Positions 1 through 43,175 of a DNA stretch of 43,175 bases are shown here, piece by piece. The position numbers and the translations under genes were made by a program. The notes beneath the pieces are model-generated. The model was given only the letters and a program-made list of their open reading frames with translations, made no database searches and had not been told where the DNA came from. Location: positions 1 through 43,175 of IMG/VR virus record IMGVR_UViG_3300044994_000276; one strand, 5' to 3'. Position 1 is the stretch's first letter; the number at the start of each line of letters is the position of its first letter. The stretch comes from a virus.

Positions 1-127
1 GCTTTGCGTTTTTGCAATGTTCTGTGCGAAGTTTATCACGCATTTTGCGAGTTCGATCACGCATTTACAAAAGATTCACATGCTGACGCGATGGCTGCGA
101 TCGCCCAGACCTAGTTGCGGTCAAAGC
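1..127. repeat. Terminal direct repeat, left copy (contig closes into a circle)
   Basis: These 127 bases are identical to 43049-43175. An exact 127-base overlap matches a common assembler k-mer length, so it most likely marks a circular or circularly permuted molecule of 43,048 bp rather than a biological terminal repeat. The sequence continues from 43048 into 128 with no gene broken at the join. Confidence 0.95.
25..66. repeat. Two adjacent 21-bp direct repeats (iteron-like) upstream of the small HTH gene
   Basis: Copy 1 (25-45) and copy 2 (46-66) share TGCGA at one end and ATCACGCATTT at the other, with 17 of 21 positions identical. The 21-bp period is two helical turns, so a protein could bind both copies on one face of the DNA. 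On the circle they lie 25-66 bp upstream of the minus-strand HTH gene that starts at 43047, so they may be its operator or an iteron. They also appear as 43073-43114 in the right terminal copy. Confidence 0.7.
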
Positions 128-146
128 TTGAAGTAGGGGCGATCGC
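113..146. repeat. 34-bp direct repeat, copy 1
   Basis: It is identical to 186-219. It begins AGTTGCGGTCAAAGC and ends in a HIP1 octamer GCGATCGC. Both copies lie in the non-coding stretch between the last tail gene (ending at 271) and the HTH gene across the circular join. Confidence 0.9.
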
Positions 147-185
147 ACTAAGACGCCGCTGATCCGACCTGGTTTCGAGACAGGC

Positions 186-219
186 AGTTGCGGTCAAAGC
201 TTGAAGTAGGGGCGATCGC
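186..219. repeat. 34-bp direct repeat, copy 2
   Basis: This is the second exact copy of 113-146, 73 bp further on. The whole 1-270 stretch has no supported gene. It holds the tandem 21-bp repeats, these two 34-bp repeats and three HIP1 sites, and on the minus strand it is the leader of the first early gene. Confidence 0.9.
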
Positions 220-270
220 CCTCAGTCGATAAGCAATCCAAAAGCCAAATCGTTGCAAAAATGACTTGAC

Positions 271-543
271 CTACGGCATCGCGCTAACTTGAATCGCACC
301 GTTAGCGCCCCTCACTCCGACAATCACCTCGCCCCGCCGAATCGTGCCGGAGCTGATCAGCTGCACCGGCACGCGCCCGCCGTTGGGCAGCTTGCCCCAG
401 TGCTGCCCATACTCGCAGCCGTCATACAGCAGCGTGAATTCGCCTCGCGTGTCGGCTGCGTCTTGATAGGCAGTGAGGGATTCAAGTCGCTGGGCCCGTC
501 CAGCAGCGGCGGCAAGGCGGGCGCGATCGCTCAAGCTACTCAA
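271..543 (-). CDS. Small protein at the end of the tail operon, unknown function
   Basis: A 90-residue protein, the last gene of the virion module. A TTG start at 543 is chosen because GGGAGG lies six bases upstream; it overlaps the stop of the preceding gene (536-538) by eight bases. The N-terminal third (about residues 1-30) is alanine/arginine-rich and probably helical. The rest reads as a short beta-rich domain (YDGCEYGQHWGKLPNGGRVPV, then GEVIVGVRGANGAIQV), the kind of small cap or chaperone seen after receptor-binding genes. No family was recognised. Function as a tail-tip accessory protein is inferred only from position. Confidence 0.6.
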   Translation of the reverse strand: MSSLSDRARLAAAAGRAQRLESLTAYQDAADTRGEFTLLYDGCEYGQHWGKLPNGGRVPVQLISSGTIRRGEVIVGVRGANGAIQVSAMP

Positions 544-1843
544 CGCCCACCTCCCATTCGATATCCAGGGCGATCGCCCCAGTCTCCTCATACGCCTGCA
601 CAAACCCAAACACCAGCCACACCCCAGAGGGCAGCGTCAGCAGCGGGTTAAACACGCCCCCCGCGCCGATCGTCCCGTCGCCTGCGGGCGTGTAATAGAC
701 GTACCGAGTTGGGTCAGCCGGGTCGCCGTTGAGCGTCACCACCAGCCGATCTGCCAGGGTGCCGCTGGCCGGCCCGTCGAATTCTGTGATCTCAAATTCG
801 TAGTCCCCTGCGCCCGCGTTGGTGTCGAAGCCGAACAGTCGATAGGGTTCCAGCCCGATCGCCTCAAAGGTTGCCGCTTCGCCGTGCCACGCGCCATCCA
901 CCAGGTTGTTTAGCCACCAAAAGCGTGTGAGCGGGTCGTCGCCTAGCGCTTCTTCCAGCGCCGGATCGGGACTGCCGTTTGTCAGGTAGCTCTCAAAAAT
1001 CTGCTCTCTCAGCCCCTCGATTGAGCCAGCGCTGGCAGCGATGGCAGTTGCACCCAGCCGGAACACGGCTAGCCGGATCTGCGCCGTCGGTGTGCCCGCC
1101 TCTTTGGTCAGTCGCCCGCGCATCTTGATCTGCCCACCCGTCGAATAGACCCGCGCTACTGTCAGTCCGGCGTATTGCGCCCCTGGCTCTGGTTCGCCCG
1201 AAACGCCGTACTCACAAACTCGCTCCGAGAAATCCAGCCCGTGGATCAACGGGCCAGACGGACTGCTCCAAAACAGGAAGCAGCCCTCAGTGCCGACGCT
1301 CCACCCCGGCTCCTCAAAGTTGGAGGCAGCGATCGCCGCATCCCGTGCAGCAAAGAGAGCCGTGCTGTTGCAAAGCAAAAAGCAGATGAGCTGTGGCGGG
1401 ATGTATTCGCTCCCGTCCATCTCGTAGGCAGGCTCTGTTTCAAAAATGAACAGATCCGCCACGCCCGCAGGCTCCGTCAGGCTGCCCTCGAAATTTTCAT
1501 ACCACCACGGCGACAGGAGCACGGGCGGTTCCTCCAGATCCGCTCGCCGGCGGCGGGTTTGCTGGTTTAGCCGAGTGCCACACCCCAGAAACTGCACGGG
1601 CGTTCCCAGTGGGGTGGAGCCGTTGGTGATGTAGCTGCCCTTGGCTGGGTAGGGCTGTCCACCCAGCGCCTGGATCAGCGGTCGCCCGTTTGCCCAGCCG
1701 GCCGCGACATGGTGGGTGCTGTTGCAGCGGCGATATTGCTCTGCGTTGAGGAGCGATCGCCCTCTTTCCGCCCGCCCGCTTTCCACCAAATCCCGCGCCC
1801 GCTGCTGCAACGGGTCGTCCTGTGGCTGTGGGCAGCAGTCCAC
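536..1843 (-). CDS. Predicted tail tip / receptor-binding region protein
   Basis: A 435-residue protein with a GTG start directly abutting the previous stop codon (TAG then GTG). The N-terminus is rich in cysteine and arginine; the rest is beta-rich and acidic, with Gly/Pro turns (GWANGRPLIQALGGQPYPAKG, YYTPAGDGTIGAGGVF). No signal peptide or membrane segment is visible. No family was recognised. Being near the end of the tail gene run, after the large hub protein, it is a good candidate for an adhesin or host-range determinant, but that is inference from order alone. Confidence 0.6.
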   Translation of the reverse strand: MDCCPQPQDDPLQQRARDLVESGRAERGRSLLNAEQYRRCNSTHHVAAGWANGRPLIQALGGQPYPAKGSYITNGSTPLGTPVQFLGCGTRLNQQTRRRRADLEEPPVLLSPWWYENFEGSLTEPAGVADLFIFETEPAYEMDGSEYIPPQLICFLLCNSTALFAARDAAIAASNFEEPGWSVGTEGCFLFWSSPSGPLIHGLDFSERVCEYGVSGEPEPGAQYAGLTVARVYSTGGQIKMRGRLTKEAGTPTAQIRLAVFRLGATAIAASAGSIEGLREQIFESYLTNGSPDPALEEALGDDPLTRFWWLNNLVDGAWHGEAATFEAIGLEPYRLFGFDTNAGAGDYEFEITEFDGPASGTLADRLVVTLNGDPADPTRYVYYTPAGDGTIGAGGVFNPLLTLPSGVWLVFGFVQAYEETGAIALDIEWEVGVE

Positions 1844-2542
1844 CTACTTGCCCCCAAACTGCACGGCGATCGTCAGGTTCGCGCCCGGTTGCAGAACCCG
1901 CGTGTTGTTCCCAAATCCATCGACCGGAATCTTCTCAAAATGCAACGCCACGCCGTTGGCAGAGCGCACCGTCAGCGCCCCGCTAAAGCTGCCACCCACC
2001 GTCAGCGCCGAGCCGCCACTCGTTGCAGCCACCCGGAACTGATTGGCGGTGAGGTCAGTGCCCACGACCCAATAGTAGGTGTCGGCAGTGATACCGCTGG
2101 GATAGCTGCTGGCTCCGTCGAAAAAGACGCGATCGCCCGCCACCAGTCCGTGCCCCGTCACCTGAAACGCATTGCTGCTGATTGAGCTGATCAGCCGATT
2201 GCTCACGGTCGTCCCGTCGGCAATCAGCGCCACGCAATCGTATTGCAAAGGCGTGTTGGGGCTACCCGGCTTAGTCAGCGTCACAATCACCAGCGGCGTG
2301 TCCACCTTGCCGTTCACCGTGTCTTTCACGGGTGCCCCGCTGGGTGCCCAGGTGCCCCGCGCATAGCCGTCGCTGTGCAGCACCTCTTTTTTCAGCACTG
2401 CCATATGCGTCGCATTGACGGTCATTGCGTCCGTGTCGTTGAGCAACGCGACGCGGAATTTTGCCGGGTCGAACTTGGCGCGGCTGCGGTAGTTGATCTC
2501 CAGCAGCTCCGTCAGTCCGTCGAGAAACGTTTGAAAGGTCAC
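1844..2542 (-). CDS. Tail tip structural protein with an inserted beta domain
   Basis: A 232-residue protein. A GTG start at 2542 is preferred because GGAGG lies seven bases upstream; a TTG two codons earlier overlaps the previous stop. The first ~110 residues (FQTFLDGLTELLEINY, then DTDAMTVNATHMAVLKKEVL) look like the N-terminal part of phage minor tail proteins. Residues about 115-190 are a separate threonine/serine/glycine-rich module (NAFQVTGHGLVAGDRVFFDG, TYYWVVGTDL) of the type that recurs in phage fibre and adhesin proteins. The frame then returns to a conserved-looking end (GVALHFEKIPVDGFGNNTRV). Role in the tail tip is inferred from neighbours. Confidence 0.65.
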   Translation of the reverse strand: MTFQTFLDGLTELLEINYRSRAKFDPAKFRVALLNDTDAMTVNATHMAVLKKEVLHSDGYARGTWAPSGAPVKDTVNGKVDTPLVIVTLTKPGSPNTPLQYDCVALIADGTTVSNRLISSISSNAFQVTGHGLVAGDRVFFDGASSYPSGITADTYYWVVGTDLTANQFRVAATSGGSALTVGGSFSGALTVRSANGVALHFEKIPVDGFGNNTRVLQPGANLTIAVQFGGK

Positions 2543-2544
2543 AC

Positions 2545-2973
2545 TCAAGCCTCCAGGTTAAAGCCCGTCAGGGGAAAGCCGTTGTCTTGCAGGCGTTGGG
2601 CGATCGCCTCCAATTCCGCCTCGCTATAATCACCCACCGCTGTCGAAGGCATCACCGCCCGCAGTCGGTTGAAGCTAAATCGTAAATCGTCCAGGTTGTG
2701 CGTTGAAGACAGCGAACTCAGCAGCAGCGTTAGGGCGTTCAGGGCTGCGATCGACTCATCAGCGGCGGTGTAGGCGCGGCTAAATTCAGCCGTGCCCCGC
2801 ATGGCGCTCAGCAGCCCCGCAAAGTCAGGGGGGCTGGATGGAACTGAGTTCAGGAATTCCACCACCGCCGGATCGTCCTCGCTCACCTCAATCCACTCCT
2901 CAGCCTCGGCGCTGGGAGGGCTAGTGGCGTAGCCGATCACGGCTTCATTTTCGTTGAGTTTTACAAAGGGCAT
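2545..2973 (-). CDS. Small tail-tip associated protein, unknown function
   Basis: A 142-residue, acidic, largely helical protein between the hub protein and the tip protein; its TGA stop overlaps a possible TTG start of the next gene. The beginning (MPFVKLNENEAVIGYATSPP) resembles the short N-terminal segment of tail-fibre assembly proteins. The remainder (LLSAMRGTAEFSRAYTAAD, then EAELEAIAQRLQDNGFPL) resembles small proteins coded beside phage tail fibres. A fibre-chaperone role is possible but unproven. No Shine-Dalgarno is seen before the ATG. Confidence 0.6.
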   Translation of the reverse strand: MPFVKLNENEAVIGYATSPPSAEAEEWIEVSEDDPAVVEFLNSVPSSPPDFAGLLSAMRGTAEFSRAYTAADESIAALNALTLLLSSLSSTHNLDDLRFSFNRLRAVMPSTAVGDYSEAELEAIAQRLQDNGFPLTGFNLEA

Positions 2974-2980
2974 GATTTTT

Positions 2981-5710
2981 TTAGTACAGAGGATCGACCC
3001 AGCCGTAGATGTTTAGCCCACCAATGGTAATTGAGCCATCAGCCCAAAACCTAATCTGGCGTGAGGTGTTGGTGGCGATCGTCTGAGAAAGTGACGGGCG
3101 CTGAGTGACAGTCGTATCAGTCAGTCCTGTGTGATTTACGGCGGTTCCAACGTTTGTAGTCGGCAAACCTGCGCTGGCGATTCGGACTGGCTGCCCATGC
3201 TGATTCGCAAAAATCCGCAGGATTGGCTCTACACGAATTCCAGCGGGCACTGTGAGCGCTTGCAGGTTTTCAGTGCTCGTCGGAACCGTCCCGCTGAAAT
3301 CGGTCACGGGTTCAGCCCAGGTGAACAGATAGCCCACCTGTTCAAAGCGCCGGATATTGCTGCTGCCATCCGTGATCACAGACCCGATCCGCCTCCGGCT
3401 CAGATAGCCAGACGGCGCATTCGCCCCCGTGACGCTCGTGTCGAACATAAAATCCACGCCGCCCGCTGCATTCACGATCGCAAAGACGTGATAGGTCGTG
3501 TTCGCAGCCAGCGCCCCACCCACGCGCCCGCCCGCTCCGCCTTCTGCCCAGGTGGCGTTGATCGACTTGGTGTAGTTGCTGGGATTCACCGCCACGGCGC
3601 GATAGGTTTCGCCGTTAACGGGATAGACGCAGCGCCCGGCCGTGATTCGGATCTGCGTGCTGCTCAGCCACTCCAGCACCATGCCCTCTGGCGGAATCGT
3701 TAGCGGCGCTTCCCTCATGTCCTCTCCCGTCGGTAATAATTCGCCATTAATTTCAATTGTGCCCGTCAGGTCGTCGGGCACTTGCAAGATACCCGTGGTG
3801 GTCGTTACGCCACCAAACTCAAGCTCCTCCTCTAGCGCATAGCCAGGGGCAAACAGCGTGCCCGTGAGGGCGATCGCCCCTTTCAGCGTGGCACTTTCGG
3901 CGTAAGGGTGGAACAAATACTCATTCACCTGCCCCAGGTTGATCGAGTCTCCCCCCACCACGCCCCGGCGCGGCTCATGCACAAAGCTCACGCCGTCTGC
4001 CAGGTGCCGGGTGATTGTGCCATTCGGCTGAATCCAGTCGATCACCATCAGCGGCTGATAGTTTGCCAAAAACCGCTGACGCAGGGGAAGCACCCAATTG
4101 ATCCGCGCCTGCCTGCCGTGCAGCAGCGCCCCCTCGCGCCGTGCCACCTCCTCACAGTGGGCATTGCTCACGGGATAGCGCACCTCGTATTCGCGATCCG
4201 CTTCCTGGAAGCTGCTGCCAGCCACAGGCGGAAATCGCGCCTCCCCCACAAACTGCTTTTCTTCGCCCTCATTTGGCTCGGCTCGGCGCTCCGGCGATGG
4301 CGGCTGCGTGTCACCGCTGCTGCTGTAGTTGGTGCTGGCCCGACTGCTCTCACCCGGCTTGTACTTCCGCACCTTCGAGAACTGAATCCACCCGCGCCCC
4401 TGCCTATACCAAAACTGCGTCTCCCACTCGCTCAGCTTCATGCCGTAGGCGCGAGTATTTAAGGGCTGATCCGGTGCCCAGCCCAGCACGATCGCCGCTG
4501 GCTCATAGGTTTTCTTGTCGATGCGGATCGTGGCGTCGTCAACGTAGGTGTAGGTTTCCTCGATCTCTTTGGAGTCGATCAATCCCGTGTTGCCCGGATC
4601 AGTGCCGGGAAAAACGATGCCTCGCGGTTGCCTGACTTTGCTCCGCTTCTTACGCAGCAAGCCTTCCGGCGCATCGTCGTAATAGGTGAAGTTGTCTTCC
4701 TCCATGCTGTAGACCAGCGTTTTAGAGCCGGGATACTGCTGCGGAAACAGGCGACCCTTTGGCTGGCGGACGTTGGTGAAAGTGGCGATCACACTGGTGC
4801 CAAAACCCGTGAACACCGTGCTGCTGATCTCGGACGGGTCAAACTCCGCGTCCGCAGCCACCGAGAACACTGGCGGCGGATTCGTGACCTCCTTCACCTC
4901 TGGCGCGACCCCCACCGCCCGCACTCGCTCGGCTGGCGTTTCGTCTGGGGCGATCGCGCTGATTTCCACCTCCTGCTTGCCAATCTGCACCCGCAGGTCT
5001 GGCGCAGCCGGGTCGCTGGGCACTTTGCGGGCGCGGAGCTGTTCGCTGCTGTCGATCCACAGCACATAGCCTGCATCCCAGGCGATCGCACCCATCGTCG
5101 CCACATAGCTCTGCTCGGTCGGCACGGGGTAATTCAGCGGAAATTCGGCGATCGCGTCTTGCAGCTCTCCTATCCCCACCTTTGCCGCCAAGCGGTTGAT
5201 CAGCACCGTCCGCGTCGTCGTCTCCCCCAGCCTCACCCCGCTGTCGTCGCTGGGCGGCTGCCGACAGTCTTGCAGCGCCAGCAGGCAACCGACCTCAATC
5301 TCTAGCACGGGCGCTCTGCCGACTGGTGGCGCAGGCGGCTTCAGGATTCGCAGCCGTCCCCGTGGGTGCATCACCGTTGCGCCCGTGTTGTCTTTGATCT
5401 GCACGATTACTCTGCAACCGCGCGCAAACCGTGCCGGGTTCACCAGTGGGTCAAGCGGCTCCGGCGGCGCGTCCACCGGACTTGCAGGGATTACCAGCGT
5501 CCCGGTCGTCTTGCTCAACCCGTCACTCGCCAGGTGCGCGTCTTTCGCGTCGAATTGCAGCACAGGCACGGCGATCGCCCCACTGCCGTCTGGATAGGCG
5601 AGGGACACCGAAATAGGGTTGTTGCCGAGGTCTAGGATCACGCCAGTTACCAAATGCGTCAGGGTGTCGTTTTTGCGCCTTCCAGTAGTTGGAACTGGCA
5701 GCGCACCCAA
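2981..5710 (-). CDS. Large tail hub / baseplate-type protein
   Basis: Up to 909 residues. The start is uncertain: the frame opens with TTG at 5710 but overlaps the previous gene, and CTG at 5661 (4-base overlap) or a TTG/GTG just after are equally possible, so the true length is about 883-909. The first ~260 residues look like a tail hub: beta-rich with repeated valine/proline strands (LPVPTTG, ILKPPAPPVGRAPVLEIEVG, YVLWIDSSEQLRARKVPSD). A mid-section contains a YSxxxDNFTYYDD-like repeat around residues 330-400. The C-terminal ~250 residues are Gly/Thr/Ser-rich like fibre domains (ALTGTLFAPGYAL, GGLNIYGWVDPLY). It directly follows the tape measure and distal tail genes, as hub proteins do. 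Confidence 0.7.
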   Translation of the reverse strand: MGALPVPTTGRRKNDTLTHLVTGVILDLGNNPISVSLAYPDGSGAIAVPVLQFDAKDAHLASDGLSKTTGTLVIPASPVDAPPEPLDPLVNPARFARGCRVIVQIKDNTGATVMHPRGRLRILKPPAPPVGRAPVLEIEVGCLLALQDCRQPPSDDSGVRLGETTTRTVLINRLAAKVGIGELQDAIAEFPLNYPVPTEQSYVATMGAIAWDAGYVLWIDSSEQLRARKVPSDPAAPDLRVQIGKQEVEISAIAPDETPAERVRAVGVAPEVKEVTNPPPVFSVAADAEFDPSEISSTVFTGFGTSVIATFTNVRQPKGRLFPQQYPGSKTLVYSMEEDNFTYYDDAPEGLLRKKRSKVRQPRGIVFPGTDPGNTGLIDSKEIEETYTYVDDATIRIDKKTYEPAAIVLGWAPDQPLNTRAYGMKLSEWETQFWYRQGRGWIQFSKVRKYKPGESSRASTNYSSSGDTQPPSPERRAEPNEGEEKQFVGEARFPPVAGSSFQEADREYEVRYPVSNAHCEEVARREGALLHGRQARINWVLPLRQRFLANYQPLMVIDWIQPNGTITRHLADGVSFVHEPRRGVVGGDSINLGQVNEYLFHPYAESATLKGAIALTGTLFAPGYALEEELEFGGVTTTTGILQVPDDLTGTIEINGELLPTGEDMREAPLTIPPEGMVLEWLSSTQIRITAGRCVYPVNGETYRAVAVNPSNYTKSINATWAEGGAGGRVGGALAANTTYHVFAIVNAAGGVDFMFDTSVTGANAPSGYLSRRRIGSVITDGSSNIRRFEQVGYLFTWAEPVTDFSGTVPTSTENLQALTVPAGIRVEPILRIFANQHGQPVRIASAGLPTTNVGTAVNHTGLTDTTVTQRPSLSQTIATNTSRQIRFWADGSITIGGLNIYGWVDPLY
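5652..5674. repeat. Dispersed 23-bp near-palindrome, copy 1
   Basis: It matches the consensus AAATGCG-N9-CGCATTT with its right arm partly decayed (CGTTTTT). It sits at the junction of the distal tail and hub genes and, on the minus strand, encodes NDTLTHL. Other copies are at 14735, 28439, 29751 and 38824. Confidence 0.7.
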
Positions 5711-6144
5711 GCCCCGTCTTGGGCAAATTCAGGCGGGTCAACAAACAAAACGTTGAAGCGGGCGAAGTAGCTCAGTCCGCTGGCATCGATCGCCACTGAT
5801 GCCCCGGCCGCTAAGGCGCGAGTGCGATCGCCCGCCAGTGCCCCCGCCTCATAGATCCGCTCGGTGTTGTCGTCTAGGGTGATATAGCCGAAGGGTCGCG
5901 TATTCAGCCACAGCGAGTAAATCCGCCGCAGGGTGGCAGCGTCGGAGTGACGCAGCTTGCACCCGACTCCCCAAGTGTGCGGAGACTCGTAGGGCACGGC
6001 ATCGGCTACGACCGCGCCCGCAAACGAGCGGGTAAAGGCGGGCACGTCGATCCGGGTGCGAGGAAAGTTCCCCTCGGTGAAGGGACTCAAAAACGGGTTG
6101 CCCAGCGTAAGGCTCAGACTGCCACGGGTGAGGATCAGCGTCAT
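5659..6144 (-). CDS. Distal tail / minor tail protein
   Basis: A 161-residue protein whose ATG overlaps the tape measure stop (ATGA). It contains beta-strand segments and an aromatic, conserved-looking core (WGVGCKLRHSDAATLRRIYSLW, then PFGYITLDDNTERIYEAG, and a C-terminal WVRCQFQLLEG). A one-gene spacer between the tape measure and the hub is the usual place for the distal tail (Dit-like) protein, which links the tube to the tip. Size is smaller than Dit of Gram-positive phages, so the assignment is by position. Confidence 0.65.
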   Translation of the reverse strand: MTLILTRGSLSLTLGNPFLSPFTEGNFPRTRIDVPAFTRSFAGAVVADAVPYESPHTWGVGCKLRHSDAATLRRIYSLWLNTRPFGYITLDDNTERIYEAGALAGDRTRALAAGASVAIDASGLSYFARFNVLFVDPPEFAQDGAWVRCQFQLLEGAKTTP

Positions 6145-9100
6145 AGCTTCGACCTCCTAAAGTTTTGCCGTCCAATATCTGACAGCACTTGCCCCACTGC
6201 TCCGACCGGGTCGGGCGCTGAAACCGATACGCAGCGCGGCGTGTTGGCAAGCTGCATGATCGACGCCTTCAGCTCTCGCAGCTCCGTCACCACTAGCCCG
6301 TTGCCCTCCTGGACGACGCTGCCCAGCCCGCCCAAGTCGGCTACGGGGCGCAACTCCCTAAGCTGCGTGGACGGAACCTTGCTTTTGAGCTGCTGCACAG
6401 AGCCAGCCGCATTGAAGCCCGTCCGCAGCCCTTGCTCAATCCGCTGGCGCTCCAATTCCTCGGCACTCGGGCCGCGTGGCCGGGAGGGGCGATCGCCCTC
6501 ACGCTCTGCGCGGCGGCTGGACTCCTCTTGCTTGCTCTTGCGGGCGTCGTTGATCGCCTGCTGCTGTTGGGCGATCGCCGTTTGCCCCTGGATGCGCCTT
6601 GCCTCTTGCCTCGCCTGCAAAGCCCCGCTCTCTAGCTGGTTGAGCTGCCCCTGTTGCGATTCCGCCTGTTTCGCCTGTTGCACCTGCTGCTGGCGCAACC
6701 TCAGGATGGTTTGCAGGTTGCCGATTTCTTGCTCTGTCGCGCCATTGGCGATCGCCTTCTGCACCGCAACTTCAGCCTCAATCGCGGCTATCTCAGCAGC
6801 AATGCGCTGCCGCTCCAGTTCGATCGCCCGCTGCTGCTGAGACAGCTTGAGCTGCTGTTGCTCAACGCTGAATTGCTGTTCCAGTGCAGCCTGTTGCGCC
6901 TGCACCTGTTGCAGCTTGAGCTGGTTTGCCTGCACCTCATCGCCCGACAGACGCGCCCGCTCAATCGCGCTGGATAACCGCGCTTGCTCCACCTCAGCCA
7001 ATGCCGCCTGCTGTTCTGCTTGGGCGCTCAGCAGATTGGATTCAAGCCCCAGCGACCCGCCCGCAATATCAAGCTGAATTTGCCCAGCCTCAAGCGGTGC
7101 TTTTGCCGCCGCCGCCGTCGCCTCAATCGCCTCAATTGCTGCCCTTTTGGCGTCCTCAGCCGCCTTCAGCGCTGCCTGCCTCGCCCTCTCCTGCGCTGCA
7201 ATCTCCGTCTCAATCCGTTGCAGGTTGAGCTGCCCAATCTCCTCATTCAGGGTCAGCTCGCGATCGCGGGCTTCCTCAGCGCTTAGCGTCCCCTGCTGCC
7301 GGAGCTGCTGCACTTGGGCAATTTCTTTGCGTTTTTGGGCAACTCGCTGAGTGATTCCCTGTTGCTCAATTTGGGCAATTTCTTGCTCTGCCTGCTCTGC
7401 CGTCTTTACGCCGCTGAGCTGCGCCTGACGCACTGCCAATACCCGCGCCCGCTGGCTTTGGGTGATCCGTGCCTCGCTCTCTTTGTTTGCTGCCTCAATG
7501 CGCTCTAGGGCAGCTTTCTCTTTTTCCTCGCGCTCTTTGTTCAGGCTGTCGGCGATCGCCAGTCGGGCGTCTAGCACCGATTTATCCGCGTCTACCAGTT
7601 TTTTGTTTAGCTCATCCAGCTTCTCTGGATCAGTCGTTCCGGCGATCGCGTCTCGTAGCTGCTGCGCCTGATCCTGCACCAGCTTTAGGCGCTGCTGCTG
7701 GTAGGTGCGCTCTTGCTCCAATAACTGCTGCTGTCCCTGCGCTTCGGTGATTTTTTGGGAGGCGATCGCCTCCCGTATTTCGACCTGCCTCAGTTCGTTG
7801 GCTGCGTCGAGTTCGCCGATCCGTTGCTCAGCCTGGGCGATCGCATCAGCCGCCCGTCCCTGAGAATCCGCCTGTTCGTCGGTGGCTTTGGTTGCCGCCG
7901 CGCTGGACTGGACGTACTGATCCAACTTCTGATTCTGGCTTTGCAGCGCCCCAATCGACGTTTGCAGGTTGGCGAGCAGCGCATCCCGGCTGCGCTTCTG
8001 TTCGTCGTTGGCAGCAGGTAGCTGTTGAGCAACCTTCAGTTCCTCTTGCAGGCTTGCTAGGCGCTGATTGTTCGCCTCAACTAGGCGCTTTGCGTCTGCG
8101 ATTTCCTGATCCGTCGCCTTGCGCCCTTCGTTGCGGGCAGCCGTTAGCCGATCGACCGCTGCCTTGGTGCGGCTCGCAGCGGCGATCGCCTCGTTGCCGC
8201 TCGTTTCCACTTGCCGGCTGAATTCGTCGATCGCCTCGTTGGCCTGCCGCAAATCATTGGCGTATTGTGCGAATTTGATCGCCGCAATTCCAGCGGCGAT
8301 CACCACCAGCAGCGGAGCAACACCCGCCAGCGCCACTAGCAACCCCTTCGTCGCCACAGTCGCGCCACCCGTGGCGACGGCGTAAGCCTGCTGTGCGATC
8401 GCCCCTGCCAGTAACCCAGCCTTGGATGCTACCAGTTGTAGATTTGTGGCTGTGATCTGCGTATTGAACAAGAGTTGCGCGGCGGCGGCTCCCTTGGTCG
8501 CGAGTGCGCTGGCAATCATGGCAGCGGTCTGAGCTGCCTGCGTGGCCACAAGCTGAATATTTAAGAGCTTGTAGGTCGTCACAATCGCCACTGCACTCGC
8601 AAAGGCACCTGTGAGGGCAGTCACGCCGATGACCAACTTCTGCACGATTGGCGGAGCGCCCAAAAACGTGTTCAAAAAGTTCGTCGCAGCAGTTACCGCT
8701 GGCTCTAGCCCAACAGCGATAAACTCCCCAAACTTTGTGCTGACGGTTTCCAGCGACCCGCCGAAGAGATTCAGCGCTCCCCCCAAGCCTTGGTTTAGTG
8801 CTTGCCCAGAGGCGATCGCTGCTCCCTCCGCCTCGTAGATCTTCTTCGTCACCAGATCGATCCGATCAGGCGTTGTGTTCAGCAGCACCTGAAACGCTCT
8901 GCCGCCCTCCACGCCAAACAAGGCTTTCATCAGGATGTCCCGATCAGCCTGGCTCAAGCCGTTTAAATTTTGCTGCATGAGCGGCAAAATCTCTAATACG
9001 CTCTTCATTGAGCCATCGGCATTTCGCACCTCTGCGCCGATTGCCTCAAATGCGGCGGTTGCCTTGGCGCTGCCCTTGAGCAGCCCCGAAAACTCTGATT

Positions 9101-10379
9101 CGGCACCTGCGCTTGCTGTCTTCAGTCTCTCCAGGGCAGCAGCCAGGTTCGTGCCCGCCTGGCTGCCCTGAATCCCGGAGTCACCCAGCAAGCCAATCAG
9201 GATTAGCAGATCTTCCATGGGCTGGTTTGCCGCTGCGCCGACGGCGCTAACGTATTTCAGCGACTCACCCAGCGACGAAACCGTCGTGTTTGTGTTGTTT
9301 GCGGTCGCAACCAATGCGTCGGCGATTGTCTGAGACGCCGCAGTCGTGCTTACTGCCGCCGCATCAAATTCCTTCTGAAACGCTCGATAGGTTTTAGCAA
9401 CGATATCCCCCACGACCTCTGTGGCCTCACCCGTGCCCTCAGACGCCCTGACGATAGCCTCTAGTGACGCAGCCGACTCCTCAGCCGTAAAACCAGCCCG
9501 GCTAAGGCTGACGCTCATTCTTGCCACCTCAGCCGGAGCTTTTGAGGTGACGATGCCCAGCCGCTCCACCTCTTCCCTGAGAGCTTGCAGTTGCGGCGTC
9601 CCAGTGCTGCCGCTGATCACGCCAGACTGACGAACAGCAGAGTCGAAGGCGATAAAGTCCCGAGTTCCTTTCACAAAGGCAGCGCTAACGGCGGCCCCCA
9701 CTGCACCCGCTCCGGTCGCTACTGCCGTCAGTCCCTCGGTCGTCTGCTTAGCCGACTTATTCAGCACCTCAAACTGCTGGCTGGTCACGGACAGCTCTTT
9801 GCTGAGGACGCGAAACTTTTCAGCGTTGGTCGCCCCGGCCTTGTCCAGATCACGGAGCTTGGCGATCGCCTCATTAGCCTTTTGCGCCGTCAGTCCCAGC
9901 CCCGCCGCAAACCGCTCTGCTCCGGCGTAGCTGGTATTGAGCGATCGCGCCAGGTTTACCACCTGCTGGCTGTTGTTCTGCGCTGCCTTCGCCTGAGCGT
10001 TGAGCTGCCCTTCAACGTTTTTGGCGGCGTTGCTTAACTGCGACATCTGGATCGCCGTCAAGCCAAATTCATTCTTGAGAGCTTTGTACTTCTCGGCAGT
10101 GGTCGCACCGACAGCGTTGAGTTCGCGAATACGGGCGATCGCCGCATTTGCCTGATCTCCGGTTAGCCCCAGCGACTTGGCAAACTGCTGCGCCTCGCCA
10201 TAGGTGCTTTTCAGCGTCCGGGCCAGCCCAGCAATCCCGCCCGCCTCGGTCTTGAGGCTGACCTTGACCTGCTGATCCTTAAGCTGCTGCTTGATCGTCT
10301 CGGCTGCACGCTGGGCATCCTGCAATAGCTGCTTGAGGGAAAGCCGGACATCGACCTGAGCTGATCCAACGGTCGCCAT
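6141..10379 (-). CDS. Tail tape measure protein
   Basis: The longest gene, 1412 residues, with a good ribosome site (AAGGGG five bases before ATG). It sets tail length by running inside the tube; at the usual ~1.5 angstrom per residue it predicts a tail near 200 nm. Residues about 53-120 and 143-211 are two copies of one helical unit (FAKSLGLT and FAAGLGLT match). A TP901-type core follows (FDSAVRQSGVIS, MEDLLILIGLLGDSGIQG), then hydrophobic membrane-like stretches around 560-720. A very long Gln/Glu/Ala coiled coil (about 770-1330) and a C-terminal conserved tip follow. The hydrophobic region fits membrane penetration at infection. Confidence 0.95.
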   Translation of the reverse strand: MATVGSAQVDVRLSLKQLLQDAQRAAETIKQQLKDQQVKVSLKTEAGGIAGLARTLKSTYGEAQQFAKSLGLTGDQANAAIARIRELNAVGATTAEKYKALKNEFGLTAIQMSQLSNAAKNVEGQLNAQAKAAQNNSQQVVNLARSLNTSYAGAERFAAGLGLTAQKANEAIAKLRDLDKAGATNAEKFRVLSKELSVTSQQFEVLNKSAKQTTEGLTAVATGAGAVGAAVSAAFVKGTRDFIAFDSAVRQSGVISGSTGTPQLQALREEVERLGIVTSKAPAEVARMSVSLSRAGFTAEESAASLEAIVRASEGTGEATEVVGDIVAKTYRAFQKEFDAAAVSTTAASQTIADALVATANNTNTTVSSLGESLKYVSAVGAAANQPMEDLLILIGLLGDSGIQGSQAGTNLAAALERLKTASAGAESEFSGLLKGSAKATAAFEAIGAEVRNADGSMKSVLEILPLMQQNLNGLSQADRDILMKALFGVEGGRAFQVLLNTTPDRIDLVTKKIYEAEGAAIASGQALNQGLGGALNLFGGSLETVSTKFGEFIAVGLEPAVTAATNFLNTFLGAPPIVQKLVIGVTALTGAFASAVAIVTTYKLLNIQLVATQAAQTAAMIASALATKGAAAAQLLFNTQITATNLQLVASKAGLLAGAIAQQAYAVATGGATVATKGLLVALAGVAPLLVVIAAGIAAIKFAQYANDLRQANEAIDEFSRQVETSGNEAIAAASRTKAAVDRLTAARNEGRKATDQEIADAKRLVEANNQRLASLQEELKVAQQLPAANDEQKRSRDALLANLQTSIGALQSQNQKLDQYVQSSAAATKATDEQADSQGRAADAIAQAEQRIGELDAANELRQVEIREAIASQKITEAQGQQQLLEQERTYQQQRLKLVQDQAQQLRDAIAGTTDPEKLDELNKKLVDADKSVLDARLAIADSLNKEREEKEKAALERIEAANKESEARITQSQRARVLAVRQAQLSGVKTAEQAEQEIAQIEQQGITQRVAQKRKEIAQVQQLRQQGTLSAEEARDRELTLNEEIGQLNLQRIETEIAAQERARQAALKAAEDAKRAAIEAIEATAAAAKAPLEAGQIQLDIAGGSLGLESNLLSAQAEQQAALAEVEQARLSSAIERARLSGDEVQANQLKLQQVQAQQAALEQQFSVEQQQLKLSQQQRAIELERQRIAAEIAAIEAEVAVQKAIANGATEQEIGNLQTILRLRQQQVQQAKQAESQQGQLNQLESGALQARQEARRIQGQTAIAQQQQAINDARKSKQEESSRRAEREGDRPSRPRGPSAEELERQRIEQGLRTGFNAAGSVQQLKSKVPSTQLRELRPVADLGGLGSVVQEGNGLVVTELRELKASIMQLANTPRCVSVSAPDPVGAVGQVLSDIGRQNFRRSKL

Positions 10380-10381
10380 TT

Positions 10382-11140
10382 CTACCCCTTCGCTGCCAGC
10401 CTAAACTTACCGATCGGAACCATTGGGATTGCCCAGTCCGGGACGAGCCCCGCATCCAGTTCAGACACCAGCGTCCGGGCGATCGCTGGGTCGATTTCTT
10501 CCACCGCCGCATACTGGTTCAGCATCCGCTCAAACGGGTTGAAATGCCCCGGCTCCAGAGATTTCACGCCTTGCGCTGCCAAGGTATAACAGCCCAGCAG
10601 CGACACGGGCACAGCAGCCCGGTGGCTTCGGCGCAATTCCTGCTGTTCAAATGCGGCGATCGCCCCCTCCACCCACACCAGCGGACACCGCCCAAACTCG
10701 TCAGCACTGAATCTTGGCTCGTTTGGGTAGGCAAGCTGCAACACCCAAAAGATTTCACCCCAGTCGGTCGGCTGCACGGGGTCGCTACTGGCGGGCTGCT
10801 GCAACTTCTGTGGATCTGCCCAACGTCGCCGCTCGCCTAACAGGAAATCGCACAGCTCCTCAACTTCCTCAGCCGACAGATCCGCGCTAACCCGCTCCAG
10901 CGTCCACTCTGCTGAATCTCTTGAGATCAGCAGCAGGCAGGCGATCGCGGGCTGCAACGATAGGCGGAAGGCGATCGCCTGCTCTAGCGCGCTGCCCTCA
11001 ATCAAGTCGCCCTGCGAGGTTAGCAAATCATCCAGGGCGATCGCCTCTTGCACGGTCAAACAGCCCAGCTTGGGCAGCCTGAACCGCCCAACGCTGATCA
11101 GATCTGGAGACTCAAACGGCAGCAAGCAACCACCTGACAT
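10382..11140 (-). CDS. Protein in the tail-assembly-chaperone position
   Basis: A 252-residue protein starting within the end of the previous gene; ATG at 11140 is used, but a later start is possible since no Shine-Dalgarno is visible. It is acidic and helical (LSAEEVEELCDFLLGERRRW), with a tryptophan-rich middle (DWGEIFWVLQLAYPNEPRF). It lies between the small gene after the tail tube and the tape measure, where siphoviruses code the tail assembly chaperone pair (G/GT). No frameshift signal was seen, so if it is the chaperone it may be made as a single product. Function is by position only. Confidence 0.6.
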   Translation of the reverse strand: MSGGCLLPFESPDLISVGRFRLPKLGCLTVQEAIALDDLLTSQGDLIEGSALEQAIAFRLSLQPAIACLLLISRDSAEWTLERVSADLSAEEVEELCDFLLGERRRWADPQKLQQPASSDPVQPTDWGEIFWVLQLAYPNEPRFSADEFGRCPLVWVEGAIAAFEQQELRRSHRAAVPVSLLGCYTLAAQGVKSLEPGHFNPFERMLNQYAAVEEIDPAIARTLVSELDAGLVPDWAIPMVPIGKFRLAAKG

Positions 11141-11327
11141 CAAAGAGCGTTTTTCCTGGATCTCCAGTCACCTGCACCCAATAACGGCGATCGAGCGCAT
11201 CCCATAGCTGGTGTGTGCCTGGTTCAAAGCTGGGGCTGAAAATTGCATAGCCACAGCTCACCTCTGAGTGGTCAACGGTGCAGTGGCAGGCAAAAACGGT
11301 GTGGCCCGTGAGGCTGGCTACAAACAC
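11112..11327 (-). CDS. Small tail-region protein, unknown function
   Basis: A 71-residue protein with a GTG start sharing one base with the tail tube stop (TAGTG). It has an aromatic C-terminal half (WDALDRRYWVQVTGDPGKTLFDVRWLL) and three cysteines and two histidines near the start (HTVFACHCTVDHSEVSCGYA). The spacing does not clearly form a zinc finger. It overlaps the following gene by about 29 bases. Tight overlap with both neighbours supports it as real. No family was recognised. Confidence 0.5.
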   Translation of the reverse strand: MFVASLTGHTVFACHCTVDHSEVSCGYAIFSPSFEPGTHQLWDALDRRYWVQVTGDPGKTLFDVRWLLAAV

Positions 11328-12262
11328 TATTTGCGCGGTGGGGTCGTGATGGGTTCACCGCGTCCGTTAAACGAGGTGCTGAATGTAATATTGCCGTCTG
11401 CCGGGTTTTCCTTCGATATCCCGATCGCTTGGCAAATTCCCTCAAACGCCTCACCTGCAATAAACCCGGCGGGCGGGGTGTCGCGCTTGCGGACGTAGCC
11501 GGTGACACCCTTGACCGCGTTTCTAGCGGCGTAGCTGAGGCGGTAGTATCCCGGCTCTCCAGGGATCGCCAAGGCATCGTAGGAAATCGACCAGCTTGCA
11601 CCTGTCGCGCTGCCTGTGCTGTAGCCCCGCTCGTCGCCAAACACGATGATCGTCTCTTCGTCGGTGCTGATTTCTTCGCCCGTTGACGTGCCACCTTGGA
11701 GCTTCAGCAGCCCTCGATGCAGGGCTTTGTCGCCCGCAGACAGGGCATCGTCCAACGGCAAAACACTGAGCGCCGTTGCGCCGATCGCCGCGTCGGCAGA
11801 CACATAGGCAACCTTGAACGCGCCTGAGAGGACGTAGCCTACCGCCTCGTCAGCGATCGCACTCTTTAGCGCCTTAACGCTGATCGCCGTTGCGCCGCTA
11901 TTGGCGGTGGTCGTGACCTCGGCTTCATACTCAATCCCCGGAAACGAGATCTTGCTGCCAGCGGGCACAGCAGCAGACAGAGCCGTGACCGTGAGAGACG
12001 TTGCGCCTTTGGCAGCCGTCGCATCCAGCGTCACGGTCACGACGTTGGCAGCCGCAAAAAAACGCAGGGCGGAACCCGCCGGAATCGGCTGCGTCAGTGC
12101 AGACACCGGAATGCTGGATGTGCCAGCACTCGCGCCGCCTGCGGCAACATTGGCAAGGCTGTCGGGCGGGGCTGGGATTGGGCTTTGCGCCAGTAGCGAC
12201 GGGTGCAAGATCCCGAAAAATACTTCCGTGCCCGATCCGGGCAACACTTGGATGGTTGACAT
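11327..12262 (-). CDS. Major tail (tube) protein with four internal repeats
   Basis: A 311-residue protein. Its C-terminal half (EEISTDEETIIVFGDERGYS, then SWSISYDALAIPGEPGYYRLSYAA, NAVKGVTGYVRKRD) reads as a phage major tail protein. The N-terminal half holds four ~28-residue repeats at about 40-68, 81-107, 119-147 and 156-183. They share a GAT-x-(L/I)-x-V-x-x-L core and a PAG turn, as in GATSLTVTALSAAVPAG. It is preceded by a weak terminator and the 17-bp element at 12280-12296, and lacks a Shine-Dalgarno. The repeats may decorate the tube surface. Confidence 0.75.
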   Translation of the reverse strand: MSTIQVLPGSGTEVFFGILHPSLLAQSPIPAPPDSLANVAAGGASAGTSSIPVSALTQPIPAGSALRFFAAANVVTVTLDATAAKGATSLTVTALSAAVPAGSKISFPGIEYEAEVTTTANSGATAISVKALKSAIADEAVGYVLSGAFKVAYVSADAAIGATALSVLPLDDALSAGDKALHRGLLKLQGGTSTGEEISTDEETIIVFGDERGYSTGSATGASWSISYDALAIPGEPGYYRLSYAARNAVKGVTGYVRKRDTPPAGFIAGEAFEGICQAIGISKENPADGNITFSTSFNGRGEPITTPPRK

Positions 12263-12279
12263 GGGGTGTCCCGCTAACT

Positions 12280-12296
12280 CTGCTGCGAGAGTTCCC
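12280..12296 (-). promoter_or_regulatory. 17-bp conserved element upstream of the tail tube gene
   Basis: The minus strand reads GGGAACTCTCGCAGCAG, identical to 17294-17310. It lies 17 bases before the tail tube ATG and follows a weak hairpin with a U-run (12309-12330). Neither downstream gene has a Shine-Dalgarno. It may be a promoter for a specialised sigma factor or a leader element for translation. Its AACT...AGTT arms could form a small hairpin in the RNA. Confidence 0.6.
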
Positions 12297-12308
12297 TTGC
12301 CCCAAAGA

Positions 12309-12330
12309 CGAAAAACCCCGAGTAGTTCGC
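12309..12330 (-). terminator. Weak hairpin with U-run before the tail tube gene
   Basis: On the minus strand an imperfect stem (CCCGCG / CTCGGG around an AACTA loop) is followed by GTTTTTCG. It lies just after the stop of the preceding gene (12341) and before the 17-bp element. It probably separates the head-connector run from the tail run. Confidence 0.45.
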
Positions 12331-12340
12331 GGGCGGCTTA

Positions 12341-12763
12341 TTACTCAATGCTCAGTAGCTCCGTCTGGCGCACGGTGATCAGCGATCGCTCAATGTTGTC
12401 TAGGTTTGAGTTACGCACCTGACGGGCGATCGGGCCCGACACATCCAGCACTGGAACCGACCGCAGCGCCTGCAATGCAGCCACCAGCGCGGGCAGCGTT
12501 GTCCCCTCGGTGTCCCACTGCTTGAGAGCGATCGCCGTTGTCCAAAGCTGTTGGAAGCTGCCACCCAGCAGCGGTGTTAGCGTCGTCTCTAACTGAGTCG
12601 CAATCACGACCTCCAGCCCGATCGCCACGCCATCGACCGGGCCCGGCTGCCCACCGTCGTCAATGCGGATAGCGGGCGTTTCCAGGTTGCCAAAGCGGTA
12701 GACGCCCAGCAGTTCAACCAGGGCGGTTTGCAGCAGGTCGCGGATTTCTAGCGCGCTCATCAT
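12341..12763 (-). CDS. Tail terminator / minor tail protein candidate
   Basis: A 140-residue protein starting ATGATG at 12763-12758 and overlapping the previous stop. The N-terminus (ALEIRDLLQTALVELLGVY) is helical, and the rest is mixed beta (AIRIDDGGQPGPVDGVAIGL, then ARQVRNSNLDNIERSLITV). Length and position, directly upstream of the tail tube and after a gp10-like protein, match the tail terminator or tail-completion proteins of HK97-type phages. No sequence motif proves this. The frame could extend upstream, but the overlap with the stop favours this start. Confidence 0.6.
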   Translation of the reverse strand: MMSALEIRDLLQTALVELLGVYRFGNLETPAIRIDDGGQPGPVDGVAIGLEVVIATQLETTLTPLLGGSFQQLWTTAIALKQWDTEGTTLPALVAALQALRSVPVLDVSGPIARQVRNSNLDNIERSLITVRQTELLSIE

Positions 12764-13113
12764 AGCCTCTGCCTCAGCAGCAGCGAAGTCGTTTCTTGCA
12801 GGTTGAATTGCTCCAGTCCGACGCGCCCCCACGGTCGCCCCTGCACCTCCGTTCCGTTGCGCTGGTAGCCCTCATGGACGTAGAGAGCATACTCAACCGT
12901 CCAACCGAAGCGGGCGTAGGTTGGGCTGACAAAATCCAGGCGCTGCGAGGCTCTGAGCGCTCCGGTGTCCACGATATCGCCCGGAAACCCCGCGAACGCG
13001 CCTGGGGCTGAGATCAGCTCGGTGTATCTGCGTCCCAGGATTTGGCAAGAGTCCTGAAAGGCGGCGATCGCCGCTTTCTCTATCACGCCCACGTCTATCT
13101 GCACCTTAGTCAC
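12760..13113 (-). CDS. Neck protein resembling HK97 gp10
   Basis: A 117-residue protein. The order IEKAAIAAFQDSCQILGRRY, then DTGALRASQRLDF, then WTVEYALYVHEGYQRNG matches the gp10-type neck proteins: a DTG-x-LR-x-S strand and a Y-A-x-YVHEG motif. In that family it sits in the head-tail neck. Four-base overlaps at both ends place it firmly in the connector operon. This is one of the better supported neck assignments in the window. Confidence 0.75.
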   Translation of the reverse strand: MTKVQIDVGVIEKAAIAAFQDSCQILGRRYTELISAPGAFAGFPGDIVDTGALRASQRLDFVSPTYARFGWTVEYALYVHEGYQRNGTEVQGRPWGRVGLEQFNLQETTSLLLRQRL

Positions 13114-13559
13114 AGGCTGAAGTCCTCCAGATCGTCATCAACACTCAGGCTGTCGATCAGCGGTTGCAGTTCACCCGGATCGGCAAGGGTGAAGATGCCC
13201 CGCAATCGCGTCAGCTCCACGACGTCGGCAGTGTAGGGGCTAGGGGTGCTGAGCTGCATCGCAAAGCGCCCCGGAATGCCGTTTAGGGTGGCCACACACG
13301 GGCTATCGGGCGCGATCGCCCTCGGCAAGGGCAGGGGAGACACCACAAACCCAGTCAGCGCAAGCGATCGCCCATCATTCCCCAGCATCCGGTCGTCCCG
13401 TGGCATCCGGTCTAGTCGATTGCTGGCTTTCATGGCGGCGGTAACGCGGATCGTGGACTTGACGGGTCTGGGATTGCCCAGCCGATCTAGCCCCAGCTCG
13501 GCTGTCCCCACCTCAAAGTCAGCGACGAAGTTTGCAAAGTCTGCAAACGGGCTGCTCAT
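13110..13559 (-). CDS. Head-tail connector protein, unknown family
   Basis: A 149-residue protein with ATG at 13559 overlapping the stop of the peptidase gene (ATGA). It contains a conserved-looking beta core (FEVGTAELGLDRLGNPRPVKS, then STIRVTAAMKAS) and a C-terminal stretch (RLRGIFTLADPGELQPLIDS). Position between head and neck genes suggests a connector or head-completion role. An upstream extension of the frame has no plausible start. No family was recognised. Confidence 0.6.
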   Translation of the reverse strand: MSSPFADFANFVADFEVGTAELGLDRLGNPRPVKSTIRVTAAMKASNRLDRMPRDDRMLGNDGRSLALTGFVVSPLPLPRAIAPDSPCVATLNGIPGRFAMQLSTPSPYTADVVELTRLRGIFTLADPGELQPLIDSLSVDDDLEDFSL

Positions 13560-14152
13560 ATCCCCCAACTCCGCAGAGCGCCGATATCCAGGTGAATGAT
13601 GCGCGGGCGATCGCCATAAATTCCAAGCCCCCCACCCCATATCGGGCGAATGATCCGCGCTAGGTCACGCCCGCTCATGCCTTCTACGCGGAGGTCAACC
13701 GCCCGCCCGTCTTTGTGCAGACTGTGCTTTGCGCCGCCGACTCTGGCGTTATACGGGTCGGGGCGATACCAGGACGTAACAAGCATGGGGCGTCCGACCT
13801 TCAGCCTCACCGCCTGCAGGGATTGAGCCAGCGACAGAATGTTGGCAACTTCGCTTTTTGTGCGCGGGATGCGTTCGCCGTCATGTAGCGCTTCAGCCCA
13901 CGTGAACGCGCCATTGGGGACGATCGCATCGTCCAGATACACGCTCCGGCCAGGCAGTTCAATCAACCCCGATCGCCCGGTGCGGGGCGAGTCGTTGGGC
14001 GGTGGCTCCGAGCGCTGAACTGCCAGCGATCGCCACATCCTGGCAAACTCAGCCAGCGCATCGGACGGGATCTGCTGCTGCAAAAACTCAAGCGCTGCGT
14101 CCTGATGGGGCAGCGCATCGTAAAACCGGGCAACGTCGATCAACCTAATCAT
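13556..14152 (-). CDS. M15-family peptidase, probable endolysin
   Basis: A 198-residue protein; ATG at 14152 overlaps the lipoprotein stop. The C-terminal domain (about 115-198) carries the zinc peptidase signature of the M15 / YcbK type. H146-x6-D153 lies in HSLHKDGRAVDL, H187 in RIIHLDIG, and a TSWYRP strand precedes them. These enzymes cleave peptide stems of peptidoglycan. The N-terminal ~60 residues are helical (DVARFYDALPHQDAALEFLQ) and may bind the wall. A linker with NDSPRTGRSGLIELPGRSVYL separates them. It sits in the neck gene run next to a lipoprotein, so it may be a lysis pair or a virion-borne wall hydrolase. Confidence 0.8.
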   Translation of the reverse strand: MIRLIDVARFYDALPHQDAALEFLQQQIPSDALAEFARMWRSLAVQRSEPPPNDSPRTGRSGLIELPGRSVYLDDAIVPNGAFTWAEALHDGERIPRTKSEVANILSLAQSLQAVRLKVGRPMLVTSWYRPDPYNARVGGAKHSLHKDGRAVDLRVEGMSGRDLARIIRPIWGGGLGIYGDRPRIIHLDIGALRSWGI

Positions 14153-14294
14153 CTTGTACCTGCTGGAACCGTGGAATAGGGGTGCAGACACACTCTGGAT
14201 AGTCGCTGGGGCAGGGCGGATTTTTGGCAGCAAGGCTACACCCCACCGCGCAAACGGCGATCGCCAGCGTCAGCAAGGGAAGCAGCCTGCTCAC
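14145..14294 (-). CDS. Small lipoprotein beside the peptidase (spanin-like candidate)
   Basis: A 49-residue protein. A GTG start at 14294 overlaps the previous stop (GTGA). It has a textbook lipoprotein signal: SRLL, a hydrophobic LLPLLTLAIAV run, then CAVGC with the modified cysteine at residue 19. The mature part is short, proline- and cysteine-rich (NPPCPSDYPECVCTPIP), like Rz1-type outer-membrane spanins. It overlaps the peptidase start by eight bases. A partner inner-membrane spanin was not recognised. An alternative is a small virion lipoprotein. Confidence 0.65.
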   Translation of the reverse strand: MSRLLPLLTLAIAVCAVGCSLAAKNPPCPSDYPECVCTPIPRFQQVQDD

Positions 14295-14677
14295 GGGCTG
14301 AAATGGGAAACAGCAGACCGCCGTTTGTGCCGGATCAGCACATTGCTGCACACCTCGCAGTCAGGGGCGATCGCCTCAAACCCAGCGGGCACGTCCAGCC
14401 CTAGCGCCGAATCAATGCTGGCTTGCAGCCGCAGCAGCGATTCGATCGGCGTCTTCAGCCCGGTGAACTTCACGCCGTCAGCAGAGTCGATCTGCTGCTG
14501 CGCTCGGTTTTGCTCCAGAAATTTCGCCGCCGCAAAGTAGGGGCGATAGTTCAACACGCCCGCCTGGTCACGAGCAGCCGAAAGCGTCAGCACCTCCGTC
14601 AAATAGGCGTCGTCAGCGGTGGTGGCTCCGCTGCGCTCTTTTGCTCTGGCAAGGCTCTGGGAGAGGTCGGTGTACAT
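14291..14677 (-). CDS. Head completion / connector protein candidate
   Basis: A 128-residue protein sharing one base with the previous gene. The first part is helical (YTDLSQSLARAKERSGAT, then DDAYLTEVLTLSAARDQAG) and resembles the helical adaptor proteins that stack under the portal. The end has CEVCSNVLIRHKRR, a cysteine pair with a basic tail. It is coded between a small capsid-side gene and the lipoprotein. The connector role is inferred from order. Confidence 0.55.
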   Translation of the reverse strand: MYTDLSQSLARAKERSGATTADDAYLTEVLTLSAARDQAGVLNYRPYFAAAKFLEQNRAQQQIDSADGVKFTGLKTPIESLLRLQASIDSALGLDVPAGFEAIAPDCEVCSNVLIRHKRRSAVSHFSP

Positions 14678-14883
14678 CAGCCCTCCGCTTTGGTAGTCCG
14701 TCTACGAGTGGCGGGCTTGGGTGGCTCCGGCTCGGAATGCGTCAGCGTGTCGCTTTTGGGTTCGGCTTCAGGCAGGGTGAGAAGCCCAAGGGCGATCGCC
14801 ATGTCATCGGGCACAGTGCGATCGCCCGCCGCGTAGAACTGTCCTCGCCAGATTGCGTCATGAAGTAAGGTAACTTTTTTCAC
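14677..14883 (-). CDS. Small head-region protein carrying the repeat-encoded SDTLTHS
   Basis: A 68-residue protein just downstream of the major capsid gene. The first 40 residues form a compact domain (KVTLLHDAIWRGQFYAAGD) like small capsid-stabilising or head-tail proteins. The tail is low-complexity and basic (PEPPKPATRRRTTKAEG). The 23-bp dispersed element (14735-14757) lies in the linker and supplies SDTLTHS, so it seems to have been added to the C-terminal extension. Function is unknown. Confidence 0.6.
   Translation of the reverse strand: MKKVTLLHDAIWRGQFYAAGDRTVPDDMAIALGLLTLPEAEPKSDTLTHSEPEPPKPATRRRTTKAEG
14735..14757. repeat. Dispersed 23-bp near-palindrome, copy 2
   Basis: It matches AAATGCG-N9-CGCATTT with changes in the first base and right arm (CGCTTTT). 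It lies inside the small head-region gene and on the minus strand encodes SDTLTHS. Confidence 0.7.
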
Positions 14884-14892
14884 CCACTATCC

Positions 14893-16098
14893 TTACGCCG
14901 TCGGGCGCATGACTTGAATCACGTAGATCGCCTGCGGTTCCTGGATTACGGGCAATCCAGTTTGATAAGCCTCGCCATAGAGCCCCACAGGCTTTTTACC
15001 CTGAAACTCGGTGTAGATCGTGCGACCGCTGGAACCCTGACCCACGTTGCGCCCCACGCCGAAATAGCCCAGCGTGTTGTTGATCGTCAGATCCTCCACG
15101 TCCAGCGCTGAAGGGTCGTAGGTTCCGGTCACGCCTTCGACACGGCTGGCGTAATCGGTTTTCATATCCCACTGCAGGCGGCTGCGACCGAGCATCACCA
15201 CATAGTCGCGGTCGTTGTTGGGCGCATCCAGGTAGCGCCGGAAGCCCGTCGCGGTTTCGTAGCCCGCGTTATAGACGGTGAACTCTGGTAGCCCTTCGTC
15301 AGAGGCGATCGCCTGCACGTCGGAAGTGCTAACGCGCCCGGTGCTGCCCTGGATTTGCCCGCCTGCGTTGACGATGACTTTGCTGGTTCGTTTCACCACT
15401 TCGCTGTTTTGCTTGATCACGCTCAACAGCCTGCCAGACATGATTATGTCGGTCAGCTCGTAGCCCAAGTCCTCAAGCTTCTGCACACCCGCAAAGATGT
15501 CGTCAAACGGGTCGTATCCCGTCGCTGCATACCAGCCAGCGGGCGTGCCAACCGTGCCACCGCCGACGGTCGGGCGATGCCCCGGCGGGGCGTAGTAGTT
15601 GACGGTTTCTTCGTAGCCGTCGGAGCCACGGCGCACGGTTTGGGCGCGGATGATTGCGTCCCAGCGCTGCAGCTCGTTTTTGATGATGTGGGGACGCAGC
15701 AGCGAAGAGTCAGCCCAGCGGATCACCTGGGCGATCGCCTGCAAGTCTCCGCCCCGCATCAGCAGCTTCACCAAGCCATCATGCTGCTGTCCGGTAAACT
15801 CGTCCGCAGTGTCGGTGTGCCCCAATTCCACCTTGAGCGAACCGAGCAACATGCCGCCGCGCTGCATCTGGGCGGGGCTATAGCGGGTGCCGTCGAGGGC
15901 GGGTTGAGTGCGATAGCGGATCTGCTCCTCGGTGTAGGCGTTTTCAGGCACTAGCACCTCTGGCAGGTATCGAGCGCCCAAAAGGGGCTGTTCCTCGCTG
16001 CCAAACTGAGCCAGCGGGTTTAGGGCAAGCCGCCGAAAATAGCCCTTTTGGTCGCGTTCGAGCTGTTGATATAGCTCCTCAAAAGTCAGTACGGTCAT
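14893..16098 (-). CDS. Major capsid protein
   Basis: A 401-residue protein. The order scaffold, small head protein, this gene, connectors, and its length fit the major capsid. Features include an N-terminal helical region (FEELYQQLERDQKGYFRRL) and PEVLVPENAYTEEQIRYR. A central acidic segment (GYDPFDDIFAGVQKLEDLGY) precedes a strand-rich SGRLLSVIKQNSEVVKR. The C-terminus holds GLYGEAYQTGLPVIQEPQAI, like the major capsid protein E (lambda gpE) family; that family match is tentative. There is no clear protease gene, so maturation, if any, may not need one. A short 65-base spacer with two HIP1 sites lies upstream. Confidence 0.75.
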   Translation of the reverse strand: MTVLTFEELYQQLERDQKGYFRRLALNPLAQFGSEEQPLLGARYLPEVLVPENAYTEEQIRYRTQPALDGTRYSPAQMQRGGMLLGSLKVELGHTDTADEFTGQQHDGLVKLLMRGGDLQAIAQVIRWADSSLLRPHIIKNELQRWDAIIRAQTVRRGSDGYEETVNYYAPPGHRPTVGGGTVGTPAGWYAATGYDPFDDIFAGVQKLEDLGYELTDIIMSGRLLSVIKQNSEVVKRTSKVIVNAGGQIQGSTGRVSTSDVQAIASDEGLPEFTVYNAGYETATGFRRYLDAPNNDRDYVVMLGRSRLQWDMKTDYASRVEGVTGTYDPSALDVEDLTINNTLGYFGVGRNVGQGSSGRTIYTEFQGKKPVGLYGEAYQTGLPVIQEPQAIYVIQVMRPTA

Positions 16099-16163
16099 GG
16101 GTCAAAACCTGGATGGGGTGAGCAAGGTGAGGTGCGATCGCGCAAGTGCAGTGCGATCGCCCG

Positions 16164-16544
16164 CTATGCGGAGCGAATGCACTGATAGCGGGCGCGGATT
16201 GCCGCTTTTACGTTGCTTGCCAACCCAGCCCAGCCAGGCAGCTTGTCCTCATAAATCAACGTGCCGTGACGAACCAGCGTCACGTCTGCGTTTTGGGCTA
16301 GATCCGGCACAGAGAACGCGGTCAGAAACAGCTCATCGTCGGGCGTGGTCACGTCTGGCGGCCCATATGGGGCGCGGTTGTCGCGTTCGGTGAATGTGCG
16401 ACCAACTAGCGTCCCAGACTGCACAGTTGAGAAAACGGCAGCATCCAGCCGCGCACCGCCTGGAATCAGCTTCTCGGCTTCCAGGGGTTCGGCTGCCCAC
16501 GCGGGGTGGGCGTAGCCAGTGTAAGAAAAGGTGACTTGTGCCAT
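16164..16544 (-). CDS. Head protein between scaffold and capsid (decoration candidate)
   Basis: A 126-residue beta-rich protein (VTFSYTGYAHPAWAAEPLEAE, then FSVPDLAQNADVTLVRHGTL). Genes in this slot often code a decoration or capsid-stabilising protein. The ATG at 16544 is directly preceded by the heptamer array 16546-16608, so no Shine-Dalgarno exists; the array has replaced the usual leader. No family was recognised; the role is from position. Confidence 0.6.
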   Translation of the reverse strand: MAQVTFSYTGYAHPAWAAEPLEAEKLIPGGARLDAAVFSTVQSGTLVGRTFTERDNRAPYGPPDVTTPDDELFLTAFSVPDLAQNADVTLVRHGTLIYEDKLPGWAGLASNVKAAIRARYQCIRSA

Positions 16545-16545
16545 A

Positions 16546-16608
16546 GGGGTCAGGGGTCAGGGGTCAGGGGTCAGAGGTCAGGGGTCAGAGGTCAGAGGTC
16601 AGGGGTCA
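16546..16608. repeat. STRR: nine tandem heptamers (GGGGTCA / GAGGTCA)
   Basis: Nine exact-phase heptamers: six GGGGTCA and three GAGGTCA. Heptameric STRR repeats are typical of cyanobacterial chromosomes. The array fills the gap between two head genes. Its last unit supplies the TGA stop of the scaffold gene (16606-16608), and its first abuts the ATG region of the next gene, removing any ribosome site. Confidence 0.95.
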
Positions 16609-17274
16609 GGATTTGGGGGAAACCAGCGCTTTGTAGCCGGAGTAGGTGCGACCGATCAGCCCGTCCACAGGATCAGGCTCTTTCGGCGGTTCACCCTTGG
16701 GGCTGCCGCTGGGCAGTCTGGGGGTTTCAGGGGTCTTTTCGATCGCCGGAAACAGGGCAGCAGCGAAGGGTTTCAGCGCGTCATCGGCTTCGACGTATTC
16801 GCGCAGGGGCTTGTCTCCCAGCTTCACGCCGTCGTCGGCGATCGCCAGTTCACTCGCCTTGTCACCCAGGAGCCGTTCCAGCACAGCCAGATTGGCTCCC
16901 GTCGCTGCTGCGACCTGGGCTAACTTGCCCTGTCGTTCCAGGGCGATCGCCTTTGTTTCCGCCTCGCTCACTCGCGTCTCTAGCGCCGTCTTTTCAGTGC
17001 GGAGCTGCGACGCATCCGAGGCGATCGCCCGCGCTGTGGGTTCGATATTGCCGATCACTGCTTCGATGTCGCCTTCGACTCCCAGAGCCTTAGCCGTCGC
17101 CAGCAGTGCCTGTTCATAAGTCGTCGCCTTGGCAAGAGCGTTTCGCTTCTCACCAATCACGCCGAACTTATCGGCTTCGAGATCAGCGATCCTGCCTTCG
17201 ACGGCAGACACCAGTTCTGCAACGCCTTCGACTTCCAGAGTCTTCAGTTTGGCGATCGCCTGTTTGAAATCCAT
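16606..17274 (-). CDS. Capsid scaffolding protein
   Basis: A 222-residue protein just before the head genes. About residues 10-130 form a long helical coiled coil (IADLEADKFGVIGEKRNALAK, SQLRTEKTALETRVSEAETK). The end is a Pro/Gly/Lys linker (PRLPSGSPKGEPPKEPDPVDG) and a short tail, as in phage scaffolds that bind capsid through the C-terminus. Stop codon TGA comes from the heptamer array. A terminator and the 17-bp element precede it and no Shine-Dalgarno is seen. Confidence 0.75.
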   Translation of the reverse strand: MDFKQAIAKLKTLEVEGVAELVSAVEGRIADLEADKFGVIGEKRNALAKATTYEQALLATAKALGVEGDIEAVIGNIEPTARAIASDASQLRTEKTALETRVSEAETKAIALERQGKLAQVAAATGANLAVLERLLGDKASELAIADDGVKLGDKPLREYVEADDALKPFAAALFPAIEKTPETPRLPSGSPKGEPPKEPDPVDGLIGRTYSGYKALVSPKS

Positions 17275-17293
17275 GCGCGGGTATGCAACTCAA

Positions 17294-17310
17294 CTGCTGC
17301 GAGAGTTCCC
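17294..17310 (-). promoter_or_regulatory. 17-bp conserved element upstream of the scaffold gene
   Basis: The minus strand reads GGGAACTCTCGCAGCAG, identical to 12280-12296. It lies 19 bases before the scaffold ATG and directly after the portal terminator. Sharing at the start of two highly expressed late runs suggests a late promoter or translation element. Confidence 0.6.
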
Positions 17311-17315
17311 GGCAA

Positions 17316-17339
17316 TAAAAAAGCACCCGGTTGGGTGCT
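17316..17339 (-). terminator. Rho-independent terminator after the portal gene
   Basis: The minus strand has AGCACCC / GGGTGCT around an AACC loop followed by TTTTTTA. It lies 15 bases past the portal stop and ends the terminase-portal unit before the scaffold unit restarts. Confidence 0.85.
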
Positions 17340-17354
17340 GGAAGGGAAACGCTT

Positions 17355-18785
17355 TCAAAAGCTGCGGATTGGCGTGGGTGGCTCGGTTCGCCCGTTTGCC
17401 CGCTCAAACGGTGCAAGCCCATAATTCGGCTGCGGCACAGCTTGCCGCGCCTCTTGCTCTCTGCGTTCCTCGTCCAGCAGCGCCAGCTCTGAGTCTACGT
17501 CGCCGACGGTGCCCAGCGTGGCGATCGCCGTGGACTTGCTAAGCAGCCCCGCGTTGTACTCCTCTAGCAGTTGCCGCCGCTCTTCGGCACTCAGCTTACC
17601 TGTCGTGATATTGAGCGAAACGACAGCTTGCAGGTCGCCGTAGCCCAGCAGTCGCAGCACAATGTTCAGCACGTTGGCGATCGCCCCCTCGACTGGACGC
17701 TTCCAGCCGCGCAAATGCAGCTCAAACCCTTGCCGCAGCTGAATCCGGCTTTCCCCACTCAGTCCCCCATCGCCTGCACTGAGCAGGTGCCCCTGCTTGA
17801 ACTCCAGATAGAGCAACGTGCGGTAGATCTGCACCGCCTCCACAAAGCTGCCAATCCCCACGGGCTGCGATTCCACCACGCTAGGGCTGGCGTAGTTCGG
17901 CTCACGCGGATCGCCCTGGGGGATGCCGTAGAGGTATTGGTCGATTCCCGGCCCGCGCTCTACGTCCTCTTCTGGAAACTCGCAGTTGATCAGGGTGCGT
18001 TCTTTGAAACCCGCGATCGACTGATTGCGGACAAGCATCGTCAGGGCATGGCAAATGCCCGCCTGCTTTTGCTTTGCGGACTGACTGAGGAGCGATCGCC
18101 CTCGAACGTGCTGAACGGGCCAGCGCCCGCCCGTGTCGATCTCCAATTCCTCGTCTAGCGTCTGCACAATCACGCGATCGCCCTCCACCTGATAGCGCTC
18201 GTAGCCGCGCCCGTAGCTGTAAGAAATCTCCTCAATGAAGCCGTCATCGTCGCGCCTCAGCATGATGCTGCCTGCCTTGGGCGCGTGCAGGTGGATTCGG
18301 TGAATCGGGTCGGGGTCGTCTGCAAACCGCTTCGGCTGCCACAGTCGCAGGTTGCCCTCGCCAATTACGCCCAGCGAGAGGATAAATTCTGCCCACACAT
18401 CCGCTGGCTCAAAGTTGGAGGCGGCGGGGTCGAGTTCGGTTGCCTGCTGATTGACCCAATCCAGCCAGCGCTGCAAGGCGATTTCGGCGGCGGGGGCATC
18501 CGTGCGATCGCCCTCCGGGGTCTTCAAATTCCAGGTAAACGGCTGGGAGATCAGCCCGTCCTTCCAATTGTCAACCAGTTCTTTAAGAACGTTGTGCCCC
18601 TGGAAGACGCGGCGCAACTCGCTCATCTTGTCGCCATACTTCGGGTCTGTCTCTCGGAAGCGTGGCCCGATCCACGCCAGCCGGAACAGGTCGTCGCCGT
18701 GATACCAATCCAGGTTGGTCAGGTCGATTTGCCCGCTGTTGACGCCATAGAAGGGTTTGCGCTGGCTGTAGTCGCTTGCGTACAT
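17355..18785 (-). CDS. Portal protein
   Basis: A 476-residue protein directly after the large terminase, the standard portal position. ATG at 18785 is chosen over TTG at 18791 because AAGG lies nine bases upstream. It has helical N-terminal and C-terminal segments (MSELRRVFQGHNVLKELVDN; FVEAVQIYRTLLYLEFKQG) and a strand-rich middle. A C-terminal acidic helix (LSAEERRQLLEEYNAGLLSK) is typical of portals and is followed by DVDSELALLDEERREQEAR. As a ring of twelve it would form the DNA entry vertex and dock terminase. Exact family not recognised. Confidence 0.85.
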   Translation of the reverse strand: MYASDYSQRKPFYGVNSGQIDLTNLDWYHGDDLFRLAWIGPRFRETDPKYGDKMSELRRVFQGHNVLKELVDNWKDGLISQPFTWNLKTPEGDRTDAPAAEIALQRWLDWVNQQATELDPAASNFEPADVWAEFILSLGVIGEGNLRLWQPKRFADDPDPIHRIHLHAPKAGSIMLRRDDDGFIEEISYSYGRGYERYQVEGDRVIVQTLDEELEIDTGGRWPVQHVRGRSLLSQSAKQKQAGICHALTMLVRNQSIAGFKERTLINCEFPEEDVERGPGIDQYLYGIPQGDPREPNYASPSVVESQPVGIGSFVEAVQIYRTLLYLEFKQGHLLSAGDGGLSGESRIQLRQGFELHLRGWKRPVEGAIANVLNIVLRLLGYGDLQAVVSLNITTGKLSAEERRQLLEEYNAGLLSKSTAIATLGTVGDVDSELALLDEERREQEARQAVPQPNYGLAPFERANGRTEPPTPIRSF

Positions 18786-18812
18786 GCTCAAAAGCCTTTT
18801 TGTAAAGGTTCC

Positions 18813-20153
18813 CTACCAGTTGGTGGTTGCTCTGGGGGTGTGGCGTTTGGCGGGCGATCGCGCCTGGATTGCGGGCGCTAGGGCATAGCGGATCGCGTCG
18901 ATCAGGTGGTTGTGGGCATCCAGCACGACGGGTAACACGTCACCCGTCACGCGGTCGGTCTTGTAGCGATACAGCCGCGCCTCTTCGACAGTGTGTTTAC
19001 AACGCGGGTGAATCACGATTTTGTCAAAGCTCCGCAAAAACGTGATGCCGTCTTCTACGCTGCCACCCCACTTGGCAACGCCTTCAATCCCAGGCATCCC
19101 GTGCCTGCTCAGGTAGCTAATCGTCTCCGGTCTGGAGCTGTCGGCGCGAATCGCATGGCGATCGCACTCCGGCACTTCCGCCCGCCACACGTCCGCCGTG
19201 TCGTCTAGCTCCAAGGCGGTGTGGCAGCTCTCATGCTCCACCCACAGGCAGCGATCGCCAATCCAGCAGCGCACCAAGGCGGTTGGGTCTTGAGCAAAGC
19301 CGAAGTCGGCACCGTAGTACGGCCCGTCCCAGCCAGGTGCAGGCTCAAACTCTTGCACCTCCCACTTGCCAGAGAGGATCTGTGCATCGGACTTCTCCCA
19401 GAATCCGCCCTCCCAGATGTGCTGATAGGCATTTTGATCCGTGCGCTGCATGGCGCGGCGTTCTTCGTCTAGAACTGCCGGGAACCAAGGGTTCTGATCC
19501 CAGTTGATTTGACGGACGTAAGCGCGATCGCGCCCCTTAACTACCAGCTCCTGATACACCACGTCCGACTCTCGCAGCGGGTTGAACGTCACCCAGATTT
19601 CGGATTCAGGCGATCGAATGGTTGGGATCAGGATTTGCCAGCTTTCGGCGCTGATTGTTTGCGCCTCTTCGATCCAGCAGTGCGTCAGGGCGCTGGTGGA
19701 CTTGATTGATTGCACGTTGTGACGAACGCCCTTAAAGATAAACTCGCTGCCGTTGCTGCCAAGGATGCGATCGCGCTGAACCCAGTACAGCGCCCCTAGT
19801 CCCAACGCCTCAATTCGCTCTTTCAGCAGGTGGTGCACTGAGTCTTTGATTGAGATCTGAAACTCACGGGCACACAGCACCCGGATTTTGCGCTGAATTC
19901 CGGTAATCAGCAAGGCGTCTGCGGCGGCGTAACTTTTGCCAGATCCGCGGCCGCCCCACAGGCACTTGTAGCGGTAGGGCTGCAAGAGCGGTTTTGCCCA
20001 GTCCGCCAGGTTTGAGGCAAGGGCATCCACGTCAATGCGATCGCCCTCAACTGCCCGAACTTCAGGCAGCCGCTTGGCTAGGTGTCGTCGCTGGCGATCG
20101 CGCCCTAGCTCAAGCAATAGCGATCGAGGTGAGCTACTCCGCCTGTTGACCAC
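18813..20153 (-). CDS. terL: Terminase large subunit
   Basis: A 446-residue DNA-packaging motor with a GTG start, overlapping TerS by 20 bases. The ATPase domain has a Walker A GGRGSGKS (residues 67-74) and a Walker B CWIEEA (159-164). A coupling-type segment WVTFNP follows. The nuclease domain has three acidic groups: D283 in YGADFGF, D338 in IRADSSRPE, and D412 in DAHNHLIDA. This layout matches PBSX-type large terminases (Terminase_3), many of which package by headful, which would fit the circularly permuted map. Confidence 0.93.
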   Translation of the reverse strand: MVNRRSSSPRSLLLELGRDRQRRHLAKRLPEVRAVEGDRIDVDALASNLADWAKPLLQPYRYKCLWGGRGSGKSYAAADALLITGIQRKIRVLCAREFQISIKDSVHHLLKERIEALGLGALYWVQRDRILGSNGSEFIFKGVRHNVQSIKSTSALTHCWIEEAQTISAESWQILIPTIRSPESEIWVTFNPLRESDVVYQELVVKGRDRAYVRQINWDQNPWFPAVLDEERRAMQRTDQNAYQHIWEGGFWEKSDAQILSGKWEVQEFEPAPGWDGPYYGADFGFAQDPTALVRCWIGDRCLWVEHESCHTALELDDTADVWRAEVPECDRHAIRADSSRPETISYLSRHGMPGIEGVAKWGGSVEDGITFLRSFDKIVIHPRCKHTVEEARLYRYKTDRVTGDVLPVVLDAHNHLIDAIRYALAPAIQARSPAKRHTPRATTNW

Positions 20154-20631
20154 TGACTCGCTCCGCCAGTTCTCCGAGTCCTAGCAGCTCGGTTTCTATG
20201 TCGCACGCAGCTTTTATAAGTTCGCCCCCCCACCGACCGAGGGCGATCGCATCGGCCGGCCTGAAAGCCTCGGGCGGCAGATCGCGAATCCTGGAAGAAG
20301 CTTTGAGAATCGCGTTTAGCCCCGTGACCTTGATCGTCTTTGAGGCACGGGCTAGCCACTGGACGTGCTCGTCTAACTGCTGCCTCCACTCTTCTAGTTC
20401 GGGAAGGTTTTGGGCGATCGCTGCCTCCGTAAGTTCGATTATCTGTTCAGCGCGATCGCCCAATTCTTTGCGCCGCGCTACCTCTTCTTGAAACGCTTCG
20501 GTAGCGTTCCACCGCTGAATCGTCTTAGCGGACACGCCGAGGTCAGCAGCAACCTGTTTTTGGGTCTTCCCAGACGCCAGCAAGGCGGCCGCACTACGCT
20601 GATCTGCGCTCAGAGCTTTGGTTTTGGGCAT
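20134..20631 (-). CDS. terS: Terminase small subunit (HTH)
   Basis: A 165-residue protein; ATG at 20631 is chosen because the upstream extension is promoter DNA. Residues about 8-45 form a helix-turn-helix (LLASGKTQKQVAADLGVSAK, TIQRWN) as in small terminases that recognise the packaging site. The remainder is helical (ELTEAAIAQNLPELEEWRQQ). It starts the virion operon and shares its promoter region with the plus-strand genes at 20815. Confidence 0.8.
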   Translation of the reverse strand: MPKTKALSADQRSAAALLASGKTQKQVAADLGVSAKTIQRWNATEAFQEEVARRKELGDRAEQIIELTEAAIAQNLPELEEWRQQLDEHVQWLARASKTIKVTGLNAILKASSRIRDLPPEAFRPADAIALGRWGGELIKAACDIETELLGLGELAERVSGQQAE

Positions 20632-20744
20632 TTTGGACAAAACGGACACACGGCGGACACTTTCAGAATTCCCGCGATCGCCCCCCGTTGCACTGCGTTG
20701 ATCTGCAATCTCTGAGCAATATCTGGTTTTTTTGCAAAATAGAC

Positions 20745-20778
20745 TTGACGTTTTATCAATACGTGTGACATATTGATA
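20745..20778 (+). promoter_or_regulatory. Promoter overlapped by a perfect 8-bp inverted repeat operator
   Basis: A TTGACG -35 box (20745-20750) is followed, 17-18 bases on, by a CATATT/ACATAT -10. The inverted repeat TATCAATA (20754-20761) and TATTGATA (20771-20778), nine bases apart, covers the spacer and -10 region. It would drive the plus-strand gene at 20815, which has an excellent AAGGAGATCGAA ribosome site. A repressor bound here would block it. Which protein binds is unknown. The rest of 20632-20814 is non-coding. Confidence 0.7.
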
Positions 20779-20814
20779 TTGAGCTACAAACCACAAGTAC
20801 CAAAGGAGATCGAA

Positions 20815-21177
20815 ATGTTTGTAAAAGTCGCCAACACTACCCAATCAGAGCGGGAGCACCTTGTCAAAGTATACTCAATGCAGTTTTTCCGCTGGCAGGA
20901 AGGCCGGCGGGTAGAATATTGCCTCACCCCAGAGGAGATCGAAGCCAAGGTGAGGGAGAAAATCGGGGACTGCCAGTTCCTTGAGGCGTCCTACGAGCCG
21001 TTGAGAGTGAAGGTGCACGGGTGCTGGTCGCCTTCTAAAAAGTTACTTACTACTGGCGTTTGCAGCGGCGACGATTCAGCCGAAAACGAAATTCCCTGCA
21101 GCTCCTTAGCCCAGGCAGAGCGCCTGTTAGCCAAGCAAGCTGCTGACTGGGCTAAGGTTGCGGAGGCGAACCTGTGA
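20815..21177 (+). CDS. Small early protein, unknown function
   Basis: A 120-residue protein. The ATG at 20815 has AAGGAG nine bases upstream, the best ribosome site in this part. The sequence has a strand-helix start (MFVKVANTTQSEREHLVKVY) and cysteines at several places. A helical end (LAQAERLLAKQAADWAKV) closes it. No family was recognised. It is transcribed divergently from the terminase genes, behind an operator-controlled promoter, so it is likely an early or lysogenic regulator partner. Confidence 0.65.
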   Translation: MFVKVANTTQSEREHLVKVYSMQFFRWQEGRRVEYCLTPEEIEAKVREKIGDCQFLEASYEPLRVKVHGCWSPSKKLLTTGVCSGDDSAENEIPCSSLAQAERLLAKQAADWAKVAEANL

Positions 21178-21515
21178 AAACGGGCTACCCGATCGGCATT
21201 GACCGATCGGGCAGCCCCAAGACTGGGAACAACAAGATGTCTTTTAATAATTCGGGTAGGCGGCGAAAGCCGCACCCTAAGAGTCTCGAAAACCTCCAGC
21301 CCCGATCACCCCAATTCGGTGCGACCAAAATTCCACGGTCGCACCGACTGACCAAGGAGCTTGTGGACGCGATCGCTGCGCTGCCGCAGGTTCAGTCAGG
21401 GGGCTGGAGTGAAGCCTACCTAATAGAGGTTGTGTTGCGAGTTTGGCTGGGGCTGCCGGCCGACTACGACGGCGTGGATCTGGAGATCGCAAAGAGCGGT
21501 GGCGTGGTGGAATAG
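21174..21515 (+). CDS. Putative small DNA-binding protein (RHH-like C-terminus)
   Basis: Up to 113 residues if the GTG at 21174 (GTGA overlap) is used; ATG at 21237 would give 92 residues and leave the hairpin 21182-21217 as untranslated leader. The basic N-terminus (NNSGRRRKPHPKS) is followed by KIPRSHRLTKELVDAIAALP and SGGWSEAYLIEVVLRVWLGL. A strand plus two helices like this resembles ribbon-helix-helix or ParD-like regulators. Start choice is open. Confidence 0.55.
   Translation: MKTGYPIGIDRSGSPKTGNNKMSFNNSGRRRKPHPKSLENLQPRSPQFGATKIPRSHRLTKELVDAIAALPQVQSGGWSEAYLIEVVLRVWLGLPADYDGVDLEIAKSGGVVE
21182..21217 (+). promoter_or_regulatory. Strong 14-bp hairpin at the gene junction
   Basis: The arms GGGCT-a-CCCGATCGG (21182-21196) and CCGATCGGG-c-AGCCC (21203-21217) pair with one mismatch around a six-base loop (CATTGA). 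It lies between the 20815 gene and the likely start of the next. No U-run follows, so it is more likely an RNA processing, translation-control or binding site than a terminator. Confidence 0.6.
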
Positions 21516-21596
21516 AAGCGCTGATCGCCCTCTCACGCAACTCTTGCGCCTGTCGAATCAGCTCCTTATGCTGTTGCGGACTCTATATCCGGCTGC

Positions 21597-22274
21597 TTAG
21601 TTGACTCGCCGCGCCGGAACGTCGATCGCCCCTTGCCTGCCAAAGCCTCGACCCCTGCCCCGTGCTGCTTCAATGGCGCGGCGGGCTGCTCCTGTGCCTA
21701 GACGACGCACCCCCTGAACGACCCGCTGAGTATCTTGAGCTGCACGTTGCCGGATTGCCTGCGCCTGCGGTGAGCTGGCAGCGGCGCGGGCTGATCGTGC
21801 GCCCTCTCTCGCTAAAGCTACCCCCCTAGAGGCAAGCTGCCCAGCTCGACCCGCTGCGGTGGGTGCGGTGACGGGGCGCGAGGCGATTTGGACGCTGCGA
21901 GCAGTACCTTGACGGACTGCGGCAGAGAGCGAGGTGCTAGAGGATTGGCGGGCAAGGGCTGATCCGCTTGAATTGCCTACTCCAGGCGCGTTTGCTGGAA
22001 GCCGAGCGGCGGCGTTAGCCCTTTGAAGCGCCCTTCCTTGCAACGGCTGCGCGGGGCGATCGCCAATCTGACTGGCAAGAGCGGAACTAAAAGAGGTGCC
22101 CTCTTCCCGCGATCGCTGCGCTGCCCGAATCGCGTCGGACTGTGCCTGGGTGACGACACCGCCTTGCTCACTAATTTGCCGAGCTGTTACTCCAGCGGCA
22201 GCCAGATCGCTGCTGCTCGCAAAAGTGCTTGCACCTTTTGAGGTTTTTATTTTCTTGCCGCCTTGACTTGCCAC
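21597..22274 (-). CDS. Basic, alanine/arginine/serine-rich low-complexity protein
   Basis: A 225-residue protein, GTG start sharing a base with the radical SAM stop (TAGTG). It is very rich in Ala, Arg, Ser and Gln. The N-terminal 55 residues look folded (LAAAGVTARQISEQGGVVTQ). From there on it is repetitive and positively charged (AARGRGRGFGRQG near the end). Such proteins can bind nucleic acid or be packaged in the head. It is the last gene of the HU-ParB-radical SAM run. Function unknown. The 80-base gap to 21515 is a convergent intergenic region without an obvious terminator. Confidence 0.55.
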   Translation of the reverse strand: MASQGGKKIKTSKGASTFASSSDLAAAGVTARQISEQGGVVTQAQSDAIRAAQRSREEGTSFSSALASQIGDRPAQPLQGRALQRANAAARLPANAPGVGNSSGSALARQSSSTSLSAAVRQGTARSVQIASRPVTAPTAAGRAGQLASRGVALAREGARSARAAASSPQAQAIRQRAAQDTQRVVQGVRRLGTGAARRAIEAARGRGRGFGRQGAIDVPARRVN

Positions 22275-23581
22275 TAGCTTGCCTCGCTTAATTCCTCTAC
22301 TGGAAACAGTTGGGGCAACTCGTCAACGGTCGCCACCACTTCGTAAAAATCCCCCCAGCCGCCCGGCTCTGGATTGAACGTCAGGCAGGGTAATTCGCTC
22401 TCGCTTGTAATTAGAGAATTCCCCTCTTCGCCTGACGCTAGGGCGTAGCTAAATGCCTGCGTTTGCGCTGGGCTGAGGTTGTAGCGCGGCTCATCCCAAA
22501 GCATCGCCAGCAAAGCATCGTAGGTGAATTTGTTACTCCAATTGGGAATATCACGGATCACGTTGTGAGCGGTTGCGCCCAAGTAATGCCCAACTTGCAA
22601 CACGCCCTCAGGCAGGAATGGGGACATCAGCTCGTAGAAATCCTCAAACGTGACGATCGCCCCTTTTTCCAACCCCTCGTCGTGACAGAGATTCACAAAA
22701 TCTTGCAGTACCGGGAAAGTCTTGGGGTAGTGACGGCGATAGATCTCGAAGAAACGCGATCGCCGATTTTGCCCCATCGTGTAGACCTCAAGCCCCTGAG
22801 CTGCTGCCAGATCGCTTACTAGGTTCAAGTGATCGCTGTCTTTTGGGTCGCAGGTGCGCTTTTTGACGCGATCGATTAGCGCCTGTGTCAGCGCCTCCCG
22901 CTCCCGTGGACTGAGCTGCTTTTCCTGGCTGCTGCTCAGGTGCAGGCTCTGCACCCACACGCCCTCTGCACCAGCGGCGGCAATTTGCTGGATCAACTCT
23001 TGCGGTCGGGGTAGCCACTCAGGGACGCAGGGATTGATGCCCACAACAACGGAATGCCCGCGCCCTTTGAGGGTTTCGATTAGTCGGAGGCGATCGCCCA
23101 CAGACGGCGCGCCCGGCTCAATCTTGGCGCGCAGGTCGTCTTCGTTGAAACTGATTGAAATATACCAGCAGGATGGCTTGAGAAATTCCAGCACTTCCGG
23201 CAGGTCGTCGGGCCGGCTGAAGCCTTTGGTCTGGAGGGCGATCGGGATGCCCAACTCCGTCATCAGGCGCATGATCGGGATAGCGGCGGTGCGGTTGCTC
23301 AGGCTGAAAGGGTCGGTGCGGTTGCTGAGCAGAACGGGGTAGCCCGCTTGCAGCAGCTTCGCCTCTAGGGTGTCGCGGTTTTGGTAGTCTGCCAGAAGGT
23401 TCACGGCTTGCTTGGAGCCGTTACGGGCTTTGCTTTTGCCGGATTTTTGGGCTTGGTGGCGATCGCCCAACACCGCGAAACAATACGCACAGCCCATCGA
23501 GCAAGGTTCAATCACGCTCAGCTCCAAGGGAATCGGCGATACCAGAAATTCGCCGTAATAGGTTGTTAACTGCTGTGCCAT
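22274..23581 (-). CDS. Radical SAM enzyme (SPL-type)
   Basis: A 435-residue protein; ATG at 23581 overlaps the ParB stop (TAATG). The iron-sulfur cluster motif CxxxCxxC is C27, C31, C34 in EPCSMGCAYCF. It continues with SNRTDPFSLSNR and an IALQTKG strand, as in spore-photoproduct-lyase-like members of the family. A second half (about 270-435) has FYELMSPFLPEGVL and no recognised extra cluster. It could repair DNA lesions or modify a base or peptide. Direct overlap with the ParB-like gene suggests the two act together. Confidence 0.8.
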   Translation of the reverse strand: MAQQLTTYYGEFLVSPIPLELSVIEPCSMGCAYCFAVLGDRHQAQKSGKSKARNGSKQAVNLLADYQNRDTLEAKLLQAGYPVLLSNRTDPFSLSNRTAAIPIMRLMTELGIPIALQTKGFSRPDDLPEVLEFLKPSCWYISISFNEDDLRAKIEPGAPSVGDRLRLIETLKGRGHSVVVGINPCVPEWLPRPQELIQQIAAAGAEGVWVQSLHLSSSQEKQLSPREREALTQALIDRVKKRTCDPKDSDHLNLVSDLAAAQGLEVYTMGQNRRSRFFEIYRRHYPKTFPVLQDFVNLCHDEGLEKGAIVTFEDFYELMSPFLPEGVLQVGHYLGATAHNVIRDIPNWSNKFTYDALLAMLWDEPRYNLSPAQTQAFSYALASGEEGNSLITSESELPCLTFNPEPGGWGDFYEVVATVDELPQLFPVEELSEAS

Positions 23582-24177
23582 TAGTCCTCCAGTGCCCTGC
23601 CTTCCAGCAGTTTCAGAAATACAGTTTTGTCGTCTTTCACCCCGTAGCCCCGTTTGACTGCCTGCCAAATCTGGTTTTCCCTGTGGCTCAGGACGATTGG
23701 AATCACGTAGCGATCGCCATCCACCCCAGACCCAGCAGGCTCCTCCTCGTCTTCCGCCGCCACCTCCTCGCCCCAGTCCTCAATCTCGGATTCTAGAAAC
23801 CAGTCGGAAAGGTCGATTTCTTCGTGCAGCTCCTCTAGCACCTCCTCGTCCCAGGCAAGAGAGACAGACCCGACGCGGTTATCGGCGATCGCCAGCTTTT
23901 TCGCCTTCTCGTCAGTGGAGAGGTCGAGATCCACCCGCTTAGTGACAACCAATGCCGAGCCGTCAGTTTCGACGACGATGGCATTCTCAAACCCGGACTC
24001 TACAGCGGTTTCCAGGGTTTTGTTGCCAGCAATGATCACGTTGTTTTTGTCCACAACGATCGACCGGCCAGCGCCAAGGGTGCCGAGGGATTTTTCTAGG
24101 AGCGATCGCCCGTATTCCGTGCCCTTGTTGGCATTGTGCGGATCGGGTACAAAGTCGGTAAGTTTTGCTTGAGTCAT
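23581..24177 (-). CDS. ParB-like nuclease/DNA-binding domain protein
   Basis: A 198-residue protein. ATG at 24177 is chosen because the earlier in-frame ATG (24201) lies inside a terminator. The ParB/Srx-type core runs PDPHNANKGTEYGRSLLEKS, VVDKNNVIIAGNKTLETAVE, then KKLAIADNRVGSVSLAWDE. A middle acidic linker (EDWGEEVAAEDEEEPAGSG) leads to a small C-terminal part (VIPIVLSHRENQIWQAVKRG). Phage proteins of this type are often coded with DNA-modifying enzymes rather than a ParA; no ParA is seen here. No Shine-Dalgarno: the ATG follows the U-run of the terminator. Confidence 0.75.
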   Translation of the reverse strand: MTQAKLTDFVPDPHNANKGTEYGRSLLEKSLGTLGAGRSIVVDKNNVIIAGNKTLETAVESGFENAIVVETDGSALVVTKRVDLDLSTDEKAKKLAIADNRVGSVSLAWDEEVLEELHEEIDLSDWFLESEIEDWGEEVAAEDEEEPAGSGVDGDRYVIPIVLSHRENQIWQAVKRGYGVKDDKTVFLKLLEGRALED

Positions 24178-24199
24178 AAAAAAGCCCGCAAGCGCGGGC
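24178..24199 (-). terminator. Terminator after HU, touching the ParB start
   Basis: On the minus strand GCCCGC and GCGGGC pair around a GCTT loop, followed by TTTTTT. It lies about 30 bases after the HU stop and ends exactly at the ParB ATG. It could terminate HU transcripts, and readthrough would control the ParB-radical SAM genes. Confidence 0.85.
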
Positions 24200-24227
24200 A
24201 TTAGAGGAGATCAGACCATGCAGACGA

Positions 24228-24506
24228 CTAAGCGGACAGCCTGTCTTTGAAGCCTTTTCCAGCCGAAAAAGCGGGAATCTTCGCGGCGGGGATGATCAGC
24301 GTTTCGCCCGTCTTAGGGTTCCTCCCCTCACGGGCTTTGCGGTGGCGAGGCTCAAAACTGCCAAAGCCCACAAGCGTCACCTTGTCGCCTTTGGCTACCG
24401 CTTCGGCGATCGCCTCAAGCGTTGCAGAGATCACCGCATCAACGTCTCTCTTTTTTAGCCCAGGTACAGCCGCCGAAACTTTATCAACCAGATCGCTTTT
24501 ATTCAT
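24228..24506 (-). CDS. hup: HU-family DNA-binding protein
   Basis: A 92-residue protein of standard HU size. It contains the N-terminal helix pair (MNKSDLVDKVSAAVPGLKKR), the VTLVGFGSFEPRHRKAREGR core and the DNA-contacting arm with GRNPKTGETLIIPAAKIPAF. HU dimers bend DNA and can aid phage replication, packaging or recombination. It is followed by a terminator and transcribed away from the sigma factor gene. Between them 24507-24608 is non-coding with an ATTCT-CAA-AGAAT inverted repeat and a TATACT box. Confidence 0.92.
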   Translation of the reverse strand: MNKSDLVDKVSAAVPGLKKRDVDAVISATLEAIAEAVAKGDKVTLVGFGSFEPRHRKAREGRNPKTGETLIIPAAKIPAFSAGKGFKDRLSA

Positions 24507-24608
24507 GCCGATTTGTGAAACGACGGGATTCTCAAAGAATATACTCAGTCTATTGGCGCAATTGGCAGCATGGGCAAGATTTTATCAGTTTTTCGCTATT
24601 CAGAGATC

Positions 24609-25244
24609 ATGGGAAAAAGTGAAGCCGATCTAATTCAGCGAAACATGGGATTGGTTCGCAAGCTGGCGAGGCGTTTTCAGGGCTTGTGCCGCGAGCCCTA
24701 CGACGATCTGATTCAGGAAGGGACAATCGGGCTGATCAAGGCGGTGCGGAGTTTTGACAGCGGCAGGCAATGTGCTTTCAGTTCATACGCGGTGCCTCTG
24801 ATTCGAGGGCAGATACAACACTACTTGCGCGATCGCGGGTATGCCGTCCGCCCGCCGCGCCGCGACGTTGAGGACTACGGGCGCGTTGCTAGAGCGCACC
24901 GGCTGCTGGAGAAACACGGGCGATCGCTCGACCTAGCGACTGTTGCTCAGCTCTCAGGCATCTCAGCCCAGCGCTGGGCTGAGATCGTTGAGGCGAGGCG
25001 CGGACAGTGCGTCAGCCTGGACGAAGCAGATCCACAGATTCAGGCAGACCCGCAGATTCAGGGCGATCGCGACTGGCTAGACTCCCTGTTCGCCCTGCCA
25101 GAGTTTCAGCGCACCTGTGTCCGAGAGCATTACTTTGGTGGGCAGACACCCCAGGCGATCGCCCTCCGGCATGGGTGCAGCGTGGCGGTGGTGGAACTGG
25201 CGATCGAGACAGCGATCGAAACGCTGCGAGGCTGCCTATGTTAG
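24609..25244 (+). CDS. RNA polymerase sigma factor (group 3 / SigF-like)
   Basis: A 211-residue protein; ATG at 24609 is chosen as it gives the family N-terminus (an earlier ATG at 24570 adds 13 residues). Region 2 is clear: LVRKLARRFQGL, DDLIQEGTIGLIKAVRSFD, then AFSSYAVPLIRGQIQHYLRD and PPRRDVED. Region 3 (ATVAQLSGISAQRW) and region 4 (LPEFQRTCVREHYFGGQTPQ, AIALRHG) follow. It resembles cyanobacterial SigF/SigB-type factors. A phage sigma factor would redirect the host polymerase, most likely to late genes. It heads a tightly overlapping operon. Confidence 0.88.
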   Translation: MGKSEADLIQRNMGLVRKLARRFQGLCREPYDDLIQEGTIGLIKAVRSFDSGRQCAFSSYAVPLIRGQIQHYLRDRGYAVRPPRRDVEDYGRVARAHRLLEKHGRSLDLATVAQLSGISAQRWAEIVEARRGQCVSLDEADPQIQADPQIQGDRDWLDSLFALPEFQRTCVREHYFGGQTPQAIALRHGCSVAVVELAIETAIETLRGCLC

Positions 25245-25906
25245 CGACATCAGAAAGCCTGAGTCGGGCGGCGGCAATCAACCGCAGACACCGCGCCTGC
25301 ATGGAGGCAACTAGAGACGCGCTGCAAAGCGCCTACGACTGTGGACGGCTGCTGATCGAAGAGAAAGAGCTGCATCCGCACGGCACCTGGACAAGATGGA
25401 TTGAGGAAAACTGCGAGCTGAGTGAGCGCACTGCCCAGCGGTACATGGCGATCGCCCGCGACTGGGACAAGATCCAGGAGGCAGGCGAAGTGCTCAGCAT
25501 CAAAGCCGCGTTGAAACTGTTGGCAGATGAAGCGATCGCCGAACCGCGCCAAATTGAGGTGCAGACGATTGATGTTCCGGCTCAACCCGTCGAAGACCTG
25601 GCGATCGGTGACGTGGCGCGGGTCGTTGCGCCCGGCAGTCTGTATGCAGGGGGACTGGTGCGAGTTGCGGAACGGTGCGGCTCTGTGCTGATGTGCGTCG
25701 TAGACGATCAGGGGCTTGAGTTCCCGTTTTTGCCAGCAGAATTGGAGCGCTCGGAGGATGCGCCGCCGGGAACCCCGCAGGCAGCAAGCCGAGTCGCCCG
25801 TCCCACGACGCGCCAGCTCCGCACCCTGCTAGAGCGGATCTACGAGCAGAAAACACTGACGCCTGAGCTACTAGCGGAGTTAGCGGCAATCCTGGAGGCT
25901 TTGTGA
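25238..25906 (+). CDS. DUF3102-like HTH protein with SH3-like middle domain
   Basis: A 222-residue protein, ATG overlapping the sigma stop by seven bases. About residues 15-75 look like the DUF3102 HTH domain: GRLLIEEKELHPHGTWTRWI, then SERTAQRYMAIARDWDKIQE. The middle (IGDVARVVAPGSLYAGGLVR, then VRVAERCGSVLMCVVDDQGL) resembles a small SH3/KOW-type barrel. The helical end (RQLRTLLERIYEQKTLTPEL) may dimerise. The same HTH is found at the N-terminus of the adenine methyltransferase at 37971. It probably binds DNA; target unknown. Confidence 0.7.
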   Translation: MLATSESLSRAAAINRRHRACMEATRDALQSAYDCGRLLIEEKELHPHGTWTRWIEENCELSERTAQRYMAIARDWDKIQEAGEVLSIKAALKLLADEAIAEPRQIEVQTIDVPAQPVEDLAIGDVARVVAPGSLYAGGLVRVAERCGSVLMCVVDDQGLEFPFLPAELERSEDAPPGTPQAASRVARPTTRQLRTLLERIYEQKTLTPELLAELAAILEAL

Positions 25907-26181
25907 ACGAAGACGAACTGAAGCTGATGAGCGATCGCCTCGAAACGCTGGAACGGCTGTACGAGCGAGAACACAGACAGCGCATCAGCGCCGAACGGCT
26001 CCAGATCTACGGGCTGGCCGGGCTGGCTGCGTTTCTGCTGATTGTCGGGTCTGGGGTGCGATACGACGCGAACGGGGTGCGCTGGGAGCTGTCGTCCGAG
26101 GTGTTGGGGCTGCTGTTTGGTACTGGCTCAATTCTGCACGGGATCTTAAGTGTTCAGGGCGATCGCGCTGGCAAGGGCTAG
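25903..26181 (+). CDS. Small membrane protein with coiled-coil N-terminus
   Basis: A 92-residue protein, GTG start with a GTGA overlap. Residues 1-33 are a charged helix (LMSDRLETLERLYEREHRQR). Two membrane segments follow: IYGLAGLAAFLLIVGSGV and VLGLLFGTGSILHGILSV, separated by a short loop. Size and layout would suit a class II holin, but position in a regulatory operon, far from the peptidase, argues against assigning it. Function open. Confidence 0.6.
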   Translation: MNEDELKLMSDRLETLERLYEREHRQRISAERLQIYGLAGLAAFLLIVGSGVRYDANGVRWELSSEVLGLLFGTGSILHGILSVQGDRAGKG

Positions 26182-26195
26182 GCTGGAGGGACGCA

Positions 26196-26813
26196 ATGCG
26201 ACGGAGGGCGGCGGATGGCTGGGTACGACAGCTACGACGGTGGCTTAAGCGATTGGTTGCCCGACTCTCAGGTAAGCGTGCCGGATATCGCCCTGTGCGA
26301 ATTCTTAGGCGAATCGATCGCCCGCTCGTCTCCCTACTCCTGCTGGAGGCAGATCGAGAGCCTTTGTCAGGATTCATTCGGGTTCGGGTCTGGCGCTGTA
26401 TTTTTCGATCGGCGGCATGGTTCGACCTACTCATTACCTGCGATCGCATCCAGCGCAGTGAACTTCGCCGCGCGGAATTCGCAGGCAGCCCAACGGCTAC
26501 TCATCGACTTACGATCGCACGTCACTCGAAGCTAAGCAGCCACGCCAAAAACCTGCGGGTGGACGTACTGTTTCTGGCAGACTGCTGCCTGGTTGATGCG
26601 CCCGGAGTGCGCGGGCTAGACGGCTGGGCGCTGCCAATTACTGATTCTCTGGCGATTCAGCTCAGCAAGCGAAGTGAAAAAGACTTGGGGCTGTTGACCG
26701 AGTACCAAACGGAAAGCGATCGCCAAAGTGTGAGCGATCGCTGGCTGGGCATGCTGCGGGTTTACTGCCGCGAGTATTTCACCTCCTTCGACCCAATCCC
26801 TGATGCAACCTGA
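26196..26813 (+). CDS. Unknown protein, frame with a basic N-terminus and convincing C-terminal half
   Basis: A 205-residue frame with GGAGG seven bases before the ATG at 26196. From about residue 110 it reads as a true protein (LRVDVLFLADCCLVDAPGVR, then CREYFTSFDPIPDA). The first ~110 residues are Arg-rich and overlap the 106-residue frame starting at 26215, which has better codon use there. Either these are two overlapping genes, or the C-terminal half is reached from the other frame by -1 frameshifting. No slippery site was seen. No family was recognised. Confidence 0.5.
   Translation: MRRRAADGWVRQLRRWLKRLVARLSGKRAGYRPVRILRRIDRPLVSLLLLEADREPLSGFIRVRVWRCIFRSAAWFDLLITCDRIQRSELRRAEFAGSPTATHRLTIARHSKLSSHAKNLRVDVLFLADCCLVDAPGVRGLDGWALPITDSLAIQLSKRSEKDLGLLTEYQTESDRQSVSDRWLGMLRVYCREYFTSFDPIPDAT
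26215..26535 (+). CDS. Unknown 106-residue protein overlapping the 26196 frame
   Basis: Its ATG has GGAGG seven bases upstream and codon use typical of the window, including HIP1 read as Ala-Ile-Ala. The protein (MAGYDSYDGGLSDWLPDSQV, then VPDIALCEFLGESIARSSPY) is acidic, cysteine-containing and helical near its end (FAARNSQAAQRLLIDLRSH). It lies wholly within the longer 26196 frame. Probably real; which of the two, or both, is expressed is not settled by sequence alone. Confidence 0.5.
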   Translation: MAGYDSYDGGLSDWLPDSQVSVPDIALCEFLGESIARSSPYSCWRQIESLCQDSFGFGSGAVFFDRRHGSTYSLPAIASSAVNFAARNSQAAQRLLIDLRSHVTRS

Positions 26814-26991
26814 GCCACAGCCAAAACTAACAGCGCGCCAGGAAGAGTTTTTGCGGCGCTTCTACGAGCTGTGCGAGGAGTATAAGGCAGACGACATTCA
26901 GGGTTACTCGCTGGGAGTTGCGATCGCCAGCCGCGACGGCAAATGGGTGCAGGCGGTGAAGGCAGAGATCTTGCTGTTGCCTGCTGAGTGA
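26803..26991 (+). CDS. Small helical protein, last gene of the sigma operon
   Basis: A 62-residue protein whose ATG overlaps the previous stop by 11 bases. It is a short acidic helix pair (TARQEEFLRRFYELCEEYKA) followed by strands (GYSLGVAIASRDGKWVQAVK). No family was recognised. Thirteen bases later it meets the convergent gene at 27005; no terminator is obvious between them. Confidence 0.55.
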   Translation: MQPEPQPKLTARQEEFLRRFYELCEEYKADDIQGYSLGVAIASRDGKWVQAVKAEILLLPAE

Positions 26992-27004
26992 CCGTCAACC
27001 GTTC

Positions 27005-28417
27005 CTAAACACTCAAAATGCGATCGCCCCACCGCTGAAACAGCTCAGCATCACTCAGTCCCGACAGATCACCCAGTTCCTCAGCCATCCGTGTCCACTC
27101 ACTTGCCACGTTGATAGCTGGCAGACCGCGATCGCCCCGTGCAATCGTCGCCCAATCCAGGAACGCAAGCGATCGCACCTTGCGGAAATCGGAACTCGAC
27201 AGTTCCAAAAGCGATCGCCCGGTCTTTGAAACGGCGATCGCCTCCAAGTCGGTCGGCTGGCACTTCAGCAGGCTGCACAACGCCGCGATGCGTTTTGTCA
27301 GGTCTGGCGCTGGCTGCGGTTCCGGCTGCTTAGGGCGGGCGGTGGAGACCTGGACGCTAACTGGGTGGCCAGCGGTGGCGATCGCCTCCATTGCCCGGTT
27401 GAACTCGCGGTCAATACCACCGCTGGCGTGAGGCGGGAAGACACCCCGCTCAACCATGCCACGCGCTACGGTGCAAACATCATTTGCACGAGTGCGATCG
27501 CCAGAACGAATCGCCCCCGACAGTTCGCCCAGAAACTGAATCCACTCCGTCTGATTGGTGTAGTCGCTGTAGACAGGCAGGGCAGGCAGTTTTGGTGCAG
27601 CACTGGGCAGGGCAGGCATCGCCGCGCCTGTCAGTTCTGCAAGTTTGCGCTGCTGCTGCCGTTCAAGTGCCAGTAGTCCGTACTGTGGATCAACTCGCAG
27701 TTGGCAAAACCATTTCTGCCCTGGAATAATTTCGCCGTTTTCACCTTGGCGATCGCACTTTTCTAGGGTGCGGCATAGGCGAAACGGGATTGCGCTCAGG
27801 TCGAAGCGCTCAAACGCCTTCAGGTTGGCAAGCAGCGTACTAATGTCGCGCCCGCTGTGAGTGGTCAACAGGATCGTGCCGGGGATGCCCAGCGCTGGAA
27901 TTAGCAGCTTGAGCTTTGCCTCCCCTTTGCAGCCGGCCGGACATTCGGTGTCGTCAGGCTGCATCGCGCAGGGGATGGGCGATCGCACGACTCGTTTAAC
28001 GGTTTTGTTCGCTTTTTTGTCGAAGAATTCTTCTTGGTGGCGATCGCAAATCTCGCCATCGCAGGAGCGGACGCAGTTGCCGCCCGCTCCATAAACTCGG
28101 TTGCCGTAGCTGTAATTCTCGGCGATCGCCCCGTAGGGCAAAAGCACCGGAATACTGCGGTAGTCGCCAAACGCCGCCGCTTGGTCGTCCCACTGCTGGC
28201 GCAGGTATTCGTAGAGCGTAGAGCTGCCGTCGGGCGCTGGCAGCGCTTTGGTGGAGTCAGCAGGCTCAAAGCGAAAATGATCCAGGTCGCGCCCTGCGAT
28301 TAGGCGGTCTGGGTTTTTGGCGGTGGGTGAGTGCTGCTTGGGCGATCCCTTGAACAGCCTGCCAATTTCTGGCAGGCGCGGGATGGTTGCCTCAATTTGG
28401 TGTTTTTTTATGATCAT
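27005..28417 (-). CDS. Recombination directionality factor-like (gp3-like) protein
   Basis: A 470-residue protein with an ATG but no Shine-Dalgarno. The arrangement IGRLFKGSPKQ, LDHFRFEP, VLLPYGAIAENYSYGNRVYG, GGNCVRSCDGEIC, then LKLLIPALGIPGTILLTTHS resembles the gp3-like recombination directionality factors that partner large serine integrases. Cysteines C115, C119, C124 and C150, C159, C163 could bind zinc. The C-terminal half (SDYTNQTEWIQFLGELSGAI; LTKRIAALCSLLKCQPTDLE) is not assigned. No integrase is coded here, so its partner, if any, is elsewhere or this is another conserved phage protein. Identity is tentative. Confidence 0.5.
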   Translation of the reverse strand: MIIKKHQIEATIPRLPEIGRLFKGSPKQHSPTAKNPDRLIAGRDLDHFRFEPADSTKALPAPDGSSTLYEYLRQQWDDQAAAFGDYRSIPVLLPYGAIAENYSYGNRVYGAGGNCVRSCDGEICDRHQEEFFDKKANKTVKRVVRSPIPCAMQPDDTECPAGCKGEAKLKLLIPALGIPGTILLTTHSGRDISTLLANLKAFERFDLSAIPFRLCRTLEKCDRQGENGEIIPGQKWFCQLRVDPQYGLLALERQQQRKLAELTGAAMPALPSAAPKLPALPVYSDYTNQTEWIQFLGELSGAIRSGDRTRANDVCTVARGMVERGVFPPHASGGIDREFNRAMEAIATAGHPVSVQVSTARPKQPEPQPAPDLTKRIAALCSLLKCQPTDLEAIAVSKTGRSLLELSSSDFRKVRSLAFLDWATIARGDRGLPAINVASEWTRMAEELGDLSGLSDAELFQRWGDRILSV

Positions 28418-28438
28418 GTTGCGTAGTTGGGGTTGGCT

Positions 28439-28461
28439 GAATGCGTCGGCGTGTCGTATTT
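28439..28461. repeat. Dispersed 23-bp near-palindrome, copy 3
   Basis: This is a more diverged copy (ATGCGTCGGCGTGTCGT core) in the non-coding region upstream of the 27005 gene. It matches AAATGCG-N9-CGCATTT in its outer arms. Confidence 0.55.
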
Positions 28462-28549
28462 GGGTAGTTCAGATTGCGATCGCCCCTTCACAGCGATCGC
28501 GTCTACAAAGATCCGTCGCAGTGCTCCGCCCATAGCCGAAGGCTTGGGT

Positions 28550-28870
28550 GGTGGTGAAGCGGCGGGCGACCGGAGGGAGCAATTATGTACAATTGAGACA
28601 TAGCGGTAATTCGCACGAAACATCCTAAGGGTACGGTTCGGAACACCCGAAAAACCCGTGGTGGAGGTAAACCACAAAATCGCCAGTCGGTGTAGAAAAG
28701 GGAATTTATTTCTCGTTTCAGTCTGCGGTGGGGCGCACCGTGGACATTAAACAAGCAGCCTGTGGAGGCGTTCTGACCGGGGATATCTAGGCTTGCTTAG
28801 ATATTTAGGCGTGAGCCAGCGAAGCAGGAATCTCACTCTGTACCGTAGGTCAGAGGGAGAGCGTCAAAAA
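28550..28870 (+). mobile_element. Relic of an IS605-type (tnpB) element, right end
   Basis: A 475-base gene-free stretch (28418-28892) holds this decayed element. Around 28644-28745 a frame reads VVEVNHKIASRCRKG then LFLVSVCGGAHRGH, resembling the zinc-ribbon end of TnpB, and a shifted frame to about 28788 gives IKQAACGGVLTGDI. At 28783-28804 ATATCTA and TAGATAT pair. The right end (28831-28867) has TCTC-A-CTCTG pairing with CAGAG-G-GAGA, then GCGTCAA, as in cyanobacterial tnpB right ends. The reading frame is broken, so no active nuclease is coded. Confidence 0.55.
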
Positions 28871-28892
28871 GCCCGGTGAAGGCGGGTTAGGG

Positions 28893-29120
28893 CTAGGCGA
28901 CGATCGCGGGGCGGGCCGCGTGGTAGGCGCTGAGAACGGCTGCGATCGCCTCATCAGCAGAGTTCCAAGGTTTTACAACCCAGATCCCACCAAAGCTGGA
29001 ATCAAGCTCAATGCCGTCACCTTTGTTGGAGCAGTAGCGGGAATCCACCAGCCAGCCGCTTTGGATTCGGTAAACGGTTCCAATTTCGTGCCCGTCTTCA
29101 ATCAATTGCAATTGAGTCAT
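28893..29120 (-). CDS. Small unknown protein
   Basis: A 75-residue protein; the second ATG (29120) is preferred as AGG lies six bases upstream. It is a small beta-rich sequence (LQLIEDGHEIGTVYRIQSGW, then SSFGGIWVVKPWNSADEAIA). The sequence before it shares AACCCTAGAGA with the neighbour at 29205, hinting at a common leader. Function unknown. Confidence 0.55.
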   Translation of the reverse strand: MTQLQLIEDGHEIGTVYRIQSGWLVDSRYCSNKGDGIELDSSFGGIWVVKPWNSADEAIAAVLSAYHAARPAIVA

Positions 29121-29204
29121 AATTAACCTGTGATTCTCTCTAGGGTTCACATGGAGGGGCGATCGCCGTTGCTTTTGCGGGCTGGCGATCGCCCTTTGCC
29201 GTAT

Positions 29205-29387
29205 CTACCAAGTCGTTGTCAGATCGGCGATCGCTTCCTGGATTTCAAAGCATTCGTTCGCCTTTGCCGCCGCCTCGTCGCTCAGTTCATCAAGGGCATA
29301 CTGCAAGTCGGTTAGGTCTAGAACCGTAAGTTCGAGCATCAGGTCGCGGACTTGATTCTTGATCGCTTCAATCTTTGGGTTTGTCAT
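29205..29387 (-). CDS. Small acidic helical protein, unknown function
   Basis: A 60-residue protein (MTNPKIEAIKNQVRDLMLEL, TDLQYALDELSDEAAAKANE) with helical leucine spacing. It is the first minus-strand gene of a short two-gene unit facing away from the XRE repressor-like gene. It shares AACCCTAGAGA just upstream with the gene after it. It may be controlled by the operator region at 29453. Confidence 0.55.
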   Translation of the reverse strand: MTNPKIEAIKNQVRDLMLELTVLDLTDLQYALDELSDEAAAKANECFEIQEAIADLTTTW

Positions 29388-29452
29388 TGTTCTCTAGGGT
29401 TTAGGACTCGCAGCCGTTGCTTGCGGGCTGACTGCTTAATATCAAGATAGCA

Positions 29453-29468
29453 CACTATCCGCATAGTG
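29453..29468. promoter_or_regulatory. Palindromic operator candidate CACTAT-N4-ATAGTG
   Basis: A perfect 6-bp inverted repeat (29453-29458 and 29463-29468) lies in the divergent gap between the XRE gene and the small gene at 29387. GATAG-type half sites flank it at 29445 and near 29502. This is the natural place for autoregulation by the XRE protein. No clear -10/-35 pair was assigned. Confidence 0.55.
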
Positions 29469-29509
29469 CAATAGCTAATTACCGTGCTAATCTACAAGAA
29501 AGATAGTTT

Positions 29510-29752
29510 ATGGGGGTGGTGAACTTGAAAACAGCCGTGGCGATTAGAAACAGGTTGCAGCAATGGATTGACGCTGGTGGGCTGAACTACAGCCAGCTTG
29601 CAGAAAAAGCGGGGGTCAGCGTCGCGGCGGTGCGATCGCTTGCCAAAAACCAGGCTGCTAGGGTTGACCTAGGGACGTGGGAGAGGATTTGCACTGCGCT
29701 GGATAAGCCAGTGCAGGAGATGTTTTACCGGGAGGGCGATCGCCCCAATTAA
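29510..29752 (+). CDS. XRE/Cro-type repressor-like protein
   Basis: An 80-residue HTH protein. Residues about 24-60 form the XRE-type domain (NYSQLAEKAGVSVAAVRSLA, then LGTWERICTALDKPVQEMFY), as in HTH_26-like Cro/CI repressors. It faces away from the minus-strand early genes across the operator at 29453. A terminator (29774-29805) follows. ATG at 29510 has only a weak AAGAAAG ribosome site; GTG codons two and three later are alternatives. It is the best candidate for the lysogeny regulator. Confidence 0.8.
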   Translation: MGVVNLKTAVAIRNRLQQWIDAGGLNYSQLAEKAGVSVAAVRSLAKNQAARVDLGTWERICTALDKPVQEMFYREGDRPN

Positions 29753-29773
29753 ATGCGACAGCCTGACGCATTT
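29751..29773. repeat. Dispersed 23-bp near-palindrome, best copy (copy 4)
   Basis: This copy has perfect 7-bp outer arms: AAATGCG (29751-29757) and CGCATTT (29767-29773), with ACAGCCTGA between. Inner bases CAG and CTG also pair. It overlaps the stop codon of the XRE gene and abuts the terminator at 29774. Confidence 0.8.
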
Positions 29774-29805
29774 AAAAACCGCCCTCAGTCAGGGGCGGTT
29801 TTTTT
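29774..29805 (+). terminator. Terminator after the XRE gene (possibly bidirectional)
   Basis: AAAAACCGCCC and GGGCGGTTTTTTT pair around a loop of eight bases. A-runs and T-runs on both sides let it work for the plus-strand repressor and for minus-strand transcription from the tnpB relic. Confidence 0.85.
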
Positions 29806-29820
29806 GGGTGGCTGTATTGG

Positions 29821-29972
29821 TGACATACTCCCGACGCTCATGCTGACGCATAGAGCGCGGGCTTCTCAGTGACCCCTAGTATCCCATCGGGCGTTTCCTG
29901 AGCTTTATTGACGGGATGACCCACCGCCAAATACTTGATATTGATTGCTGCGTTGTGGTCACGGTCTAGCTC
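29821..29972 (-). pseudogene. Truncated tnpB 3' end with IS605-type right end
   Basis: Read leftwards from 29972, an open frame of about 44 codons gives LDRDHNAAINIKYLAVGHPV, the RuvC-III motif of TnpB (DRDxNAAxNI), ending at TGA 29838-29840. The following right end is an imperfect hairpin (29830-29861) then GGGAGTATGTCA, typical of IS605-family ends. Everything upstream of tnpB's last motif is gone; the relic begins at the stop codon of the GIY-YIG gene. No intact nuclease remains. Confidence 0.8.
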
Positions 29973-30333
29973 AGAGCAGCAAGAGGACAGCGATCAGTCC
30001 GAGTAGGGGGAGCAGTAGGGCGATCGCATTGCACACATCAACCCAGCGGGGAACCTGTGGGCGCTGTTCGTTGTAGTTGCCCATCCGCTTAATCCAGTAG
30101 GCTTCTTTGCCGCTCATCAGCCAAGGGTGGCAATATTCGACTACTGAGAAGGCAAAAGCCCGCGCCCCATAATGATTCCAGTCAGCTTGGAGGCGATCGC
30201 AGCAATGCCGCCCAGAATCTAGCTCTCGGCGGTGCTGCTGCCAGCGTCGAGGAATGTGTTTGGATTTGCCGACGTAGCGGCGTCCGTTGCGCTGGCAGTG
30301 AATCTGATAGATGCCTGATGGGTTCCTCACCAC
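29971..30333 (-). CDS. GIY-YIG nuclease-domain protein with C-terminal membrane anchor
   Basis: A 120-residue protein, GTG start overlapping the previous stop. GIY (7-9) and YVG (20-22), followed by K-S-x-x-I-x-R-R-W-x-x-H (23-34) and KEAYWIKRMGNYN, fit the GIY-YIG fold with its conserved Arg and Glu. Residues about 101-120 (AIALLLPLLGLIAVLLLL) form one membrane helix that ends the protein. A membrane-tied nuclease of this type is unusual. Its stop coincides with the edge of the tnpB relic, so the end could be altered by that insertion. Confidence 0.75.
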   Translation of the reverse strand: MVRNPSGIYQIHCQRNGRRYVGKSKHIPRRWQQHRRELDSGRHCCDRLQADWNHYGARAFAFSVVEYCHPWLMSGKEAYWIKRMGNYNEQRPQVPRWVDVCNAIALLLPLLGLIAVLLLL

Positions 30334-30557
30334 AGCCCCAAAAATCCTCCTAACCCAAAGAACGGCGTCCGACTGCTCTCTTGATGCACTTCATTCCCAT
30401 CTGAGTCGTAGACCGTCGTTTGGCTCCAGGCGCAACCGCCAAACAGTCCGATGCCGGGGGTGATCCCCCAGCCGTCGCTACCTGCGTCTACCCAATCCTC
30501 TGAATAGCCCTCAGCTTGCTCGTCCCAGCCCGTATCTTCGTAATATTCTTCTTCCAT
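30327..30557 (-). CDS. Small acidic, glycine-rich protein
   Basis: A 76-residue protein; ATG at 30557 is preferred since GAGGTG lies six bases upstream. The first half is acidic (MEEEYYEDTGWDEQAEGYSE), and the rest Gly/Trp/aromatic (GITPGIGLFGGCAWSQTTVY), ending FFGLGGFLGLW. No family was recognised. It is coded between the ATPase and GIY-YIG genes with overlaps, so it probably belongs to that unit. Confidence 0.55.
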   Translation of the reverse strand: MEEEYYEDTGWDEQAEGYSEDWVDAGSDGWGITPGIGLFGGCAWSQTTVYDSDGNEVHQESSRTPFFGLGGFLGLW

Positions 30558-30567
30558 TGTTTTCACC

Positions 30568-32157
30568 TCAAGTTAGAACAAACGTATCGTTTTCAACCCG
30601 TCCCAGTCCGGCTCGGTGCGCGTCTGCGAACAGCGCCCTGATGCCTTCAGCCTTTAGCCCTAGCAGGCGGCGCTGCTGCGCCACTCGAACCGACAACGAA
30701 CCGCCCACCTCCGTGGTAAGCGATCGCAGTTGCTCTAGGGCATCGTCCAGGTTTGCGGCTGGCTGCGCTGCCAGCTCCGGGAACCAGGCGGTCAGATTGG
30801 CGGGACTGAACCAGTCCGGCACGGTGCAGCGCGCGATCTTGCTGTCACGTGACAAGTTTTCCACCAGAACATCCTGACGGGGTAACGCCTCACCAAAAAC
30901 GTCGCTATCGCTCAAGCGTTCAATCGTCACGAAGCCGCGCTTTCGAGCGGTGGCCGTGCCGTCCGCTCCACCCCAAAAGGCGTTTGTGTTGCCGTGCGCG
31001 ACCAGCAGCGGATACTCTTCGTGCTTGGTCGATTCGCTCAGGAGCGATCGCACTAGGGTACTTGTGACGCTAGGTTCCAGGTTTTCGGTGTAGGTACTCA
31101 GCTCGTCCCAGATGCAGGTAATTGGCTCGCCCGTGCCGCCGCTGCTGATGCGATTGTGGTAGGCGACCATTTGCGCCCGGATCTGATCCCATCGTCCGCC
31201 CAGCCCGTAGACGGTGAACACAGGAGGGAACGCGCCCTCATCAACTCGGTGCGGCGAGCAGGCCACCAGTCTGTGATTGAGCAGCAGATAGCGGGTGAGG
31301 GCGATCGCCACCGCCAGCGACGTTTTGCGACTGCGCTGTTCGCCGTGGATAAATACGGGGCGCTTCATTGTTTTTAGAATCCAGCCCCCCTCATGCGCTT
31401 TCAGCGCTCGAAGCAGGCGATCGCGGTTTTCGTCCAGGTCTGGCACGGGTGTCGTAACTGGCACGGGTGCGGTGGGTTGTGCAACGGGTACAGGCGAGGC
31501 AGGCTGGAACGCGACGGCGATCGCCTCAGGCTGCATCTCTGGGAGGCAGTAGGGCGTGGCGGCAAACAGCGGGGTGCTGTCATGCGCCGGGAGAGATTGC
31601 CGCCCCTTGCCCACAGCAACCACCTCACCCCCGTAAACTACCTCGCGCCGTGCTTCGGACGACTCCGGCAGGCGGCGATGCTTGCGCCATTCGTGTAGGC
31701 ACAGGATGTACAACTCCCGTCGCTGTTCGGACGGGAAGCCCATCAACATCCCGACCAGCGCCCTGTCTTGCCAGTAGAGTAGGCGGTACTCGTCCGCCTC
31801 GGTGGGGCATAGAAACGCCGTAACGGCATCACTGGGATCTTGCCTGTTTTCATCGTCATCGCCACTGCCTAGGCGAGACAGCAGCTCTCCGACGCCTTGG
31901 CGAACGAACGGAATGGGAAACCAATGGTGGCTGTGGCGATGATCCAGCACCATTGAGGCGGCATAGCACCCCAGCCCGACAGCGCCTAGCGCCATGCCCA
32001 GTGGCGTAGCCATGACGTTGCCCACCAGTGCCAAGGCGATCGCACTTCCCTTGGTTGCTTCAATCTCGCAGCGGGCGGACTGAGCGTGATCCTCAAGCTG
32101 GGCGCGGCGCTGGATGACCGCTTCATGGGGGTTTTGTGCCAAAAGGTCGAAGTCCAT
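30568..32157 (-). CDS. Membrane-associated P-loop ATPase, unknown function
   Basis: A 529-residue protein; ATG overlaps the upstream stop by one base. Residues about 37-72 hold one or two membrane segments (AIALALVGNVMATPLGMAL). The ATPase domain has a deviant Walker A, GEQRSRKTS (272-280), where the usual Gly before Lys is Arg, and a Walker B ITCIWDE (346-352). A proline-rich linker joins the halves (SPVPVAQPTAPVPVTTPVPD). It is coded with a multi-span membrane protein. It could power DNA or protein movement, or partitioning. No family assigned. Confidence 0.6.
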   Translation of the reverse strand: MDFDLLAQNPHEAVIQRRAQLEDHAQSARCEIEATKGSAIALALVGNVMATPLGMALGAVGLGCYAASMVLDHRHSHHWFPIPFVRQGVGELLSRLGSGDDDENRQDPSDAVTAFLCPTEADEYRLLYWQDRALVGMLMGFPSEQRRELYILCLHEWRKHRRLPESSEARREVVYGGEVVAVGKGRQSLPAHDSTPLFAATPYCLPEMQPEAIAVAFQPASPVPVAQPTAPVPVTTPVPDLDENRDRLLRALKAHEGGWILKTMKRPVFIHGEQRSRKTSLAVAIALTRYLLLNHRLVACSPHRVDEGAFPPVFTVYGLGGRWDQIRAQMVAYHNRISSGGTGEPITCIWDELSTYTENLEPSVTSTLVRSLLSESTKHEEYPLLVAHGNTNAFWGGADGTATARKRGFVTIERLSDSDVFGEALPRQDVLVENLSRDSKIARCTVPDWFSPANLTAWFPELAAQPAANLDDALEQLRSLTTEVGGSLSVRVAQQRRLLGLKAEGIRALFADAHRAGLGRVENDTFVLT

Positions 32158-33125
32158 CAGACGCGCTCCTGATACAGAGATTTGATTGTGACCATAAACA
32201 AGGCGATGAACAGCTCAGCGCCAAATATGCTAAGGAAAGCCCAACACAGATTGACGACGAACGGGCCCAGCGCCAGCCCAAACAAGGGGAAGTTGGCAAG
32301 GGCGATCGCAAAGTCGATGCCATAGCCCAACAGCACCATCGCCCCAATCTTGCGGGCGGTGTTGCTGCCCTTCTCCGGGCGATTTGTCATTCGGTCTGCC
32401 AGTGACCAGCTCTGCACCGCCTGCACCGTCAGAGAGAGAAACATCATGATCCAAAACTCCCACATCAGCGTGGCGGCGAAAATGTTTGCCACTGCGTAGC
32501 CGTCGTCGATGAAGGGCTTAGGCACAAAGGCAATGTCTTGATATCCAACCGATTGCCAGTAGCCTTCAATATTTACTGCCAGAAAGTACAGCGCTCCTGC
32601 ACCAAAAAAGATGGCAGATCCGGGCGGATTAATAAAATACGTCAGGATGCGGATCACAAACGTTAAGGCGATTACAACGAATCGCATCATTCGCCTAAAT
32701 GAGCGCTCAAAGTCGCTGAGCTTGCGCTGAAATTCTTCGGAGGTCTGCGGTTTTTTGGCGACGGCTGTTGAGGACTGATTAGAGGCGATCGCCCCATTTT
32801 TTACAGCACCTCCGGCAGCAGTTTTAGTCGGCTGGCTTGCAGGTTTTCCGCTTTGCGCCTGCCTCATTTCTCGGTCAGCCTGAGCGCTTTTCAATTCCGC
32901 CTCCCTACCCAGTTTTGCGGCAGTTTGTACCGCCTCGGATACTGGGTCTTTAGCAGGTGTTGCAACACCTGCAACATCGTTAAAAAAACTGTTGGGGGTA
33001 GTGTTGGAAGACTGTTGCGATAGAGCCATGTTGGAAAAACTGTTGGGGGTAGTGTTGGCGGCTGCAACAACGCTGCAACAAGGGTTGCAACGTTGTTGCG
33101 TTAGGGGTTGGGGGTAATGTTGCAA
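32157..33125 (-). CDS. Multi-span membrane protein paired with the ATPase
   Basis: Up to 322 residues. The frame opens at TTG (33125) but its first ~30 residues overlap the previous gene; ATG at 33029 would give 290. Neither has a Shine-Dalgarno. A repeated NTTPNSF-x-N motif marks the start. Then comes a charged coiled region (KLGREAELKSAQADREMRQA) and about five membrane helices from residue ~147 (RFVVIALTFVIRILTYFI, AIFFGAGALYFLAV, FWIMMFLSLTVQAV). The layout resembles conjugation/transfer-channel components, but no family was recognised. Confidence 0.6.
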   Translation of the reverse strand: MQHYPQPLTQQRCNPCCSVVAAANTTPNSFSNMALSQQSSNTTPNSFFNDVAGVATPAKDPVSEAVQTAAKLGREAELKSAQADREMRQAQSGKPASQPTKTAAGGAVKNGAIASNQSSTAVAKKPQTSEEFQRKLSDFERSFRRMMRFVVIALTFVIRILTYFINPPGSAIFFGAGALYFLAVNIEGYWQSVGYQDIAFVPKPFIDDGYAVANIFAATLMWEFWIMMFLSLTVQAVQSWSLADRMTNRPEKGSNTARKIGAMVLLGYGIDFAIALANFPLFGLALGPFVVNLCWAFLSIFGAELFIALFMVTIKSLYQERV

Positions 33126-33451
33126 CTGTTGGGGGCATATTCAAACGCCCCCTCGCTAAACACCCCAACACAGCGTCCGGTTTGGTCAAAGACATAAGTG
33201 ATTCGCTCCTTGTTTTTGACCAAAGAGGAAATGTCAAATTCCGGCTTTCCTGCATCCAAGTTGTAGTCAGTAATCAGCAGGGTATCGGGGACGGGTTGCA
33301 GTCCTACCAAGTTGGCTTGCTGCGCTTGCCGAGCGGCGTGAATTTGGTACTCATTCAAAATCCCAGGTGCTACCGAGAAAATCAGGCTAATCCAGCCAAT
33401 TGAAGTTGCGGCTTGCAGCTTCTTGATTGAAGAAAGTGTTAGTTTGTCCAT
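33101..33451 (-). CDS. Small single-span membrane protein
   Basis: A 116-residue protein. ATG at 33451 has GGAGGG eight bases upstream; the earlier ATG is not used. A membrane helix lies at about residues 16-36 (TSIGWISLIFSVAPGILNEY), followed by a soluble part (DTLLITDYNLDAGKPEFDIS, then ERITYVFDQTGRCVGVF). It overlaps the start of the multi-span membrane gene and belongs to the same unit. Function unknown. Confidence 0.6.
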   Translation of the reverse strand: MDKLTLSSIKKLQAATSIGWISLIFSVAPGILNEYQIHAARQAQQANLVGLQPVPDTLLITDYNLDAGKPEFDISSLVKNKERITYVFDQTGRCVGVFSEGAFEYAPNSCNITPNP

Positions 33452-33526
33452 TTGGTGTTCCCTCCAAGGTTTTCCCTCCAAATTGAGTGAATGGCGATCG
33501 CTGATGGTGGGGGGCGAGCTGGCTGC

Positions 33527-33730
33527 TCAGCGCTGGGATAATTTCTCAATCTCCGCCCGCACTTCCTTTAATAGGCTGTTGTATCGGCGGCTCAGGCGGT
33601 ATCTCATGTGGTTCGGCAGCAAAATCAAACTGTTGCTCAGCAGATGTGCCGCTTCGTCCAAGTCCCTCCGCATCTGCGCCACTTGCTCTTTCATCAGCGC
33701 CACTTGCTCGTTCACTAGCTCCTTGTCCAC
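33527..33730 (-). CDS. Small coiled-coil protein
   Basis: A 67-residue protein with a GTG start and an excellent AGGAGA seven bases upstream. It is helical throughout, with repeated EQVALMKEQVAQM and a basic end (RYRLSRRYNSLLKEVRAEIE). It may oligomerise or bind the following membrane proteins. It lies 129 bases downstream of the HTH gene at 33860, with the heptamer array 33776-33824 in that gap. Confidence 0.6.
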   Translation of the reverse strand: MDKELVNEQVALMKEQVAQMRRDLDEAAHLLSNSLILLPNHMRYRLSRRYNSLLKEVRAEIEKLSQR

Positions 33731-33775
33731 CGCTTGTCTCCTCTAGGTGTGATTGCGTTGTCTTGGTAGATCATC

Positions 33776-33824
33776 GGGTGTTGGGTGTTGGGGGTTGGGG
33801 GTTGGGGGTTGGGGGTTGGGGGTT
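33776..33824. repeat. STRR: seven tandem heptamers (GGGTGTT / GGGGGTT)
   Basis: Two GGGTGTT units then five GGGGGTT units in exact phase, between the HTH gene and the coiled-coil gene. It is another cyanobacterial STRR-type array. The G-runs (plus strand) could form a quadruplex in DNA; in the minus-strand RNA the array is C-rich. It is distinct in sequence from the array at 16546. Confidence 0.95.
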
Positions 33825-33859
33825 GGCGTACAGAAGGGCGATCGCACTCAGCAGCAGCG

Positions 33860-34453
33860 CTAGGGCTGCGAGTCGGGCGCAGGCTTTCCCAGCGCCATCA
33901 GGTCTGCGAATAGGGCTTCGGCGGCTTGAGTCGCATTGGTCTGGCGCTCTGCCAGAATTCGGCTTTCCAGCGCCTTCACTTTTAGGTCTGTCTGAGCGGT
34001 CGCAACCCGCTCAGACAGGGCTTTTGCGTCCTTTTCGGCTTGTGTCAGTTGCACCCGCTGCTGGTGCAACTTCTGATTCATCGCGCTGTTGACAGCATTC
34101 AGCGCCAGGTCTGCGATCGCCACCAGCTTGGCCGTGTCGGTTGCCTGCCCCGTCACCCCGTCGAAGAATTTGACCATCGCGCTGGCATCGAAGCCGTCGG
34201 GTAACTGGATTTCATGCGTCTCAACAGCGGCAAGCTGGCCGGGCTGGATGAAGCCGCTAGGGACGACCTCAGCGGGGGTGATTTGCTGCGGCTCAGGGGC
34301 ATCTTCTTCAATACCGTATTCACCCTTAAGACGGGCGATCGCCCGTTCATCCAGCCCGTCGCTGGTGTCAATGCCGAGGCGTACACAATCCCTGTGAACG
34401 GTAGCCTTAGGGAGGTTGTGAGTTTTACAAAACAAGGTGAGCGATGTTCGCAT
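33860..34453 (-). CDS. HTH protein with coiled-coil C-terminus
   Basis: A 197-residue protein; ATG at 34453 has GAGG nine bases upstream. The beginning (TLFCKTHNLPKATVHRDCVR, LGIDTSDG) is HTH-like, resembling small DNA-binding domains. A middle strand region (EIQLPDGFDASAMVKFFDGV) is followed by a long coiled coil (SAMNQKLHQQRVQLTQAEKD, SERVATAQTDLKVKALESRI). It lies behind a region with three GTTCCAAG operators, so it may regulate itself. It heads the membrane/ATPase unit. Confidence 0.65.
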   Translation of the reverse strand: MRTSLTLFCKTHNLPKATVHRDCVRLGIDTSDGLDERAIARLKGEYGIEEDAPEPQQITPAEVVPSGFIQPGQLAAVETHEIQLPDGFDASAMVKFFDGVTGQATDTAKLVAIADLALNAVNSAMNQKLHQQRVQLTQAEKDAKALSERVATAQTDLKVKALESRILAERQTNATQAAEALFADLMALGKPAPDSQP

Positions 34454-34542
34454 GGCTAAAATCCTCTGAAATGCTTGAAGAAACTGGGTGAAACAGCTTT
34501 TTGCCGCGCTGTTCACGATAAATCAATGCTTTCAGCGATCGC

Positions 34543-34627
34543 CTTGGAACACGGTCTAGTTCCATCAACGTTCCAAGGCGTTTCACGCTTGTTCCAAGCC
34601 TATCCCTAACTTGTAGAAAATACAAGT
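34543..34627 (-). promoter_or_regulatory. Operator-rich promoter region of the HTH gene
   Basis: This includes CTTGGAAC (34543-34550) and GTTCCAAG at 34570-34577 and 34591-34598. A separate perfect 7-bp inverted repeat, ACTTGTA and TACAAGT around GAAAA, lies at 34609-34627. On the minus strand TTGTAT is followed 17 bases on by TAGGCT, a possible -35/-10. Multiple palindromes in one leader indicate tight control. The rest of 34454-34724 is non-coding. Confidence 0.65.
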
Positions 34628-34647
34628 ATCTAGACGGAAAATCAGTA

Positions 34648-34684
34648 CCAAAAACAAAACCGGGATGCATTCAGTACATCCCGG
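34648..34684 (-). terminator. Terminator after the small HTH gene
   Basis: On the minus strand CCGGGATG and CATCCCGG pair perfectly around a nine-base loop and are followed by TTTTGTTTTTGG. It lies about 40 bases after the stop at 34725 and ends the modification-island transcript. Confidence 0.85.
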
Positions 34685-34724
34685 CTGCGTAGCTATTTGG
34701 CGATTCCCTTGTTTCTAGGCGGTT

Positions 34725-34973
34725 TCAGCTCCCGCCCTTCCTGTCCCTCAGTGTTTCGTAGAGCTGTCGCAGGTGGGGGGCGATCTGATCCTCAAGCTGC
34801 CACTGTAAGAACAGCAGGTGTAATTCGTCCAAGCGGCGCAGTACGTCGGCGGGTGGGCGCAGCGGACTTTTCTCGGACAGCCAGTGATCAACCGTGTTTC
34901 GCCGCTTGCTCAAAAGACAGGCCAGTTCCGCCCTGTCCAGCTTCCAGTGCGCCATGAATTCGCGTGGCTCCAC
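34725..34973 (-). CDS. Small HTH protein
   Basis: An 82-residue protein with a GTG start directly after the previous stop (TAA then GTG); the in-frame ATG at residue 7 is an alternative. Residues about 7-40 (MAHWKLDRAELACLLSKRRN, TVDHWLSEK) form a Cro/XRE-like HTH. A helical C-terminus follows (DELHLLFLQWQLEDQIAPHL). It is the last gene of the island that codes the methyltransferases and may control it. Confidence 0.7.
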   Translation of the reverse strand: MEPREFMAHWKLDRAELACLLSKRRNTVDHWLSEKSPLRPPADVLRRLDELHLLFLQWQLEDQIAPHLRQLYETLRDRKGGS

Positions 34974-35609
34974 TTACAGCCCCCTTTGGCGCAGGCGCGA
35001 TCGCAGTTCCGCCTCAGAGCTGAAATGGGTTTGATACAGGTCGCAACCGTCCGGCATGGAAGCCCCGTCGCTAGTCTTCTCAAAGCCCAAGAAGTTTAGC
35101 AGCCTTGCGCCTACCTCGTATTCGGCGATCGCCACCAGGTTGAGCGGGTAGGCGAGGTGTCTTGAATCCACCCAATAGCTTGGCCCCGTTTGCAGCAGCA
35201 GCTTCAGCGGACTACCCCAGCCGCGCACTTCCTCCGCCGTGACGATGCCGGAGGCGTACCAGCAGGTTTGGGGATTGCGTTCACACTCCTCAAACCACAC
35301 GGGCTTCAATTCGCTTTCGGCAATTTGCCCAGTGACGAACGCATGGTGTTGTTCTGGGCTGATCGGGTAGATGCCCAGCGCGGCTACGATGCGATCGCCC
35401 TCCAGCAGTATCCGGCTGCCGAACTCGTAGCGATTCCACCACGACTCAAAGTCCTCAAAACTGAGGCTGCAATCCTTATACGCTTCTTTGTCGATTTCCC
35501 AGAGCTGCCGGAGTTGTTCTAGGTCTTGGCAGACCTGTACACGATACCGAAGCTTAGGGCGATCCAGCAGGGCGATCGCGCCTTGGCAGGCAAGTTCGTT
35601 TGGGTTCAT
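34974..35609 (-). CDS. GNAT-like acetyltransferase
   Basis: A 211-residue protein; ATG at 35609. It shows a GNAT-type order: YRVQVCQDLEQLRQLWEIDK, SRILLEGDRIVAALGIYPIS, then CWYASGIVTAEEVRGWGSPL and EYEVGARLLNFLGFEKTSDG. The acetyl-CoA loop is not clear-cut, so activity is uncertain. Its position after the C5 methyltransferase suggests a role in modification or anti-restriction (some phage GNATs modify host proteins or DNA). The leader contains a hairpin (35622-35651). Confidence 0.6.
   Translation of the reverse strand: MNPNELACQGAIALLDRPKLRYRVQVCQDLEQLRQLWEIDKEAYKDCSLSFEDFESWWNRYEFGSRILLEGDRIVAALGIYPISPEQHHAFVTGQIAESELKPVWFEECERNPQTCWYASGIVTAEEVRGWGSPLKLLLQTGPSYWVDSRHLAYPLNLVAIAEYEVGARLLNFLGFEKTSDGASMPDGCDLYQTHFSSEAELRSRLRQRGL
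35549..35577. repeat. 29-bp direct repeat, copy within the GNAT gene
   Basis: Identical to 35688-35716. It begins GAAGCTTAGGGCGATCC and encodes part of the GNAT N-terminus (LLDRPKL region). The two copies are 139 bp apart. Confidence 0.9.
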
Positions 35610-35621
35610 CTTGTATTTTCT

Positions 35622-35651
35622 CCAAGCTGAATCCAGTGTAATTCAGCTTGG
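35622..35651 (-). promoter_or_regulatory. Perfect 11-bp hairpin in the GNAT leader
   Basis: CCAAGCTGAAT (35622-35632) and ATTCAGCTTGG (35641-35651) pair perfectly around an 8-base loop. On the minus strand it ends about 12 bases before the GNAT ATG, with its foot holding the GGAG of the likely ribosome site. No U-run follows; translation control is the better reading. Confidence 0.6.
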
Positions 35652-35687
35652 CGGCGCTGGCCCGCTGGCGATCGCCCGCTCATGTCT

Positions 35688-35716
35688 GAAGCTTAGGGCG
35701 ATCCAGCAGGGCGATC
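35688..35716. repeat. 29-bp direct repeat, copy upstream of the GNAT gene
   Basis: Exact copy of 35549-35577 in the 119-base gap between the C5 methyltransferase and GNAT genes. It looks like a duplicated piece of the GNAT start, a recombination scar. Confidence 0.9.
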
Positions 35717-35728
35717 CACTTGTTTTGG

Positions 35729-36772
35729 TCAGACAGAAAGCAAGATCCCCTCAGAGAAATCACACGGGACACCGTTGCCAATAATGCGGCAGGCTAGCGC
35801 CTCCTTGCTTGGCAGTTCATACCAGTCGGGCAAGGACTGAAACCGTCCTAATGCCCGTGCATTGATTTTTACCACTCGCGCAGAGTCCAGAACCGCTCGG
35901 ATGCAATGCTTAGAGGCAGATGTTTTGACCGTGAATGAAGGGCGATCTGCGTCAACACAAGTAACCGTCTTCCCGTACCCATTTGCAATCCCGTCGATCA
36001 AGAGTGCGCGGCTTCTGCCAGCACTACTTTCAGCGCATACGGTATAGGCTGGGCGATCGCTATCTCGCCAGTAGTCACGTCTCTCAGTCTGGCTGCGATT
36101 AATTAGCAGCGCTTTAGGCGATCGCCGTTCTGTTCCAGATATCAGCAGCGTGTCGAACGGCAGACTATTGATCTGCCACTCCGCAAGCTTGGACTCTGGT
36201 AAATCCGGCAGCAAATCTTCAATCGCTGAATACCAACTCTTCCACTTCGCTGCCCGTCCAAGCTCTAAGGGCATCCCGCCTTTTACTGCTCTCAGGATTA
36301 ATCTGCGTCGCGTCTGAGGAACCCCAAAATCCGCCGCGTTAAGAACCCGACGACTGATCCAGTAACCCAGTGTATACAGGGTATTTTCTATTTCGCGCAA
36401 AGAGGAACTGCTTTTGTACGCCTCTACGTTTTCCAAAACAAACGAGTCGGGCTGCAACACCGTGATAAACTCAGCGACCTTTGAGGCGATCGCCCGATCC
36501 AGCGCTGTCTCTTTTGCCCCTTGCTTGGCAATTGAGAAGTTGGGGCATGGGGGCGACGCCCATAGCACGTCAGTCCTTTCAAACTGCGATGGATCGCAGT
36601 CCAGCAAATCGGCGACCCTGACCTTGTGCTTAAGGTTGTGCCGCGCCACCTCTGCAATTTCTGGCTGGATTTCAACACCCCACACAGGTTCAAGTCCAGC
36701 GGCGATCGCCCCCACGTCGGCTAACCCACCACCCGTGAAAAGGGATGCAAATGTTTTACGCTCTAGGCTCAT
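35729..36772 (-). CDS. C5-cytosine DNA methyltransferase
   Basis: A 347-residue protein, ATG overlapping the previous stop by one base. Motif I is SLFTGGGLADVGAIAAGLEP; the catalytic Cys is C76 in PPCP (74-77); motif VI is ENV (114-116); motif VIII is QTRRR (153-157). The end has the conserved RIIGNGVPCDFSEG. It transfers methyl from SAM to cytosine-5. The target domain (about 180-290) does not reveal the site; a HIP1-related CGATCG site is plausible in this host. Coded in the modification island. Confidence 0.92.
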   Translation of the reverse strand: MSLERKTFASLFTGGGLADVGAIAAGLEPVWGVEIQPEIAEVARHNLKHKVRVADLLDCDPSQFERTDVLWASPPCPNFSIAKQGAKETALDRAIASKVAEFITVLQPDSFVLENVEAYKSSSSLREIENTLYTLGYWISRRVLNAADFGVPQTRRRLILRAVKGGMPLELGRAAKWKSWYSAIEDLLPDLPESKLAEWQINSLPFDTLLISGTERRSPKALLINRSQTERRDYWRDSDRPAYTVCAESSAGRSRALLIDGIANGYGKTVTCVDADRPSFTVKTSASKHCIRAVLDSARVVKINARALGRFQSLPDWYELPSKEALACRIIGNGVPCDFSEGILLSV

Positions 36773-36948
36773 TACTTGTCTCCAAGGCTGATCGTCAGGG
36801 GCTTTACGGGGCGGGGATCTTGGGGCTGGGTGTAGGCAGGTTCTAGGAGTCTTTCAAAGTCGTTGAACGCCTGCCTTACTTCGGTTCCGGGGTATTTTTT
36901 GCGGATAACGGCGATCGCGTTTCGGATGTCATTGACGGGAATCTGCAT
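36772..36948 (-). CDS. Small protein between PP-loop and C5 methyltransferase genes
   Basis: A 58-residue protein, stop overlapping the methyltransferase ATG (TAATG). It is charged (DIRNAIAVIRKKYPGTEVRQ) with a proline-rich end (EPAYTQPQDPRPVKPLTISL). The sequence just before its ATG is a 25-bp copy of the Dam gene end, so its leader was created by duplication. It may be a partner of the methyltransferase. Function unknown. Confidence 0.6.
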   Translation of the reverse strand: MQIPVNDIRNAIAVIRKKYPGTEVRQAFNDFERLLEPAYTQPQDPRPVKPLTISLGDK

Positions 36949-36973
36949 GGCTGTTGGTTGCGTAGAAGTGTAG
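36949..36973. repeat. 25-bp direct repeat, left copy flanking the PP-loop gene
   Basis: Exact copy of 37976-38000 (GGCTGTTGG...GTGTAG). It lies in the leader of the 58-residue gene. Together the two copies bracket the PP-loop enzyme gene 36982-37974, which could be a cassette inserted or lost by recombination between them. Confidence 0.92.
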
Positions 36974-36981
36974 TGGTATAG

Positions 36982-37974
36982 TTATTTGCCACAGATTAGT
37001 CCGCAGCTCGTGTCCGCCATATCATCAGCAATCTCAAAGTTTATGGCGGCTCCAAATGTGCGGGCGCTCAGGATTTCTAGGATTTGCTTGACAACCTGAT
37101 CAACTCGCTTGGCAAAGATGCGATCTTGCATGGCGCGATCGCCCGCAAAGCTTTCCAGGCTGTATTCCGATCGCCAGGTGTAAGCCCAATCAGGCGGGGC
37201 GACAGGCGTGTCGATCAATGCAAGCTGCTGGGCAGAGGGCGATCGCTTCTGCCGTTTTGCCTCCGGCTGATCAGCGTGCCGCTTTTCAAACGAGGCCATG
37301 CGCCAAAAATAATCAGGGTGGTACTTCAACAGCCCCAGCAGTTCAAACTGCTGCTGATAAAAACACATATAACAGTTGCCACGGCTGCGCCAGCTAAACA
37401 GCGATCGCCGCTGCCATCTGGTTAACTGCGCCTCCCATTCGACATCATGCAGGCGATCGCTTACCGCCTTGTACAGATCGGGGCAGAAAAAGTCAGGCGG
37501 CAGCAGGTCACGGGCTTCAAGGATCGCGTAGACCGCTTGAAGGTCAAAGCCGTTTGGCGCGATTCCGCCTTCGTCTTTGCGACGCAGCGGGTATGCAGGG
37601 GTGATACTGCTGCCCGCAAACGGAATGTAGCCTGTCCGCCGTTCGTCCGCCCGCAGCCCGTAGTAGACCGTAGCGCGATCGCCTCCAAGACACGCTTCAA
37701 ACGGCTCAATCTTGGTTTCGATTGTGCAATAACGCGATCGGGGCCCAGGCAAAAATCCGTTATAGGAGCGGATTTTTGCCTCAAGGCTTTCGCCAATGCG
37801 GGCGATTCCCCATCCGGTTTTTTGCTCCACTTGAGCAAGCCACCCATAGGTTTCTGGCAATTCGCAGCCCGTGTCATTAAACACGAACTCGTAGGGCAGA
37901 TCAGGGCGGTGCGCCGTTTGCAGTAGGGCGGTTGCCAGTGAGTCTTTGCCGCTAATTGGGATGATGTGTCTCAT
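36982..37974 (-). CDS. PAPS-reductase-like PP-loop enzyme
   Basis: A 330-residue protein; its ATG overlaps the Dam stop (37971-37974). The PP-loop ISGKDS (7-12) is followed by SRYCTIETKIEPFE and GNCYMCFYQQQFELLG. Members of this family (PAPS reductase, DndC-like) use such signatures to activate sulfur or adenylate substrates. Cysteine pairs could handle a sulfur atom. Association with two DNA methyltransferases points to DNA modification (for example phosphorothioation-like chemistry) or anti-restriction. No DndD/E-type partners are present. Flanked by 25-bp direct repeats. Confidence 0.75.
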   Translation of the reverse strand: MRHIIPISGKDSLATALLQTAHRPDLPYEFVFNDTGCELPETYGWLAQVEQKTGWGIARIGESLEAKIRSYNGFLPGPRSRYCTIETKIEPFEACLGGDRATVYYGLRADERRTGYIPFAGSSITPAYPLRRKDEGGIAPNGFDLQAVYAILEARDLLPPDFFCPDLYKAVSDRLHDVEWEAQLTRWQRRSLFSWRSRGNCYMCFYQQQFELLGLLKYHPDYFWRMASFEKRHADQPEAKRQKRSPSAQQLALIDTPVAPPDWAYTWRSEYSLESFAGDRAMQDRIFAKRVDQVVKQILEILSARTFGAAINFEIADDMADTSCGLICGK

Positions 37975-39137
37975 TGGCTGTTGGTTGCGTAGAAGTGTAG
38001 GTTTTTGGTGAGGTAGAGGGCGATCGCGTCGATTCGCTTCTCGTCCCAGTTCAGATTGTTGGTTTCGGCGATTCGGCGAACCGCGTAATTGAGTTCGGCT
38101 TCAGCGCCGAAAATCTCCGAACTGTGTGCCGCTGGTGAGTCGGCTTTGCGCTGCTCAAACTGCGTCTGCACTCCGGCTAGCGTGTCACCCAAGCTCTTGA
38201 AGCTTTGGGTCGGGATTAGGGGCAATTCGGCGGGCTGAGGGTTGGGGGTTGGCTCCGGCGGGTAAAACAGCCCGCGCCCTCGAAACACCTCGTAGAATCG
38301 CTCTGGATTTTGCCCAAAGTAAAACAGGGTCTGCCCTTGGCGGTTGCCGCCCGTGTAGTTTTTGAATGGGTTGTAGAACTCCAGCCGTCCTCTCAGGTCG
38401 AGCCGGACTGTGGCTGCTGCTGCGAGGCGCTGGAACCAGCCTGCCTCGGTGCAATTGTTGCGGATTGCGATCGCCTTTGAGATCCCGCCTGCCATCCATT
38501 CGGCAATCAGGCGATCGCTGAATTTTTCGACCAGCGGGAACGAAAACGGGGCGTTGTCCCAGACGGTGATCTGGTCTTTGCCGACGATCGCCCACGGTTG
38601 CGAAAGCCCGTCGTCGTCTTTGGTGTAGAAGACCGCCGCGCGAATTGTTTCGTTTGCCTTGGGGCAGGAGGCGGGGTCGAGGTCGATGCGGCCCAGCACG
38701 CGCCGAACGTCGTCAACTAGGGTGTGAGGCGTGTAAGATTCGTCGCCTTCCCCGATGCCTTCGGTAGGCTTCTCTTCGGGTTCCTGCTTTTCCTGGATCT
38801 GCTCTAGGGCAGCGGTTAGCGATAAATGCGTCAGGCTGTCGCTTTTGCCCTCAAACCGTTTGGCAAGCTGCATCGCTCTCTGGGCTTTGCGCTTGTCGAT
38901 GCCCAGTTGCTCCAGGTAGGGGATCCATGCGCCGTGCTGGATGCCCTGTTTGCGCTCGGCTAGCGCCTGTCCCAACTCGAAATAGAGCGCCGCTGCGCTT
39001 TTGGCAGCTTGCAGGGCGGTGGCTTCGGCTTCGGTTGCTTGGTGGTAGAGCGATCGGATTTGGTCGTCTGGGGCGATCGGGCGGGTGGGAGCCGTCCCCC
39101 CTAAATTAATCAATTCCAGTTGTTTTCTAGGCTGCAT
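37971..39137 (-). CDS. Dam-like N6-adenine methyltransferase fused to a DUF3102-like HTH
   Basis: A 388-residue protein; ATG overlaps the previous stop by 11 bases. Residues about 47-95 are a DUF3102-like HTH (LYFELGQALAERKQGIQHGA, KRKAQRAMQLAKRF). The methyltransferase part has IDLDPAS (151-157), like the phage Dam DPAS motif. The usual NPPY motif is N195-A-P-F198, a degraded form. C-terminal GWFQRLAAAATVRLDLRGRL and TLFYFGQNPERFYEVFRGRG match phage Dam proteins. It may methylate A in GATC, which occurs in every HIP1 site. The altered motif may reduce activity. Confidence 0.8.
   Translation of the reverse strand: MQPRKQLELINLGGTAPTRPIAPDDQIRSLYHQATEAEATALQAAKSAAALYFELGQALAERKQGIQHGAWIPYLEQLGIDKRKAQRAMQLAKRFEGKSDSLTHLSLTAALEQIQEKQEPEEKPTEGIGEGDESYTPHTLVDDVRRVLGRIDLDPASCPKANETIRAAVFYTKDDDGLSQPWAIVGKDQITVWDNAPFSFPLVEKFSDRLIAEWMAGGISKAIAIRNNCTEAGWFQRLAAAATVRLDLRGRLEFYNPFKNYTGGNRQGQTLFYFGQNPERFYEVFRGRGLFYPPEPTPNPQPAELPLIPTQSFKSLGDTLAGVQTQFEQRKADSPAAHSSEIFGAEAELNYAVRRIAETNNLNWDEKRIDAIALYLTKNLHFYATNSQ
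37976..38000. repeat. 25-bp direct repeat, right copy flanking the PP-loop gene
   Basis: Exact copy of 36949-36973. Here it codes the last residues of the Dam-like protein (FYATNSQ), so this is the older, coding copy. Confidence 0.92.
38824..38846. repeat. Dispersed 23-bp near-palindrome, copy 5
   Basis: It matches the best copy at 29751 with one base changed in the right arm (CGCTTTT), reading in the opposite orientation. It lies in the Dam gene and on the minus strand encodes KSDSLTHL (residues about 98-105), in the linker between the HTH and methyltransferase domains. Confidence 0.75.
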
Positions 39138-39582
39138 CTTCGACCTCCAGTCCTAGGGATGCGAGAACTTGCTCATGGGCGATCGCCAGTCCTTTACCCG
39201 GTAGCTCGACCCCCATCACCGACGGGCAGGGAGTCAAGAGACTGCGATAAAACCGGGTGTCCCCCTGCGTTTTATAGGCGCAGGCTGCGATCGTCAGCCG
39301 GAAGGCGTTGACATCTTGGACGGGTGGAATTTCAGCGGGCAGGATCTGGGGCTGGTTGCGCTTGCGTTCGTCCCAGACATGCCGCTTCAGGTCTTGAGCA
39401 TTGGGCCAACCGCGCCCACCGTCGATATACGCCGAAATCGCATCCCAAAGCTCGGACTCACTTGGCTGCGTCGCCTGCATCTGATCCCAGTAAACCTGCT
39501 CCAGCAATCCATTCGGGTCGGTTTTGCTGGCCCATGCAAGCAGCACCGCAAAAAACTCTGTAAACATCTCCCTGGAGATCAT
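39127..39582 (-). CDS. Helicase loader candidate (G39P-like N-terminus)
   Basis: A 151-residue protein; ATG overlaps the previous stop (ATGA). The pattern FTEFFAVLLAWASKT, LEQVYWDQMQA, then ELWDAISAYIDGGRGWPNAQ, DLKRHVWDERKRNQ resembles the helical N-terminal domain of phage helicase loaders of the G39P type. A second part (VNAFRLTIAACAYKTQGDTR) is not assigned. It directly follows the replisome-organizer-like gene, the normal place for a loader. Tentative. Confidence 0.6.
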   Translation of the reverse strand: MISREMFTEFFAVLLAWASKTDPNGLLEQVYWDQMQATQPSESELWDAISAYIDGGRGWPNAQDLKRHVWDERKRNQPQILPAEIPPVQDVNAFRLTIAACAYKTQGDTRFYRSLLTPCPSVMGVELPGKGLAIAHEQVLASLGLEVEDAA

Positions 39583-40943
39583 GACGCCTCCGCCCTAGCT
39601 TTGTCTCGGCTTGCAAAGAACTCGCGCAGGTGTGGTGGCATCTTGTCAGCTCCGGTCGCCTGCTGCAAGGTCTGCGACTTCTGTGCGTTGTCAAGGAACA
39701 GAAACCAGGATTGCAAAACCCGCTGATGCTCAATCGCTCCCGTCATCGCGGCATTCCCTTTGCGAATCATGCCAATCACTATCTGTCGCCGCTCCTGCTC
39801 ACCTTTCCGGCGATCGCCCGTGTTAACCAGATACTCAACAAAGCCCATCAGGTGGCTCGCGTCCCTGCACCACGGGTGGGTTTCTGGCGGGGCTGTCGCC
39901 AAACTCTCGGCGAGACTGGCTGGGGCTGCATTAGTGGGCAGCGAGAGGGCGCTAGATTCGAGGGAATCGGTGGAGGCGATCGCCGCCTGCTGCTCTAGTG
40001 CTGCCTCCCAGTACGGTTGCCGTCCGTCAGTGCGGGAGCCACGAAGAAACAGAACTGCGTGAGGAATGCCAACCGCATCCCAGTTGAACGCTCGGCATCC
40101 ATCCCGAAACCGCTCCATGTTTTTCTCAAAGTCGCCAACCTCAAGCGTGTTGATCCAGGCGATCGCCGCCTGCTTTTTACTGCCTGGGTTAGCCGACCGC
40201 ACTTTGCATTGCTTGCAATACCAGACCCAAAAATCCTCAAAGGTCTGCCGATGAGCCACACGGTCGTAAACTTCTTCGGTTTTTAAATTCTCAAGGCGCG
40301 GCGCGGCGGAAACCTTGCCCTTTACGGTCGGCTGCGCTGAGTGCGATCGCCCCTTCTTGGACAGTGGGGAATCAGTTGCGGTTTCGGCTGCTTCCGTTCG
40401 GGTTTCAATTGAAAATTCATTCTGGAGCGGTGCGTTTTTTTCGCGTGCGATCGCGTCAGCGATCTCAGTACCTTTGAGACTAACTAGAGAGTTAGAGGTA
40501 ACTTCTGGATCTGGATCTGTATCTGTATCTGTATCTGTCGCGTGACTAGTCGTGACATCGCGTGACATAGTCGTGACATCGGCTGGGCTTAAATCCTTCT
40601 GTCTTGCTCTCTGTCTGCGTTTGCGCTCTCTTGTTGCTTCCGGCTTGCTGCTTGGATTGTCGTATTGGCGATCGCTCCAGTGAAGGATGCTCAGTGACCC
40701 GTTTGGGGTGATTTCCAGCATGCCTTTTGCGATCAGCTTGTCTCGGTAGTAAAGCCAATCTTGAGTGCTGTTGAACTCGCAATAATCAGCAATGTCGTCG
40801 TCGTCAGCAAGGATTGTGCCGCGATCGCCCGACTTGCTTGCGAGGCATAGCAAAACCACCCAAGCCCACTTCTCTTGCGGCGTGAACCTACGCAGCTTGA
40901 TGTCATCTGGCATGTCATGGTAAAGACGGAGCCACGTAATCAT
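39579..40943 (-). CDS. Replication initiator / replisome organizer-like protein
   Basis: A 454-residue protein with the strongest ribosome site in the window (AGGAGGTG, six bases before ATG). Residues 1-90 look like a phage replisome-organizer winged helix (WLRLYHDMPDDIKLRRFTPQ, KWAWVVLLCLASKSGDRGTI). A low-complexity linker follows, including a DTDTDT run from a hexamer repeat (40504-40539). The C-terminal half (TFEDFWVWYCKQCKVRSANP, then GIPHAVLFLRGSRTDGRQPYW) resembles DnaD-type proteins. It would bind the origin and, with the next gene, load the host helicase. Confidence 0.75.
   Translation of the reverse strand: MITWLRLYHDMPDDIKLRRFTPQEKWAWVVLLCLASKSGDRGTILADDDDIADYCEFNSTQDWLYYRDKLIAKGMLEITPNGSLSILHWSDRQYDNPSSKPEATRERKRRQRARQKDLSPADVTTMSRDVTTSHATDTDTDTDPDPEVTSNSLVSLKGTEIADAIAREKNAPLQNEFSIETRTEAAETATDSPLSKKGRSHSAQPTVKGKVSAAPRLENLKTEEVYDRVAHRQTFEDFWVWYCKQCKVRSANPGSKKQAAIAWINTLEVGDFEKNMERFRDGCRAFNWDAVGIPHAVLFLRGSRTDGRQPYWEAALEQQAAIASTDSLESSALSLPTNAAPASLAESLATAPPETHPWCRDASHLMGFVEYLVNTGDRRKGEQERRQIVIGMIRKGNAAMTGAIEHQRVLQSWFLFLDNAQKSQTLQQATGADKMPPHLREFFASRDKARAEAS
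40504..40539. repeat. Hexanucleotide microsatellite in the replication gene
   Basis: Six six-base units (TCTGGA twice, TCTGTA three times, TCTGTC once). On the minus strand they encode a DTDTDTDP run. Adjacent 40540-40581 is a second near-tandem repeat (CGCGTGAC...GTCGTGACAT twice). Both lie in a linker between domains. Confidence 0.85.
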
Positions 40944-40946
40944 GCT

Positions 40947-41231
40947 TCACCTCCTAGCCATTCTTGAGGGGTTTGAACGTGCTTCCTGCTGTTGCAAGTA
41001 CAGCAGGCCGCTGTAGTCGGGTACATAGCCGCGCCAGTCGGGGCGCAACTCATCCAGGCGATCGATTATGCGATTCCAGGCGTCGTAACTGTTGAGGTTG
41101 GGTACTTTGAGCGATCGCCCTGCCTCATGCATCGCCTCCACAAACTCACTGTGCTTCCTTTTGTTCTGAGGGTCTTTCCGCTGCGCTTCAGCCGCCTCCC
41201 TCAGTTGTTGCCATTGCCGTTCGCTGAGCAT
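40947..41231 (-). CDS. Small unknown protein
   Basis: A 94-residue protein. ATG at 41231 is preferred as GGAGG lies eight bases upstream; the earlier ATG at 41255 (overlapping the previous stop) is also possible. It is helical and charged (LSERQWQQLREAAEAQRKDP, HSEFVEAMHEAGRSLKVPN, YDAWNRIIDRLDELRPDW). No family was recognised. It is coded just before the replication initiator gene. Confidence 0.6.
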   Translation of the reverse strand: MLSERQWQQLREAAEAQRKDPQNKRKHSEFVEAMHEAGRSLKVPNLNSYDAWNRIIDRLDELRPDWRGYVPDYSGLLYLQQQEARSNPSRMARR

Positions 41232-41251
41232 TATTCCTGCCTCCAAAGTTT

Positions 41252-41479
41252 TCATCGCACCGTGCCGACAGCGACCAAAGCGCTGCCCTCAACGTAGATC
41301 GCCCGCCCGCTCCACCGCACCGCATAAAGCCAGAGCCCATCCACAAAAGTCGCCTGCTCTACTTCGCAGTAGACACCGCCAGGAATGCGCCCGCCAGAGC
41401 CGTAGATAGTTCGGCGCGTCATCACCAGATCGCCAACCCTCATCGCTGGCAGAGGCGAAACCAAATAGCTTTTTCTCAC
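41252..41479 (-). CDS. SH3-like small protein
   Basis: A 75-residue protein; GTG at 41479 overlaps the previous stop (GTGA). From MRVGDLVMTRRTIYGSGGRI and PGGVYCEVEQATFVDGLWLY it reads as one small beta barrel like SH3 or KOW domains. ATG at residue 14 is an alternative start. It resembles its neighbour at 41476 in size and pattern, which may be a diverged duplicate. Confidence 0.55.
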   Translation of the reverse strand: MRKSYLVSPLPAMRVGDLVMTRRTIYGSGGRIPGGVYCEVEQATFVDGLWLYAVRWSGRAIYVEGSALVAVGTVR

Positions 41480-41661
41480 GATCGCCCCCTTAGTGGTTTC
41501 AAGTCCTTTTCGGTCGCCACAGCCACCAACCCGTTGCAGGACACCAGATAGCGATCGCGCCCTCTGTGTAGTCCCACAATCTCCACCACTGCCCCCTGAG
41601 GCAGGATTACACCCGTCCCTCTGATCACGTTCGTGACCTGAACTATCTGTCCAACGTCCAT
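41476..41661 (-). CDS. SH3-like small protein
   Basis: A 61-residue protein with GGAG nine bases before the ATG. MDVGQIVQVTNVIRGTGVIL, PQGAVVEIVGLHRGRDRYLV and SCNGLVAVATEKDLKPL look like a small beta barrel. It probably forms a pair with the next gene. A longer frame covering both (41252-41665) is not used. Confidence 0.6.
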   Translation of the reverse strand: MDVGQIVQVTNVIRGTGVILPQGAVVEIVGLHRGRDRYLVSCNGLVAVATEKDLKPLRGRS

Positions 41662-42183
41662 TCAATCAATCTCCTGTGGCGCGTGATAATTCAAACTGAG
41701 CTGAAGGGTTTTGCTGGCAAACTCCGCCTGCGCCACCGGGTCGCCTGCCCAAGGCGTGGCAACGATCGCCGCGCACTGCTGCAAGTCCTTCAGCAGGTCG
41801 ATGTCAATGTCCAAAACCAGCGCGCCCCGCACTGGCTCCCTGCCCGTCAGGTATTCTTGGGCATCATCACCGGCCAGTAGCGCAAACCGCCGCCACACCC
41901 CGCGCCACTCCGAAATCTGGCACGGGTTCATCACCCGCAAGCAGCACTCTTGCAGCCGCTCTACCAGCGCCACTGGCACGGTCTTGAAATCTTGATACAG
42001 CGCCTCAACCGTTAGGCTCTGGGGTTCGTAGTGCCCAGTCCCGAAAAGGAAGGCAGCCACGCAGAAAGCTTCGTTTTCGGTGGCGTAGACTAGGGCTGTT
42101 CGGCGATCGCCCCACCGCACGGTCTTCCCATCGCTGCACGGCTGAAGCCAGAACGATCGCCCATGACGAATAACATAGCTCAC
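41662..42183 (-). CDS. Unknown early protein
   Basis: A 173-residue protein whose ATG overlaps the previous stop (42180-42183). Sequence (SYVIRHGRSFWLQPCSDGKT, then CLRVMNPCQISEWRGVWRRF) suggests an alpha/beta fold with several cysteines but no known motif. It ends directly before the SH3-like genes. No family recognised. Confidence 0.6.
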   Translation of the reverse strand: MSYVIRHGRSFWLQPCSDGKTVRWGDRRTALVYATENEAFCVAAFLFGTGHYEPQSLTVEALYQDFKTVPVALVERLQECCLRVMNPCQISEWRGVWRRFALLAGDDAQEYLTGREPVRGALVLDIDIDLLKDLQQCAAIVATPWAGDPVAQAEFASKTLQLSLNYHAPQEID

Positions 42184-42833
42184 GGTTTCCCCTCCTTTTG
42201 GGCGCGACGAATTGGGACAGCTTCAGGGCTTTTGGGTGTAGCGTAGCCGTGCCCGTAGCTGTGTCCGGGCACTTTGGGTACGCCGTGGAGCTGCCGCTTC
42301 TTCTCTTTAGCCAGCTTGCTGAGGTCGACAGGTGGAACCCAAGTTGCAAGCGCTGGGTCTGTCCAGGTTTTCAGTCCTCCCGACTTCCGGGCCTGGGCGG
42401 GCTGAGAGTTGGGCTGCTTTACCCCCCTAGGGAAGACGCGATCGCCCGTGCAAATCTCTAAGTTTTTCTGGGCAGCGACCAGCTTTCGCAGCAGCTTTTT
42501 GCGCACCTCTGGAGATTTGCCGGAGAAGACGAGCGCCGCCAGCTCTTCAAACGGAATGCCGGGACGGCGAGACACCCAAATTTGGAGGACAGCAGCGCGA
42601 TCGCACTCAGGCTTCCTCGCTCGGTTCTTCGCCTCAATTTCTTGCCGGACTTCTTCGTACAGCTCCCTCAGTTCGGCGAACCTGTTGATGTACGAGGCAC
42701 TGACACCGATTCCGTTTTGAATGTCGGTTTTCGTTCTGAGGATTCCAGATTCCCGGCACTCCTCGATCTCTCGTTGAACCCTCCTGTATGTTTCTGAGGG
42801 CTGGGTCGGGCTGATTGTTGATTGTGCTAGCAT
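42180..42833 (-). CDS. Putative DNA-binding early protein (DUF6262/TnpC-like)
   Basis: A 217-residue protein, no Shine-Dalgarno. Residues about 10-60 (SETYRRVQREIEECRESGIL, DIQNGIGVSASYINRFAELR) look like the HTH region of DUF6262/TnpC-type accessory proteins. A middle region (RPGIPFEELAALVFSGKSPE, VRKKLLRKLVAAQKNLEICT) is followed by a basic C-terminus (GHSYGHGYATPKSPEAVP). It is the second gene after the genome junction. Match is tentative. Confidence 0.55.
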   Translation of the reverse strand: MLAQSTISPTQPSETYRRVQREIEECRESGILRTKTDIQNGIGVSASYINRFAELRELYEEVRQEIEAKNRARKPECDRAAVLQIWVSRRPGIPFEELAALVFSGKSPEVRKKLLRKLVAAQKNLEICTGDRVFPRGVKQPNSQPAQARKSGGLKTWTDPALATWVPPVDLSKLAKEKKRQLHGVPKVPGHSYGHGYATPKSPEAVPIRRAQKEGKP

Positions 42834-42857
42834 TTCTGTAGGTTTTTTTTGATGAAC

Positions 42858-42887
42858 AAGAACCGCCCGAAGGCGGTTCTTTTTTTT
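42858..42887. terminator. Hairpin terminator with a UUCG loop on the minus-strand RNA
   Basis: AAGAACCGCC (42858-42867) and GGCGGTTCTT (42872-42881) pair perfectly, with TTTTTTTT after it on the plus strand. On the minus-strand RNA the loop is C(UUCG)G, a very stable tetraloop, with a short U-rich foot (UUCUUGUUC). It sits between the small HTH gene and the gene at 42833, so it may attenuate early transcription or stop plus-strand RNA. Confidence 0.75.
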
Positions 42888-43047
42888 AGGCGGACTCCTG
42901 CTTTTGGATAGCCTGCTGGCTCCAGCGCCGCCGCCACCGAAACACGGTGGACTGATTGACGCCGAGCTTGCGGGCGATCGCCGGATTGCTTAGCCCCTGA
43001 GTAAGAAGGGCTTTTGCGGCTTTGCGTTTTTCGTCGTTAGCGATCAT
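42886..43047 (-). CDS. Small HTH DNA-binding protein (53 residues)
   Basis: This short gene runs ATG at 43047 to TAA at 42886-42888. Residues about 11-45 (KALLTQGLSNPAIARKLGVN then QSTVFRWRRRW) are a helix-turn-helix like those of resolvases or IS630-type transposases and small phage regulators. It is the first minus-strand gene after the circular join. Its leader (1-127 on the circle) has two 21-bp tandem repeats, so it may be autoregulated. Confidence 0.75.
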   Translation of the reverse strand: MIANDEKRKAAKALLTQGLSNPAIARKLGVNQSTVFRWRRRWSQQAIQKQESA

Positions 43048-43048
43048 G

Positions 43049-43175
43049 GCTTTGCGTTTTTGCAATGTTCTGTGCGAAGTTTATCACGCATTTTGCGAGT
43101 TCGATCACGCATTTACAAAAGATTCACATGCTGACGCGATGGCTGCGATCGCCCAGACCTAGTTGCGGTCAAAGC
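43049..43175. repeat. Terminal direct repeat, right copy
   Basis: Exact copy of 1-127, including the 21-bp tandem repeats and the start of the first 34-bp repeat. It should be trimmed once when the genome is circularised. Confidence 0.95.

Follow-up and report, generated by a model that had tools for sequence, protein, structure and literature searches.

A positioned, extended -10-like element before virion genes of cyanophages with a SigF/SigJ-like sigma factor: a probable late promoter, with predicted start-site hairpins

The same 17 bp stand before two virion genes of an uncultured phage, and the question is whether they constitute a promoter, a leader element or a repeat without function. 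The window, that is the whole stretch of DNA analysed here, comprises the 43175 bases of an IMG/VR virus record, and the cyanobacterial HIP1 site GCGATCGC is abundant in it. On its minus strand the element GGGAACTCTCGCAGCAG occurs exactly twice in the whole window, at 12280-12296 and 17294-17310, as had been claimed, and no third copy was found in the window within 3 mismatches. Its first base lies 34 nt upstream of the tail-tube ATG (12262) and 36 nt upstream of the scaffold ATG (17274), while its last base lies 17 nt and 19 nt before them, respectively, in agreement with the 17-19 bases originally given, and both leaders lack a Shine-Dalgarno sequence, again as proposed. The original prediction also placed each copy just after a terminator. 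This holds for the scaffold copy, which follows a good terminator (7-bp stem and T-run), whereas the tube copy has only a weak hairpin upstream. The features of these two loci are as follows.

11327..12262, minus strand: major tail tube protein gene, 311 aa (PHROGs major tail protein, E=2e-5).
12280..12296, minus strand: 17-bp element before the tail-tube gene (exact repeat; leave-one-genome-out PWM score 16.2), with a putative extended -10 GGGAACTCT at 12296-12288 and an inferred start site A at 12281.
12311..12333, minus strand: weak terminator-like hairpin upstream of the tube element, CCCG-CGAACTACT-CGGG then TTTTT, read in the sequence from 12333 to 12311 and unlisted by the terminator scan.
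16606..17274, minus strand: putative scaffold gene, 222 aa, between the portal and major capsid genes (assigned by position and by a relative in the phage G001).
17294..17310, minus strand: 17-bp element before the scaffold gene (exact repeat; PWM score 12.6; also before the scaffold gene of the relative G001), with a putative extended -10 GGGAACTCT at 17310-17302 and an inferred start site A at 17295.
17322..17339, minus strand: intrinsic terminator stem (17339-17322) with a T-run after it, just upstream of the scaffold element.

A PHROGs search with the putative scaffold protein gave no hit. As a side observation, a run of near-identical GGGGTCA/GAGGTCA units, which are short direct repeats, separates the scaffold gene from the next one (16541-16611).

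In a 43-kb genome rich in HIP1, a repeated 17-mer is by itself only weak evidence, and 1 of 100 shuffles gave two hits at 3 mismatches. What makes it significant is its position and the comparison with other genomes, with two diverged copies in the window and 64 strict sites in a survey where 10.9 were expected. Outside its own phage population, the exact 17-mer has only five matches in IMG/VR, all in unrelated sequence and not before starts. A 15-letter variant has 58 hits across IMG/VR, of which only four lie 27-41 nt upstream of an ORF with an ATG start, one of these four in a contig already in our set. Canonical sigma-70 promoters between 11000 and 21000 were no more frequent than in shuffles (3 found against 2.5). 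A leave-one-genome-out matrix gave four good sites before late genes of the window (tube, terminase small subunit, scaffold and portal), and its remaining matches lie inside genes or have no start at that distance. By these matches, the window contains at least four putative sites and is not limited to two. The second pair comprises the following features.

17355..18785, minus strand: portal gene with an ATG start (weak PHROGs portal hit; 59% identical to the G001 protein).
18798..18813, minus strand: third, diverged copy before the portal gene, GGGAACCTT (score 12.0 with the leave-one-genome-out matrix; inferred start site A at 18798; ATG at 18785), an element also found at the portal genes of G001 and G002.
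20134..20631, minus strand: terminase small subunit (TerS) gene with a proposed ATG start (PHROGs TerS, E=1e-8, on the longer ORF; sequence).
20658..20673, minus strand: fourth, diverged copy before TerS, GGGAATTCT (PWM score 15.6; sequence), with an inferred start site G at 20658 and a probable ATG at 20631, in the same place in G001 and G002.

The listed ORF for TerS (20134-20844) begins at a TTG at 20844; the position of the element and the sequence suggest that the true start is the ATG at 20631.

Nearly the same phage as the window is present in contig 3300045922_000730. Two phages are more distant: G001 shares mainly head genes with the window (50-71% identity) and G002 mainly tail genes (39-86% identity), and relatives of the tube protein in G002 and in contig G027 are 63-65% identical. 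A shortened element precedes the matching genes, being GGGAACTCTGCGAGCG before the G001 scaffold gene and AGGAACACTCTC before the G002 tube gene, and further shortened elements lie 31-38 nt before starts in both phages. Orthologous placement was found at TerS and portal in the window, G001 and G002, at the scaffold gene in the window and G001, and at the tube gene in the window, G002 and G027. No relatives of the tube and capsid proteins were found in phage records, and none of the capsid protein in GTDB genomes. The genome is a mosaic in which head genes match G001 and tail genes match G002; within G002, the genes for tape measure and tube are far from each other and differ in strand.

A sigma factor encoded by the phage itself had been claimed too, and it was located in the window.

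24570..25244, plus strand: SigF/SigJ-like (group 3) sigma factor, which we propose as the reader of the element (Sigma70_r2, E=7e-20).

Its best NCBIfam hit is cyanobacterial SigF, below the family cut-off; G001 and G002 also encode a SigF-like sigma factor, and the host proteins related to the phage sigma are SigF-like and come from filamentous cyanobacteria. In a sigma tree made with a quick method only, the phage sigmas stand far from host ones on long branches, so that specificity cannot be read from it, and the tree supports no claim on SigF versus SigJ descent.

We surveyed 23 IMG/VR contigs, the window included, which are most of those found with a related sigma. All but one were chosen by their SigF/SigJ-like sigma, the exception being G027, which was picked by its tube gene and in which no sigma was sought. 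A scan of these contigs with no motif supplied returned GGGAAC as the top-enriched hexamer 29-40 nt before starts, and the distances from motif to ATG form a sharp spike at 28-41 nt, flat elsewhere and with almost no excess beyond about 45 nt. The strict motif RGGAAYNYT was found 64 times at 28-41 nt before an ATG against 10.9 expected, background counts being taken at distances of 45-120 nt in the same genomes. In five sigma-less cyanophages, verified to be without Sigma70_r2 and including Nostoc A1, Nodularia kac65 and Ma-LMM01, it was found 0 times at this distance against 1.7 expected (Fisher 9e-10 for the sigma-bearing set versus these five). The transcriptome paper on Ma-LMM01 reported no phage-specific motif (PMC5780444). 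There are sigma-bearing exceptions, Cr-LKS4 and contig G023, with little or no motif, and the survey has weak points, namely that only five genomes serve as negative controls and that some sigma-bearing contigs are mutually related. PHROGs searches with 20 proteins downstream of strong sites named portal six times (one weak) and TerS-like DNA-binding proteins twice (weak), further names were tail sheath, baseplate, head proteins and tape measure, and for several of the proteins the function is unknown. Besides, RGGCAY variants are over-represented at the same distance in the sigma-bearing contigs (67 against 34), which hints at a second promoter class.

Column counts against background resolved the element as G-Y-RGGAAYTCT-N6-R, with strong columns at GG (positions 2-3), A5, T9 and R16 and enrichment also at Y6, T7 and C8. 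Position 1 is G in 61% and A in 38% of the sites, A is the only enriched letter at position 5, position 6 prefers C (or T) and position 7 T, and T at position 9 was counted 85 times against 15.8 expected. At position 16 a purine was counted 104 times against about 20 expected, and a pyrimidine 21 times against about 18, that is at background; this purine is independent of the presence or strength of the hairpin described below. Upstream of the motif there is no information that would correspond to a -35 element. Judged by these columns, the functional core is the 9-bp RGGAAYTCT plus a purine 7 nt on, rather than 17 bp.

Sigma-70-type factors flip out two bases, the A at -11 and the T at -7. 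When T9 is numbered as -7, A5 becomes the -11 base and position 16 becomes +1. In the Nostoc J-box, GGGaAtacT, the gvpA start site lies 10 bp from the centre of aAtacT (PMC6495340), and this spacing applied here puts +1 at position 16-17, which the position-16 purine fits, with no mapped 5' end. RGG would be the extended -10 (-15 to -13) and AAYTCT the -10 hexamer (-12 to -7), and transcription would start at the purine that follows the -10 T by 7 nt, leaving a short leader of about 13-27 nt without Shine-Dalgarno. We propose that the element is most probably an extended -10 late promoter read by the phage SigF/SigJ-like sigma with the host core RNA polymerase. Several virion genes, in the window TerS, portal, scaffold and tube, have one such site each in front of them, in some cases directly behind a terminator. 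A late promoter of the phage sigma was one of the two readings originally offered, and it is the best supported because of the extended -10 logic, the fixed start-site purine, the co-occurrence with the sigma, the absence in sigma-less cyanophages and the many virion genes. We hold it with considerable confidence, having directly observed the motif, its register and spacing, the downstream gene content, the sigma association and the covariation, and having inferred the start site, the sigma recognition, the late timing and the translational effect without RNA 5' ends or sigma-binding data. Against it count the near-constant distance to the start codon, which is tighter than usual for promoters, the departure from the Nostoc J-box at positions 6-7 and the presence of a clear hairpin at only some of the sites.

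The element is similar to the Nostoc punctiforme SigJ J-box in the G trio of the extended -10, the nearly invariant A and T of the hexamer, the weak -35, the SigF/SigJ-related sigma and a start 10 bp past the hexamer centre, the latter inferred here (PMC6495340). Several points set the phage element apart: RGGAAYTCT departs from GGGaAtacT at positions 6-7 and can also have A at position 1, its reader would be a very diverged phage sigma, it precedes virion and not hormogonium genes, and its leader is short and near-constant.

The other reading, a special leader, is partly right as well, in that the flank of the inferred start site forms a covarying hairpin with the leader in many copies. Segments that begin at position 10 and end at the ATG were more stably folded than their shuffles (z<-2 in 21 of 84), and those that begin at position 16 were no more structured than shuffles. 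In a swap test, the six bases at positions 10-15 were joined to the leaders of other elements and own pairing was compared with swapped pairing. Own pairs were far better, with Z -9.4 across genomes and -5.7 within genomes, and the control with 500 ordinary starts gave Z -0.2. When the arm was slid along, the signal peaked at positions 10-16 and reversed further downstream, and RNA from position 16, where the start site is inferred, was less structured than swapped combinations. The predicted pairing joins the bases immediately preceding the inferred start site to those at -14 to -3 before the AUG. Folding predicts two such hairpins at the exact copies.

12269..12290, minus strand: predicted lock hairpin TCTCGC..GCGGGA across the inferred tube start site (fold).
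17285..17300, minus strand: predicted lock hairpin GCAGC-AGTTGA-GTTGC across the inferred scaffold start site (folds).

Around the start, the fraction predicted to be unpaired rises in the window from 0.35 to 0.57 for scaffold, from 0.27 to 0.45 for tube and from 0.38 to 0.61 for portal, a modest effect. Not all sites show a clear hairpin, and at the tube site it is modest. With the bases just upstream of the start site complementing the leader near the AUG, read-through RNA would fold over the start region, and promoter-started RNA, without the 5' arm, would be open. Many cyanophages may then have a two-layer late-gene code, in which a SigF/J-type sigma reads J-box-like promoters and hairpins across many of their start sites silence other transcripts, a proposal to which we give even chances; if it is true, no locked virion gene would be translated until its own promoter had been used. 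In G007, G010, G011 and G017, many hairpins share the arm GGCAG...CTGCC although the phages differ, which is greater uniformity than a pure lock would call for.

Since sequence cannot separate DNA from RNA pairing and the downstream inverted repeat spans the inferred start site, the repeat could be a protein operator or another DNA feature with no RNA lock. We find this rather doubtful, although it retains a real chance, as the arms differ between sites in one phage while complementarity is kept, which is what the within-genome swap (Z -5.7) measures. It may also be that the host SigJ/SigF reads J-box-type promoters and the phage sigma serves something else, in line with the likeness to the host J-box (PMC6495340) and with the host relatives of the phage sigma being SigF-like proteins of filamentous cyanobacteria. 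However, the sigma-less Nostoc A1, Nodularia kac65 and Ma-LMM01, whose hosts are filamentous or unicellular, are without the positioned motif, and this arrangement seems unlikely to us. A recent 17-bp duplication or mere chance, without function, would be compatible with the one shuffle in about 100 that gives two hits at 3 mismatches, but it is contradicted by the cross-genome data, position and sequence being conserved in divergent phages, and we consider it practically negligible.

The tight distance to the AUG and the covarying hairpin between motif and AUG would also be expected of a post-transcriptional leader, with RGGAAYTCT and the hairpin carried in mRNA from upstream promoters and aiding translation or stability, for example by bridging an upstream ribosome-binding sequence to the AUG. 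In T4 gene 25, a hairpin brings an upstream ribosome-binding sequence next to the AUG. A conserved stem is mentioned for that case (PMC3014915). Nevertheless, AGGAGG was counted 10 times against 9.6 expected at 28-41 nt, yet 57 times against 6.2 at 9-17 nt, so the element is not a ribosome-binding word, and these position-specific counts led us to reject the Shine-Dalgarno or bridged Shine-Dalgarno reading. Moreover, the position-16 purine is kept regardless of the hairpin, terminators lie directly upstream of several sites, and such a leader leaves the association with the sigma gene unexplained; we judge it quite improbable. An Rfam search of the window matched no RNA family. An ECF-type -35 reading of GGAAC was likewise discarded, there being no shared -10 block downstream.

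The late promoter with start-site hairpins, which we prefer, has a known parallel. In T4, the late promoters of genes e, soc, 49 and I-TevI lie inside inhibitory leaders, which lock the read-through RNA; for gene e, which has been studied well, the late-promoter RNA is unlocked (PMC3014915). As in those genes, the putative cyanophage promoter sits within or beside the 5' arm of a predicted hairpin over the translation start, and RNA from the promoter would be without the arm, given the inferred start. Unlike T4, the sigma and promoter are other ones (RGGAAYTCT and a SigF-like sigma, not TATAAATA and gp55), the arrangement seemingly extends across many virion genes, and the leaders have no Shine-Dalgarno. 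What is new is the predicted pairing between leader and flank of the inferred start site, which varies in step between sites while RNA from that start stays open, the arrangement of T4 e, soc and 49 at many genes. In cluster K mycobacteriophages, start-associated sequences adjoin the start codon and include a ribosome-binding word. They resemble the present element in being short and conserved and in preceding several phage genes by a fixed distance (PMC3203893), and differ from it in that the cyanophage element lies about 34 nt from the start and is not Shine-Dalgarno-like.

ORF 003 of the cultured phage P-SS2 is a phage-borne group 3 sigma whose targets were left open in 2009 (PMC2784084). 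Like the phages surveyed here, P-SS2 carries RGGAAY 30-39 nt upstream of annotated starts (7 of 112, the richest 14-nt bin). Unlike the window, its sites have their own sub-consensus, the extended AGGAAYACTGGCGGCGAT being shared by those at 13284 and 34502 (L128). The late-promoter hypothesis is well supported and has been extended, 5' ends, sigma recognition, late timing and translational effect not being shown, and it offers a concrete target sequence, an inferred start site and a putative regulon for phage group 3 sigmas of this kind. It also suggests that an unrelated set of phages uses the locking of late genes known from T4 as a general strategy, and it would allow late genes of uncultured cyanophages to be recognised straight from sequence.

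Other genes of the window include a ParB-like protein (23581-24201), a GIY-YIG nuclease (29971-30333), a C5-cytosine methylase (35729-36772), a PAPS-reductase-like protein (36982-37974) and a Dam-like methylase (37971-39137).
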